A stretch of DNA of 64,000 nucleotides from Lycium barbarum (Eukaryota > Streptophyta > Magnoliopsida > Solanales > Solanaceae). The stretch spans positions 55,450,457-55,514,456 of the forward strand of contig NC_083343.1 in NCBI RefSeq assembly GCF_019175385.1, written 5' to 3'. Within the stretch, counting starts at the first letter, position 1. Each line of letters starts with the position of its first letter. Shown here piece by piece: positions 1 through 64,000 of the stretch. The notes under the pieces were generated by a model, which was given only the letters and a program-made list of their open reading frames with translations, made no database searches and had not been told where the DNA came from. Position numbers and translations under genes: made by a program.

Positions 1-879
1 GTACTAATATGTTAAGTTATGAATGATTATGTGACGATATGATTACACCGTGCCTAGATGGCCGGACATGTCACCGCTAATGTGGGCTGCTTATGATTAC
101 ACTGCGCCAAGATGGCCGGACATGTCACCGCTAATGCGGGCTGCTTATGATTACACCGTGCCTAAAGGGCCGGACATGACACCACTAGTGGGCGGCCTAT
201 GATGGTTACCCGGACACGGGTTAACGATGAGGATTATGAGGTGATGATACATGTGATGTGATGACATATTTACCATGACCATATAAATATGCGTTATATG
301 TACGAAATGTATTCACCTATGAAACTCATGCAGGTTATATCTTCCTCTTATGGCTCATGATCTTTCTATTACGCTTATTTCATTCTTGTCTTACATACTC
401 AGTACAATGTTCGTACTGACGTCCGTTTTCTTTGGACGCTGTGTTCATGCCACAGGTAGACAGGGAGGTGAGCTTGATCCAGACTCATAGGAGTTGTTAG
501 CTGATTGAGAGCACTCCATTATTCCGGAGGTGCTTGATCATTCCTTTGTGTATATATATATGCATATTTTGGGCACGACGGGGTCCTATGCAATCTTTAT
601 GTCTAGCACTTCAGTAGAGGCTCGTAGATGCGCAGTGTGGGTTATATGGTCTCACAAGGTCACTACTGTATATATGTATATATGCGTATATTATCATTTT
701 GATAGCCGAGAGGCTTATGTATATAAAAGTATTTATGTTCCCAAATGAAATATGATTTTCTTATGATTTGAGTATGAATTTGATAAAAGAGAGTTAAATG
801 AGTATGATGAGTAATAGAACGAGCGGTGCTCGGTGGTTAGCCCCGGGTACCTGTGGTGGCCCCTCGTCGGGTCGTGACA
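1..879 (+). mobile_element. 3' portion of a Tekay-type LTR, cut by window edge
   Basis: This is the downstream part of an LTR of the family also present at 10686-13084 and 43926-46300. It shows the same blocks in the same order: CCGTGCCTAGATGGCCGG repeats, the CAGTAC/GTACTG plus CGTCC/GGACG hairpin module at 400-438, and the end GGGTCGTGACA at 879. It faces right, while the pol gene directly behind it is on the minus strand, so it is not the 3' LTR of that element but a separate insertion into the integrase gene. The next five bases, GAAAT (880-884), should recur at its unseen left end as the target duplication. Confidence 0.85.
41..200 (+). repeat. Three tandem 52-54 bp units inside the LTR
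   Basis: Units start at 41, 95 and 149, each opening GATTACAC and carrying a GGCCGGACATG core followed by CACC..CTA. The first two are 54 bp, the third about 52 bp with more substitutions. Equivalent GC-rich units lie at the same relative place in the other LTR families of this window. Confidence 0.85.
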
Positions 880-2296
880 GAAATAAGTGCGGGTACTTGG
901 ATTTCATATTTTCTTCCACTTCCCATGTCATTTCTTCTCGGTTATTGTTTCTCCATAAAACCTTAACTGAGGCCACTTCTTTGTTTCTAAGCCTCCATAC
1001 TTGCCTATCTAATATGGCAACGGGTACCTCTTCATAAGTCAAATTTTCCGTCACTTGAACATCATTTAATGGCACGATCCTAGTAGGATCTCCAACACAT
1101 TTACGAAGCATAGAGACATGGAAAACTGGGTGAACTGACTCCAAATCAGTAGGTAAATCTAATTCATAAGCCACTTTGCCTACTTTGCGCACAATCTCAT
1201 AAGGCCCAATGTACCGGGGACTAAGCTTCCCCTTTTTGCCAAATTTCATTACACCCTTTATTGGTGACACTTTTAAGAATACCCAATCTTTCACTTGGAA
1301 CTCTAAGTCCCTTCGATGATTATCCGCATAGGGCTTTTGACGACTTTGGGCTGCTAATAACCGATCTTGTATGAGCTTAACTTTCTCTATGGCTTGCTGG
1401 ACCAAGTTTGGCCCTATCAATTTAGTCTCTCCTACCTTGAACCTCCCAATTGGGGATCTACACTTTCGCCCGTATAAAACCTCATACGGTGCCATTTGGA
1501 TGCTAGAATGATAACTATTATTATAGGCAAACTCAATGAGGGGTAAGTGATCATACCAATTACCTCCAAAATCTATCATACATGCCCGGAACATCTCCTC
1601 AAGAGTCTGAATGGTACGTTCGGCTTGTCTATCAGTCTGCGGGTGAAATGTCGTGCTAAGGTTCACTTGAGTGCCCAAAACCTCTTGGTAGGACTTCCAA
1701 AAATTAGCTGTAAACTGAGTTCCTCTATCAGAGATAATAGATACTGGAACACCATGGATTCGCACTATCTCTTTAACATAAAGCTTTGCATACTTTTCTG
1801 CCACATATGTCGTTCTGACGGGTAAGAAATGAGCTGACTTCATGAGTCTATCCACAATCACCCATATAGAATCATATTTACGTCGAGAATGGGGCAAGCC
1901 TGTAATGAAGTCCATGTTAATTACTTCCCACTTCCAAGTTGGAATTTCTATAGCTTGCATCAATCCGCCCGGCTTTTGGTGCTCGATTTTCACTTGTTGA
2001 CAGTTGGGACATTGAGCTACGAATTTCGCTATATCTTTCTTTATCCCATTCCACCAATATATAGATTTAAGATTATGGTACATTTTCGTTGCTTCGGGGT
2101 GGGCAGAATAACGGGAACAATGGGCTTCTCTCAATATTTGGTGGCGTAACCCTACCACATCAGGGACACATAATCTGCCTCGGCATCGGAGAACTCTGTC
2201 TCCTGCAATCTCAAATGATGACTTCTCCTTCTGAGGGAGTGTATCTCTGTAATGCATTAGCATGGGATCATTGTATTGTCCCTCTTTCACTTCCAC
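794..2296 (-). pseudogene. pol: Integrase with chromodomain (T1 pol, C-terminal part)
   Basis: The enzyme would insert retrotransposon cDNA into chromosomes. A zinc-binding HHCC set is visible (H59, H66, C96, C99 of the 500-residue frame), then a DD35E core: D129 in INMDFITGL, D190 in ISDRGTQF, E226 in QTDRQAERTIQ, with 35 residues between the last two. A GPY/F-like motif (SPRYIGPYEIV) and a chromodomain ending in VKVLWRN..EEMTWEVEENM follow; the chromodomain defines chromoviruses and its form fits Tekay. All three catalytic acids are present. The true protein ends near KYPHLF at 880; the last ~28 residues, to the stop at 794, are read from the inverted LTR inserted there. Upstream it is cut from RNase H by stops near 2300. 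Confidence 0.93.
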
Positions 2297-2302
2297 TACT
2301 AG

Positions 2303-2959
2303 CTACGAGACTGCTGAATTCTGAAGGGTAGTTCCCCTGCTACCTGAGTCCACTACTCGAACTCCTAGGCTAGCTAACTGTTGGAGCTCACGAGCCATTT
2401 CTCTTTTCTCTGGTCGTACATCACACAAACTTTCCATGGATCTACGGCTAAGGGCATCAGCCAGAACATTTGCCTTTCCGGGGTGATATAGGATATCAAC
2501 ATCATAATATTTTAGCAATTCCAACCATCGTCGTTGCCGCAAATTCAAATCCTTTTGCTTGAAGGTATACTAAAGGCTCTTATGATCTGTATAAATATCC
2601 ACCTGGGCACCATATAAATAATGTCTCCACATCTTTAATGCATGAATCACTGCAGCTAACTCTAGATCATGGGTTGGATAATTCTTCTCATGTTTCCATA
2701 ATTGCCTTGAAGCATACGCAATCACCTTACCATGTTGCATCAACACACAGCCTAGCCCAATGCCTGAAGCATCGCAATAAACAACATAACTTTCCAATCC
2801 CTCTGGAAGTGTCAAGACTGAGGCGGAAATTAATCTATCTTTTAGCTGTTGGAAACTACGATCACAAGCATCTGTCCATTGAAACTTAGCTGATTTTTGG
2901 GTCAGCTTTGTTTGTGGTGCAGAAATGGAAGAAAAGCCTTCTACAAATCTCCTGTACAA
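2303..2959 (-). pseudogene. pol: RT connection and RNase H domain (T1 pol)
   Basis: Two same-frame pieces, 2570-2959 and 2303-2548, separated by a stop between 2549 and 2569. The first carries the RT C-terminal part ([11 protein letters not shown]) and RNase H motifs: an acidic [13 protein letters not shown], the ELAAV helix and YTDHKSL. The second holds the RNase H end (RRWLELLKYYDVDILYHPGKANVLADALSRR), typical of Ty3/gypsy. RNase H removes genomic RNA during reverse transcription and leaves the polypurine primer. The frame differs by one from the RT piece just upstream (3497-2964), so a frameshift lies near 2960. Confidence 0.9.
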
Positions 2960-2963
2960 CTTG

Positions 2964-3763
2964 CTAAGCCAGGAAGCTACGGACCTCCGTAGGAGTTGTG
3001 GGCCTTGGCCAAGTCTTCACGGCCTCAATCTTTTGGCTATCTACCCGAATACCATCGGCTGCAACAATGTGCCCCAAAAATGTCACTGAGTTCAACCAAA
3101 ACTCACACTTAGAAAGTTTTGCATACAACTCTCGAGTTTGAAGAACTCTAAGGATGGCACGCAAATGATCCGCATGTTCTCCCTCGGAACTAGAATACAC
3201 CAAGATATCGTCGATGAATACAATCACAAATAGATCTAAGAAAGGCCTGAACACATTGTTCATCAAGTCCATAAATACTGCCGGTGCATTAGTTAGCCCA
3301 AATGACATTACCCGGAACTCAAAATGGCCATATCTTGTTCTGAAGGTTGTCTTAGGGATATCTTTCTCCCTAATTCTCACTTGATGATACCTGGACCTCA
3401 AATCTATCTTGGAAAACCATTTGGCACCTTGTAATTGATCAAACAAGTCATCAATCCTCGGAAGAGGATATTTATTCTTAATCGTCACCTTATTCAATTG
3501 TGATAGTCAATGTACATTCGCAAGGAGCCATCTTTCTTTCGAACAAACAAGACGGGTGCTCCCCACGGGGATGAACTAGGCCTAATAAAGCCTTTCTCAA
3601 GCAAGTCTTTCAATTGCTCCTTCAACTCTTTCAATTCTGTGGGAGTTATTCTATAAGGAGGAACATATATAGGCTTGGAGTCTGGTGACACAAATAGCAA
3701 AATCAATCTCCCGATTGGGAGAAAGGCCTGGAAGCTCTGCCGGGAATACATCTGGAAACTCAT
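2964..3763 (-). pseudogene. pol: Reverse transcriptase domain (T1 pol)
   Basis: The palm domain copies element RNA into DNA from the initiator tRNA primer. Piece 3763-3494 has the N-terminal fingers ([34 protein letters not shown]). Piece 3497-2964 has the palm: first catalytic aspartate D32 in [27 protein letters not shown], and the D96-D97 pair in [10 protein letters not shown]. The usual small residue in SGYHQ is arginine here, which could impair activity even without the frame breaks. The two pieces are in different frames around 3495, and the upstream protease frame shifts near 3670. Domain identity is certain; the gene is broken. Confidence 0.93.
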
Positions 3764-4520
3764 TCGCTACGGGAACTGACTGAAGAGTCGGCGGTTCAGC
3801 TTCTATATCTTGAACCCGAACTAGATGATAAAAGCATCCTTTCGTGATCATTTTCCTTGCCTTTAGATAGGAAATAAACCTACCTTTTGGTGATGCAGTA
3901 TTCCCTTCCCATTCTAAAACTGGATCTCCCAGAAATTGGAAACGAACCATTTTCATTCTACAATCAACATTGGCATAGGAAGAAGCCAACCAATCCATGC
4001 CCATAATAACATCAAAATCTACCATTTTTAGCTCATGCAAGTCAATCATAGTACGGTGATCACAAATCACAACTATGTAGTTTATATATACTCGGCTAGC
4101 TATTACCGATTCATCAACAGGTGTAGACACCTCAAAAGGTTCGATCGACTCCGGTTTGACTATAAACCGACCCGCAATATATGGAGTAACATATGATAAT
4201 GTGGAGCCCGGGTCTATCAAAGCATATACATCATGAGAAAATACCGATAATATACCTGTGACCACATCAGGAGAAGACTCAAGATCTTGGCGTCCAGCTA
4301 AAGCATAAATACGGTGCTGAGGACCGCTAGAACTAGGGACTCTCCATCTGCCTCTACTATGGCCGACTGGCGCATGTGAACCTGGCCCCATAAGGCGTAT
4401 AGATGATGAAGATCCGGCTACCGACCCTGAAGGCTGGGTCCTACCTCTATCACCAACTGAAGGGCAATCACGCATAATATGGCCTGGTCGACCACATGAA
4501 TAGCAAACCTCTGATCCCAA
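3651..4520 (-). pseudogene. Gag zinc knuckle and aspartic protease (T1)
   Basis: The frame opens with the gag nucleocapsid knuckle CYSCGRPGHIMRDC (CX2CX4HX4C, residues about 6-19), then a Ser/Gly/Arg-rich linker ending RIYALAGRQDLESSPDVVTG. The aspartic protease follows with active-site motif YALIDPGSTLSYVTP, the plant Tekay variant of D-T/S-G, and a conserved FDVIMGMDWL block. The protease would cut the Gag-Pol polyprotein inside the particle and works as a dimer. The tail ([18 protein letters not shown]) leads toward RT but leaves frame near 3670. The methionine at 4520 is only a convenient frame start, since translation would have come through gag. Confidence 0.92.
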
Positions 4521-4715
4521 TCGGCATTGACCCCAATGTAACTTCCTACACTAGGAACATCGTGGCATGGGTGGCCTCGCCTGACCCGAATCACCTCTGA
4601 ACTGAGTCCCCGAAAAACTATGACTCGGCCCGGAACGAGTAGATCTGTCAAACCTCTAGCCTAAAGACCGTGGGGGTGCACTAGTCATAAAATGGCCTGA
4701 ATGCCTAGAAAACTG

Positions 4716-5633
4716 TTATTTGTGCCCGCCTCTAAACTCACTCATCGGACCCGAAGATCTATCCCTCTTGCTATGTCCCCTATCATGCTCACGCTCACTT
4801 CTTTGTTGTTGTAGGCTTTCTTCTAAATTCTGAGCATGGGCCTGAATGCGTGAAATATCCATATTGCCCTGAAAGGACGCAGTCAAGCACCTATCCATCA
4901 ACTGTAGCCCTAGGCCTTTCACAAATCGGTGCACTCGGTCACCCATATCCGCTACCATGGCTGAAGCATACCTAGCCAAATAATTGAAGCAGAGATTATA
5001 CTCTAAAGCACTCATGCTTCCTTGCCTAAAATTCAAGAACTTATCTGCTCTAGCTCGCAGAACTTCTGGAGGCAAATAATGTCGGAGAAAAGCATCTACA
5101 AATTTTTGCCATACCGGGGGAGGCGCATTGGCTCCCCGTGAAGCAATCCAAACCGTGTACCAATGGATCGCGACATCCCTCAATCTATATGATGCTAACT
5201 CCACCGATTCAGAGTCCGAAACATGTATCAAATGAAGCGTCCTCAACATTCCATCAATAAAATTCTGAGAGTCTTCATCCGGCTTTGATTCAATGAATTT
5301 CGGAGGGTTCAAGCTAATGAAATCACGGGCCCTTGCACTAACAGCCCTATCACCTTGCCCTGTACTTTGCCACTGAGTCTGGCCAGCAACCAATTGAGTA
5401 AGAAAATGAGTGGCCTCTTTTACGTCTTGGCCTGAAGCATCCGGTGGAGGAGCCGGAGGTGCTGAGGCTCCCTCACGCTCCTCAGAAACAGGCACTGACT
5501 GGGAGGACTGAGATTGAGCCGCATTCTAGGACTGATTTTCTTCTATAACTATTGGCGGTGCTCTTTCAGCCCGCTTCTCTGCCACTTTCTTGCCCTTTTG
5601 GGCTGCCGTAGCCTTTCTCTTTACAGGTATTTC
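4716..5633 (-). pseudogene. gag: Gag capsid region (T1)
   Basis: Gag forms the particle that packages element RNA. The open part, 5495 to 4716 (259 residues), holds the retrotransposon gag domain: ARDFISLNPPKFIESKPDED, ESVELASYRLRDVAIHWY, PPPVWQKFVDAFLRHYLPPEV and the arginine-rich tail. Homology continues upstream to about 5633 (KATAAQKGKKVA-like), but the expected start codon has become ATA and a TAG lies near 5523-5525. A TAA at about 4713 separates it from the zinc knuckle. Positions match gag of D (46508) and F (55382). The minus-strand sequence just upstream, TATTTCAG, resembles a 3' splice site, as in the other elements. Confidence 0.9.
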
Positions 5634-5741
5634 TGAAATACATAACACATGGTTAAGGAAAAAGAAGTTCTTATGTCATAGCTCTATTGCACGATCTTAT
5701 GAAGAAAAAGGTCAATCATTCCCAAAAATGCCCGCAGCCTC

Positions 5742-5779
5742 TTGTTTATAAGTGTGGTGCGCAACACACCCATAACCAA
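5742..5779 (-). other. Leader hairpin with palindromic loop (possible dimerisation site), T1
   Basis: On the minus strand, arms TTGGTTAT and ATAAACAA enclose an inner GTGTG/CACAC stem and the 8-base loop TTGCGCAC, which contains the self-complementary hexamer TGCGCA. It lies about 40 bases past the PBS. Five other elements have the same hairpin with different palindromic loops. Confidence 0.7.
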
Positions 5780-5820
5780 GACTCTACTGGACACGGTTCG
5801 TAGACACACCCTAGGATAGA

Positions 5821-5835
5821 ACTGCTCTGATACCA
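5821..5835 (-). other. Primer binding site (tRNA-iMet), T1
   Basis: Minus-strand TGGTATCAGAGCAGT lies four bases inside the 5' LTR end and complements the 3' end of plant initiator Met tRNA. Confidence 0.95.
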
Positions 5836-5839
5836 CTTT

Positions 5840-8568
5840 TGTTACGACCCAACCGGAGGGCCGCGACGGGCACCCGGTGCTATCCCACCCGGGCACCTCT
5901 TATCATACTTTCACATTTACATCTAGGTGAGCCACATAGCTAAATCATACTTTCTATCCATCAATCATGCTAATCCCATTGGACAGCAATACAGTTATAT
6001 CATCATTAGCAACTATGCCCATATCAATGTATATAAGTCGACGAGGCTAACAAAATGACATATAAAATATAGGCCGACAAGGCCAAACACATCTAAATAT
6101 ATGCACATGTCTACGAGCCTCTAAGGAGAGTATGTCATATCATATAGGCGGGACAGGACCCCGCTATGCCCATAAATATACACACAAAAGAATGAGTACC
6201 AAATTCTTTAGCTCTGAAGGAAATGGAGCTCCGCTATGTAGTCTCTGAGTAATAAGGCTATGGATAAAGTCTGTCTCTTTGGCCACCTGCGGGCATGATG
6301 CAGCCTCCACAAACAAAAGGACGTCAGTACGAAGAATGTACTGAGTATGCAAAGCATGATCAATATCATTATGAAAGCATAATAGGCAACATAGAAATAA
6401 CATAGGATGAGAGATAGTAGTATCATCGTTATAAGCACTTACTTGCTTCTCATAAGGACTTTCCATTTCTAGCGCGTAATTGTGTACATAAATCCATATC
6501 CGTATCCGTATTCATAATCACAATCATTTACATATCGTATCCATAGTCATATTCATATACATATTCATATTTATATTCATACCCATATTCATATACATAT
6601 CATTCACATAGCATACCCGACAACGAAGGTTCGGTGTTTCGCGTACCCGACCATGGCTAGGCTCGGTGATTATATATACCTGGCCCTACCAAGGCTCAGG
6701 GGTACACATACCTTGCCCTACCAAGGCTCAGGGTTATCCGTACCCAACTGCAGTGGTGCGCGCGCATCATATATATTATATTTTCTACCCGACCATATAA
6801 GCTCGGGGTTCCATAATAGCCATACTTAGGCACATATACATAAAATCCCATAAACATCTTTAGCGTCATTACTATTATCATCAACATCATTATCGTCGTC
6901 ATCATTATCGTATCACTATTTTCATCGTTCATTACATCTATCCTTATAGGATTACTCGTCATATGGGAATTTAGTACAATCGTAACATATCGAGAATCAT
7001 GAGCTTAGTAGCTTTTGAAGATAGCATCATTTGGAGGACATCATAGGCTTATAGAAGATTAGATATTTGACCAAAGAACCATGCCTTATGAAAGAAGGGT
7101 TAACCTTACATACCTTTCCGTTCAACTATTCTATCACTTGCACGTTCTCCTTCAATGCTCACGTTTCTACCTTTATTAGAGTTATACTATCATTAGAAAA
7201 TCGATAGCTAGCATACACGACTAAAACTACAGAAATTGGACAGCATCTCCTTTATTTATACGACTTCCTCCATATCCTATATCAACTCCCAAACGTCAAT
7301 AATACATTTACAATATCATAACAATAGTCTTTATTCATCCACAATATCCATATTTCTCAATTCACTTCCAATCCTCCATATCCATGGTCATAGCACACGA
7401 TTACATTCATTCATATACAATGTCTATCCCATGTTCTTAACATCATTTATAACATGATTATAATCATATCATATCACGTATTATTACTCAATCCAAACTA
7501 TCACTCAAAGATGACACTATTCCTACATTCAAGACCCATTTTCTATATTCTTCTACAATCCAAGTGTTTCAACTTTCAAACACCTTAAACAACATGGAAA
7601 TACCATAAAACTTACCTTAGATGGTGTGGGAATGAATCTTGAGTGGAAACTCCTCACTTGAGCAAAACCCTAGTTTGACCTTCACTTGGATTCCTTGCCT
7701 TGGATGAACTTTAATAGGTTTCTTACACTTGGTTTGCTTAGTTTGATGAAGTTGATCATAAATTTCTCGTGTTCTTATGTATGAATAGTGGAGAGGGTTT
7801 CTAGAGAGTTCTTGAAGCGTTGGACGAAAAATGAAATGAAATCATGACTTGGTCCCTTTTTAATATCATGAAAATCTGATCTGTCGGGAAATTATACGGA
7901 CACTTATATGGTCCGTATAAACTTATACGGTCCGTATAAGTGACCGTGAAATCGCCCCTTTAACCACTCGATTATGTGTCCATTATACGGCACATTACAC
8001 GGGCTGTATAATTTTATATGGTCCGTATAAGTGACCGTAAAATACCTCTTGAACATCTCGCCTCTGTGACCATTATACGGGTCGTATAACTTTATACGGT
8101 CCGTATAACTTTATACGGTCCGTATAAGTGACCGTATAATCTCACCAGTGAGGGACTTCACTGTGACAATTCTGCAGACCATTATACGGACCATATAACA
8201 TTATACGGACCGTATAATCAGCCGTGGGTTTCTCTCTGATCTTGTCCTTGTCACTTGCTGTGATCTCCAATCCTTACAGAACCTTCTTGATACTTGTTTA
8301 ACACCTCATTAACGATCCTAAGGGACATTATAATTCTTCTCCAAGACGCTATTTAATCATCATTAACTTGTTACTCGTAAATCCTTTCCGATACACATCG
8401 CATGCCTTGCCCTCTCTTGGCAAACTTTCTCCTCTTACTACGAATATCTTTGAAAGCTTAATTAGGGTCATCAAATGTCATTCCTTACTTATTGAAATAC
8501 CGTATACGCGTGCTCTTCATTAGTCTATTCACTGCGCATCAACGAATTGTTTTTTCCGAAGTGTAACA
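5840..8568 (-). mobile_element. 5' LTR of T1 (2729 bp)
   Basis: Minus-strand ends are TGTTACACTTCGG (from 8568) and GTTGGGTCGTAACA (to 5840), so the last bases are degenerate. It belongs to the LTR family at 10686 and 43926. Visible parts: a palindrome array in U3 (7884-8222), a TATTAAAAAGG-like box near 7855, a splice-donor-like AAG|GTAAGT at 7615, an AT-rich repeat stretch at 6480-6610, and the CAGTAC/GTACTG module at 6304-6343 with a weakened hairpin stem. Bases 8569-8573 (TAAAC) would be the right target duplication; the partner is lost. Confidence 0.92.
7884..8222. repeat. Array of palindromes around TTATACGGTCCGTATAA in U3 of T1
   Basis: At least four perfect 17-base palindromes (TTATACGG, A or T, CCGTATAA) and several half or decayed copies lie in units separated by unrelated spacers ending in GACCGT. 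The same palindromes recur upstream of the TATA-like box in D (44110-44365) and in weaker form in the solo LTR (10846-11100). Confidence 0.85.
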
Positions 8569-8668
8569 TAAACTCAAACAACCTTTCAACTAGAGGAACC
8601 AACATCCTCCAAAGTGGCAAATTTGGTTCCCACAAAGGAAGCAGGACCATCCTTGCCATATTGTCTTA

Positions 8669-9380
8669 ATGTTCAATTTCCTTTCTTGGAATGCTAGGAG
8701 CCTAAAAACCATGGGTGCTTGGGAGAGGTTGAAAAAACTGAAACAACAACACCAGCTCCAATTTGCATGCATTCAGGAACCCAAAAGAAAGGAAATACAT
8801 ATCATCAAATTCATGATTAAACTGGGGTTCCATCACCGTCATTACAATCTTAATAACAAAATCTATCATTTCTGGGAGGCCAATATTAAAGTAGACACCA
8901 TAGATAACTCCATTCAACATATTACTTCCTAAATTTCTCGTCCTCATAGTAGCATTTGCTTTCATATCACTTATGTATATGCTGAATACACTATGCCCCT
9001 CAGAAAACCAATATGGGATGAGCTCCTAGGTTTGGCTGACAAACTTAAGGGCCTATCGGTGGTGATAGGTGATTTTAATTTACTCACCTATCCTGAGGAG
9101 AAACATGGAGGTGCTCCGTACATTATTCATAAGAGCTTGAATTTCTAAACCGTGTCACTGATTGTGGTTTAATTGATGCAGGATTTTCACGGGCATGATA
9201 CATATGGTGCAACAACTGAGGCCATCCTACACCCATATGGAAGAGGCTTGACAGACTAATATACGATGAACAATGGCTGGACAGTTTCACTAAGACAATG
9301 GTAACTCACCTCTCTAGAACAGGCTCTGACCATGCACCATTGTTGGTCAGTGTTGAAAAAGAGTCTATTAGCACCAAAAA
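8669..9380 (+). pseudogene. LINE ORF2 endonuclease domain, broken
   Basis: An APE-type endonuclease nicks target DNA to prime LINE reverse transcription. The start MFNFLSWNARSLKTMGAWERL carries the N-terminal WN(V/A)R motif, followed by FACIQEPKRKE with the catalytic-type glutamate. After a break near 8930 the frame resumes with VIGDFNLLTYPEEKHGG (GDFN motif, about 9064) and ends with SRTGSDHAPLL (the SDH motif, about 9318). All landmark motifs can be matched, but they lie in different frames with stops between, so no functional enzyme is made. Confidence 0.88.
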
Positions 9381-9487
9381 GTAATTTAGATTTCTATATG
9401 GTGTGGGCACAAAGACTTCATCAAGACAGTGAAAGTGCTTGGTCCATTCCAACTAAAGGAATATCGATGTGGCAGTTTCATTGAAAG

Positions 9488-9760
9488 ATGACTGCACTTT
9501 CTTCCAAATTAAGTGGTTGGTCTAGAAATGCATTTGGAGACTTATTCAAAAATGTTAAAGGGGCAGAAAAACAAATTAGCAGCTTGGAAAAGACATTAGC
9601 AGATCATACTAATGAGGAAAAAAGAAGTGCACTCAATATGCCCAAGGCTGAATTTACAAGACTACTTAAGAACAAAGAGGCAATATATAGACAAAGAGCC
9701 AAAGCAAAATGGCTCCTAGATGGTGATAGGAACATTGTCTATTTCCATGATCAAGGATAG
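9488..9760 (+). pseudogene. LINE ORF2 linker between endonuclease and RT
   Basis: A 90-residue frame opens SSKLSGWSRNAFGDLFKNVKGAEKQISSLEK and ends KAKWLLDGDRNIVYFHDQG. The phrase WL.DGD.NT.YFH is a hallmark of plant L1 ORF2 just ahead of the RT domain; here T is replaced by V. The middle is lysine- and glutamate-rich and probably helical. It stops at 9760, where intact relatives would continue toward the RT domain. Confidence 0.85.
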
Positions 9761-9975
9761 AAGAAGAAGATTAAATATTCACAATATCATAGATAGGCAC
9801 AAGCAAGTTTTAGACGCAGCTATCCAACATTTTGAAGAATTATTCAGCTACCAGGAATATAAAGGAAATAAATACCACAATCAGTGACACGGTTTAGAAA
9901 TTCAGTAAAATAATTGCTAAGATTCTCAATAATAGGGTAAGTAAAATTCTCCCTATTATAATATCCTTTAATCAG

Positions 9976-10680
9976 ACTCGCTTAAGAATTAGTATAGGAC
10001 ATTGCTAAGCATAACAAACATGACAACATTGTTCTTAAATTAGACATGACCAAAGCATATGATAGGGTATCTTGGCCCTATCTATGCAGAGTCATGAGAA
10101 AATTTGGATTGATATCATATACAGACATATTTCTAATAACTGGTACAATATTGTGCTCAATGGGACCAGATGTTTTTTTTTTTAGATAAAGCAAGGGTCT
10201 CAGGCAGGGTGATCCCCTATCCCCTGCTCTCTTTGTGATTTGTGCTGCCTTGCTCTCTAGACTTCTTAATAATCTAGCTTTTGATGAGAATTATACAGGG
10301 TACTATAGACCTCAGAAGGGACCAAACATCACCCACGCCTTTGCAGATGATATCATCTTATTCACTATAGGTAAACCCTTTGACATAAGGAAAATCCTTA
10401 AGTTACTAACTGTTTATGAAGATTTTTCAAACAGTTGATCAATAGGCATAAAAGTTGTGTTGTTGTTGCACCAAAAGCAAACTTATAACTGAAACACAGA
10501 GTAGCTCATCTAACAGGAATACAGAGGAAAGACTGGCTAATAAAATATCAAGGCTGGCCTTTGTTTGTAGGAATAATGAAGATAGTTTATTTTTCAGAAA
10601 TGGTTCACTCAATCACAAAGAGGATTCACACATGGCATGCTAAATTTCTATCAATTGGGGGAAAATTCATCTTAATCAAG
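9976..10680 (+). pseudogene. LINE ORF2 reverse transcriptase, broken
   Basis: Recognisable RT blocks appear in order: VLKLDMTKAYDRVSWPYL (first catalytic aspartate, from about 10035), GLRQGDPLSPALFVICAALLSRLL (about 10195-10265), HAFADDIILF (the ADD catalytic pair, about 10335) and FLSIGGKFILIKHI (ends 10684). A run of T near 10172-10181 and several stops break the frame. This is the non-LTR RT type (FADD), unlike the VFIDD of T1. It is cut by the solo LTR. Confidence 0.92.
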
Positions 10681-10685
10681 CATAT

Positions 10686-13084
10686 TGTTACACCTCGGAA
10701 ATTTCTCCGTGAACGTACAATGAATAGACCAACGAAGATTATGAGTGTATGATGTTTTACTAAGAAGAGGATGACTACTTATGAGTTTTGAAAATGCGAA
10801 AGTTGCAGATTTGCACTTCGGCCCAGTTGGTTGTAAAGTAGAATACGACCCGTAAAGTGGTTTACGAGCCCCGTAAACTTCTATCGTCCTCCAATATAAA
10901 AAAATTCAACTTTCTGCCAAATGTCTAAATGGTTAAATACGACCCAGAATACGGACCGTAAATCGAAATACGGCCCTTAAACTGTGATCGTAAACCACCA
11001 TGACTCCAGTAAACCTTTCTGGTTCTGTTATGCTTAAATACGGTCTTGAAGGACGGACCATAAACCAGAATACGACCAGTAAACTGGGTTTACGGCCACT
11101 GTGCACTTCGACTACTGTTCATAAAAATCAGATTTTAAGTTAAGTATAAGGGACCGTTTTTCATTCCATTCATTTCATTTTTACTCCACACTTCAAGAAA
11201 CATCTAGAATACTCTCTAATATTCATCCACAAGAGAATCAAAGGAAAATCAAGATCAACAACACCAAATCCATGAAATCAAGAGTGTGAAACTCATCAAA
11301 GTTCATCTACACCAAGAAATTGCAAAGGAAGTGAAGTAGGGTTTTTTGCATAGAAGAGTATTGCTACTCAAGGCTTGTTCCTACCACATCTAAGGTAAGT
11401 TTTATGAATTTCTCATGATGATTGAAGTATTTATACGTTGAAACACTTGGATTATAGAAGAGTGTAGTAAATGGGTCATAAAATGTGAATAATGCCATAG
11501 TTGAATGATAGTTGGATTGAATTATGAATGTTGATGAGTTGGGGGTATAAATATGTTATAAATGACGTATAGACCATGAAATAGGTGTGATGTATGAGAA
11601 AATGTGATGATGAGCTAAAACCCATAAATGTGGGGAAATTGGAGAAAAATGGTGGAATGTGGTAAATGTAGATAAATGATGATTGTTGATACGATATTGT
11701 GAGTGTTGTTGTGAATGTTTGGTAGTTGAAATGAAACATGGGAAAAGTAGTGGAAACAAAGGAAATGTTGCCCAATTTTTCCTAGAAATAGTAGCGCGTT
11801 CTTCTCGTCGATTGACTAACGATGGTACGAATTCTCTCTTGAAGGTAGAGACGTGACATCAAAGGGAATCAAGCAAACGATAGCATAGTTAAACGACAAA
11901 GGTATGTGAGGCTTATCTTTTCTTTCAAAAGGCATGAATCCTTCAAGTTTTATATAATCCCTCTACAAACGAAGCCTATGAGTCCTTCAATATATTGAAT
12001 TACATATGAATATGATGGTGATGATAATGAGCTAGAGTATAGCGATTCAAGAAACTGTGGCATGATGTTCCTATAAGGCTAAAGATGTTATCTTTGTTAA
12101 CACTCGCCTTATGCTCTATTTCCTTCAAGGCGAGGCACGATACTCATAAACGTTCATAATATAATCGGGGGTTGACGACCTTACGTCACCCCGACATAGT
12201 GTGGTTGCCCTTAAAGCTTAACGTATGCTCTTAATGCTAATATATGATATGTCTATAAGTTGATTAACAATGTTAGTTTGTAATACGATGATGATATGCA
12301 TAAGATACCAAGAAATGATAAGATGATGCTATGTTATGAGATGTGTAATAGGGATGTGTTATGATTGATTTTGCGATGATGAGATTCCACCGTGCCTAGA
12401 TGGCCGGGCATGTCACCGCTAAGGCGGGCTGCTATGTTTACACCGAGCCTAGAGGGCCGGGCATGATCACCACTAGTGGGCGGCATATGAGGATTATCCG
12501 GACGCGGGTAATGATGCGGAGTACGATGTGATGATGTACATGATGAAGTATGTGATGATGAATGTGATGATATATGGGATATGACAAAACATATGCTATA
12601 ATGATGTAAAATATGATATATGTAAAAAGTATGTTGCTTATAATACTCAAGCAGGTTATATCTTTTCTTATGATTCATGTGCTTCTATGACATTGTTCAT
12701 TTCATTCCTGCCTTACATACTCAGTACAATGTTCATACTGACGTCCGTTTTCTTTGGACGCTGTGTTCATGCCCACAGGTAGACAGGGAGGATATCTTGC
12801 TCCAGACTCTTAGAATCTTTTGTGTACGGTTGTATGTGTAATCCAATAGAGGCTCGTAGATACTCAATGTGGGTTATGTGGTTTCACGACGTGGTTATTG
12901 TGTAAATATATTAATATATGTTATTGTATAAAGGCATTATATTTTGTAACGAAAAGCAGTTTCTTTTGTAAAATGAGCATGAAATCGATAAATGATTGTT
13001 GAATGAGTCTAAGAAGTAATAGTACGAGCGGTGCTCGGTGGTTAGCACCGGGTACCCATCGCGGCCCCTAGTTGGGTCATGACA
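10686..13084 (+). mobile_element. Solo LTR (2399 bp) with perfect 5-bp target duplication
   Basis: Ends are TGTTACACCTCGG (10686) and GGGTCATGACA (13084), flanked by CATAT at 10681-10685 and 13085-13089. No internal region or second LTR is present, so it is most likely left by LTR-LTR recombination. Family match to 43926-46300 runs end to end. Parts seen: weakened TACGG/CCGTA palindromes (10846-11100), splice-donor-like AAG|GTAAGT near 11396, AAGGTATGTGAGGC near 11900, GGCCGGGCATG repeats at 12390-12490, and the CAGTAC plus CGTCC/GGACG module at 12722-12760. Confidence 0.95.
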
Positions 13085-13089
13085 CATAT

Positions 13090-16000
13090 TGTCACGACCC
13101 AACCCCGTGGGCCGCGACTGGTACCCTTACTGGGTGCCCGTACATACCTACCCGACCGAATTTCGAATCATACGGAATTTTTTTTTTTCTTTTTTTTTTA
13201 AAACAGAAGTTACAAAAGTAGGCCGATACAATTACGGCACGCGCGCAAACATATATATATATATATACCTGAACATACAGACATTTACAGATAAGCCGAT
13301 AAGGCTAACATACAGACGAAAACCCGTAACCCACACATCTATCTACAGGGCTCTACAGACATACAGAATCATATGACGGGACAGGGCCCCGCCGTACCCA
13401 GAATATCCATACATACAGAGTATACAGAAGACAGAAGATATATATACCAAAAGTATACGCTCCGGATCAAAGGAGCTCTTCAAACAGCAGAATTAGAACC
13501 CTACACTGGCGGCGTATCACCTGGTGCGTCGGTACCTGCGGGCATGTAGCGCAGCCCCCGAAGAACGGGGGTCAGTACGAAAAATGTACCGAGTATGTAA
13601 AGCAGAACATAACATATATAAACATAGTCCGAACCGGAGTCACAGAAATATAACGAACAGAACCATAAATCAGACTGACGGACAGAGTCATGATCCAGAC
13701 AGACATACAGAATCGTGTTCTTTACAGATAAACAGAATCATGGTTCGGACAGACAGACGGAATCATAATACGGATAGATGAGCAGAATCAGAATCCATAC
13801 GGACATACAGACATAGTCGTAATTCAGACGGACAGACAGAAGTATGTCGGACAGAATTATGCATGCAGAGTAGTACAGAGTCATACAGAATCATACAGAG
13901 GCATGTGCTTATATAAATACAGATGGCACACGCATACATTCATACAGATCCCGGCCCTGTCTGGGGGCGCGGTAACAGAACCCGGCCCTCTTAGTACGGG
14001 ACGCGGTGGACAGATAGAATCAGATCAGATCATATGCCATCCTGGCCGCCATCCCCATACACGAATCATAATATCATACAGACATACAGATCCCGGCCCG
14101 TACGCCGAGGGACGCGGTGAACAATGCAGAGAAATATGCACGATAACAGAACCTGGCCCGGGTCGCAGTGAAAGAATGCATTGAGACAGACACGAATCGA
14201 TAAATGAGAAACTACTTACATACAGACTCAACATACAGACTCAATCAAACTGAAGGGTGCCAAACGGCGAGCCAAAATCAGAATATCCAGATAGTATGCA
14301 TAGTACGTGCCTATATCCTACTTGGGAAGGCACGACAGATTATTAGCAGAATCAGATTCTCAGATGTTCAGAAATCATTTTTGTAAGAATTGCATAAAAA
14401 TAGTTGTATCATAATCAAAATAATAGTTCAATTGTTTTCTGAGAAAATCGGACAAAAGGGAAGTATTTAAAGTATTACAGAAGATATCGGGCCTTGTGGG
14501 CCCGCCTCGGACCAACTCGAGGCAACATATGTAAATTATAGCTAATAGACCTTATGAGGTCATCCATAATCGTTTGGAAGTGTTCCGACTCCGTTTAGGG
14601 AGGTTTTGTACAAAAACTCACTTTAAAGGCAATTTGCAAGAAAATAGCTTCAAATGAATTGAAGGAATTGGAGCGGTTTTCCGTCTCGAATTCCGGGGAA
14701 CGGAGTCGTACTTAAGGCTCGCGGCCGAGCCTATCACATCCAGAACATGCCTAAGAACAAAGGGAAAGGCTTCACATACCTCGATAACGCGTTACGCTCG
14801 CTTGGCGTCAATCCAAATTTCGTCCAAAATCTGGAAATGGTCAAGTTTACCATTTGTTAGTTTCATTCTTTCAATATTCCAACTTTACACATACTTGCCT
14901 ACCGAAATTTTGGCAGCATTTCCTCTGTATATACGACATCCCCGAGACTTAGCTCGGCTCAATTCATCAACACAACAACCCAGAAATGACATCCAAACAA
15001 CAACAAACATCAAGACATACACTAAGGCATCACTAGCCATCTTTCGACATAACGAAACATCTTTCGCTTCAAACTTGCATTTCCAAACCAAACTTATTAT
15101 TTTCATATCCATTATCCATCAAAATCATTACGACATACATCGGAGGCATCCATACCATTTTCACATAATATTCATAAGCTACACAACATTCAAACATTCC
15201 CTTAAGCCACTACTTTTTTTCAATTTTTTCCTAACCTTCCACATACAAGTTCATTATGCAATTCCATCTCCCAAATTCATCAACAATGATCATAATTTGC
15301 CTCTTGATACTTTCATTTCCATTGTTACATAAATCCTAACAAAGTTGCATATTCTCCTACAACAACTTAATAACCATTTTTCCAAGACAATAAGAATCAT
15401 TAACCTTCCACTCACATCATATGGCCACAACAACATAAGTATTACATTAAATAAATTCAATTCATCCACTTTCATGTAAGGCACCACACGGCCAACATGC
15501 AATACCTTCCAACTTCCATTAATTCATCCCACTTTCATTCCTAATACAATTTCTACCATAACATACTAGATTCTAACATGAATTCAAACCATCCAAGACA
15601 TGTAATTCATACACATACATTCGGCCAACACACCCTTAGTTCCAACACACAAAATTTCCATATTTTTCATTCATTCACACATACTACAACATACATATAC
15701 CATTTATAACACAACAAAAGCATGAAATCCTCACCTTTCTTCAAGTTCTTCACTTGGAGGATGAAATTGTTTTCTTGCCACAATATTTATGTCAACTTGT
15801 AGAGGGCCTGGCACTTAGTCATAATCTCACAAGGGATGGATTTTTGAACCAAAGAATTGGCTCCAAAAATTTTTCTTTCTTTTTCTTTTCTCTTCTTTCT
15901 CACCCGAATTGGTCTTTTTTTTTTTTTTTTTTTTTTGCTTTGGCTTTTGCTTTGTGTTTCTTGAATGTTCTTAATACTTATCCATGTTATATAATTTCCC

Positions 16001-16291
16001 ATGGAATTTAATTAATCCATGGGCTTGGACCTATGGTGGCCGGTTGGGCCCCTTAAGTTGGGCCTCCATTCACTTAATTTTTTTTGAGCCCAAAATGATT
16101 GGCTAATTATTTTGTAATTCATAAAGCAAGTTTCCAAAATTCCAATTTTGCCCTTGGCCTCCTTCCGTAATTCCACACCATTGAATTCATAACCTACACA
16201 TTCATACCAAGTAAGGTCCAATTGTGGCCTTATTCATCACAAATCAATTTATCTTGAATTTTTCGAATAAGTGAAAATGTCGGATGTAACA
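13090..16291 (-). mobile_element. 3' LTR of A (3202 bp)
   Basis: The minus-strand start TGTTACATCCGACA is at 16291 and the end GTTGGGTCGTGACA at 13090. The 13600-14240 part is built from ACAGA/CATACAG-rich short repeats and GGCCCGGG-type units. The CAGTAC/GTACTG module has a perfect CCCCC/GGGGG hairpin at 13555-13591. A (TA)n run is at 13249-13266 and a poly-T tract at about 15917-15937. Open frames here, such as 14802-15332, recur in the other LTR only because the LTR is duplicated. Confidence 0.95.
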
Positions 16292-16328
16292 TCCTCCCCC
16301 CCTTTAGAGACATTCGTCCTCGAATGTT
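16292..16328 (-). promoter_or_regulatory. Polypurine tract and pre-PPT hairpin of A
   Basis: Minus-strand AAAGGGGGGGAGGA (16305 to 16292) abuts the 3' LTR and would prime plus-strand DNA. Just upstream lies the stem-loop AACATTC-GAGGAC-GAATGTC (16328-16309), the same hairpin seen before the PPTs of B, C and F. Confidence 0.85.
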
Positions 16329-16504
16329 AAATTGACCTTATGGGGCGTCGTACTACTTCGGGAGGGTCCTCTTTATAATTGGCCTTCGTGGACTTCCCGA
16401 CATGGCTTCTTTACCAACATTATGGGGTAATTCTTCACGTCACTGATTCAAATGCCTTTGTAACATATTTCCTCATACCCCACACAATCATCGAACCATA
16501 AGCT

Positions 16505-17180
16505 ATATTCTTGTAACAGACAGACGCTTTCCAGACGTCATAGTCCATATCATTTCCTGTTACACTCCTGAGATTCCTACCCCGTTCTCGAAATCCCACT
16601 TCATACCAGACACTTCATACCAACAGATTCAGAACTAGAACCGGACGCGTAGAAGCATATCAGACGGATTCGTAATCGGAGGCAGACGTACTAAACCATG
16701 GCGGACGGATTCGTGGTCAAAATCAGGGGTACGGAGGTATGTCAGACAGATTTGAGATCGGAGTCATACGTACAAAGATGTATCATACAGAATCATGATC
16801 AAAGTCAGACAGACAGAAATGTATCAGATAGAGTCGTAATCAAGATCAGACATACGGAGATGTATCAGACAGGCGTGCGATCGAAATCAGATGTACAGAG
16901 GCATATAAGACGGATTCATATCCGGAGTCAGACATACAGAGGTGTGTCAGACAGATTCGTAATCAGAGTTAATCGTATAGAGATATGTCAGACAGAAACG
17001 TATTCAGAATCAATCATACAGAAGTATGTCGACCCGAAACATATTCAGAATCGGATGTACAAAGATTTATCAGGTGGGAACATAATCGAGTTCAGAAGCA
17101 TAGAGGCGTAATAGACAGAGCCATAGCAGAATCGGAAGTGCAGAAGTATAACAGATAGAATCTGAAGCCGAATCAGATCA
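16505..17180 (-). repeat. Degenerate tandem array of about 45-bp units in A
   Basis: Units follow a TCAGACAGATTCGTAATC / CAGAGTCAGACGTACAGAG pattern on the plus strand and repeat about every 45 bases with many substitutions. They create an open plus-strand frame (16698-17111) that is antisense to the element and itself repetitive. F carries the same array, in the same sense relative to its LTRs, at 57655-58100. Confidence 0.8.
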
Positions 17181-17762
17181 CTCTTAGTAAGGCTCCAGTG
17201 ATTTATGGAAAATTCCCTTATTGGTAACCTGGTTAACCAAGTTATCATACAAATCGTCTCGCGTGTCGCTTATCGACTCTTCCAAAGATTCCGCTTATTC
17301 ACACTTCTTATCTTTCATCTTTCCTACCATCCCTACTCATTTTCTTTTTCAGACATCATCACACCAAACTAAATTATAATGGAATAGGGGTTTTTCTAGT
17401 CCTTGACAGCATTTGTGTCCTCACCCCCGCTTCGCTTCATGTATTCGGTTTAGTAAAACCTTTCGCCGATCACAATATTAGTTGCCGGGACTCGGTTCTT
17501 AACCCATATGATCACCAGACGAAAATCATGCACATACATATACATTTACTAATATCTTATTTGCGAACGTCTCCAACCGTTATTCAAATTCGCTCAATTT
17601 CCCGAGCGGTGTTGTACCTTTTCTTTGCCCATTTAGTCCGCCTCGCTCTGCGCGACTCCTGTAAGGGCACTAATCACTCCACACATTCCATTTGTCCTTT
17701 TTGGTTACCCTAAATTTTTTATTTACATCTATCATACTTACACTTGTGCAAAACTTTGCATT

Positions 17763-17876
17763 ACTTCCCAGGGGGTCACCCATCCCAGAATTGCTCTGGC
17801 TTGAGCACGCTTAACTCCAAAACTTTCATGCATTTCGACGCGTTAGGGGGCTGATATAATTTCGTCGATCGCCCCG
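17763..17876 (-). other. 5S rRNA-derived module in A
   Basis: Read on the minus strand, the 3' half keeps GAGTTAAGCGTGCT and GATGGGTGACCCCCTGGGAA, which correspond to the internal promoter boxes A and C of plant 5S rRNA. The 5' half (GCGATCGACGAAATTATATCAGC) is diverged. It is in the element's sense orientation, about 740 bases past the ORF. Related modules: 30677-30779 in B and 57126-57226 in F. Function unknown; too diverged to be a working 5S gene. Confidence 0.8.
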
Positions 17877-18240
17877 CACGACCTTTGTCACGTAAGTTTT
17901 GAGCAAATCGGGGTCTTAACAAATTTTTGGAAAATTTTTGTAGCGGGTCCCACCCCCGGCTAAATCGTACCCTTACCATGTCGCCTTTCTGAATCTTAAA
18001 CATTCACCTTCATACACATATACATATGATTACGGATAACCCACGGATTTAAGTCTTCGTCCCACGAATTCCGCCTCCAAATAATCGGTGGAATCTGATA
18101 AAATATCACCATAAGGTGTTCTCCGGCCACTGACAGAAGAAAACTAAAGTCCGACAAATATTGCGGGACCTTTTTGTACTTAGTCTACATATTTACTTCC
18201 ATATTTCTGGAAATATTTGGGCAGAGGTTCCTCTGTTTTT

Positions 18241-18348
18241 CTTGCTATCCAAAACCTGTACACCAGAAATACCAATTATGCCTCACAGGGCCAACACATA
18301 TACACACACATACATATCATATCATGTCGTATCGCAGCCACACGGGGC
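18241..18348 (-). other. Conserved non-coding leader block in A
   Basis: Minus-strand AGCCCCGTGTGGCT, a variable ~50 bases, then GGCCCTGTGAGGC and GGTATTTCTGGTGTACAG followed by GTTTTGGATAG. The same order occurs in B (30240-30328) and C (39149-39234). The end reads like a 3' splice site. Confidence 0.7.
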
Positions 18349-18616
18349 TGATAACCTCAAGTAAGAATTATAAAGTCGTCGACACTTACCACACGTTCCC
18401 AACTCAACAGCATCGGAGGCACTTTCCTGTTTACTTTCATCCGGGATTTCTAGACTCACATTGACGGTGGGGACATCTCAGTCGCCCTTGCCTTTGGTCA
18501 CTAGGTCTCTAATCCTTTTAAATTTCCGTCGTCTTCATAGAACAACGTTTTACAGATATCATACACATATCGAAATTTCTAGGAAACTTACGTACTCATA
18601 ACTGATCAACTCGGGT

Positions 18617-19132
18617 CTAACCTGGGGAGCTGCCGTGCGAGTTGTGTCCCTCATCATCGTCGTCGGTCTGGCCCCCACTGTTACCTGCATCTGAATCGGA
18701 GGAGTGTAGGTAGCCTGGCAATTCCTGGTTCACCGACGGCCAGGACAAAGGGCTGGAATAGGGCGTGACACTCTCTGGGGAAGCCTGTCTAACATACTGC
18801 TCCACTACCGGAGCTGCTGGCACATCCTCGGGAATCTCCTCCTCCGGCGTCCCAGAGGAATGCTCTAGTGGCTCAGCCTCGGGGCTATCCTCCTCCCTGG
18901 GAGTAAGAAACTCTGGAGGTATCGTCGCTGGGCCCTCCGAGGGGTCGGTATCATAACTATCTTCCTTGGGAGCCTCTGCTCTGGGGATCAAAAACTCTGG
19001 AGGAATTGTCTCTGGATCCTCCGAAGGGTCTGTCTCAATCGAGTAGCTGGGGATCTGCCTACTCGGTCCTGGTGATGTCCTAGGGCCCTTATTAGCACCC
19101 CCATCCCCATCATCCGAAGCGCTCCTCTTCAT
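18617..19132 (-). CDS. Short acidic, Pro/Glu/Ser-rich ORF in place of gag (A)
   Basis: I do not recognise this 171-residue protein. It opens MKRSASDDGDGGANKGPRT and is strongly acidic with many Pro, Ser and Glu, so it is probably disordered; there is no zinc knuckle, hydrophobic segment or gag domain. Two internal copies of a ~28-residue unit are visible, each carrying TDPSE then TIPPEFL.PR. It ends DDDDEGHNSHGSSPG. It sits where gag lies in F and D, about 270 bases past the PBS and 22 bases after a good splice-acceptor-like sequence (TTTCTGACCCTCTTCCTGCAG spans 19154-19174). Position argues for expression; sequence argues against gag. It could be an adapted gag remnant, a captured fragment or non-functional. 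Confidence 0.5.
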   Translation of the reverse strand: MKRSASDDGDGGANKGPRTSPGPSRQIPSYSIETDPSEDPETIPPEFLIPRAEAPKEDSYDTDPSEGPATIPPEFLTPREEDSPEAEPLEHSSGTPEEEIPEDVPAAPVVEQYVRQASPESVTPYSSPLSWPSVNQELPGYLHSSDSDAGNSGGQTDDDDEGHNSHGSSPG

Positions 19133-19323
19133 TATTTATCAACCTACGATCACCTGCAGGAAGAGGGTCAGAAACATTTTCCCCAAATACCGACACTTCT
19201 GCTCTTCTGGAGCCTCGCTGTAGATACAGCAATTCGTAGGGGAGAATCATCCTAATCATATAGCTTTATCGCACGATCTAAGAATCCAAAGAAGGGTAAC
19301 ATCCTAAATGCCCTGTAGCTTCC

Positions 19324-19359
19324 TGTTTATAGGTGTGGTGCACAACACATCGATAAACA
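19324..19359 (-). other. Leader hairpin with palindromic loop, A
   Basis: Minus-strand arms TGTTTAT and ATAAACA, an inner GTGTG/CACAC stem and loop TTGTGCAC containing the palindrome GTGCAC. Confidence 0.72.
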
Positions 19360-19400
19360 AGACTCTACTAGACATGGCCTGTAGACATACCGAGGACTAA

Positions 19401-19414
19401 CCGCTCTGATACCA
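19401..19414 (-). other. Primer binding site (tRNA-iMet), A
   Basis: Minus-strand TGGTATCAGAGCGG, four bases (AAAG) inside the 5' LTR end. Confidence 0.95.
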
Positions 19415-19418
19415 CTTT

Positions 19419-22400
19419 TGTCACGACCCAACCCCGTGGGCCGCGACTGGTACCCTAACTGGGTGCCTATACATACCTACCCGACCGAATTTCGAATCAT
19501 ACGGAATTTTTTTTTTCTTTTTTTTTTAAAACAGAAGTTACAAAAGTAGGCCGATACAATTACGGCACGCGCGCAAACATATATATATATATATACCTGA
19601 ACATACAGACATTTACAGATAAGCCGATAAGGCTAACATACAGACGAAAACCCGTAACCCACACATCTATCTACAGGGCTCTACAGACATACAGAATCAT
19701 ATGACGGGACAGGGCCCCGCCGTACCCAGAATATCCATACATACAGAGTATACAGAAGACAGAAGATATATATACCAAAAGTATACGCTCTGGATCAAAG
19801 GAGCTCTTCAAACAGCAGAATTAGAACCCTACACTGGCGGCGTATCACCTGGTGCGTCGGTACCTGCGGGCATGTAGCGCAGCCCCCGAAGAACGGGGGT
19901 CAGTACGAAAAATGTACCGAGTATGTAAAGCAGAACATAACAGATATAAACATAGTCCGAACCGGAGTCACAGAAATATAACGAACAGAACCATAAATCA
20001 GACTGACGGACAGAGTCATGATCCAGACAGACATACAGAATCGTGTTCTTTACAGATAAACAGAATCATGGTTCGGACAGACAGACGGAATCATAATACG
20101 GACAGATGAGCAGAATCAGAATCCATACGGACATACAGACATAGTCGTAATTCAGACGGACAGACAGAAGTATGTCGGACAGAATTATGCATGCAGAGTA
20201 GTACAGAGTCATACAGAATCATACACAGGCATGTGCTTATATAAATACAGATGGCACACGCATACATTCATACAGATCCCGGCCCTGTCTGGGGGCGCGG
20301 TAACAGAACCCGGCCCTCTTAGTACGGGACGCGGTGGACAGACAGAATCAGATCAGATCATATGCCATCCTGGCCGCCATCCCCATACACGAATCATAAT
20401 ATCATACAGACATACAGATCCCGGCCCGTACGCCGAGGGACGCGGTGAACAATGCAGAGAAATATGCACGATAACAGAACCTGGCCCGGGTCGCAGTGAA
20501 AGAATGCATTGAGACAGACACGAATCGATAAATGAGAAACTACTTACATACAGACTCAACATACAGACTCAATCAAACTGAAGGGTGCCAAACGGCGAGC
20601 CAAAATCAGAATATCCAGATAGTATGCATAGTATGTGCCTATATCCTACTTGGGAAGGCACGACAGATTATTAGCAGAATCAGATTCTCAGATGTTCAGA
20701 AATCATTTTTGTAAGAATTGCATAAAAATAGTTGTATCATAATCAAAATAATAGTTCAATTGTTTTCTGAGAAAATCGGACAAAAGGGAAGTATTTAAAG
20801 TATTACAGAAGATAACGGGCCTTGTGGGCCCGCCTCGGACCAACTCGAGGCAACATATGTAAATTATCGCTAATAGACCTTATGAGGTCATCCATAATCG
20901 TTTGGAAGTGTTCCGACTCCGTTTAGGGAGGTTTTGTACAAAAACTCACTTTAAAGGCAATTTGCAAGAAAATAGCTTCAAATGAATTGAAGGAATTGGA
21001 GCGGTTTTCCGTCTCGAATTCCGGGGAACGGAGTCGTACTTAAGGCTCGCGGCCGAGCCTATCACATCCAGAACATGCCTAAGAACAAAGGGAAAGGCTT
21101 CACATACCTCGATAACGCGTTACGCTCGCTTGGCGTCAATCCAAATTTCGTCCAAAATCTGGAAATGGTCAAGTTTACCATTTGTTAGTTTCATTCTTTC
21201 AATATTCCAACTTTACACATACTTGCCTACCGAAATTTCGGCAGCATTTCCTCTGTATATACGACATCCTCGAGACTTAGCTCGGCTCAATTCATCAACA
21301 CAACAACCCAGAAATGACATCCAAACAACAACAAACATCAAGACATACACTAAGGCATCACTAGCCATCTTTCGACATAACGAAACATCTTTCGCTTCAA
21401 ACTTGCATTTCCAAACCAAACTTATTATTTTCATATCCATTATCCATCAAAATCATTACGACATACATCGGAGGCATCCATACCATTTTCACATAATATT
21501 CATAAGCTACACAACATTCAAACTTTCCCTTAAGCCACTACTTTTTTTCAATTTTTTCCTAACCTTCCACATACAAGTTCATTATGCAATTCCATCTCCC
21601 AAATTCATCAACAATGATCATAATTTGCCTCTTGATACTTTCATTTCCATTGTTACATAAATCCTAACAAAGTTGCATATTCTCCTACAACAACTTAATA
21701 ACCATTTTTCCAAGACAATAAGAATCATTAACCTTCCAATCACATCATATGGCCACAACAACATAAGTATTACATTAAATAAATTCAATTCATCCACTTT
21801 CATGTAAGGCACCACACGGCCAACATGAAATACCTTCCAACTTCCATTAATTCATCCCACTTTCATTCCTAATACAATTTCTACCATAACATACTAGATT
21901 CTAACATGAATTCAAACCATCCAAGACATGTAATTCATACACATACATTCGGCCAACACACCCTTAGTTCCAACACACAAAATTTCCATATTTTTCATTC
22001 ATTCACACATACTACAACATACATATACCATTTATAACACAACAAAAGCATGAAATCCTCACCTTTCTTCAAGTTCTTCACTTGGAGGATGAAATTGTTT
22101 TCTTGCCACAATATTTATGTCAACTTCTAGAGGGCCTGGCACTTAGTCATAATCTCACAAGGGATGGATTTTTGAACCAAAGAATTGGCTCCAAAATTTT
22201 TTCTTTCTTTTTCTTTTCTCTTCTTTCTCACCCGAATTGGTCTTCTTTTTTTTTTTTTTTTGCTTTGGCTTTTGCTTTGTGTTTCTTGAATGTTCTTAAT
22301 ACTTATCCATGTTATATAATTTCCCATGGAATTTAATTAATCCATGGGCTTGGACATATGGTGGCCGGTTGGGCCCCTTAAGTTGGGCCTCCATTCACTT

Positions 22401-22616
22401 AATTTTTTTTGAGCCCAAAATGATTGGCTAATTATTTTGTAATTCATAAAGCAAGTTTCCAAAATTCCAATTTTGCCCTTGGCCTCCTTCCGTAATTCCA
22501 CACCATTGAATTCATAACCTACACATTCATACCAAGTAAGGTCCAATTGTGGCCTTATTCATCACAAATCAATTTATCTTGAATTTTTCGAATAAGAGAA
22601 AATGTCGGATGTAACA
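19419..22616 (-). mobile_element. 5' LTR of A (3198 bp)
   Basis: It is the partner of 13090-16291, with the same ends. It would drive transcription leftward. The CAGTAC module with CCCCC/GGGGG hairpin is at 19883-19919; AGGTATGTGAAGC, a donor-like sequence, is near 21108 on the minus strand. The right end GATGTAACA at 22616 is followed directly by resumed LINE sequence. Confidence 0.95.
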
Positions 22617-22926
22617 CATACCTCCTTTCCATGCCTGTTCACTTACTAGCAACAATGAAACCACCTAAAGGAACTTTTGAGCAACTGGAAGGGGCCATCC
22701 AGATTTTTACAGAGTGAAAATGATTCCAAGAGAAAGTATCATTGGTGTAAATGGGTGAAGATGCGTCTACCTTATGAAGAAGGAGGTGTTAGGTTCAGAT
22801 GTTTGAGAGATGTCAGTAAAGCTTTCATAGCTAAGCAGTGGTGGAACCTTAAAATAAAAAAAATCCTTGTGGAAGGAGTACATATTATCCAAGTATTGGT
22901 CAGGAACAAATCTTATCATCAGAAAA
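22617..22926 (+). pseudogene. LINE ORF2 C-terminal piece
   Basis: This continues the LINE broken at 10680. It starts with the expected PPFHACSLTSNNETT-like stretch and reaches a clear C-terminal L1 block: KYHWCKWVKMRLPYEEGGVRFRCLRDVSKAFIAKQWWNLK, shown here by its landmarks KYHW, EEGGVRFR and AKQWWN. Frames change several times. It is cut at 22926 by the LTR of H, so the LINE 3' end and poly-A tail are outside the visible part. Matching of the two halves across 11.9 kb is the basis for the nested-insertion reading. Confidence 0.88.
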
Positions 22927-24376
22927 TGTCATGACCCAAATTCCCATGTCGTGATGGCACTAGCCCCACCGTGCTAGTAACCCAACACAAGCCATTAACA
23001 GAAGCTTATTAAGCAGAAAACTAAAAGGGGAAATAAATCATATAAGTAAATTTTTCAAGTCTTAAGTAATATCAATAAAATACTTAGAAGTTATTACACT
23101 TAACCCCAATATCTGATGTCACTTGCATACAAGTACTTCTAAAGAGTAAAATAGTCTGAAGTACATAATGAAACTATCCGAAATGAAGAAAGATAGAAAG
23201 TAAATGATAAGAAAGAGTCTGAAGCCATCAAGAACCATGGTGCTCACCCCGATCTCTCTCCAAAGGTTCTAACGGGAAACTTATAACGGAAAACTTAGCA
23301 GTCACGTGCTCCACTAGTGCTGGGGACCGAGTCTGCACACAAAAAGGTGCAGCAAGTGTAGCATGAATACTATAATCAACGGACCACTCCGGTAGTACCC
23401 TCGGATCACAGACCGATTTGATAGCACCCTCGGATCACGGACCGCTCCGATGGTACGCTCGGATCATGATTTTCCACATGTCATGTCTCAAGAAACTGTC
23501 ACTTAGCCGATTGGACCCATTTGTTAACGGTACGCGCTAAAGCATCTTCACTCGTCTGGAACTAGATCCCCTTGGATGCACAATCATATCCTCAAACAGT
23601 ATGCATGAAATACATATAAAGTATGCATATGGCATACATCAAATCAAGAGCATACATATATGCATGGAATCCATTCTTAGGTTCTCATTATCATAAAGGC
23701 TTCACCTTTTGGCTTTTTTTCATTACAACGAGGATATATGAGTGATATGCACACAAAAAGATAAGACAGGCAATAATAATAAGAGGAAAGTACGGGCATT
23801 AGACCCCAGTCACAGATCTAAAGGATCGTACTAATCTATCAACAAGTGCCGAAAGCATGGTATTTAGACCAACTATACAATTGAAAGTGCGCAAATACCC
23901 TTATCATGAAGAACGGTATCTGATACTGGTGCTCATCACCTCACAAGTATCGAAACCCCCCTTAATTAACCCAAAACCCTCTTATTAGATTCTTTTTTAG
24001 CCAACCACATGTTCAAGATATAGTGCAAGATCTCAACTTGCCTGGAATTGCCGAATCTCGAATCACGAAGCCCGTTGTCATTCCGAATAATCTCCAAATG
24101 ATCAAAGTCTAGTGAAATAGGGGTTATATGTTAGAATACGAACCCACCAATACCCATATTGGTAGATAAATCAAAAACCCCAAAATTAAGCCCTAAAATT
24201 AGGATTCCGAACCTAAAAGGGTAAAATGAAAAATTGAGCCTAGAATCATGTTCCTCATGCTTTATATATCTCATGTACAAAAAATCATCCATTAATAATC
24301 ACGAATTCATGCTCAAAAATCAAAATCCCTAATCCTCAAATTGGGTTTGATTATCCCTAAGCCCAATGTGAGTTTT

Positions 24377-24454
24377 TCTAGTTGGATTTGCTCCCCCGCC
24401 GTCATTCAATGAGAATGGATAAGAGGCTCGTGGGATTGACGTGAGGGGGCAGGG
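24377..24454 (+). other. Plastid-derived fragment: upstream part of the rrn16 (Prrn) promoter
   Basis: The sequence GCTCCCCCGCCGTC.TTCAATGAGAATGGATAAGAGGCTCGTGGG... through GGGGGCAGGG is the well-known plastid ribosomal operon promoter region, including the -35-type TTGACG; landmark pieces are GCTCCCCCGCCGTC, GATAAGAGGCTCGTGGG and TTGACGTGAGGGGGCAGGG. I recall one difference (GTCATTC for GTCGTTC). The fragment runs into the assembly gap where the -10 box would be. It is a nuclear plastid insertion, or arrived through plastid-like mitochondrial DNA, or is a misjoin. Confidence 0.85.
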
Positions 24455-24574
24455 NNNNNNNNNNNNNNNNNNNNNNNNNNNNNNNNNNNNNNNNNNNNNN
24501 NNNNNNNNNNNNNNNNNNNNNNNNNNNNNNNNNNNNNNNNNNNNNNNNNNNNNNNNNNNNNNNNNNNNNNNNNN
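24455..24574. other. Assembly gap (120 N)
   Basis: Unknown bases; the length may be a placeholder. The gap begins exactly inside plastid-like sequence, suggesting that organelle reads disturbed assembly here. Confidence 1.
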
Positions 24575-24930
24575 ATAAACTGAAACATTCTGGGGCTACA
24601 AAGATAGTTATTAAATCGTTAGCACCGCATAAAAACATTCCCCTTTGTTACTATTGGACAAATTTCTCCTTTAGTTTAGGTCTCTCTTCAGAGCAGGAAA
24701 AAACTACCTTATTTACCCAGCAGGATAGAATCTAATTTAAAATCCAGGCTTCAAGGAGCTCAAACAAGGTTCAAAGATCCCCTCCCCAAAGTATGGTTTA
24801 AAGAAAGCCTTTCGGGTTAGTGAGGAACATGATAGTGAAAGAGTATCAGGCCCTTTAGCTATTGTTCTTGAGAAATGACCCGGTCTGGCCCATTCCTCGA
24901 AAGAAGTTTTTACGGGATCCCTATCTACCA
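24575..24930. other. Unassigned segment after the gap, possibly organellar
   Basis: It is more base-balanced than its surroundings and matches no LTR part in the window. Phrases such as CCTCGAAAGAAGTTTTTACG look like plant mitochondrial intergenic DNA to me, but I cannot name a locus. The LTR seems to resume near 24930-24960. Confidence 0.35.
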
Positions 24931-25899
24931 AAATTTTTACCTCTTTAATTCAACATTATAAGCATGGGCTCTGATTCTAATCATGGAGATAATCATAAAA
25001 ATGTAGTTTGAAGACTTACCCACTGATTCTTCCTTGAAATCTCTAAAATTTTCATTCAAAATCATTCTCAACTCAAGAGTTTTAGAATGGGGAAAGTCTA
25101 AGGAAAGAAGACAATAAAACCATATTCTGCCCAATGATCTCGTGTACTTGCACCCTTCAGTTTGCATCTGGGCACTTGCATCGACGGAAAATACCTCGCC
25201 GAGGCGCAAGCTGACAAAATATCTCAGGTCCGCGGCAGCGAAACATTCTAGCTACTGCAACCTCGCTTCTGCGAAAATATCCTTGCAGAAGCTGGACCAA
25301 CCCAACTCACCAGACTCTCGTTCCTGCGGACGTCCTCTAGCTAGAGAGCATCCGCAAAGGCGGAACTAACTTCGCGCCTGTGCGTACACCAGAACCAACA
25401 AAAATTTGGTTTTTGACTCTTACAACCCGGAAATCCTGAGACTCTCTTGGAACCTCCCCGATACAAACCAAATATGCAGATATATTTAAGAACGTGCTAC
25501 AAACTTACTCACACACTCGGAATTCCAAAAAGAGGTCTCGTTGACAAAGTCAACCCCGAAAGGCCAAAAACTAACTTTCTATCCAAATGACCAAAAGGCC
25601 TCCAAGACCCTCGGAACTGACCAAATACTCAACCAGTTTATGTTCGACGTTCCGGAGCTAATTGAATCGACCAAATTCCTAAAATCTCACAATTACCCTC
25701 GATGATTCCCAAGGTCACCCCAACACTTAAAGATTCTTTAACTTAGCAAATTTTCCAACTTAAGGTATTTCAACCACCTCTGGAATAGTGCCTACCAAGC
25801 CCAATACACAATGAACCAAAACAAGCAAAGGGACGGGCCCACCAGGGAAAAATAGGTAAAAATAAGAAAACAACCAAAACTACCTAGCAGGTCGTTACA

Positions 25900-26500
25900 T
25901 CATCCACCTCTTAAACACATGTTCTTCCTCGAACATAAAAGAAAGAAGAGATACCTAAATCGCTGAAAAACTGGGGATATCTAATCGGCGTATCTGACTC
26001 AGTCTCCCGGGTAGCCTTCGCAACCTGACGACGCCTCCATCGAACCTTTATTGAAACTACTTCTCTGGACCTCAACATCTAAATCTATCGTCCAAGATGG
26101 CTACCTACTCAACATCAATTTCCAAATTCTGATAGAGAAACACAGAACCCACTGAATCACATCAGAACCATCCGAATGGTACTTCTCTAGTATTGAAATA
26201 TGAAATACGGGGTGAACGCCCAATAAACCAAGAAGCAGAACCAACTCATAGGCTAACTAACCAATACGCTAAATGATCTGAAACAGACCAATGAACCTAA
26301 GGACTAACTTGCGCCCCTTTCCAAACCTCATCACACTTTTCAAGGGAGAAACCTTCAGCAAAACTCGCTCACCAACCATGACCTCAAAGTCACGAACCTT
26401 CTGACCTGCACAACACTTTTGTCTAGTCTGAGTTATAAGAAGGCCTTCTTGAATTAGCTTGACCTGGTCAAAAGAAACCCGCAACAAGCTGTACCCTAAG
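25900..26500 (-). pseudogene. pol: End of H pol: integrase C-terminus, plus PPT and hairpin
   Basis: Frame 26487-26269 reads VKLIQEGLLITQTRQKCCAGQKVRDFEVMVGERVLLKVSPLKSVMRFGKGRKLVLRFIGLFQII in outline: landmarks VKLIQE, RDFEVMVGE, LKVSPLKSVMRFGKG and RFIGLF match the region before and at the integrase GPY/F module of T1 (compare LIQDRLLAAQSRQKPYADNHR). The following ~330 bases to 25937 are decayed C-terminus. A PPT (TAAGAGGTGGATGA, 25913 to 25900) abuts the LTR, and the hairpin ATGTTC-GAGGAA-GAACAT occupies 25936-25919. So H was a full-coding Tekay-like element, now truncated at 26500 by LTR I. Confidence 0.82.
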
Positions 26501-26859
26501 TGTCACAACCCAAAATAACTAAGTCGCGCAGGCACCTACCATTCCCACCTCGATAGGCGAATCCTTTTACCAATTCATACATTCAAGAATAATAAAGTAA
26601 CTAGAGTTGAATAAGTAAAAGTCTAAATCATAAATAATCACTAGTGTGGAATATAAATACAACCCCCAAGGAACTGGTCTTACTCGTACAAGAACAAGTA
26701 AGTAATGTGTAGAAAATACAAGTCTAAATGGAATAAAATAATGACAGTGATAGAGAATTCCCCGGGCAGCGAGCCGTCAGATCCTCACACTTGATACTCG
26801 CAAGCCAGGCCTAAAAAATCAACCTCGGAAGTAGAAGCGGAACATATCTCAAACTCTAC
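26501..26859 (-). mobile_element. LTR I, first piece (interrupted by B)
   Basis: It begins TGTCACAACCC at 26501, which on the minus strand is the usual LTR end GGGTTGTGACA. It stops at TCTAC (26855-26859), the target duplicated around B, and resumes at 36143. Confidence 0.8.
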
Positions 26860-29800
26860 CGTTATACCCCGCATTTTCAGAGCCTGAGCGTGACACGTGC
26901 TTCCTCAAACATTGACAATCACGTTGTTACTACATAATTTAAACTCACATTGATAGTATTATATTTCGTATTTTTTTTTACGACGGATTATTCGTAAGCG
27001 GAGGTGGGGCCCACACATCGAGATTTTTTTTAAACACGTGACAAGTTATATGAATCACATATGTGAAGTTAAACACAACTCAAGAAGGACCCTTGAGCCA
27101 AATCAAAGTGGAAGTCCTCGAAACAAATATTTTTAAGTAACGTTTTCGGGTGATCTGACTTCGAGGGGAAAAAATGGTATTATAAGTTTGGAATTTGGAA
27201 AAATACCAAGCAATAGAAGTTGTCTATAATTGAATTAGCTTTCCAAACATAGGTTGTGGGTCCACCGGCGACGTCGAGATAAGGAGATATGGACGTTTTA
27301 AGGCAAGAAGGTCAGTGGGCTAGGCCCAATCCGGGCCCAACCGGGTTAGACCCATGACCCATGTTTATTTAAGTGATATATCAGCCTTTTCTCCTCATTT
27401 TTCAGAACAAAACACCCCGAAAATTCTGGAGAAAAAGGGAGAAGAGAGCTTAGAGAGAAAATATCAATTTTGACCAAAATCTGAGCCCCGAATCCCGAAG
27501 CCCGTGAAGAGAAAAGTGTTCTACGTTGCGTTGCCTCCAATTTGAGCTAAAAATCAACCAAAAAGAAGGGGGTGGACGTGGTGGCTGCACACGTGAGGTA
27601 AGATTAAGGTTCCTTTTCATTGATAATAAGTTTATTTAGAGTTCTACCGAACTAGAACGGAGAAAATAGTGTGATAAATTCGTTTGTTGACGTTGTGAAT
27701 TATGGAATGAGATTTGAAGAGAATTTTGAATGAAAATAAATGTATTCACCTTGTAGAATGTGGAGGATGTCGTTATTGATGTTGTTAGTATTAATTTTGA
27801 CTCCCTTACGGAAATAAAATTATGAAATAGTTATATCGCAAATTTGGTTGGTTGAGGAAATTAGAAAATAATGTGTGGGCTGTTTTATGGCATACGTTGG
27901 TATTGGAAATATTATGATTAATGTTGGTATTGTTGTTGTTGTTGTTGGTTGCTGAATTGAGAATTCGGGCTAGGCATATAAACAGGGGAGATGCTGCCCG
28001 ATTTTTGGCAGAATATAAAATAGTATGATTTGAAATATGGTACAAATGTGCGACGAAAAGGCTAACATTAGCATAAATTCCTTTTAAATGTAGACTTACA
28101 AGCTTGGACGAATAAGCGTAGCTTATAAACGGTCGAACAGGTATGTAAGGCTTACCCTTTCTTTCTTTTGGCATGTCCTAGAGCCAAATAAGGTATGATA
28201 TGTCCTCTGGGGATTACTCTATTCTTTGATTCTGACTTTGTTTACGATTCTTATTCACTTCTTGATATGAGTATATTCCATATGATCGATCTTATTATAG
28301 TATTGGACAACGAGATGAGCATGAAGAGTTTTGTTCTTAAAAGAGTTCTGTATGTGTTAATGTCCAAAGTTCTATTTGATATATTTCTGTATGGTATTCG
28401 AGAGATATTGGTATGACTAATGTCTGGATTTTGATAGCACGTTTGATTATTCCGTTGAGTCTTTGATTTATTTTGATACGTACATATGGTTCCAAAAGCT
28501 TTATTTGATTCGATCCATAACGATATTCGAAAGGTACCTAATATGATTGTTGCTTTGATTTTCAAAAAATATCTTCTGGAACGTTCAAAAAGGTTTCTGT
28601 AGTAAAATGTCCCTCACTTTCGTAAAAGATCTCGGATTTGCTTTGAAATGTTCTTAAACGTTCTGTGGTAAAAATGTCTGTAACTTTCATATACTAACTC
28701 CGATTGACTTGAAACGTGTTTATGAACTTCGAACCTCGGTAAGTGTATGTATCTATCGAGTCTGGATTTGTGTGCATATGGTTTTGCACTACTCTGTTCG
28801 TGCAAGTCTCAGTATGTTATTCACTGCGTCCCGAGCCAGGTTCTGTTATCGTGCCCCTTCCTCAACATTGTTCACCGTGTCCCTCTCCCTTGCGGGCCGG
28901 GTTCTGTTATACGTATATCTGTATATGATGATATGGGGATGGCGGCCAGGATGGCACATGATGATTCTGCTCACCGCGTTCCGCAATAGAGGGCCGGGAT
29001 CTGTTATCTGCACATATGGTATATGATTCTGACATGCATTGATAATTCTGTTCTCCGCGTCCCTCACTAAAGGGCCGGGATCTGTTACATGCATATATGA
29101 TATATGATTTTGGCATATAATGATTATGTTCACCGCGTCCCTTACCAGAGGGCCAGGATCTGTTATATGATTCTGTTCACCGCGTCCCTCACGAGAGGGC
29201 TGGGATCTGTTATATGCACACATACGATATAAGATTCTGATATACATAGTCTGTGTCTGGAAAACAAACATTCTGACACTCTAGATCCGTACTTCTTCTG
29301 ACATATTACTTCTGCATATATGATCTGTGCTTGGGAAACAATCATTCTGATATTCTGGATCTGTACTTTTTCCGACATATGACATCTGCATACACGATTT
29401 GTGATTGGAAAATAAGCGCTTTGGTAATCTGGATAATGTACTCACTCTTGTACTGTTCGTTTCGATTATGGTTCTGTTTTCTGTATTTCATGCTTTACAT
29501 ACTCAGTACATATTTCGTAATGACCCCCTTTCTTCGAGGGCTGCATTTCATGCCGCGCAGGTACACCCAGATGAGTAGAAGTCAATATAGAAGATGTTCC
29601 AACGGCGTTAGCAAGCTCCACTTGCTCCTGGAGTGCTGCCGAGTCAGAGTATATGTGTTATGATTTATGATAAATGTTAGAGACTTTGCAGACAGAGTCG
29701 TGGGTATTGGAAGTCAGTCTGTAAGCGGCTCCATCAGCCGGTGTGTCATTTTGTGTTATGTTATAAAGTCCATGTGGTTACAGATTTTATTTGATTAAAG

Positions 29801-29960
29801 AAAGATGAAAAGAATATTCTGAAAGCATTTACTATGAATTTAATTTGTATTTGATTTAAAAGTCCAAAGAGATCGTGTGTGTAATAAGAGTCTGCGGGTT
29901 CGCTCGGCCCTCACTAAGGGTCGGGTGCCCATCGCACCCTGGTAAGGTTAGGGTGTGACA
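26860..29960 (+). mobile_element. 5' LTR of B (3101 bp)
   Basis: It starts (C)GTTATACCCCGC and ends GTTAGGGTGTGACA. Visible parts: TTTATTTAAG TATA-like box near 27364, donor-like GAG|GTAAGA at 27598, CAGGTATGTAAGGC near 28139, six GC-rich units between 28818 and 29212, and the CAGTAC module with a CCCCC/GAGGG hairpin at 29505-29541. Confidence 0.95.
28818..29212 (+). repeat. Six GC-rich repeat units in the B LTR
   Basis: Each unit reads about CACCGCGTCCCT..AGAGGGCCGGG followed by ATCTGTTAT and an AT-rich ATATGAT spacer; CCCT and AGGG can pair. Spacing varies from 45 to 100 bases. The 3' LTR repeats them at 34990-35380, and other LTR families carry related units (T1-type GGCCGGACATG, C at 37880-38045). 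Confidence 0.82.
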
Positions 29961-29963
29961 AAG

Positions 29964-29977
29964 TGGTATCAGAGCAG
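29964..29977 (+). other. Primer binding site (tRNA-iMet), B
   Basis: TGGTATCAGAGCAG, three bases after the LTR end. Confidence 0.95.
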
Positions 29978-30019
29978 GTTGTCCTAGGGGTTGTCTGCAA
30001 AGTCGTGTCCAGCAGAGTG

Positions 30020-30057
30020 CTGTTTATGGGTGTGAAGCCGGCCACATTTATAAACAG
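30020..30057 (+). other. Leader hairpin with palindromic loop, B
   Basis: Arms CTGTTTAT and ATAAACAG, inner TGTG/CACA stem, loop AAGCCGGC with palindrome GCCGGC. The loop is unlike that of the other elements in sequence but still self-complementary. Confidence 0.75.
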
Positions 30058-30239
30058 GAGGCTGCAGGGCATCTAGGGATTGTTGACCTTCTTTCTGTCT
30101 CAGATCGTGTGATAGAGCCAAGTCATAGGTAATGAGATTCCTTATATGTAAGCCTTGCATACGACGGAAGAAGTTGAGTGATGATATGGAAGGTCATAAA
30201 GGTAAGTTGGAACATATTTGTTTTGTTACCTGAAATTGG

Positions 30240-30328
30240 GTGCCCTGGGTGGTTGGAATATGTCGTACACAAATATATGCCCTGTGAGGCATTGTTGGTA
30301 TTTGCTGTGTGCAGATTCTGAATAGTAA
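30240..30328 (+). other. Conserved non-coding leader block in B
   Basis: GTGCCCTGGGTGGTTGG, then ~45 variable bases, GCCCTGTGAGGC, TTGTTGGTATTTGC and TGTGTGCAG followed by ATTCTGAATAG. Matches A 18348-18241 and C 39149-39234. Confidence 0.72.
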
Positions 30329-30676
30329 GAATGGTAAACAAGATTCTGTTAGAATTTTTCAAAATCAGGCTATTTAGTTAGGTACATCTAACAGGAAAGA
30401 AGCGTGGAAAGTAAATATTGTAAATGGACGATAAGTGGGGTGAGTTGTTTCAGAAGGGTTATGGATTTGGCAGGGCGATGAAGGCGCGATCACTACCATC
30501 GGGAATCTAGGAATCTGGGACGAAGGTAGTTATACACGAAAGTGAAAGGTGAATATTGAGGATTGAAAAGGGGTAAAATAGTAATTGTAAAGGAAAGGAC
30601 GTGTTACGAGGAGGTCTCGAAATCTGTAAGACTTCGACTTTCTCCAGATCATGTAATAAAGGTCATGCGAGGAAGT

Positions 30677-30779
30677 GGACGCGATTATATAAGCATTAAG
30701 GCACCGGATTCCATCGAAGTTTCGAGGTTAAGCGTGCTAAGATGGGAGAAATTTTGGGATGAGTGACCCCCTGGGAAGT
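30677..30779 (+). other. 5S rRNA-derived module in B (near full length)
   Basis: It follows plant 5S rRNA from its 5' end almost to its 3' end: GGACGCGATTATATAAGCAT (5S GGATGCGATCATACCAGCAC), GGCACCGGATTCCATC, GGTTAAGCGTGCT (box A) and GGGATGAGTGACCCCCTGGG (box C). The middle (intermediate element) is diverged. This copy keeps the 5' half best of the three modules. Confidence 0.85.
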
Positions 30780-32990
30780 GAACTAAAGGTCCTATAAATT
30801 GAGACATAAGAGGCAAATGAGAAGTTAGAGTAGCCTAAGGGAAATCAGAGTATACGGGATGGTTGGACACCATAAGAGGTCGCGTAGGACGAGGCAGACT
30901 AGATTGGTGAAGAGATAGAAAGTGCATCTCAGCTTTGAAATTAGGATAAGTTTGAATAGCGTTTGAAAATGTTTTGTAGGCGAGATGGTAGAAATTATAT
31001 ATATACCTATATATGAATGTGTATAATATTCTACATGTGATTGTATCAGTGGGCATGTATGCCCCAGCAACCGGTGCTATGGTATATTGAAGGCACCGAT
31101 CGAATAGGGTAATAAAGCGCGAGTAACAAAGAGAGCAAGAAAGGTGTACAAGCTAAGTTCACAAGGGATAATGGAGAGGATGACAAATCCAAAGGACATT
31201 TTGGATGATGACTATTATAACGAAGTAACAACGATTGGTAGTTAGTAATTTTTCGAAGAAAAGAAAGAACGATGTTCTTATGGTTGGAAAATAAAAGAGG
31301 CCGCCGGGTATTAGAAAATAGTTCATGGACCATTAATTATACTGAATATGAGAGTATACGCTATGGAATTATATGAACTATTAACGTGAAGCTATGCCCA
31401 ATTATAATTGTTAGGGGTCTACGCCGGAGAGCCAACAAGGAATAACGATTGATGAAACGATCACCAATACAAGGAAATTAAAGACAAGTATACTGGTGTC
31501 GAGGGATATAGAAAGAAAAGGAAATAGGCGAAGTACACAAGCCTAAGAAGTAGTCATATTATGAGAAAAAGGAGGATGCATCTCCTACGGATACCTTATA
31601 CTAAGACATAACAAGTAAAGTACCTAAAGAAATAAGCTGGAAAGAAAGATGTGGTTATGAGTTGCGAGTTCACCACGTGATAATAAGGCGATAAAGTAAG
31701 GATATAACCAATAACAAGTAAAGATATGATTATGATTGTCATTGAAATCAATTCTGAGTACAACACAAGAATTAAAGACTATGACGCACAAGGGGTCTTA
31801 GTTGTACATGAGACTTAGATCCTTGATAAGACAGATGGCGGCTTAAGGGAAATGCAATTACGGTTACCTTAAGTCAATTACGGGAAAGTGAGAAATAACG
31901 GAGATGGAAAGAAAAGGGGAAGATGATGCTACCAGTGAATGCTGATTATTGAAGAATAGGATAAATGGTACTACACGGAGGGTACAGACGGTTTGACATA
32001 CTAGTATTCTAAGTATCCCCATGGGACAGAGTTGTTAATTGGAGCAGAGGTAAACATTGACCCATAATTAACGGTTGAGTTAAGTAAAATACATCCTTTT
32101 TTTAGATTGCAACATTGGCTGTACTATTGAATTACGTTACTGCTAGATGAGTATGTTAAGACTTCGCACATAAAACACTGTAACTATAAATTATGGGAAA
32201 TGGCATGAATATGATGTAGTTTGAAAAGGGAATTGAGGAAAGGGGTACATGAATTCAAGATCGGAGATGAGGTAATGGATTTATGAGTGTTATAAGTAAG
32301 ACTTTAAAAGGGGGGAAGCAAGTAAGGAAAGTATAAGTGTAGAGATTGGAACGACAAATCCTAAGATGTGACAATTATGGACCCTAAAACAAAAAGTGAG
32401 AGTTATACGAAAATGATATAGTTGTTATCGTTATCCATTTCAGTACGGACATTGAGTGAATCGATGGAAGAAACGTATTGGGCTTAAAATTGAAAAGTAA
32501 GGATTGAATACCAAAGTGTGGATTTGTTTTGGTAGGCACCGTAAGGTAAGACTCATAAGGACAAAGCGAGTGAATAGGATGCAAAGATTCAAACGCACTC
32601 AGACATGAAAAACAGTTGTAATTTGAAGTGAGAATTTTTGTAGAAGCGAATTCAATAAGATATAAGGGTCAGTCAGCAAAAGAATAGAGTGATTGCAGGG
32701 TATCATTCAAGATTGGACTGAAAATAATTCATCATGAAGAAAAGGAATTGAACGATGTTCCGGTAAAGGGGACAAACATTAACAAGATATTGGAATAACT
32801 ACGATGTTTACTATGGAATGACCACCCAGTAAAGGGAGACTACAAAACAGCAAGAGTCGAACAATAAATGACCAGGTTGTAGGAAAAAGATGATGCAATA
32901 ATGCATCAATTACGATAGTATTAGAAGAAGGATGATCCGATAATGGATGTACCCGAGAATGGGATTATGGACAGAGTACGAGCTTAGTTT

Positions 32991-33027
32991 AAACATTTGA
33001 GGACGAATGTTCCAAAGGGGGGAAGGA
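32991..33027 (+). promoter_or_regulatory. Pre-PPT hairpin and polypurine tract of B
   Basis: AACATTT-GAGGAC-GAATGTT (one G-T type pair at the stem top) at 32992-33011, then AAAGGGGGGAAGGA (33014-33027) directly before the 3' LTR. Confidence 0.85.
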
Positions 33028-36000
33028 TGTTATACCCCGCATTTTCAGAGCCTGAGCGTGACACGTGCTTCCTCAAACATTGACAATCACGTTGTTACTA
33101 CATAATTTAAACTCACGTTGATAGTATTATATTTCGTATTTTTTTGTACGTCGGATTATTCGTAAGCGGAGGTGGGGCCCACACATCGAGATTTTTTTTG
33201 GAACACGTGACAATTTATATGAATCACATATGTGAAGTTAAACACAACTCAAGAAGGACCCTTGAGCCAAATCAAAGTGGATGTCCTCCAAACAAATATT
33301 TTTAAGTAACGTTTTCGGGTGATCTGACTTCGAGGGGCAAAAACGGTATTATAAGTTCTGAATTTGGAACAATAACAAGAAATATAAGTTGTCTATAATT
33401 GAATTAGCTTTCCAAACATGGGTTGTGGGTTCACAGGCGACGTCGGGATAAGGAGATATGGACGTTTTAAGGCAGGAAGGTCAGTGGGCTAGGCCCAATC
33501 CGGGCCCAACCGGGTTAGGCCCATGACCCATGTTTATTTAAGTGATAGATCAGCCTTTTCTCCTCATTTTTCAGAACAAAACACCCAGAAAATTCTGGAG
33601 AAAAAGAGAGAAGAGAGCTTAGAGAGAAAAGATCAATTTTGACCAAAATCTGAGCCCCGAATCCCGAAACCCGTGAAGAGAAAAGTGTTCTATGTTACGT
33701 TGCCTCCAATTTGAGCTAAAAATCAACCAAAAAGAAGGGGGTGGACGTGGTGGCTGCACACTTGAGGTAAGATTAAGGTTCCTTTTCATTGCTAATAAGT
33801 TTATTTAGAGTTCTACCGAACTAGAACGGAGAAAATAGTGTGATAAATTCATTTGTTGGCGTTGTGAATTATGGAATGAGATTTGAAGAGAATTTTGAAT
33901 GAAAATAAATGTATTCAACTTGTAGAATGTGGAGGATGTCGTTATTGATGTTGTTAGTATTAATTTCGACTCCCTTACGGAAATAAAATTATGAAATAGT
34001 TATATCGCAAATTTGGTTGGTTGAGGAAATTAGAAAATAATGTGTGGGTTGTTTTATGGCATACGTTGGTATTGGAAATATTATGATTAATGTTGGTATT
34101 GTTGTTGCTGTTGTTGGTTGCTGAATTGAGAATTCGAGCTAGGCATATAAACAGGGGAGATGCTGCCCGATTTTTGGCAGAATATAAAATAGTATGATTT
34201 GAAATATGGTACAAATGTGCAACGAAAAGGCTAACATTAGCATAAATTCCTTTTAAATGTAGACTTACAAGCTTGGACGAATAAGCGTAGCTTATAAGCG
34301 GTTGAACAGGTATGTAAGGCTTACCCTTTCTTTCTTTTGGCATGTCCTAGAGCCAAATAAGGTATGATATGTCCTCTGGGGATTACTCTATTCTTTGATT
34401 CTGACTTTGTTTACGATTCTTATTCACTTCTTGATATGAGTATATTCCATATGATCGATCTTATTATAGGATTGTACAACGAGATGAGCATGAAGAGTTT
34501 TGTTCCTAAAAGAGTTCTGTATGTGTTAATGTCCGAAGTTCTGTGTGATATATTTCTGTATGGTATTCGAGAGATATTGGTATGACTAATGTCTGGATTT
34601 TGATAGCACGTTTGATTATTCCGTTGAGTCTTTGATTTATTTTGATACGTACATATGGTTCCAAAAGCTTTATTTGATTCGATCCATAACGATATTCAAA
34701 AGGTACCTAATATGATTGTTGCTTTGATTTTCTAAAAATAGCTTCTGGAATGTTCAAAAAGGTTTCTGTAGTAAAATGTCCCTAACTTTCGTAAAAGATC
34801 TTAGATTTTCTTTGAAATGTTCGTAAAAGTTCTGTGGTAAAAATGTCTGTAACTTTCATATACTAACTCCGATTGACTTGAAACGTGTTTATGATCCTTC
34901 GAACCTCGGTAAGTGTATGTATCTATCGAGTCTGGATTTGTGTGCATATGGTTTCGCACTACTCTGTTCGTGCAAGTCTCAGTATGTTATTAACTGCGTC
35001 CCGGGCCAGGTTCTGTTATCGTGCGCCTTCCTCTGCGTTGTTCACCGCGTCCCTCTCCCTTGCGGGCCGGGTTCTGTTATATGTATATCTGTATATCTGT
35101 ATATGATGATATGGGGATGGCGGCCAGGATGGCACGTGATGATTCTGTTCACTGCGTTACGCAATAGAGGGCCGGGATCTGGTATCTGCACATATGGTAT
35201 ATGATTCTGACATGCATTGATAATTCTGTTCACCGCGTCCTCACTAAAGGGCCGGGATCTGTTACATGCATATATGATATGTGATTTTGGCATATGATGA
35301 TTTTGTTCACCGCGTCCCTTACCAGAGGGCCGGGATCTGTTATATGATTCTGTTCACCGCGTCCCTCACGAGAGGGTTCGGATATGTTATATGCACACAT
35401 ACGATATAAGATTCTGATATACATAGTCTGTGTCTGGAAAACAAACATTCTGACACTCTAGATCCGTACTTCTTCTGACATATGAATTCGGCATATATGA
35501 TCTGTGCTTGGGAAACAATCATTCTGATATTCTGGATCTGTACTTTTTCTGACATATGACATCTGCATACACGATTTGTGATTGGAAAATAAGCGTTTTG
35601 GTAATCTGGATAATGTACTCACTCTTGTACTGTTCGTTTCGATTATGGTTCTGTTTTCTATATTTCATGCTTTACATACTTAGTACATATTCAGTACTGA
35701 CCCCCTTTCTTCGGGGGCTTCGTTTCATGCCGCGCAGGTACACCCAAATGAGTAGAAGTCAATATAGAAGATGTTCCAGTGGCGTTGGCAAGCTCCACTT
35801 GCTCCTGGAGTGCTGCCGAGTCAGAGTATATGTGTTATGATTTCTGATAAATGTTAGAGACTTTGCAGACATAGTCTTGGGTATTGGAAGTCAGTCTGTA
35901 AGCGGCTCCATCAGCCGGTGTGTCATTTTGTGTTATGTTATAAAGTCCATGTGGTTACAGATTTTATTTGATTAAAGAAAGATGAAAAGAATATTCTGAA

Positions 36001-36137
36001 AGCATTTACTATGAATTTCATTAGTATTTGATTTAAAAGTCCAAAGAGATCATGTGTGTAATAAGAGTCTGCGGATTCGCTCGGCCCAAACTAAGGGTCG
36101 GGTGCCCATCGCACCCTAGTAAGGTTAGGGTTTGACA
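33028..36137 (+). mobile_element. 3' LTR of B (3110 bp)
   Basis: It starts TGTTATACCCCGC and ends GTTAGGGTTTGACA. The CAGTAC-type module (35681-35717) has a perfect CCCCC/GGGGG hairpin, where the 5' LTR copy has GAGGG. Confidence 0.95.
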
Positions 36138-36142
36138 TCTAC

Positions 36143-36726
36143 ACTCCGAAAGGAGTTTAGCATTGTAGCATCAGTACAGCAACACGTACTGAGTACGCAT
36201 CATAGACCGACAAAAGTTAGTTAACATATTTAAAGAAAGGGACTAAAGAATAGACATGCTCACAATCAGGTATACACACCACACAGTCCAAGAATAACAA
36301 TCAAGCGAATAGGGAACAATAACTTAATCATAGCCTATGATGAAGCACCTAAACACAAGTCTTGACAAGTTTTTCCACGATTCCTCAGAATAACCCTAAA
36401 CACTAGCACAACCAACAATGTTACTCCTTAACCTCAAGTCTCAACCTAGGAGAAGTCTCTACTACTTGAATCCATCAATTCCCAAATATATAGTAATTAG
36501 TCACACGGCGATCTCAAATAAGTAACCAACCAGGAAGTCAATGTTCACGAGCACTCTACAATACCATAAATAACCACAACCAGATATCAGTATGTATGAA
36601 TGAATGAAATACGAATGCAATGCAATGATACACACACGCTTTGGGCGGAAAATGTCTATACTCCAACAGTCATGAATCATGGGGGACCCGCGAAGTCCAT
36701 GTACCTGCTGCGGCGCACAGCCTGAT
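36143..36726 (-). mobile_element. LTR I, second piece
   Basis: It continues LTR I past B and its target duplication. On the minus strand the CAGTAC/GTACTG pair is at 36191-36172, and 36156-36143 is a perfect ACTCC-TTTC-GGAGT hairpin. It is cut at 36726 by element C. Confidence 0.75.
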
Positions 36727-38693
36727 TGTTACACCCCAGAAAATTTCATGTTACCAAGGTTACAGACGGCTTAATGTGAGCTCAAGGAGGAGTAAATGTT
36801 ACAAGTATAAAGAATGAAATTCTACTATAGTAGCATGAGGATAGCATGAGTATGATATTTGGAATTCGTACAATATGATTGGAATGATACGTTAAAAGAT
36901 ATATAGCCCTCGTAACCGTAAGCTGAGGTGGGGCCCACATGATGAGATTTTTATAAAGGACATATGATAAGCTATATATACAATATATGTGAAGTTAAAC
37001 ACAACTCAAGAAGGACCCTTCAGCCAAATCTAAGTGTAAGCCCTCCAAAAAGATGTTTTTAAGTTACGTTTTCGGGTGATCTGACTTCGGGAGACCATAA
37101 CCCCATCATTATTTGGGAATTTTGGAAAACAACAAATATCAAGGTTGTATAAAATTGAATTAGCTTTCTAACCATAGGTCGTGGGCCTTCACACGACATA
37201 GGGATAAAAGGTTATGGACGTTTTAATGCAGCAAGGTCAAGCTGGGCAGTGGGCTCGGCCCAACCCGACTCAAGGTCGGTGGGAACCGACCCAAGACCCA
37301 TATATAAGGGCTAAATGCATACAAATTCATTCATTTACAAATCAAACAGTCCATAAACTTTTATATATAGAGAGAGAGAGAGAGGAGAGTATGAAAGAGA
37401 AAGTGGAGAATCGAGAATCGAGTAATATATATGATATACGAAAGCCTTCTTAAGTCACGTGCATATTCTTATGATTATAGGTTTGGCATACTAATTGTGA
37501 AAAGTTCGTGATTAAGTTGAGTTCCTTGGACGACGTAAGGTATGTAAAGCTATCCCTTCTTTCTTTTTGGCATGATCTATGTGAGACAAACAGACGACGA
37601 ATGTATAAACTCCAAAGAAGCTCTTATTCTTAGAGACACCAGGATGGACATTGTTCTTGATTTCCAGAAGCTATTTCATTATGTCTTGATACATGTGTAA
37701 GATTCCTGAAATTCTATTTGATATAATCCAAAGTGACATTTGAGGGGTACTTGTCATGACTGTTGTCTTTAATACTCAAGTGTTGGTTCATTCTACTTAT
37801 TCTATTGAGTCTCAGATGATGATTTAGTTTGCATATGGTTTCTCACTACTCTTCTCGTGCATGCTGTTAATATATCTTTCACCGAGTCCCGAGCCAGGTA
37901 TATTTTCGTGCACAATTTCGCTGCATTGTTCACCGAGTCCCTCACTAGAGGGCCTAGTACGGTATATATATATGATGCTGTGATTATGGCGCCGAGTATG
38001 GTATATGATGACTTTATTCACCGAGTCCCATAATGGGCCGGTATGGTATATGATATAAACATGCATGATTCTCATCTCGTAAGGCACAGGTGCATTGGTA
38101 TCTTTGATTATCATATTTTCCTCCTGTAATCTTTTATTCAGTTATGAGTTTCCTTATTGTATTTCATGCTTTATATACTTAGTACATATCTCGTACTGAC
38201 CCCCTTTCTCTGGGGGGCTGCGTTTCATGCCCGCAGGTACAGACACTCGGTTTGATGATCCTCCAGCTTAGGACTTCTGCTCAGCTGTTTTTGAGAGCTC
38301 CATTGTTCCGGAGACTAGATTATTTTGGTACAGATCTTTTGATGTCGACTTATGCATGTCCAGGGGTACGGCGGGGCCCTATCCCATCATATTTCACTTT
38401 TACACTCTTAGAGGTCTGTAGACATATGTGGGTTGTATCTGACTGTGTCGATATGGTTTGTTTTGGATCTTCCCGTATATAGTGGCAGCCTTGTCGGCTT
38501 GCGTATTGTGTTATGCTTTGGTCAGCTGTGACTCCTCAAGAGACAGGTTTATGATATGTGGCGTTGTGAATCTTTCGTTTGTTTTTACAAGTTTTCATAC
38601 TGTCCTTAGTTTCAGTCTGACTATATCTAGCAGGTTCGTATACGAGTGTCCAGTTCGGGCACTAGTCATGGCCCATGGGGTTGGGTCGTAAAA
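36727..38693 (+). mobile_element. 5' LTR of C (1967 bp, internally deleted)
   Basis: It starts TGTTACACCCCAGAAAATTTC. A TATA box (TATATAAGGG, 37301-37310) is followed by a (GA)n run. Relative to the 3' LTR it lacks at least ~550 bp: after GAGAATCGAG (about 37418) it jumps past sequence present at 43376-43925, with a short direct repeat AATCGAG at the joint. The CAGTAC-type module with CCCCC/GGGGG hairpin lies at 38180-38217. Confidence 0.88.
37301..37310 (+). promoter_or_regulatory. TATA box, C 5' LTR
   Basis: TATATAAGGG; the identical box is at 43256-43265 in the 3' LTR. It would set U3/R. Confidence 0.65.
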
Positions 38694-38697
38694 AAAG

Positions 38698-38711
38698 TGG
38701 TATCAAAGCAG
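38698..38711 (+). other. Primer binding site, C (one mismatch)
   Basis: TGGTATCAAAGCAG; the usual G of CAGAGC is A here. Confidence 0.88.
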
Positions 38712-38752
38712 TTCATCCTCAGAGTGTCTACAGACTGTGTCTAGTAGAGTCT

Positions 38753-38788
38753 TGTTTATCGGTGTGTTGTGCACCACATCTATAAACA
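38753..38788 (+). other. Leader hairpin with palindromic loop, C
   Basis: Arms TGTTTAT/ATAAACA, inner GTGTG/CACAT with a wobble, loop TTGTGCAC (palindrome GTGCAC). Confidence 0.72.
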
Positions 38789-38875
38789 GGAAGCTACAGG
38801 ACATTTAGGATGTTACCTTCCTTTCATAACTAAGATCGTGCGATAGAGCCCAGTCATAGGAAATGAAATTCCTTA

Positions 38876-38894
38876 TACTAACCCTTGATTTCAG
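38876..38894 (+). other. Branch point and 3' splice-site-like sequence, C
   Basis: TACTAAC (38876-38882) is followed 12 bases later by a TTTCAG end at 38894. This is a textbook branch-acceptor pair at the place where gag begins in D, F and T1. Confidence 0.5.
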
Positions 38895-41800
38895 CAGAAG
38901 AACAACATCGACGGAAGAAAGTGACTGATGATATTGGAAGTTACAAAGTACACAGGTAAGCAACGGTGCGAAAGATGCATGTCGGATAAGGTAAGAATAT
39001 TGAAGTATGATTGAAATGTAAAGTTGAAGAATGAAAGGTAAGGTAGATAGGAAGATATAACAGGACAGATCGCTAAAGGATCAGGTACGTCTCGAGGTGT
39101 GATATATGAGGTAAGTTTCGACATCTTTATACTTTTACTTGAAATTCGGAGCCCTGTGTGGCTGAGATGTGTCATGTATACATTAGCCCTGTGAGGCGTT
39201 GCTGGTATTTGCTGCGTGCAGGTTTTGGATAGTAAAGAAATATAGAGGAAACTCCGCCGAAAGTTTTCTAGAATTTAAAGGAGATAAAATACAAGCTTGT
39301 AATATTTCCTAATGGGAAAAGATGTTATGTAAAAAGTAATGGCAGGACGGGATTAAGTTAGGAGTATCGTCCACCACTACAAAAGATGAGTTAAATATTG
39401 TTGAATTGAAAATAGCAGCGATTGTCAGTTCGACATTGATATGGTAAAGAGAAATGCTAGAGTAAATTAGGGAGACTGGTAGTACTAAAGCATGACATAA
39501 AAGAGAAAGGGTAATTTCAATAGAGTGATACTGAAGCTCTGATTAGATGGATAAGCACGAGTAAAATATGACAAGTTTATTAGCAAAATAAAGTAACAGC
39601 ATGACTGAGACAAAGGTACGAAATACGAAGGTTATAACGAATGAGATCAAGAAGTGGCACTCTATAGAGTTTATTATGATCAGGGTATAATGAGAATGTA
39701 GCAAGAACTTTAATACAAAGTAAGTGAAGTGTAGCGAGGAAACGACTAAAGATGTGACATGTTCTACATGAATAAAAAGTGAATGCAAGTGTGAAACCAA
39801 TAAGCGAGCCATGGGGGCAATAGATAAGAAAGCTTATAAGATCTTGTTGGGGGAAGATCCAACATAGAGGTTTCGCAATGACGGAAATGATAGTAAGCAA
39901 AAGGAAAAAGGAAGTCGACTTGAAAGAGAAATCAGAGAAAAGTGATATGGCACAATAGTAACAGTTGTGATTTGTATAATCGAGATCACGAGTGATATTT
40001 TTGGCTGGATGTAAAAGACCAAGACTACGAAAATATGAATAACGAAATAAAACGATTGTTAGGCAAGGGATCAACATAATAAGAATGAGAGGGGATGATT
40101 AGAACGAACAAAATAAGTTTTGGAAGCGAAGAATGGACTGTATAGAAGTAATATATCCTAAAGGACAAGGCGCTATTGAGTTAAGAATAGGGTTCCTCGT
40201 GCGAGGAATGAAGGATTGATTATAACGGGAGGTAATAAGATAAATTGAGAAGGAATGAATAAAAAGGAATAAGTGTGGGTATAGGAAGAAAAGGAAATAT
40301 GCGAAGTACGCGCACCTAAGAAGTAGTCGTATAAAAAAAAAGATGCATCTCCTATGAATATCCTATACCAAGATAGAACAAGTAAAGTATATAAAGGAAT
40401 AAGCTGGAAAGAAAAATGTTTACCGTACGACGATAAAGCAATAAAGCAAGTCTATCACCAACGACAAATACGATATGATTATGATTTGGTTTTGAAATCA
40501 ATGTTGAGTGCAACACAAGAGTAGAAAAGTATGATGCATAAGAGGTATTAGTGGTGCATGAGACTTAGATCCTTCAAAATAAAGATGGCAAGTTTAAGAG
40601 AAAATGCAGTTACGGTCACTACAAGTCAACTACGGGAAAGAGAGGAATAAGTTGAGATGGGAAGAAAAGGGAAGGATGACGCTATAAGTGCATTCTGAGT
40701 ATTGAAGAATGGAATAAGTGACATTACATGGATAATACGGATAGCTAGACATACTACTATTTCAGGCATCCCTATGGAACAGAAGTTGTTAATTTTAGCG
40801 GATGTAGACATTGACTCATAACTAATGGTTGAGCTAAGTAAAATACAACCTTGTTTGGGTTGCTATGTTGGTTGTATGACTTTGTTGCAAAACTGCAAGA
40901 TGAGCACGTTAAGACTTCACATATGAATATGATATAGTATAATAAGGGAATTGACGAAAGAGATATATGAGTTCGAGATTGGAAGTGAGGTAACAGAGAT
41001 AAGTAAGACCCTCAAAGAGGGGAAGCGAGTAAGGAAAATACAAGTGTAGGGATTGAAATGAGGAATCCTGAGATGTGATAGATATAGACTTTTATGTAGA
41101 AATGAGTCTAATAGCTAGTAAATAAGTGGACAAGAATCGAGCCGGTATCTGAGACTGTACTAAAACTCGTTGTAAAGACCTTGAATAACATGACATTGAG
41201 AGCAGATAACTCAAGGAATATTGGAAAGGATAGCGATGCTATGTTGGAATAGAGGCAAAGGAATTGACAGTAGAGTCGTTTGATAATGATATAGTGATTT
41301 ATAAGTGACGAATAAGAGGGACATAAAGCTTTCTATTGTAGAATATAAGATGTGATAATCAGGGGACAAATAAAGGAAAGAAAAGAGTATGACGAGATAG
41401 GATACAACAAAAAAAAAGAGTTTGTTATGTATGATATGCGTAAAGTAGAACGAACCAAGGGAAGGGAAGTTTATGAATATGTTTAGATGTTCATTCACGA
41501 ATCACACAAGAACGGTTATGTAACTTGCAAGTATTTACATGTCGGGAATGAAACCGATTAGGTACTTAAAAGGAGGAGTAAGAGGTAAGCAAGAATGGTG
41601 TGTTTGTGATACTTCGAGTTAGTTTAGGGAAAATATATGGTAAATTGAGTCAAAATGTTGAGTTGGAATTATCATTAAGGGAAAATAGGACAATCATTTT
41701 GAATATGATATAAGTATATGTTATATGTTTCCTACGATAGCCTTGAGGTGTGTTAGATTACTTGCGAATTCGATGGGATCATTGAATAAATGGGGTTTTA

Positions 41801-42646
41801 CCAGAAGAATATTACGCCTTGGAACTTTAATTTTTGTATCATTGTGGTTATAGACTATCCCAGAGGATTATGAAAATTCTCGAAAATTATGAAGCCTTTA
41901 ATGAGTCAACAAGGGACACCCTTGACAGGACATTTTAGATTGAATTTATCTAGACTCTACATATGTGAATCAATACCATTTTCATGGTCATATGGAAGAA
42001 ACGAAGTGGGAGAGATTTGCAAACCATGTGAGACTTAATACCATTATTGAGCAAGAAAAAGGATCGACGAGTCCGAGTATCAAGGAGGTTCTGCCAAAAT
42101 TTTGTTAAAGTTGATTGTGATCAGTATGTATATGTGTGCTATGATCAGTAAGATACACAAGTGTAAACTGAAGAATGAAAGGTTAATAATAGTTGTAAAT
42201 CGACTGAAAGAAGGGTTAAGATAAGTTCTCTCGGGTATTAGAAGTAAGGTTGATGAACTAAGATTAATGTGATTCGGATAATGTGATAAGATTATGAGAA
42301 GAGACTTAAGAGGGGAAGCAATGATAAGCAAGGAGTCACTCGAGAGGTGAGTTAGTATAAAAAGAGTAAGCTTAAATGAGTAAAGAATGAAACAAGGAAG
42401 AGAAAGAAACATGATACATGTGTTTTAGGAAAGAGAGTAATGTGTCCCTTAAAGAAATCAATATAACTGAAAGCATCAACTGGCTAAGGGAAGTTGAAGC
42501 TTATAGAGGAAAGATAAGTATTGAAAAGGACAATGAATTTGAAGCTTATAGAGGAAAAATAAGTATTGAAAAACACTTTAGCAATTGTGAAGGGTTGAGT
42601 GATAATAGTAAGCATTAGAATTGGATACGAGTATTAGTGTTCATTT
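38895..42646 (+). other. Non-coding internal region of C
   Basis: Purine-rich, no retroelement protein motif in any frame. The leader block is at 39149-39234; 40290-41090 matches B 31500-32330. A 52-base near-repeat is visible at 42496-42575 (GAAGCTTATAGAGGAAA twice). Nothing else was recognised. Confidence 0.7.
39149..39234 (+). other. Conserved non-coding leader block in C
   Basis: GAGCCCTGTGTGGCTG, ~40 variable bases, GCCCTGTGAGGC, TTGCTGGTATTTGCTGC and GTGCAG followed by GTTTTGGATAG. Confidence 0.72.
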
Positions 42647-42682
42647 AACATTCGAGGACGAATGTTTCTATGAGGGGAAGGA
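42647..42682 (+). promoter_or_regulatory. Pre-PPT hairpin and polypurine tract of C
   Basis: Perfect AACATTC-GAGGAC-GAATGTT (42647-42666), then TGAGGGGAAGGA up to 42682. Confidence 0.85.
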
Positions 42683-43925
42683 TGTTACACCCCAGAAAAT
42701 TTCGTGTTACCAAGGTTACAGACGGCTTAATGTAAGCTCGAGGAGGAGTAAATATTACAAGTATAAAGAATGAAATTATACTATAGTAGCATGATGATGG
42801 CATGAGTATGATATTTGGAATTCGTACAATATGATTGGAATGATACGTTAAAAGATATAAAGCCCTCGTAACCGTAAGCTGAGGTGGGGTCCACATGATA
42901 GGATTTTTATAAAGGACATATGATAAGTTATATAGACAATATATGTGAAGTTAAACACAACTCAAGAAGGACCCTTCAGCCAAATCCAAGTGTAAGCCCT
43001 CCAAAAAGATGTTTTTAAGTTACGTTTTCGGGTGATCTGCCTTCGGGAGACCATACCCCATCATTATTTGGGAATTTGGGAAAACAACAAATATCAAGGT
43101 TGTAGAAAATTGAATTATCTTTCCAACCATAGGTCGTGGTCCTTCACACGACATAAGGATAAAAGGTTATGGACGTTTTAATGCAGCAAGGTCAAGCTGG
43201 GCAGTGGGCTCGGCCCAACCCGACTCAAGGTCGGTAGGAACCGACCCAAGACCCATATATAAGGGCTAAATGCATACAAATTCGTTCATTTACAAATCAA
43301 ACAGTCCATAAACTTTTAGAGAGAGAGAGAGAGGAGATTTAGAAAGAGAAAGTGGAGAATCGAGCAAGTTCGAGGCCCCGAATCCCCAGGCTCGTGAAGG
43401 ATAAAGTGTAGTACGAGTTGTTGTCATCGTTTTAAGATAAATATTGAGCATGGGGGATGATATTTCGTGATTGATCTGCTTCTAAGGTATGTATAAGGTT
43501 CCTCTTATGTTATTAAAGTGTTTATTTAGAGTTTTAAAGGATTAGAACGGAAGAAATAATGTTAAAAGCTCGTTTGAAATTTGTGGGAGGTTTATGAAGG
43601 TGGGGCTATTTCAGTGGAGTTAAATGGATGGAAATATCTGAGTTATGATGTATATTGATTTTCGATATTGTTGTTTGAAGTTGTTACTGATAATTTAGCT
43701 GAATTGGATTTTCGGGTTTATCCAGTTTATAAAGGAAATGCTGTCGAAATTCCGTTAGAAATAGAGATAAGTTTAAGGGATTGATTTTAAGGATATATAT
43801 TGGATGGATTGTTGCAGTAAATTAAGTATATTGTTGTGTTTTTAAGATTTATTTGTTATTGGGCTGTTGTGGTGATATACCGAATTGGGAGATACTAATG
43901 ATATAGGGGAGACGCTGCCCGTTTC
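42683..43925 (+). mobile_element. 3' LTR of C, 5' portion
   Basis: It matches 36727 onward through the TATA box (43256) and (GA)n run, then carries the ~550 bp missing from the 5' copy. It is cut by D after GTTTC (43921-43925), the expected target duplication of D. Confidence 0.9.
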
Positions 43926-46300
43926 TGTTACACCCCGGAAATTTTCCCGTTAAGCGTATAGTGAATAGGCTAACAAGGATATAGTGTATACAATGTTGTG
44001 GAGACGAGTGTAACGTTCTTTTGATTGGTATCGAGGTGTTGAACAACTGTTAAGAAGGTCCCGTAAGGATCGGAGATATAACGAAGTGACAAAATAGGAC
44101 TCAGTGAACTGGCGAATTATACGGTAGGTTATACGGACCGTATAATGGTTTTACGGCCGTATAATGAACCGTTAAAGTGTCACAGAAAGAAGTTGAGGAA
44201 AAGTGGGTTTTACGGTAGATTATACGGACCGTATAAAATTATACGACCCGTCAAATGAACCGTCAATTTGACACAGAAAGGGGTGATCACTGAGTCAATT
44301 TTACGGTCAATTATACGGACCGTATAAATTTATACGGACCGTATAATGGACTGTATAATGGCATCGGGACTGGTTTTGTATTTATAAAAATAAGATCCAA
44401 GTTTCATTTTCTCATTTCCTCTTCTCACTACACGACCCAATCTCTCTCTCTAGAAACTTCCAAACATTCCAAACCAAGAATTCAAGTGAAAATCAAGATC
44501 AATAATACCCAAATTCATGAAATCAAGAGTGTGAGACTCCTCATAGTTCATCTAAGTCAAGGAACTCCAAAGAAGGTGGAACTAGGGTTTTGTCTAAGTG
44601 GAGTATTTCAACTCAAGACTTGTTCAACCATCATCCAAGGTAAGTTTCATGATCATTTCATGTTGTTTAAGGTATTGGAAAGCTTAGACACTTGAAATGT
44701 AGAAGAACATAGAAATCGGACATTATTGAGTGAATAGTGACATAAATTAATGATAGTGGAATTGAACTATGAATATTGAAGTGTTGTGAGTACTAATACA
44801 TTATAATGATGTTTATATCATGAAACAAGTATTAAACGCGTGAAAACACAAAGATGAGTTATAAGGAGAAATATGGGGAAATTGGAGGAAAATGGTGGAT
44901 TTTCCTAAATATACATAAATGATGATTGTTGATTGTGACATTGTGAGTAGTATTGTGAATGTTGGGAGTTGATATAGAACATGGGAGAAGTAGTATAAAC
45001 AAAGGGAGTGCTGCCCAATTTTTCCTAGAATTAACGATGCGTTCTGGTAGTCGATTAACTAATGTTAGTCCAATTCTCTCGTGAAGGTAACGACGTGATA
45101 TCGACGGAGAACAAGTGAGCGATATCTTAGCTAAACGACCAAGGTATGTGAGGCTAGTCCTTCTTTCTAATGGCATGAATCTTTTAGCTTGAATCCCTAT
45201 TCCTTCCATGAGTTCTTACATTCTAAGAAGTTAAAAGCTTATGCCTATGAATGTCTATATGAGATAAGTTATACGATATGATGATGATGTTATTCCTTGC
45301 CTACACTCACCTTATGTACTAGTCCTTTCAAGGTGAGGCAGAACGTTCATGATGGTTCCATAATGTAATCAGGGGATCACGACCTTACGTCACCCCGATA
45401 GAGTAAAGTTGATCATGAGTCTTATATACGCATTATGACAAGATAAGTATTTTATGGTAAGAATATTACTATGAGCATTTACATTAAGCATGTCATGAGC
45501 ATTTCACACCGAGCCTAGTTGGCCGGGCAGACACCGCTTCGCAAGCGGCGATACGGATACACCACGACCTACGGGCGTAGGCAGACACCACTAGTGGGCA
45601 GCATGAGATGGTACCCCGGATGCGGGAGGCCTGGACGCGGGCTAATATTATTGATTATCACACCGTTCTGACAAGGACGGGCAGCTTGCATATGATACAT
45701 ACATGTCATGATGATGAGTATGAGTAAGATAGCATGCATTACTTCATTTATGATTATCAGTCAGATACAGATGTCTCATGTCGATGTTATCCTCATATTA
45801 TTGATGTTTCTTTTCATTATGTATGCCTCTCATACTCGGTACAATATTCGTACTAACGTCCTTTCTTCGGACGCTGTGTTCATGGCCACATGTAGACAGG
45901 GAGGAGAGCTTGGCCCAGGTCCTCAGTAGCTGCCAACTGATAGATAGCACTCCATTGTTCGGAGGTGCTTATGACTATTCTTTTGATGTACATTCACACA
46001 TGCATATTTTGGGCATGACGGAGTCTTGTTCCGTCCATGTATTCATTATGTTAGTAGAGGCTCGTAGATACGCAGTGTGGGTTAGATGGTCTCACAAGAT
46101 GTTTTCATATGTATGTATACTATTTTGATGGCCGAGAGGCAAATGTATATAAAGTATTTATATTTTGATTAAATATGATTTTCCTACAATTAGTATGTAA
46201 AATTGATAAAAGAGTATTAATTGAGCGAGACAAATAGTAGAGTAAGCAGTGCTCGGTAATTGCTCCGGGTACCCGTCGCGGCCCCTAGCTGGGTCGTGAC
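43926..46300 (+). mobile_element. 5' LTR of D (2375 bp)
   Basis: It starts TGTTACACCCCGG and ends GGGTCGTGACA. Palindrome array 44110-44365, TATA-like TATAAAAA 44383-44390, splice-donor-like AAG|GTAAGT at 44640, AAGGTATGTGAGGC near 45141, GGCCGGGCAG-type units 45505-45670, and CGGTAC module with CGTCC/GGACG hairpin 45837-45873. Confidence 0.95.
44110..44365. repeat. Palindrome array in D U3
   Basis: Three perfect TTATACGGACCGTATAA-type palindromes plus half sites, ending less than 40 bases before the TATA-like box. Confidence 0.85.
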
Positions 46301-46304
46301 AGAA

Positions 46305-46318
46305 GTGGTATCAGAGCA
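46305..46318 (+). other. Primer binding site (tRNA-iMet), D
   Basis: TGGTATCAGAGCAG four bases after the LTR. Confidence 0.95.
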
Positions 46319-46360
46319 GTTCGCCCTAGGAAGTGTCTACGAGCCGTGTCTAGTAGAGTC

Positions 46361-46397
46361 TTGATTATGGTGTGTTGCGCGCCACGCTAATAAACAA
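46361..46397 (+). other. Leader hairpin with palindromic loop, D
   Basis: Arms TTGATTAT/ATAAACAA (one mismatch), inner GTGTG/CACGC, loop TTGCGCGC with palindrome GCGCGC. Confidence 0.72.
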
Positions 46398-46507
46398 GAG
46401 GCTACAGGGCATTTAGGAAAATGACCATCTTTCTTCTCATGAGATCGTGCGATAGAGCCATGTCTAGGATTATATCATTCCTAAAGGTGCGTTATGGTTT
46501 CAGAAAA

Positions 46508-48561
46508 ATGCCGCCGAAAGGGAAAGCTACAGCTGCCCAGAAAGGCAAAGCTACGACAAAGAGGCAGGCGGAAAGAGAGCCTCCGGCAAATGTAGAGGAA
46601 AGTGAATCGCAAAGTGAGGCCCCGCCCAATATAGAAGAGCAGGGAGGTGCCTCAGCTCCGATTCCTCCACCGGGTGCTTTGGGTCAACAAGTGTCCGAGG
46701 CCATACATTTATTGACACAGTTGGATGCCGCTCAGGCACAACGACAGAATGCGGGCCCAAGTGATCGTTCAGCTAGTACAAGAGCCCGTGATTTCCTTAC
46801 TCTAAATCCTCCAGAATTTTTCGGGTCGAAGACGGATGAGGACCCACAAGGTTTTATCGATGAAATGCTGAGGACGTTAACACTTATGCATGCTTCTGAG
46901 ACTGAATCTGTAGAGTTGGCCTAATATAGACTTCGCGACGTGGCGATGCTATGGTATAAGAATCGGGTAATAACAAGAGGGGAGAATGCCCCACCTCCCG
47001 TGTGGCAAGAGTTTGTAGATGCCTTTATTCGTCACTATTTGCCACCTGAAGTCCGCCGAGCTCGAGCGTACAGGTTCTTGAATTTGAAACAAGGAAGCAT
47101 GAGTGCCCGAGAGTATAGTATGCAATTCAACTCATTGGCCCGGTATGCTCCGACGATGGTGGCTGACATGGGGGACCGAGTCTATAGATTTGTGAGTGGT
47201 TTAGGACCACACTTGTTCAGAGATTGCCTGACATCCTCTTTGCAAGACGGGATGGATATTTCCCGGATACAGGCCCATGCTCAGAACCTCGAGGAACGAC
47301 AACGACAGCAGAGTAGTGATCGTGAGGGTGACAGAAGACAAGGTAAGAGGGCTAGATCTATGGGGGAGAGCAGTGAGTACCGAGGTTGAACAAGACAGAC
47401 GCATTCCAGGCAATCAGGTCAGTCAGCGACCAGTGCACCTCCCAGATTCTCGGATAGGAGATTCGACCGTTCTTTTCAGTCAGGTCAGGGGCAGAGTTCG
47501 AGGGCCTCAGATTCGCAGGCTAGGGGAGACTTTAGCCAGAGGAGACCTCCAGTACCGCGGTGTAGCCAGTGTGGCAAATTACATTCCGGACAGTGTCGTC
47601 AGGGTTCGGATGCTTGTTATGCTTGCGGGCAGGTTGGTCATATGATGAGAGATTGCCCTTCAGCGAGAGATAGAGCTGGGACTCAGCCTACAGGTTCAGC
47701 AGCGGGTTCTTCTTCAGCATGCCCGACAGCACAGACTCCTCAGACTACAGCAGGTAGGGGTAGAGGTAGAGGGGGAGCATCCACTTCAGGTGCTGTTCAG
47801 CCCCGTGTGTATGCTTTAGCTGGGTGACAGGATCTTGAGTCTTCCCCAGATGTTGTCACAGGTACCTTGACTATATTTTTCCGTGACGTATATGCTCTGA
47901 TTGATCCAGGTTCTACCTTCTCATATATTACTCCGTATATTGCGGATTGTGTTGGGGTAAGACCTGAGCCAATTAAACCCTTCGAGGTATTCACTCCGAT
48001 TGGTGATCCTGTAATAGCGAGGCAAGTATATCAGAACTGGGTAGTCATTATAGGTGATCGTCAGACAAGGGCTGATCTAATTGAACTTGAGATGATAGAT
48101 TTTGACGTAATTATGGGTATGGACTGGTTGGAATCATGCTATGCTAATGTTTGTTGCCGGACAAAGGTAGTTCGATTCCAATTTCCAGGAGAGCCCATAC
48201 TCGAGTGGAAGGGTAATACAGTTTCCCCAAAGGGTAGGTTTATTTCCTACCTTAAGGCGAGAAAGATGATAGCCAAGGGTTATATTTGTCATCTGGTTCG
48301 GGTTCATGACACGGAAGCGGAAGTGCCAACTTTCCAGTCTGTCCCGGTAGTGAATGAATTCCTAGATGTGTTTCCCGACGAGTTACCAGGCCTTCCTCTA
48401 GAAAGGGAGATTGATTTCGCCATTGATTTATTACCAAACACCGAGCCTATTTCTATTCCTCCGTATCGAATGGCTCCAGCATAATTGAAAGAGCTAAAAG
48501 CACAGCTAAAAGATTTACTTGAGAAGGGGTTTATAAGGCCTAGTTCCTCGCCATGGGGAGC
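46508..48561 (+). pseudogene. gag: Gag-protease frame of D with four in-frame stops
   Basis: One frame runs from ATG 46508 (MPPKGKATAAQKG) to the truncation, with no frameshift, broken only by stops at 46922-46924, 47387-47389, 47825-47827 and 48482-48484. Gag domain: ARDFLTLNPPEFFGSKTDED, ESVELA, PPPVWQEFVDAFIRHYLPPEV. A CCHC knuckle CYACGQVGHMMRDC lies near 47614-47655, after a second Cys pair (CSQCGKLHSGQC). The protease has YALIDPGSTFSYITP and FDVIMGMDWL. RT begins with [19 protein letters not shown] and is cut. Each stop is explained by one base change from the T1 or F residue at that place: Ser TCA to TAA, two CGA-like codons to TGA, Glu GAA to TAA. MPPK start is preceded by GGTTTCAG. 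Confidence 0.93.
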
Positions 48562-49786
48562 TGATAACGTCCAAATCCACCCTATTAATTAGAATGAGCA
48601 CGGTCGTATGCAAATATATTTTACCCAACTATGAGTCGGGGTCGAATCCCACAGAGAACAATATGTAGGCGATTAGGAAAAGTAGGAATTTTTACTAACT
48701 ACGCTAAAGCCAAACGATGGATAATATTTTGGTTTTGTTTGAGAGAAAATTATAACTAATGCAAAAATGTAAACTAACCTAGAAAGCAAGTAAAATGATC
48801 AATGGCCACAAGCATGGATACAAGGGAGACTACGCTCAAGTAACGATCCAATGTATTTCATGATTTACAAATAATGGTGAATTTATATTACTTAGCCTCG
48901 GATAATGACTCTAAATTAGCTTCTTCCGAAGACTAACTAGACTACCTAATTGAAAATCCCTAAAGCAATTAGGAGCATTAAGAACACCCGAATATGGCTA
49001 CAAGTGGTGTCGCCTATTCCTAGGTCGATTTCCATTAGATGAGGGTTAACGCCCCAAATTCTTGTTAATTAATCTTTCCCAATCCCGAGTTTGCCTCTTC
49101 CAAGTTTAAACCGAAATAAATGGGCAAGTCTTAGGGTTAGCTACTCCCTTAAGAATCATTCAAAATGAGATTAATTAAAGAAATAATAACTCACTTCATT
49201 AGGAATAAAATCATTCAACACATAAGCAAAACAAGAGATTCAATCCAAACTTAAACAATATATACTTCCATAAACAAGGTTCAAGTATTGAAATGAAATA
49301 CTACACACATAAATATTCAATACCAAACAAGAAATTGAAGAAAGAATTAAGAATATCTGATTAAAGTGCTTCCAATCTTCTCCTCCAATGTGTTGGTGTG
49401 AAACCCTAGCCTCCAAGGACTTGTGTTGAGCCAAAGATGAAAATATTTTGCCCCCTAGTCTTCCTTTTATGTTTCCCAATTTTTCCAAGTCCAAAAAATG
49501 ACAAAATATGCCCCAGATTTTCGTTTTTGCAGTTCTGCCCGTTTTTTGCAAATCTGTCCCCTTTTTTGCAAAACTGTCCACTTTTGACAGTTTTGCAAAA
49601 CTGTGCAGTTTTGTACAATTTGACCTCTTTTTGACTTTATTTTCACTTGGTTACTTCCGATCACTTCTAAATCACATAAACCTGTAAAATAGATGTAAAT
49701 GATATTAAATGCACTATTTTCTCAAGCAAACATAGCAAAAATATAAGATTAAAGAAGAGATAAGTTGGTAAAATACTAACTTATCA
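48562..49786 (-). mobile_element. 3' LTR of E (1225 bp)
   Basis: Short inverted termini TGATAA/TTATCA. Near the left end it carries GTCGAATCCCACAGAG, common in plant LTRs. A run of TTTTGCAAAACTGTCC-type repeats lies at 49528-49616. Confidence 0.8.
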
Positions 49787-49823
49787 AACCCCCAAACTTA
49801 AACTATTGCTTGTCCTCAAGCAA
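49787..49823 (-). promoter_or_regulatory. PPT and pre-PPT hairpin of E
   Basis: Minus-strand TTGCTT-GAGGAC-AAGCAA (49823-49806), then TAAGTTTGGGGGTT (49800-49787) next to the LTR. Confidence 0.82.
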
Positions 49824-51412
49824 TTCAAAACATACACTCTCTTTCGAAGAAATCGACTCAATAGTACACCAACATCATACCAAGTTAAAAAGTCTACTTT
49901 AAGCACAAAAACGTGACTTTGATTGGTACCAACATTTAATTCAAAACATATGAATCACCAACTTCTTCTTAAAAACTTCATTTTCCTTTCAAGTGCTCAA
50001 ACACCAAGTTAATCAAAGTAGCAATCAAGTCATGACACTAAAGCTTCAAAATTTGCCTCCTTATCACAAAACAACTTTCTTTTGTTCATTCCTCTCAATT
50101 GGAAAATGAAACAATTTCACAACTTAAATTCTCATGTGCCCTCACACTCAAGAGAGAATCCCACACTTAAAAAATGTAATTCAAAACACAAATGGGATAT
50201 TAAATAGAAAGAATTAACTCTCTTCTCTCACAAAGATGTTCAATTGCACAGGTAGTACCATAAGCTTGCCCTTCATGTATTTCTCCACTAATATAGACAC
50301 ACTTGGTTCAAAATCAATTAGGACTTAAAGGGTTGTAATGTAGGCTTTTAGTTAAGGTAGGGACATAATTTGGAAATAGTGACTCAAAAACCTCCCTAAG
50401 CACTACAATTTTCAACAATCAAAGCACACTTCCTTTCAAGCTTTTCCACCATTTTTTTTCATTTTTCATTTCGCCAACTAGTCTTCCCTTTATTTACAAC
50501 TCTTTGTTATTCCTTCCTTTATTTTTATTTTTTTTCTTTTTCAAAATAACAAGGAAGTTTCCAATTTTTTTTTTTTACTACTTAATTTTTTTCTTTCACC
50601 TTAAAGTAACTCCCACATCACAACTTTTTCCAACTATCACCCTCAAACTTAGGCTTTTAGCCTACGTTTGCACTTTCAACGCACTTAAGGAGGTAGGGTA
50701 CCAAAAGATGGATCAATGAAGAACAAAAGGTTAAAGCTTGTAACATGGTTGCCAAAGAAAAGGTTAAAGGCTCAAAAGGGGTTGACTAGGGAAAATATGC
50801 AAGGGTAGGAAATTTATGGCAAAACGATCCAAAGAAGGCCTAACATCATTTTTCAAACCAAGTGTAACCTAGAATTTCGCCTTGAAACACATTCCGGGCA
50901 AGTTCTAGACCACAAGTAATGTAAAAGAACTCACAAAAACCTCACCACACATGGCACATGATAATCCAAGTAGAATATGTATCCAAAACCCAATTGAAAC
51001 AAATGAACTCAAAGAAAGTCACTTATAGCCTAAAGAGACTAATTAGTGAAAGTAAGAGCCAAAAATTGAGTCTAAAAGTCCCAACAAGAATCCTTCCTTC
51101 AATCATTTTTCTTTTTCAAAATTCAAGAATTCATATGCCAAGGTTTAAATATGTTGGTACCAAGCAAGCCAAAAATTAGCCAAGGGGTAAAAAATCACAT
51201 CCCAACACCATTTTTACTCCTAAACTACCTAACTAAGAACGGAAATAAAATAACAAAAGTGACTAATCCACAACATGCAAAAAGAACGAAATTTTCAAAA
51301 ATTTGAGCAAGTTCCATTTATAACAACAACTATCCACAGCTAAACCAACAGTCACAAAATAAGCCCGGCAAGGGCACACAATCAAGCATAACCAAAATAT
51401 AATGTGTTACCA

Positions 51413-51454
51413 CATGCCACCCCCAACTAAAAATATTGCAGTGTCCTCATTGCA
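51413..51454 (-). promoter_or_regulatory. Second PPT-like site and GAGGAC hairpin inside E
   Basis: Minus-strand TGCAAT-GAGGAC-ACTGCA (51454-51437, one mismatch), then TTAGTTGGGGGTGGCA ending near 51413, followed by TGTGGTAACACATT. It looks like a second 3' terminus, either an internal PPT or another decayed element lying in 49824-51412. Confidence 0.5.
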
Positions 51455-51493
51455 CATAATCAAAACAAAACATAAAAATAGATTTTATTTTTT

Positions 51494-51638
51494 TGTGTGC
51501 AACTGGACATTTTTGCAAAAAACTGGACAGTTCTGCAGAAACTGGACAGTTTTTGCAACTGGACAGTTCTGCAGAAACTGTTCAATTTTGCAAAAACTGG
51601 ACAGTTTTGCAAAAACTGTGCAAAACAGTTCTGTTAAC
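51494..51638 (+). repeat. TTTTGCAAAAACTGGACAG repeats at the right end of E
   Basis: About seven short units of TTTTGCAAAAACTGGACAG and TTCTGCAGAAACTGGACAG. Similar units occur in opposite sense in the LTR (49528-49616). Each core is itself palindromic (TTTTGCAAAA, TTCTGCAGAA). Confidence 0.8.
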
Positions 51639-52118
51639 TGTTATATCCCGTGTTTTCGCATATTCGGAAAATTTGGAGTAATTGTGACTTGTAAAGAATA
51701 AGGCCAGATTTTGATTTCATCGGACCTATATGTTGTTGTGTATGAAAAGTGTTGACGCGGAGACATCGGGGAAGGCCAAGGGCAAAATTGGAATTTCGGA
51801 AATTATTTTCGGGAATTACAAAACGAGAATTCTAACAAGATGGGCTCAAAAAAAAATAATAGAAAATTGAGGCCCAAATTTATAGGGGTGGCCGGCCATG
51901 AAACTAGCCCAAGCCCATGTTATTAATTTGTTATGTGACTAAGTCATGTGACAAATTAATATAAAAGGAGATAATTTTCAAGAAAATTCAAGAACAATCA
52001 TAAAAATTGAAGAACACCACAAAAAGAGAGGGCATTCGGCCCTAGAGAAAGAGGAAAGAAAAAAAAATTCCTAGCCTTTGATTTCATTCCAAAAATCTTG
52101 TCTTTCTTGAATTATTAA
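51639..52118 (+). mobile_element. LTR G, first piece (interrupted by F)
   Basis: It starts TGTTATATCCCGTGTTTTCG and is related to the LTR of F (TGTTATGTCCCGTATTTTCG). TATA box TATAAAAGG at 51960-51968. It is cut at ATTAA (52114-52118), duplicated at 61481-61485, and resumes at 61486. Confidence 0.88.
51960..51968 (+). promoter_or_regulatory. TATA box, LTR G
   Basis: TATAAAAGG, about 320 bases into the LTR. Confidence 0.6.
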
Positions 52119-55100
52119 TGTTATGTCCCGTATTTTCGTATAACGAGAAATCAAGAAAATAAATAAGACTTGTGTGTGTAGAGGAAATATTTTGATTTTG
52201 GTGAGTATGACTATGTTGGTGATGGAATTATTAATGTCAAGACCTCGGGGAAGGCCGAGGGTAAATTTGGAATTTCGGAAATTAGTTTCGGGAATTACAA
52301 AACGGGACATTTTATGAATTGGGCCAAGAAAATTTGAACAAAAATGGAGGCCCAAAAATAGGTGAAGTGGCCGGCCAAGTGAGGCCCAAGCCCACTTTTA
52401 AAGAGTCATGTGCTAAGCACATGACTTCTATTTGGATAAATATCATGCTAGCACTTGGTAATTATCAAGAATTTGATCATAAATTCAAGAACACAAAAAA
52501 GAGGGGTTTCGGCCTAGAGAGAAAGAAAAGAAAGAAAAAAAATTCCAAGCTTGATTGTTGATCCAAAAATCTCAAGTTTTACATAGTTGTGAAGTACTCA
52601 AGACGCTCTCCGACGTGATACAAGTAGTTTGGAGAAAGAGCGACATTTGCGACAAGTCGGAAATTCAAGAAAAAGGTAAGATTTTTATGTTTTAATGTTA
52701 TGAAATGGATATATGTGTGTTAGTGATTGGATTAGTGTGAAGATTTTGGGATGAGGATGTGTTTGTGCATGGTGTGTGTGTGTAAAAAAGGGTGTGTTGG
52801 CCGTGAGATCCATGTGGTGCTACCCATAAGAATTTTATCTTGTTTAATTTGAATAATGTGTTGTTGTGATCATTATGTCGTAAAGGATCGATTAAAGAAT
52901 TGAGTTGGTGTTAGAAAATAATTTCGGACGTTATCGGAAAGTGTATACTTTTGGTATATTTGTGAATATCATAGTATATTTATGATACTAAAGACCTTAA
53001 TTAAGATTTATGGTTGATGATAACGAATTTGGAATGAAACGACGTAAGTTAGAACGTTCGTCGTAACTTTTGGTGTTTTGAATGAAAATTGGAGAGTAGT
53101 GAACTTTGGGGATGTATGTATGTGATTTGGAACTTGTATGTAGTGTGTTTGAGTAATTGGGAATGAGTGAATGAATACACTAATGGGGGAATAGATTTGG
53201 ACTTTTGAAGTTGAATCAAGAATTGCCAACTTATGTATTAAAGTGAAATTTTGAAGTTAATGTAGTGTAATTGTGGTTTGTATGGCTTAATGACGTTTGG
53301 GTTGTTGTTGTTGTTGTATTCTGAGCCGAGCTAAGTCTCGGGGGTGTTATAATTATAGGGGAAGTGCTGCCGAAATTTCGGTAGCCAAGTTTAGCCCCAA
53401 AGATGAATATGTTAATTCTCATGAATAGTAACTGGTAAAGGTGACCATTTGCAGTTTCTGGACGAAACGGGAATTGCGATTTGAGGAGCGTAAGGCGCCA
53501 GCCAGGTATGTAAAGCCTACCTCTCATTCTTTTGGCATGTCCTAGACCCACTAGGTAAATTTCGGAATCTCGGGAATAACCCTGCTCTTGGAAATCGAAG
53601 TTCAAGTTCGAGCACTATTCACTCAGCGCGATTGAACCCTTTTTGTCACATTTAGTGGAAAGAATGTTCGTACTTCCATAACTTGTACTGTTGTGTCCGA
53701 AACTCTTCGAAACTGTTGTAGATGGCTCTATGGAGCCGAAAGTCTGTGATTTGTGTCCGCCGCCTCAATTTGACTCGAGGTGGGCCCGCGAGCCCCGAGG
53801 CTCCCCTTATTCGGTTTGTTTAATTCGTTTGTGTCCGTTATGATCCGCAACCGTCTGTTTATGACCCAAAGATGTATTTGAAGCTTCCTACGCCTTTAAT
53901 GTACGTTCTGTACTTCGAACGATGTGAGATTTTCGGAAAATGGCGTATGAACAGTTTTTCTTGAGAATTTGGCCGTTTGGCACTTCGTAACTTACATACG
54001 CAAACTTTGACCAGTCCGATTCCCACTCCGAGCTTTCTGGCGTCAGTATATTCTTATACGTACTATATGTTGAGTCCGACAAGTTATTTTTGATATGCAT
54101 ATGGTTTCTGCACTACTCTGTTCGTGCTGTCTGCTATGACTTCGTTCGTCGGTACCCGGGCCGACTTTGTGATCGTGCGCGCTATTATATATTCGGGAGT
54201 TATGATGTGTTACGGTTTCCGAGGCCTCGCCATAGGGCCGGTTACCGCTTATGGAGTTATGATGTGATATGGCATTTGATATGTTCTTATGATACGATGT
54301 GTGTGTGATATGATGTGTCTGGAGACTGTACGGAGATTTGAAAACTTCTGGAGTTATGATGTGTTGTGGCACCAGCGTCGGGGGGTGACCACGTCCCTAA
54401 ACCCTATACATGATTTTATTTGCATTTGTACGTTCGCCTCCCGCACAGGTTTGCTTTGTTTGTGATGTTGGTGTGTTTGCTCTTTCTGACTCCACCTGTG
54501 TTTGTGATTTCTGTACCTTCTGCTTTACATACTCAGTACTTCTCCCGTACTGACCCCCGTTTCTTCGGGGGCTGTGTTTCATGCCCGCAGGTACAGAAGC
54601 TCGTTTGGGTGGTTCTCCAGTTTAGGCTACTCATTCTGCTGTGTTGGAAAGCTCCCCTTGATCCGGAGCCTACTTTTGGTACATATCTTTTGTTGTGTCT
54701 GTATTCTGTACATTTGGATGAGTGGGTACGGCGGGGCCCTGTCCCGTCCTATGTTCTTATGTTCTGTTTTGTCTAGAGGCCTGTAGTCAGATTTGTGGGT
54801 CGTGGGTCCGGTGTGTTTGCATGTGAGTCTGTTTTACGATCTTAAGTGGCCCGTACGCTGCTATGGCCAAGTCGGCCTCTGAATTTGTATGTGTGTGTAT
54901 GCATTTGGGGGCGATGTGCATTCCGCCACCCTTCTGATGTGTGTGTGTGAAATTTGGCGATGTATATTCCGCCTCCTTTCTGATTTGTGATTTGTCTGAT
55001 CTGTACGGGCGACTGCTTAGGATAAGTGTTCGGTAGTTGTTTGATTGCGATGTTGAGTTCGAATAACGTACGTTGAGTTTGGTCGAGTCTGATTACGATG

Positions 55101-55171
55101 ATCTGGGTGTGAGTTCGTTTGGGGTGTCCCTGAAGGGCACCAGTCGCGGCCCACGGGGCTGGGTCGTGACA
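52119..55171 (+). mobile_element. 5' LTR of F (3053 bp)
   Basis: It starts TGTTATGTCCCG and ends GGGTCGTGACA. Donor-like AAG|GTAAG at 52676, CAGGTATGTAAAGC near 53503, repeated ATGATGTG-type units about 54190-54370, CAGTAC module with CCCCC/GGGGG hairpin 54534-54571. No protein-coding region is supported; the 124-residue antisense frame at 53231-53605 is only duplicated with the LTR. Confidence 0.95.
52674..52681 (+). other. 5' splice-site-like sequence in the F LTR
   Basis: AAG|GTAAG with the junction at 52675/52676, about 557 bases into the LTR. Equivalent sites occur in T1, B, D, G-type and solo LTRs. Confidence 0.45.
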
Positions 55172-55175
55172 AAAG

Positions 55176-55189
55176 TGGTATCAGAGCGG
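55176..55189 (+). other. Primer binding site (tRNA-iMet), F
   Basis: TGGTATCAGAGCGG after the four bases AAAG. Confidence 0.95.
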
Positions 55190-55230
55190 TTTGTCCTCGG
55201 AATGTCTACAGGCCGTGTCTAGTAGAGTCT

Positions 55231-55266
55231 TGTTTATCGATGTGTTGTGCACCACATCTATAAACA
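55231..55266 (+). other. Leader hairpin with palindromic loop, F
   Basis: Arms TGTTTAT/ATAAACA, inner GATGTG/CACATC (perfect), loop TTGTGCAC with palindrome GTGCAC. This is the cleanest copy: 13 pairs with one mismatch between the two stem segments. Confidence 0.78.
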
Positions 55267-55381
55267 GGGAGCTACAGGACATCTAGGATGTTGTGTTGCC
55301 CTTTCTTTGGAATCTTAGATCGTGCGATAGAGCTGTGTTATTAGGGTCATTTTGATCTGACCCGTTGTTGTGTTTGCAGCG

Positions 55382-56857
55382 ATGCCTCCGAAGAAGGCAA
55401 CGGCGGCCCAGAAGGGAAAGGCGAAGGTGGGAGAGACCAGTCAGGCACAACAGGCTACTCCGGCTCGTGTTTATGATTTGCCTGAGGTTACACCTCATTC
55501 TGAGGGGTCTGCTACACCCCCATTAGCACAGCCTGGAGCGGGACCTTCAGCAGCTCCAGAGGTCCGTGTACTCGCTCCTGAGACTCCAGCTTCTCAGCCA
55601 GGGGCGGAGGATAGGACCCTGAGGGAGGCTGTACAGTTGTTGACCACGATTGTAGCCGGACAGGCTCGCAGGCGCGGGCGGAGGGACGATGATGATGAGG
55701 ACAGGCGGGACAGCCTGAGAGTTCGGGAGTTCTTGTTATGCGGCCCTCCAGAGTTTTTCGGGTCTAAGCCCGACGAGGACCCCCATGACTTCATTCGGGG
55801 GATGCGGCGTGCATTAGACTTGGTCAGGGCGTCAGAGACCGAGTCGGTTGAGCTAGCTTCGCATAGGCTTCGGGATGTTGCCGCGCATTGGTATGAGACT
55901 TGGGAGCTATCCCGGGGTGAGGGTGCTCCTCCAGCCATGTGGGATCAGTTTGTGACTGCTTTCACCCGCCACTTCCTTCCCCCAGAGTTACGACGGGAGC
56001 GAGCTGATCGGTTTTTGCATCTGCAGCAGAGGGGTCGGAGCGTCCGTGAATATAATTTAGAGTTTGATTCCCTGGCCCGGTATGCCCCTGCCGTGGTGGC
56101 AGATATGACAGATCGGATGCATAGATATGTTATGGGGCTGGATCGTTACTTGATTGACGGGTGTATGGCGGTGTCATTGCAGACAGATATGGACATTGCC
56201 CGTCTACAGGCCTACGCCCAGGGGATGGAGAACCGGCACCGAGCAGATCGGCCCAGCAGAGAGTATGATGGGAGACGGCCCAAGAGGGCCAGATCAGCGG
56301 GGCATTTTGGAGATTCTCGGGGCGGGCAGCCTCAGTATCAGTCCAGTGGGTATTTTCCTCCGTCAGGCCGGGACACACAGTCTGCTAGTAAGGGATTTGA
56401 TGGCGCAGGACCGTCCAGGGCAGACCAGAGTTCCAGAGCCCCAGGTCCTCAGGCGAGCAGGGGTCCCAGTCAGATTAGGCCACCTATGCCCCCGTGTTCA
56501 TATTGTGGAAGATCGTACCCAGGTGAGTGCTTCAGGGTCACAGGGGCCTGTTTTGCTTGTGGCCGCCAGGGCCATATCATGCGGGATTGTCCGTGGGCAG
56601 GCGGTTCCGGCAGCGCAGCACCGCCGATGAGATCCGTTGCTGGTTCGTCATCTACCCCTTCGGCCACGCGCTCTACGGGGCGAGGTATGCCAGCACCAGC
56701 GGGCCGCGGTAGAGGCCGTGGTGGGGCTTCAGATTCTAGCGGTCCCTCGAACCGCATCTACGCTTTGACTGGTCGTCGGGACCCAGAGGCACCCCCAGAC
56801 ACAGACCCAGGTATGTTACTACTAACCCTTCTGTTTAATGAATATGTGCAGTGGTAG
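55382..56857 (+). CDS. gag: Intact Gag protein of F
   Basis: This 491-residue frame is the only intact retroelement gene here. I start it at ATG 55382 (MPPKKATAAQKGKAK) because D opens with MPPKGKATAAQKG; an in-frame ATG 12 bases upstream is also open. Order: basic start, a Pro/Ala-rich linker, the retrotransposon gag domain at about residues 115-290 (LLCGPPEFFGSKPDED, ESVELASHRLRDVAAHWYETW, FVTAFTRHFLPPELRRERADRF), an arginine-rich stretch, then Cys motifs CSYCGRSYPGEC and knuckle CFACGRQGHIMRDC at residues 390-403. It forms the particle and binds RNA. The C-terminus follows RIYALTGRRDPEA, exactly where protease begins in T1 and D, then ends after 20-odd unrelated residues. It is GC-rich compared with the LTRs. 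A TTTGCAG acceptor-like sequence ends at 55379. Confidence 0.95.
   Translation: MPPKKATAAQKGKAKVGETSQAQQATPARVYDLPEVTPHSEGSATPPLAQPGAGPSAAPEVRVLAPETPASQPGAEDRTLREAVQLLTTIVAGQARRRGRRDDDDEDRRDSLRVREFLLCGPPEFFGSKPDEDPHDFIRGMRRALDLVRASETESVELASHRLRDVAAHWYETWELSRGEGAPPAMWDQFVTAFTRHFLPPELRRERADRFLHLQQRGRSVREYNLEFDSLARYAPAVVADMTDRMHRYVMGLDRYLIDGCMAVSLQTDMDIARLQAYAQGMENRHRADRPSREYDGRRPKRARSAGHFGDSRGGQPQYQSSGYFPPSGRDTQSASKGFDGAGPSRADQSSRAPGPQASRGPSQIRPPMPPCSYCGRSYPGECFRVTGACFACGRQGHIMRDCPWAGGSGSAAPPMRSVAGSSSTPSATRSTGRGMPAPAGRGRGRGGASDSSGPSNRIYALTGRRDPEAPPDTDPGMLLLTLLFNEYVQW
56811..56851 (+). other. Compact donor-branch-acceptor set at the gag/protease boundary, F
   Basis: CAG|GTATGT (56808-56816), TACTAAC (56820-56826) and TGTGCAG (to 56851) lie within 41 bases, at the point where the protease was lost. 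It is too short for a usual plant intron, but a donor here could join a later acceptor. Confidence 0.35.
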
Positions 56858-57125
56858 GTTTGTACCTCAGTATTATGCGATATTCTTTTGTGTGTGTCAG
56901 TAAAGGTAGGGTAAGAATCCGAATTAATGAAAACATCCGAGGCAGTTATCTGTGCATGTGGGAGGAAAATATATGGGATTTGGAAGGTTAGAACGATAGA
57001 CCACACAACCAGAAAAGCAAACGACCTCTTTGGGCCAGAGTGGGACCCGCTACGAAAAATTTCCGAAAAATTTGCTAAGACCCCGTTTGGCCTAAAATTT
57101 CGTGACAAAGGTCGTGCGAGGCAAT
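56858..57125 (+). other. F internal spacer after gag
   Basis: No retroelement protein was recognised. The last ~140 bases (GGACCCGCTACGAAAAATTT, GACAAAGGTCGTGCGAGG in outline) match the sequence flanking the 5S-like module of A, so the shared block between A and F is longer than the 5S part. Confidence 0.65.
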
Positions 57126-57226
57126 TGGCGAAATTATATCAGCCCTAACGCGTCAAAATGTGTAACAGTTTCAGGGTTAAGCGTGCTCAAGCCAGAGCAA
57201 TTCTGGGATGGGTGACCCCCTGGGAA
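57126..57226 (+). other. 5S rRNA-derived module in F
   Basis: GGGTTAAGCGTGCT (box A) and GATGGGTGACCCCCTGGGAA (box C) are kept; the 5' half (GAAATTATATCAGCCC) follows the A copy. It lies 270 bases past the gag stop, in sense. Confidence 0.82.
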
Positions 57227-57654
57227 ATAACGCAACATTTTGCACAAGTGTAAGTATGATTAAGGTAAATGAAAACTTGGGGTAACCAAAGGCAAATAGG
57301 ATGTGTGTGAAGTAATTAGTGCCCTTTTGAGAGTCGCGCGAAACGAGGCGGACCGAATGGGCAAAAGGAAAGGGTATAACGCCTCTTGGGAAATTGAACG
57401 AATTTGAATAACAGCCAGAGATGTTCGTCAGTAAGGTATGAGTAAACGTGTGTGTGTGTATATGTATGTGTATGTGTGTGTATGATTCTCATTTGGTGCC
57501 TATGAGGGCTAAGAGCCGAGCCCCGGAGACAAATGTTGGGATAAATAAAAGATAAGCAGTGTGAGTAATTGGAATTTTTGAAGGAGTCGATACGTAAGAC
57601 GCAAGGTAAATTGTGTGACGACTGGACGAGTAAGTTTGCAAATAAAGGGAAATT

Positions 57655-58100
57655 CTCATGAATTATTGGAACCGTTTGTGCGTTTGATTCTGAATCCGTT
57701 TCTGTCTGGCACACCTCTGTATGTCTGACTCTGGATATAAATCCGTCTGATATACTTCTGTGCGTTTGATTTTGACCGCGTGTGTGTTCGATGCACTTCG
57801 GTTTGACTGGTCACGACTTTGTATGAAACAACCCTGTATATTTGATTCCGATTTTGGATCTGTCCGATATGAGTCCGTACGTCTGACTTCGACTGTGAAT
57901 CTGTTTGGTATACCTTCGTGTGTTTAATTCTGCTTACGAATTCGTCTGATACTCCTTTGTACGTCTGACTCCGATCTCAGATGTGTCTGATATGCTTCCG
58001 TACCTTCGATGTTGACTACGAATCCGTCCGCCATCGTTGAGTATGTCTGCTTCCGATTATGAATCCGTTCGGTTTTAGTTCTGAGTCTGTTGGGCATGAA
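57655..58100 (+). repeat. Degenerate tandem array of about 45-bp units in F
   Basis: Units follow TCTGATATACTTCTGTACG then TCTGACTCCGATTACGAATC and repeat roughly every 45 bases. It is the same array as A 16505-17180, also between the 5S-like module and the PPT. Confidence 0.8.
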
Positions 58101-58391
58101 GTGTCTGATATGAAGTAAAGTGAGATTACGACGATGTGGTAAGGAAACTCAGGAGTGTGAAAAGAAGATGATATTGACGATGATATCTGGAACGCGTCCG
58201 TCCCTTACAAGAATAGAATGCAGAGTTCGGTGATTACGTAGAGTATGAGAAAATGTATTATGAAGGTATTTGAGTCAGTAATGTGAAAAATCTACCCTAG
58301 TATGGGTAAAGAAGACATGTCGGAGAAATCAATAAAGGACAACTATCAAGAGAACCCTCCCGGAGTAGTACGACACCCATGAGCTCGATTC

Positions 58392-58427
58392 AACATTCGA
58401 GGACGAATGTTCTTAAGGGGGGGAGAA
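58392..58427 (+). promoter_or_regulatory. Pre-PPT hairpin and polypurine tract of F
   Basis: Perfect AACATTC-GAGGAC-GAATGTT (58392-58411), then AAGGGGGGGAGAA ending at 58427. Confidence 0.88.
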
Positions 58428-61400
58428 TGTTATGTCCCGTATTTTCGTATAACGAGAAATCAAGAAAATAAATAAGACTTGTGTGTGTAGAGGAAATATT
58501 TTGATTTTGGTGAGTATGACTATGTTGGTGATGGAATTATTAATGTCAAGACCTCGGGGAAGGCCGAGGGTAAATTTGGAATTTTGGAAATTAGTTTCGG
58601 GAATTACAAAACGGGACATTTTATGAATTGGGCCAAGAAAATTTGAACAAAAATGGAGGCCCAAAAATAGGTGAAGTGGCCGGCCAAGTGAGGCCCAAGC
58701 CCACTTTTAAAGAGTCATGTGCTAAGCACATGACTTCTATTTGGATAAATATCATGCTAGCACTTGGTAATTATCAAGAATTTGATCATAAATTCAAGAA
58801 CACAAAAAAGAGGGGTTTCGGCCTAGAGAGAAAGAAAAGAAAGAAAAAAATTTCCAAGCTTGATTGTTGATCCAAAAATCTCAAGTTTTACATAGTTGTG
58901 AAGTACTCAAGACGCTCTCCGACGTGATACAAGTAGTTTGGAGAAAGAGCGACATTTGCGACAAGTCGGAAATTCAAGAAAAAGGTAAGATTTTTATGTT
59001 TTAATGTTATGAAATGGATATATGTGTGTTAGTGATTGGATTAGTGTGAATATTTTGGGATGAGGATGTGTTTGTGCATGGTGTGTGTGTGTAAAAAAGG
59101 GTGTGTTGGCCGTGAGATCCATGTGGTGCTACCCATAAGAATTTTATCTTGTTTAATTTGAATAATGTGTTGTTGTGATCATTATGTCGTAAAGGATCGA
59201 TTAAAGAATTGAGTTGGTGTTAGAAAATAATTTCGGACGTTATCGGAAAGTGTATACTTTTGGTATATTTGTGAATATCATAGTATATTGATGATACTAA
59301 AGACCTTAATTAAGATTTATGGTTGATGATAACGAATTTGGAATGAAACGACGTAAGTTAGAACGTTCGTCGTAACTTTTGGTGTTTTGAATGAAAATTG
59401 GAGAGTAGTGAACTTTGGGGATGTATGTATGTGATTTGGAACTTGTATGTAGTGTGTTTGAGTAATTGGGAATGAGTGAATGAATACACTAATGGGGGAA
59501 TAGATTTGGACTTTTGAAGTTGAATCAAGAATTGCCAACTTATGTATTAAAGTGAAATTTTGAAGTTAATGTAGTGTAATTGTGGTTTGTATGGCTTAAT
59601 GACGTTTGGGTTGTTGTTGTTGTTGTATTCTGAGCCGAGCTAAGTCTCGGGGGTGTTATAATTATAGGGGAAGTGCTGCCGAAATTTCGGTAGCCAGGTT
59701 TAGCCCCAAAGATGAATATGTTAATTCTCATGAATAGTAACTGGTAAAGGTGACCATTTGCAGTTTCTGGACGAAACGGGAATTGCGATTTGAGGAGCGT
59801 AAGGCGCCAGCCAGGTATGTAAAGCCTACCTCTCATTCTTTTGGCATGTCCTAGACCCACTAGGTAAATTTCGGAATCTCGGGAATAACCCTGCTCTTGG
59901 AAATCGAAGTTCAAGTTCGAGCACTATTCACTCAGCGCGATTGAACCCTTTTTGTCACATTTAGTGGAAAGAATGTTCGTACTTCCATAACTTGTACTGT
60001 TGTGTCCGAAACTCTTCGAAACTGTTGTAGATGGCTCTATGGAGCCGAAAGTCTGTGATTTGTGTCCGCCGCCTCAATTTGACTCGAGGTGGGCCCGCGA
60101 GCCCCGAGGCTCCCCTTATTCGGTTTGTTTAATTCGTTTGTGTCCGTTATGATCCGCAACCGTCTGTTTATGACCCAAAGATGTATTTGAAGCTTCCTAC
60201 GCCTTTAATGTACGTTCTGTACTTCGAACGATGTGAGATTTTCGGAAAATGGCGTATGAACAGTTTTTCTTGAGAATTTGGCCGTTTGGCACTTCGTAAC
60301 TTACATACGCAAACTTTGACCAGTCCGATTCCCACTCCGAGCTTTCTGGCGTCAGTATATTCTTATACGTACTATATGTTGAGTCCGACAAGTTATTTTT
60401 GATATGCATATGGTTTCTGCACTACTCTGTTCGTGCTGTCTGCTATGACTTCGTTCGTCGGTACCCGGGCCGACTTTGTGATCGTGCGCGCTATTATATA
60501 TTCGGGAGTTATGATGTGTTACGGTTTCCGAGGCCTCGCCATAGGGCCGGTTACCGCTTATGGAGTTATGATGTGATATGGCATTTGATATGTTCTTATG
60601 ATACGATGTGTGTGTGATATGATGTGTCTGGAGACTGTACGGAGATTTGAAAACTTCTGGAGTTATGATGTGTCGTGGCACCAGCGTCGGGGGGTGACCA
60701 CGTCCCTAAACCCTATACATGATTTGATTTGCATTTGTACGTTCGCCTCCCGCACAGGTTTGCTTTGTTTGTGATGTTGGTGTGTTTGCTCTTTCTGACT
60801 CCAGCTGTGTTTGTGATTTCTGTACCTTCTGCTTTACATACTCAGTACTTCTCCCGTACTGACCCCCGTTTCTTCGGGGGCTGTGTTTCATGCCCGCAGG
60901 TACAGAAGCTCGTTTGGGTGGTTCTCCAGTTTAGGCTACTCATTCTGCTGTGTTGGAAAGCTCCCCTTGATCCGGAGCCTACTTTTGGTACATATCTTTT
61001 GTTGTGTCTGTATTCTGTACATTTGGATGAGTGGGTACGGCGGGGCCCTGTCCCGTCCTATGTTCTTATGTTCTGTTTTGTCTAGAGGCCTGTAGTCAGA
61101 TTTGTGGGTCGTGGGTCCGGTGTGTTTGCATGTGAGTCTGTTTTACGATCTTAAGTGGCCCGTACGCTGCTATGGCCAAGTCGGCCTCTGAATTTGTATG
61201 TGTGTGTATGCATTTGGGGGCGATGTGCATTCCGCCACCCTTCTGATGTGTGTGTGTGAAATTTGGCGATGTATATTCCGCCTCCTTTCTGATTTGTGAT
61301 TTGTCTGATCTGTACGGGCGACTGCTTAGGATAAGTGTTCGGTAGTTGTTTGATTGCGATGTTGAGTTCGAATAACGTACGTTGAGTTTGGTCGAGTCTG

Positions 61401-61480
61401 ATTACGATGATCTGGGTGTGAGTTCGTTTGGGGTGTCCCTGAAGGGCACCAGTCGCGGCCCACGGGGCTGGGTCGTGACA
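58428..61480 (+). mobile_element. 3' LTR of F (3053 bp)
   Basis: It is the same length as the 5' copy with about eight substitutions. CAGTAC module at 60843-60880. Confidence 0.95.
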
Positions 61481-63054
61481 ATTAACAAGCTCAATACGCT
61501 CTTCGACGTGGTATAATTAGTTTAGCGAAAGAACCACGTTTTCGGGAAAGTTGGAATGTGAAGGGAAGGTATGAATTCTATGTTTTATGTTATGCAATAA
61601 GTATATATGTTATAATGATTAGAAATTGATGAGAATTGTGGAGTTGTGATATGTGTGTGAAGCCGTGTGTGTGTGTAGGGTGGTGTATGGCCGTGTGCCA
61701 TGGTGTTGGTAGAAAGCGGTGAGTTAAATTTTATTTAGCTCGTTAATTGCGTCGTTGTGACCATTGTGACACAAATGAAGGTTTAATGACTTGAATTAGC
61801 CTTGAATTTTCTTGTAGGTAATTATGAGAAATTATGTAAATTTTGTAAGATTTTTGTATAAGTATGGAAGTAAGATTCAAATGTGAATTTTTGTTGTTGT
61901 TAAAGAGTTAGGAAGGAAAACAATGTGAGTTGGAAGTTTCGTTACGTTTGTAGAAACATCGGATGGAATATGAAATTAGCGGGAATACTTGAATTCATGA
62001 ATATTGTTTGGAATGCTATTGAATGTATTTGGATGATCTTGAACTAGCTAATGAATATGGAAAATGTTGATGTTAGTTGGATAATGGAAAGTGGGATGGA
62101 AGTTGTAAACTATATAGAAAAGTAGACTATTGAGGATATAATGCATTTTTGTGATGATTGTGACATTGTTGATGTTATTGGGTTGTTGTTGCTGCTATTT
62201 GAGCCGAGATGATTCTCGGGGGTGCTATATTTACAGGGGAGGTGCTGCCGAAATTTTGGTAGACAACTATAACTTTAAGTTGAATCCTTAGAATCCATAA
62301 CTTACAATTGGTAACTTTGACCATTTGTAGATTCCGGGCGAAACGGGATTTGAGTTTAAGCGAGCGAAAGACGCACGTAAGGTATGTAAAGCTAACTCAT
62401 TCCTTCTTTTGGCATGTCCTAAGTATACTAGGTCGATACTTGAGCCTCGGGGACAATTCCGTTCATGGAAATTCGAATTTGAATTTGAGTACTATTCATT
62501 CAATCTAATTGAATTAGAAAACCTCACATTTTGTTGGAAAATGATCGAACGTCCGAAACTTTGGTAAATGTCATAGAATAGCTTCGAAACTTCCATTGAT
62601 GATTCCATAAATCCTAATACTTGTGATTCAGGCCCGCCCCCTCGACATGACCCGAGGTGGGCCCACTAATCCCGAGACTCCTTTGTTTGTTCTAATAGGC
62701 GTATTTTTGTATAGTGTCGGAAAAAGATTATTGTTATGACTTTGGCTATCATAGAATAATGTCTTGACTGTCCCTGACATTCTAAATTACATTTCGAACT
62801 ATAAATGTAACTTTGAAAGTAATTTCGTGAAATAAATCCTGTATTGACCAATTGTTCGAACTAGTTTGACTAATGGGTTGATATATGAGTATATCAAGTT
62901 TTATAACTATTTCGATTTATAAATTGTATTAGTCGCTCATGACTCTGCTCGTGCCCCTTTATTACGATATCGTTCACCGGTTCCCGGGCCGGTTATTGAT
63001 CACGCGCACTATGACAATTCGACCGTATGCCCTTTTTTTTTTACATGAGTATCC

Positions 63055-63315
63055 GGGCATAGGTGTTCCGGTACAAGTACTCCGCTAGAAGTATTTGATA
63101 TAAGTACCCCGATATAAATATTTTGATATAAGTAATCTGATGTAAGTATTTTGATATAAGTATCCGGATAAAGTATTATGATATGAGTCTTCTGAAATAA
63201 GTATTCGACATAAGCATTTTGAAACAAGATTTTGATGTAAGTGTTCTATTATAAGTATTCTACTATGAGTAGTCTGATACAAGTACTCTGATGTGAGTAT
63301 CCAATATGAATGTTT
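63055..63315 (+). repeat. About sixteen 15-17 bp units of TATTCTGATATAAG type in LTR G
   Basis: The core (T)ATTTTGATATAAGTA repeats with substitutions and small length changes. The F LTR has no such expansion. Confidence 0.85.
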
Positions 63316-63775
63316 TCTGTAAACTTTAGCGTCTCCAACTTGCGTATACGACATCGGATTTCTTAGAAGTGCCCGAAGAGGTTCCGGTACCAAAAACGCT
63401 CACGATCTTTCTGTATGTACATATGGTTCCAAAATCTCTGTTTGATCTGATTAGTAAGGACATCTGAAGGTGCCTGGTATGACTATGACTCTGATTCTCA
63501 GAAAAAGGCTTCTGAAACGCTTACGAAGCGTTCTGTACTTCAAACGCTCGTAGCTTTCTCATACTACGTTGGATTGACCTGAAATCTGTTCCGAGCCTCC
63601 AGGTATCGGTAAGGACGCTTGTCTGTCGAGTCTTGGTTTCCATGTGCATCTGGTTTCTCACTACTCTGCTCGTGCGAGCCTTAGCATGTCTATTCACTGA
63701 GCCGGGCCAGGATATGTTATCGTGCGCTGTTCCCCTATGTTGTCTACAGTGTTCTGAAATAAAACCGTGAGGGGT

Positions 63776-63972
63776 GGTCTGGGCTGAGCTCGATTCCCAA
63801 AGCGGACAGTATCTGCGCTACATAATCTGATACCAGGCGGACGCGTTGGGAGTGTACTGGGCAGAGCTCGAGCTCCCGAGACTGATCCGTGACCCGTGTA
63901 CTGGGCAGAGCTCGAGCGGGAAAAACAGGCAGTTTCTGCATGGGATGACCACTGTACTGGGCCGAGCTCGAG
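63776..63972 (+). repeat. Four copies of TGTACTGGGCAGAGCTCGAG in LTR G
   Basis: Copies start near 63776 (diverged), 63853, 63897 and 63953, with irregular spacers of 24-57 bases. GAGCTCGAG is nearly palindromic. Confidence 0.85.
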
Positions 63973-64000
63973 GTGGCATACCCCTTGTAGACGCGTGTTC

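Follow-up and report, generated by a model that had tools for sequence, protein, structure and literature searches.

A conserved hairpin of the sense RNA is present in the leaders of six LTR retrotransposons (A, B, C, D, F, and T1) that lie in the window, i.e., the whole 64-kb stretch of DNA that was analyzed. The hairpin itself is real. Its 8-nt apical loop is UUGUGCAC in A, C, and F, UUGCGCGC in D, UUGCGCAC in T1, and AAGCCGGC in B. We consider it probable that genomic RNAs in this group of plant Ty3/gypsy LTR retrotransposons use the hairpin as their dimer initiation site.

The Elements and Their Leader Hairpin

The PBS TGGTATCAGAGC, which we take to be complementary to the initiator tRNA (tRNA-iMet), occurs in six leaders of the 64-kb window, with an exact match in five and one mismatch in C. 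The LTRs, the PBS of F, and the coding regions of F and T1 are as follows.

52117..55172 (5') and 58426-61481 (3'), plus strand: LTRs of F, 3,056 bp, 99.74% identical
55176..55187, plus strand: PBS of F, an exact match to TGGTATCAGAGC
55382..56857, plus strand: gag of F, 491 aa, frame open, with a Retrotrans_gag domain and one zinc knuckle (Pfam)
13089-16291 and 19418-22616, minus strand: LTRs of A, 99.2% identical
26861-29960 and 33029-36137: LTRs of B, 96.2% identical
794..5525, minus strand: gag, protease, RT, and integrase segments of T1, split among separate open frames

For C, there are LTR parts of 689 bp, with an identity of 95.2%. Of the features expected of a Ty3/gypsy chromovirus of the Tekay lineage, the Ty3 order (gag, PR, RT, INT), together with a tRNA-iMet PBS, was found only in T1, where the frames are broken; a candidate chromodomain after its integrase scored 22.2 bits against Pfam Chromo, under the cut-off of 25.1. 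The RT of T1 matches RVT_1 proteins and, among the best 120 of at least 7,997 matches, the named ones were mostly from plants (Gossypium, Tanacetum, Mikania, Cucumis, and others), with two bacterial names. The similarity of F to T1 ends at the start of the protease, and no RT or integrase was found in F. Gag and protease were the sole coding pieces found in D, and comparison of A, B, and C with the protein pieces of T1 and F yielded nothing at E 1e-3. The LTR identities of A (99.2%) and F (99.74%) mark both as recent insertions, so leaders carrying this type of hairpin worked recently.

Several other features of these elements were observed. F is a very young insertion that combines its nearly identical LTRs with an open gag without RT or integrase, and the element (52117-61481) is flanked by an apparent 5-bp target repeat, ATTAA. 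Beyond the LTR bounds of B, an integrase/chromodomain remnant lies on the minus strand at 25965-26499, in two pieces that are 46% and 41% identical to those of T1. Just 5' of the gag ATG, both F (55370-55384) and D (46495-46512) have a stretch ending in CAG that somewhat resembles a 3' splice site, so that the leader might be spliced.

All of the loops and inner stems were found at the positions given for them in the initial annotation. The inner 36-38 bases that it had delimited are correct, but the full hairpin is larger, spanning 67 nt in D and T1 and 68 nt in the other four, and starting at +40 to +42 when the first base of the PBS is +1. A covariance model built from the six hairpins recovered all six, plus six antisense shadows (best E 6.8e-11); in the search of the window nothing else scored better than E 0.09. 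The individual hairpins are given below, with the z score of the fold.

55215..55282, plus strand: full hairpin of F, 68 nt; z -5.26; matched by the model; 26/26 pairs present in the 210-nt leader
19308..19375, minus strand: full hairpin of A; z -4.26; matched by the model
38737..38804, plus strand: full hairpin of C; z -5.10; outermost arm absent from the fold of the longer leader
46346..46412, plus strand: full hairpin of D; z -3.83; outermost arm absent from the fold of the longer leader
5728..5794, minus strand: full hairpin of T1; z -4.66; matched by the model
30005..30072, plus strand: full hairpin of B; z -5.56; matched by the model

The plan of the hairpin, from the outside in, is a six-pair outer arm, one mismatch (a bulge in T1), four pairs, a 2x2 purine internal loop with AG opposite AG or GG, and then 15-16 pairs, with small interruptions that vary by element, leading to the 8-nt loop. 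When the hairpin was cut out, none of 200 shuffles gave a fold as stable for any of the six elements. When 210 nt of leader were folded to minimum energy, every pair of the hairpin was retained in four of the six (F, A, T1, and B); C retained 20 of 26 pairs and D 19 of 25, with loss of the outer six-pair arm that left the inner hairpin and loop unaffected. The open frames running through the hairpin differ between the elements.

The base changes within the stem indicate the molecule on which the constraint acts. After one gap had been introduced to realign T1, 152 of the 156 stem cells were paired (128 Watson-Crick and 24 G-U), and the remainder comprised one A-C and three other combinations; G-U was seen in nine pair columns and A-C in one. 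Selection on the DNA would be expected to make A-C as frequent as G-U, and selection on an antisense RNA to make A-C the commoner. With 24 G-U pairs against a single A-C, the constraint is therefore on the sense RNA rather than on DNA or antisense RNA. In the alignment of six sequences before the T1 gap was introduced, both-sided changes occurred in two of 26 pairs, a number reached by 129 of 500 shuffles; each of five covariation measures was reached by 80-193 of the 500, i.e., the values lie within the shuffles.

Different Palindromes at One Loop Position

The loops are located as follows.

55245..55252, plus strand: apical loop of F, TTGTGCAC, with the palindrome GTGCAC at 55247-55252
19345-19338, minus strand: loop of A, TTGTGCAC
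38767-38774, plus strand: loop of C, TTGTGCAC
46375-46382, plus strand: loop of D, TTGCGCGC
5764-5757, minus strand: loop of T1, TTGCGCAC, with the palindrome TGCGCA one base out of register
30035-30042, plus strand: loop of B, AAGCCGGC

A six-base self-complementary stretch is present in all six apical loops in some register, and in five of the six in one register. The hexamers in that register are GTGCAC (A, C, and F), GCGCGC (D), and GCCGGC (B), which are palindromes, and GCGCAC (T1), which is not. The earlier claim that the hexamer is always self-complementary thus holds in register for five elements with three different hexamers, but for T1 only if a slip of one base is allowed. In the 227-column alignment of the leaders, the loop was the only position at which two or more different palindromes occupied one aligned hexamer; at one other position CCTAGG was found, palindromic in three of six.

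The six loops do not represent six independent cases, one allele being common to A, C, and F, and in our judgement there are about four independent loop states. GCGCGC, GCGCAC, and GTGCAC form a chain of two CpG-type transitions with T1 as the intermediate, and the difference between the loops of A/C/F and D could arise by CpG decay in the absence of selection. The strong change is that in B, where the central GC has been turned into CG with the palindrome kept. The bases preceding the palindrome are UU in five of six and AA in B, and no unpaired base follows it; the purines that flank the palindrome in HIV-1, a feature reported for that virus rather than for every such site, are thus seen only in B, on the 5' side.

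We simulated the evolution of the loop along the leader tree from a palindromic ancestor. The statistic was picked after the loops had been seen, and the P values, which refer to six leaders in one window, are to be taken as guides. Because the first null ignored transition bias, CpG decay, and trimming of the tree, the nulls were rerun with each of these; the trimmed tree, from PBS to hairpin, leaves out the part past a recombination break. The null for three alleles rose from about 2e-4 to at most 2.7e-3 in consequence. The combination of at least five of six palindromes in register with at least three alleles had P values of 0 to 2.4e-4 with equal rates, 1.4e-4 to 7.2e-4 once transition bias was included, 0 to 2.7e-3 when CpG decay was simulated, and 1.5e-4 to 2.2e-3 with the PBS-to-hairpin tree. 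From a random, non-palindromic root, five of six in register and three alleles were reached with P of 0 to 5e-6. With the palindromic root, six palindromes in six, whatever the register, and four or more loops had P of 0 to 3.5e-3 over all nulls. When the alleles were disregarded, P for at least five of six in register rose to as much as 0.19 (equal rates, slowest rate tried), 0.077 (transition bias), 0.051 (CpG decay), and 0.082 (trimmed tree). Five palindromes in six by descent alone are not rare unless differing alleles are required, so that the statistical weight rests on the palindromes being different.

Candidate Partners for the Loop

Calculated without any bonus for kissing, the predicted loop-loop energies for self-pairing were -7.9 (A/C/F), -10.9 (D), -9.7 (T1), and -12.1 kcal/mol (B). 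The cross energies were -7.1 for A/C/F with D, -7.8 for A/C/F with T1, and -9.0 kcal/mol for D with T1; the loop of B reached -2.2 to -3.0 kcal/mol with any other loop, and is predicted to pair well with itself alone. As had been suggested before, A, C, and F should be able to pair with one another, having the same loop and a predicted energy of -7.9 kcal/mol. Predicted base pairing widens this set, the loops of D and T1, which have gag and pol genes or remains of them, being compatible with it. Each of the four loops ranked in the top 1.7-2.6% for self-pairing among 8-mers matched in G+C, and among three partners compared it was self-pairing alone that stood out for all four alleles. The complementarity preserved at loop positions 4-7 and 5-6, which for steric reasons cannot pair in cis, suggests that the pairing is in trans. 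The predicted homodimer was better than two separate hairpins by 11-16 kcal/mol.

Another candidate partner is a second conserved block in the leader. It was detected in a scan allowing up to three mismatches, for which shuffles expect 0.13, and has zero or one mismatch in all six leaders.

55317..55333, plus strand: second block of F, AGATCGTGCGATAGAGC
19263-19279, minus strand: second block of A
38833-38849: second block of C
46442-46458: second block of D
5681-5697, minus strand: second block of T1
30102-30118: second block of B

The form AGATCGTGYRATARAGC of this block is kept in all six elements, and the AUCGUGCGAU within it is self-complementary if the central G-U pairs are counted. The block looks like a shortened copy of the LTR end plus PBS.

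Four other explanations have been weighed against a dimer initiation site. A pseudoknot, in which the loop would pair in cis with the second block, is favored in that five of the six elements have the block region as the best other partner for the loop in the leader; pairing with their own blocks is also equalled by only 2.5% (D), 1.8% (T1), and 11% (A/C/F) of 8-mers of equal GC. However, the loop of B reaches just -1.9 kcal/mol with its block, which 78% of equal-GC 8-mers match, and self-pairing is stronger in all six elements, that of B (-12.1) being the strongest of all. We rejected the pseudoknot, which fails in B, and consider it very unlikely. Even less probable is that the loop binds the D arm of tRNA-iMet, the primer, and so aids its placement. 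Six pairs are possible between five of the six loops and GCGCAG, presumably the relevant D-arm stretch of plant tRNA-iMet, but 19-40% of equal-GC 8-mers reach the same energies and B pairs elsewhere; this partner was rejected, the energies being ordinary for all four loops. An equally slight chance attaches to a palindrome that acts as DNA, i.e., as the binding site of a dimeric protein or as a cruciform. The loop is indeed palindromic as DNA too, but sites of this kind are expected to keep their letters rather than symmetry alone, and the excess of G-U over A-C (24 to 1), which indicates sense RNA, led us to reject it.

The remaining explanation, which we hold to be unlikely but well ahead of these three, is that the stem is a packaging or reverse-transcription element for Gag/NC or RT, and that the palindromes go back to a single palindromic ancestor and were altered by CpG decay, dimerization not being selected for. 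Conservation is strong in both the stem and its flanks, the fold is accounted for by the stem alone, and the changes from GCGCGC to GCGCAC to GTGCAC are CpG-type transitions throughout. At least five of six palindromes in register also arise in 0.5-2.6% of null runs with a GCGCGC root and an 8-fold CpG rate, in 8.2% if the root is GTGCAC, and, in the equal-rate runs, in as many as 19% with the slowest rate tried. Against this, the GCCGGC of B requires a double transversion that keeps the palindrome, and the null falls to 2.7e-3 or less if three alleles are demanded. The kissing-loop dimer site proposed in the initial annotation is qualified by the CpG transitions, by the register of T1, by the frequency with which descent alone keeps five palindromes in six, and by stem covariation that lies within the shuffles, but it remains the best fit to the sequence and beats two rival partners.

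If the hairpin is a dimer initiation site, two genomic RNAs would meet through six loop-loop base pairs, forming a kissing complex that Gag/NC would then convert to an extended duplex; the dimer would be packaged and subsequently reverse transcribed. A, B, C, and F, for which neither RT nor integrase was detected, would retain the hairpin for the Gag machinery of a helper, which would need to recognize hairpin, PBS, and PPT.

Exchange between Families and Comparison with Known Systems

The leader of C (38698-38900) is a mosaic, resembling A and F from the PBS through the hairpin and B past the second block. In the comparison of F with B, C was F-like at 34 of 39 informative sites up to alignment column ~154-163 and at four of 29 thereafter, where it was B-like (0/20,000 permutations); when A was substituted for F the counts were 32 of 38 and then two of 26 (0/20,000). 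Of nine triplets tried, three gave p < 0.05. The break point lies within or just past the second conserved block. This mosaic shows that the families have exchanged sequence in the past, which co-packaging would permit; one cause would be template switching between co-packaged RNA genomes and another conversion at the DNA level.

The loop might further serve as a compatibility code, in which elements with matching palindromes form mixed dimers, use a common helper, and recombine, whereas B dimerizes with itself only. The grouping would comprise A, C, and F, which match, with D and T1 joined by wobble or shifted pairing. We regard such a code as rather doubtful, and the mosaic in C speaks against strict isolation of B, unless the present loop of B arose later. 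Were it true, a loop of six bases, evolving from palindrome to palindrome, would sort parasite and helper families and steer their recombination.

Searches for related leaders were negative. The leader pattern had no matches in viral contigs or genome contigs, and the PBS-plus-leader pattern none in viral contigs. The AGATCGTGYRATARAGC pattern matched 13 viral loci, ATAAACANGRNGCTRCNGG matched 36, and a looser PBS-plus-leader pattern matched three bacterial loci; these 52 loci were taken as chance, the hairpin model giving E 0.13 once in 16 and nothing at E 0.1 in 36. An integrase-based search for loci yielded two stretches that fitted the pattern, neither of which was confirmed. The leader of F had no blastn match among plasmids and phages, no Rfam family reached its gathering score, and the open leader frames of B and F, used as protein queries, produced no candidates. 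A leader string was found in one publication, which is unrelated by its title.

In the main text of a 2025 review of plant LTR retrotransposons, dimers, palindromes, hairpins, and stem-loops are absent, and "kissing" appears once, for the transport element MTE (MusD) (PMC12786077); terms of that kind are likewise absent from a survey of pepper LTR elements (PMC7076952). No palindromic dimer site in plant Ty3/gypsy elements was found in open-access titles and abstract openings among the matches listed. The hairpin would belong to an established class of devices that seems not to have been reported for plant Ty3/gypsy elements so far. It is common to families whose LTR bodies are largely unalike, and the natural loop variants provide ready matched and mismatched pairs, suited to tests of dimerization, co-packaging, and recombination between families.

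The alleles of the HIV-1 SL1 loop are GCGCGC and GUGCAC, which equal those of D and of A/C/F. As in SL1, a palindromic hexamer loop caps an interrupted stem within the 5' leader; unlike that of SL1, the 8-nt loop lacks a 3' unpaired base and mostly lacks flanking purines, and we claim no homology. Retroviral dimer sites have palindromic loops (PMC516450; PMC12789967), and purines are reported to flank the palindrome of the HIV-1 site (PMC516450). Rat VL30 RNA, from a retrotransposon, is packaged by a helper retrovirus, and its dimerization/packaging signal, as quoted, contains AAGCCGGCC (PMC4859993). This string is the entire loop of B plus one base (B 30035-30043); VL30 is mammalian, and the match is probably due to chance or convergence.

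Among retrotransposons, kissing loops have been modelled for Ty1 (PMC5454406). In barley, the particles of BARE1 take up BARE2 RNA, for which conserved signals for dimerization and packaging are mentioned (PMC3735527). Here too a plant parasite element would use the particles of a relative, although BARE1 and BARE2 belong to Ty1/copia, unlike the Ty3/gypsy elements of the window (PMC3735527). A close parallel is yeast Ty3, whose dimer site, PAL6 (CUGCAG), occupies the apical portion of a hairpin, is required in vitro for dimerization, and is backed by deletion and SHAPE data (PMC11381356). The palindrome of Ty3 is at nt 391-396, in the GAG ORF according to its authors (PMC11381356), whereas that of the present elements lies in the leader, about 70 bases past the start of the PBS. 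Unlike Ty3, the hairpin here is long, interrupted, and common to several families, and is known from its sequence and predicted fold. What Ty3 shares with the present elements, besides being of the Ty3/gypsy type, is a GC-rich, six-base palindrome in the apical portion of a hairpin that lies close to the 5' end of its genomic RNA (PMC11381356).
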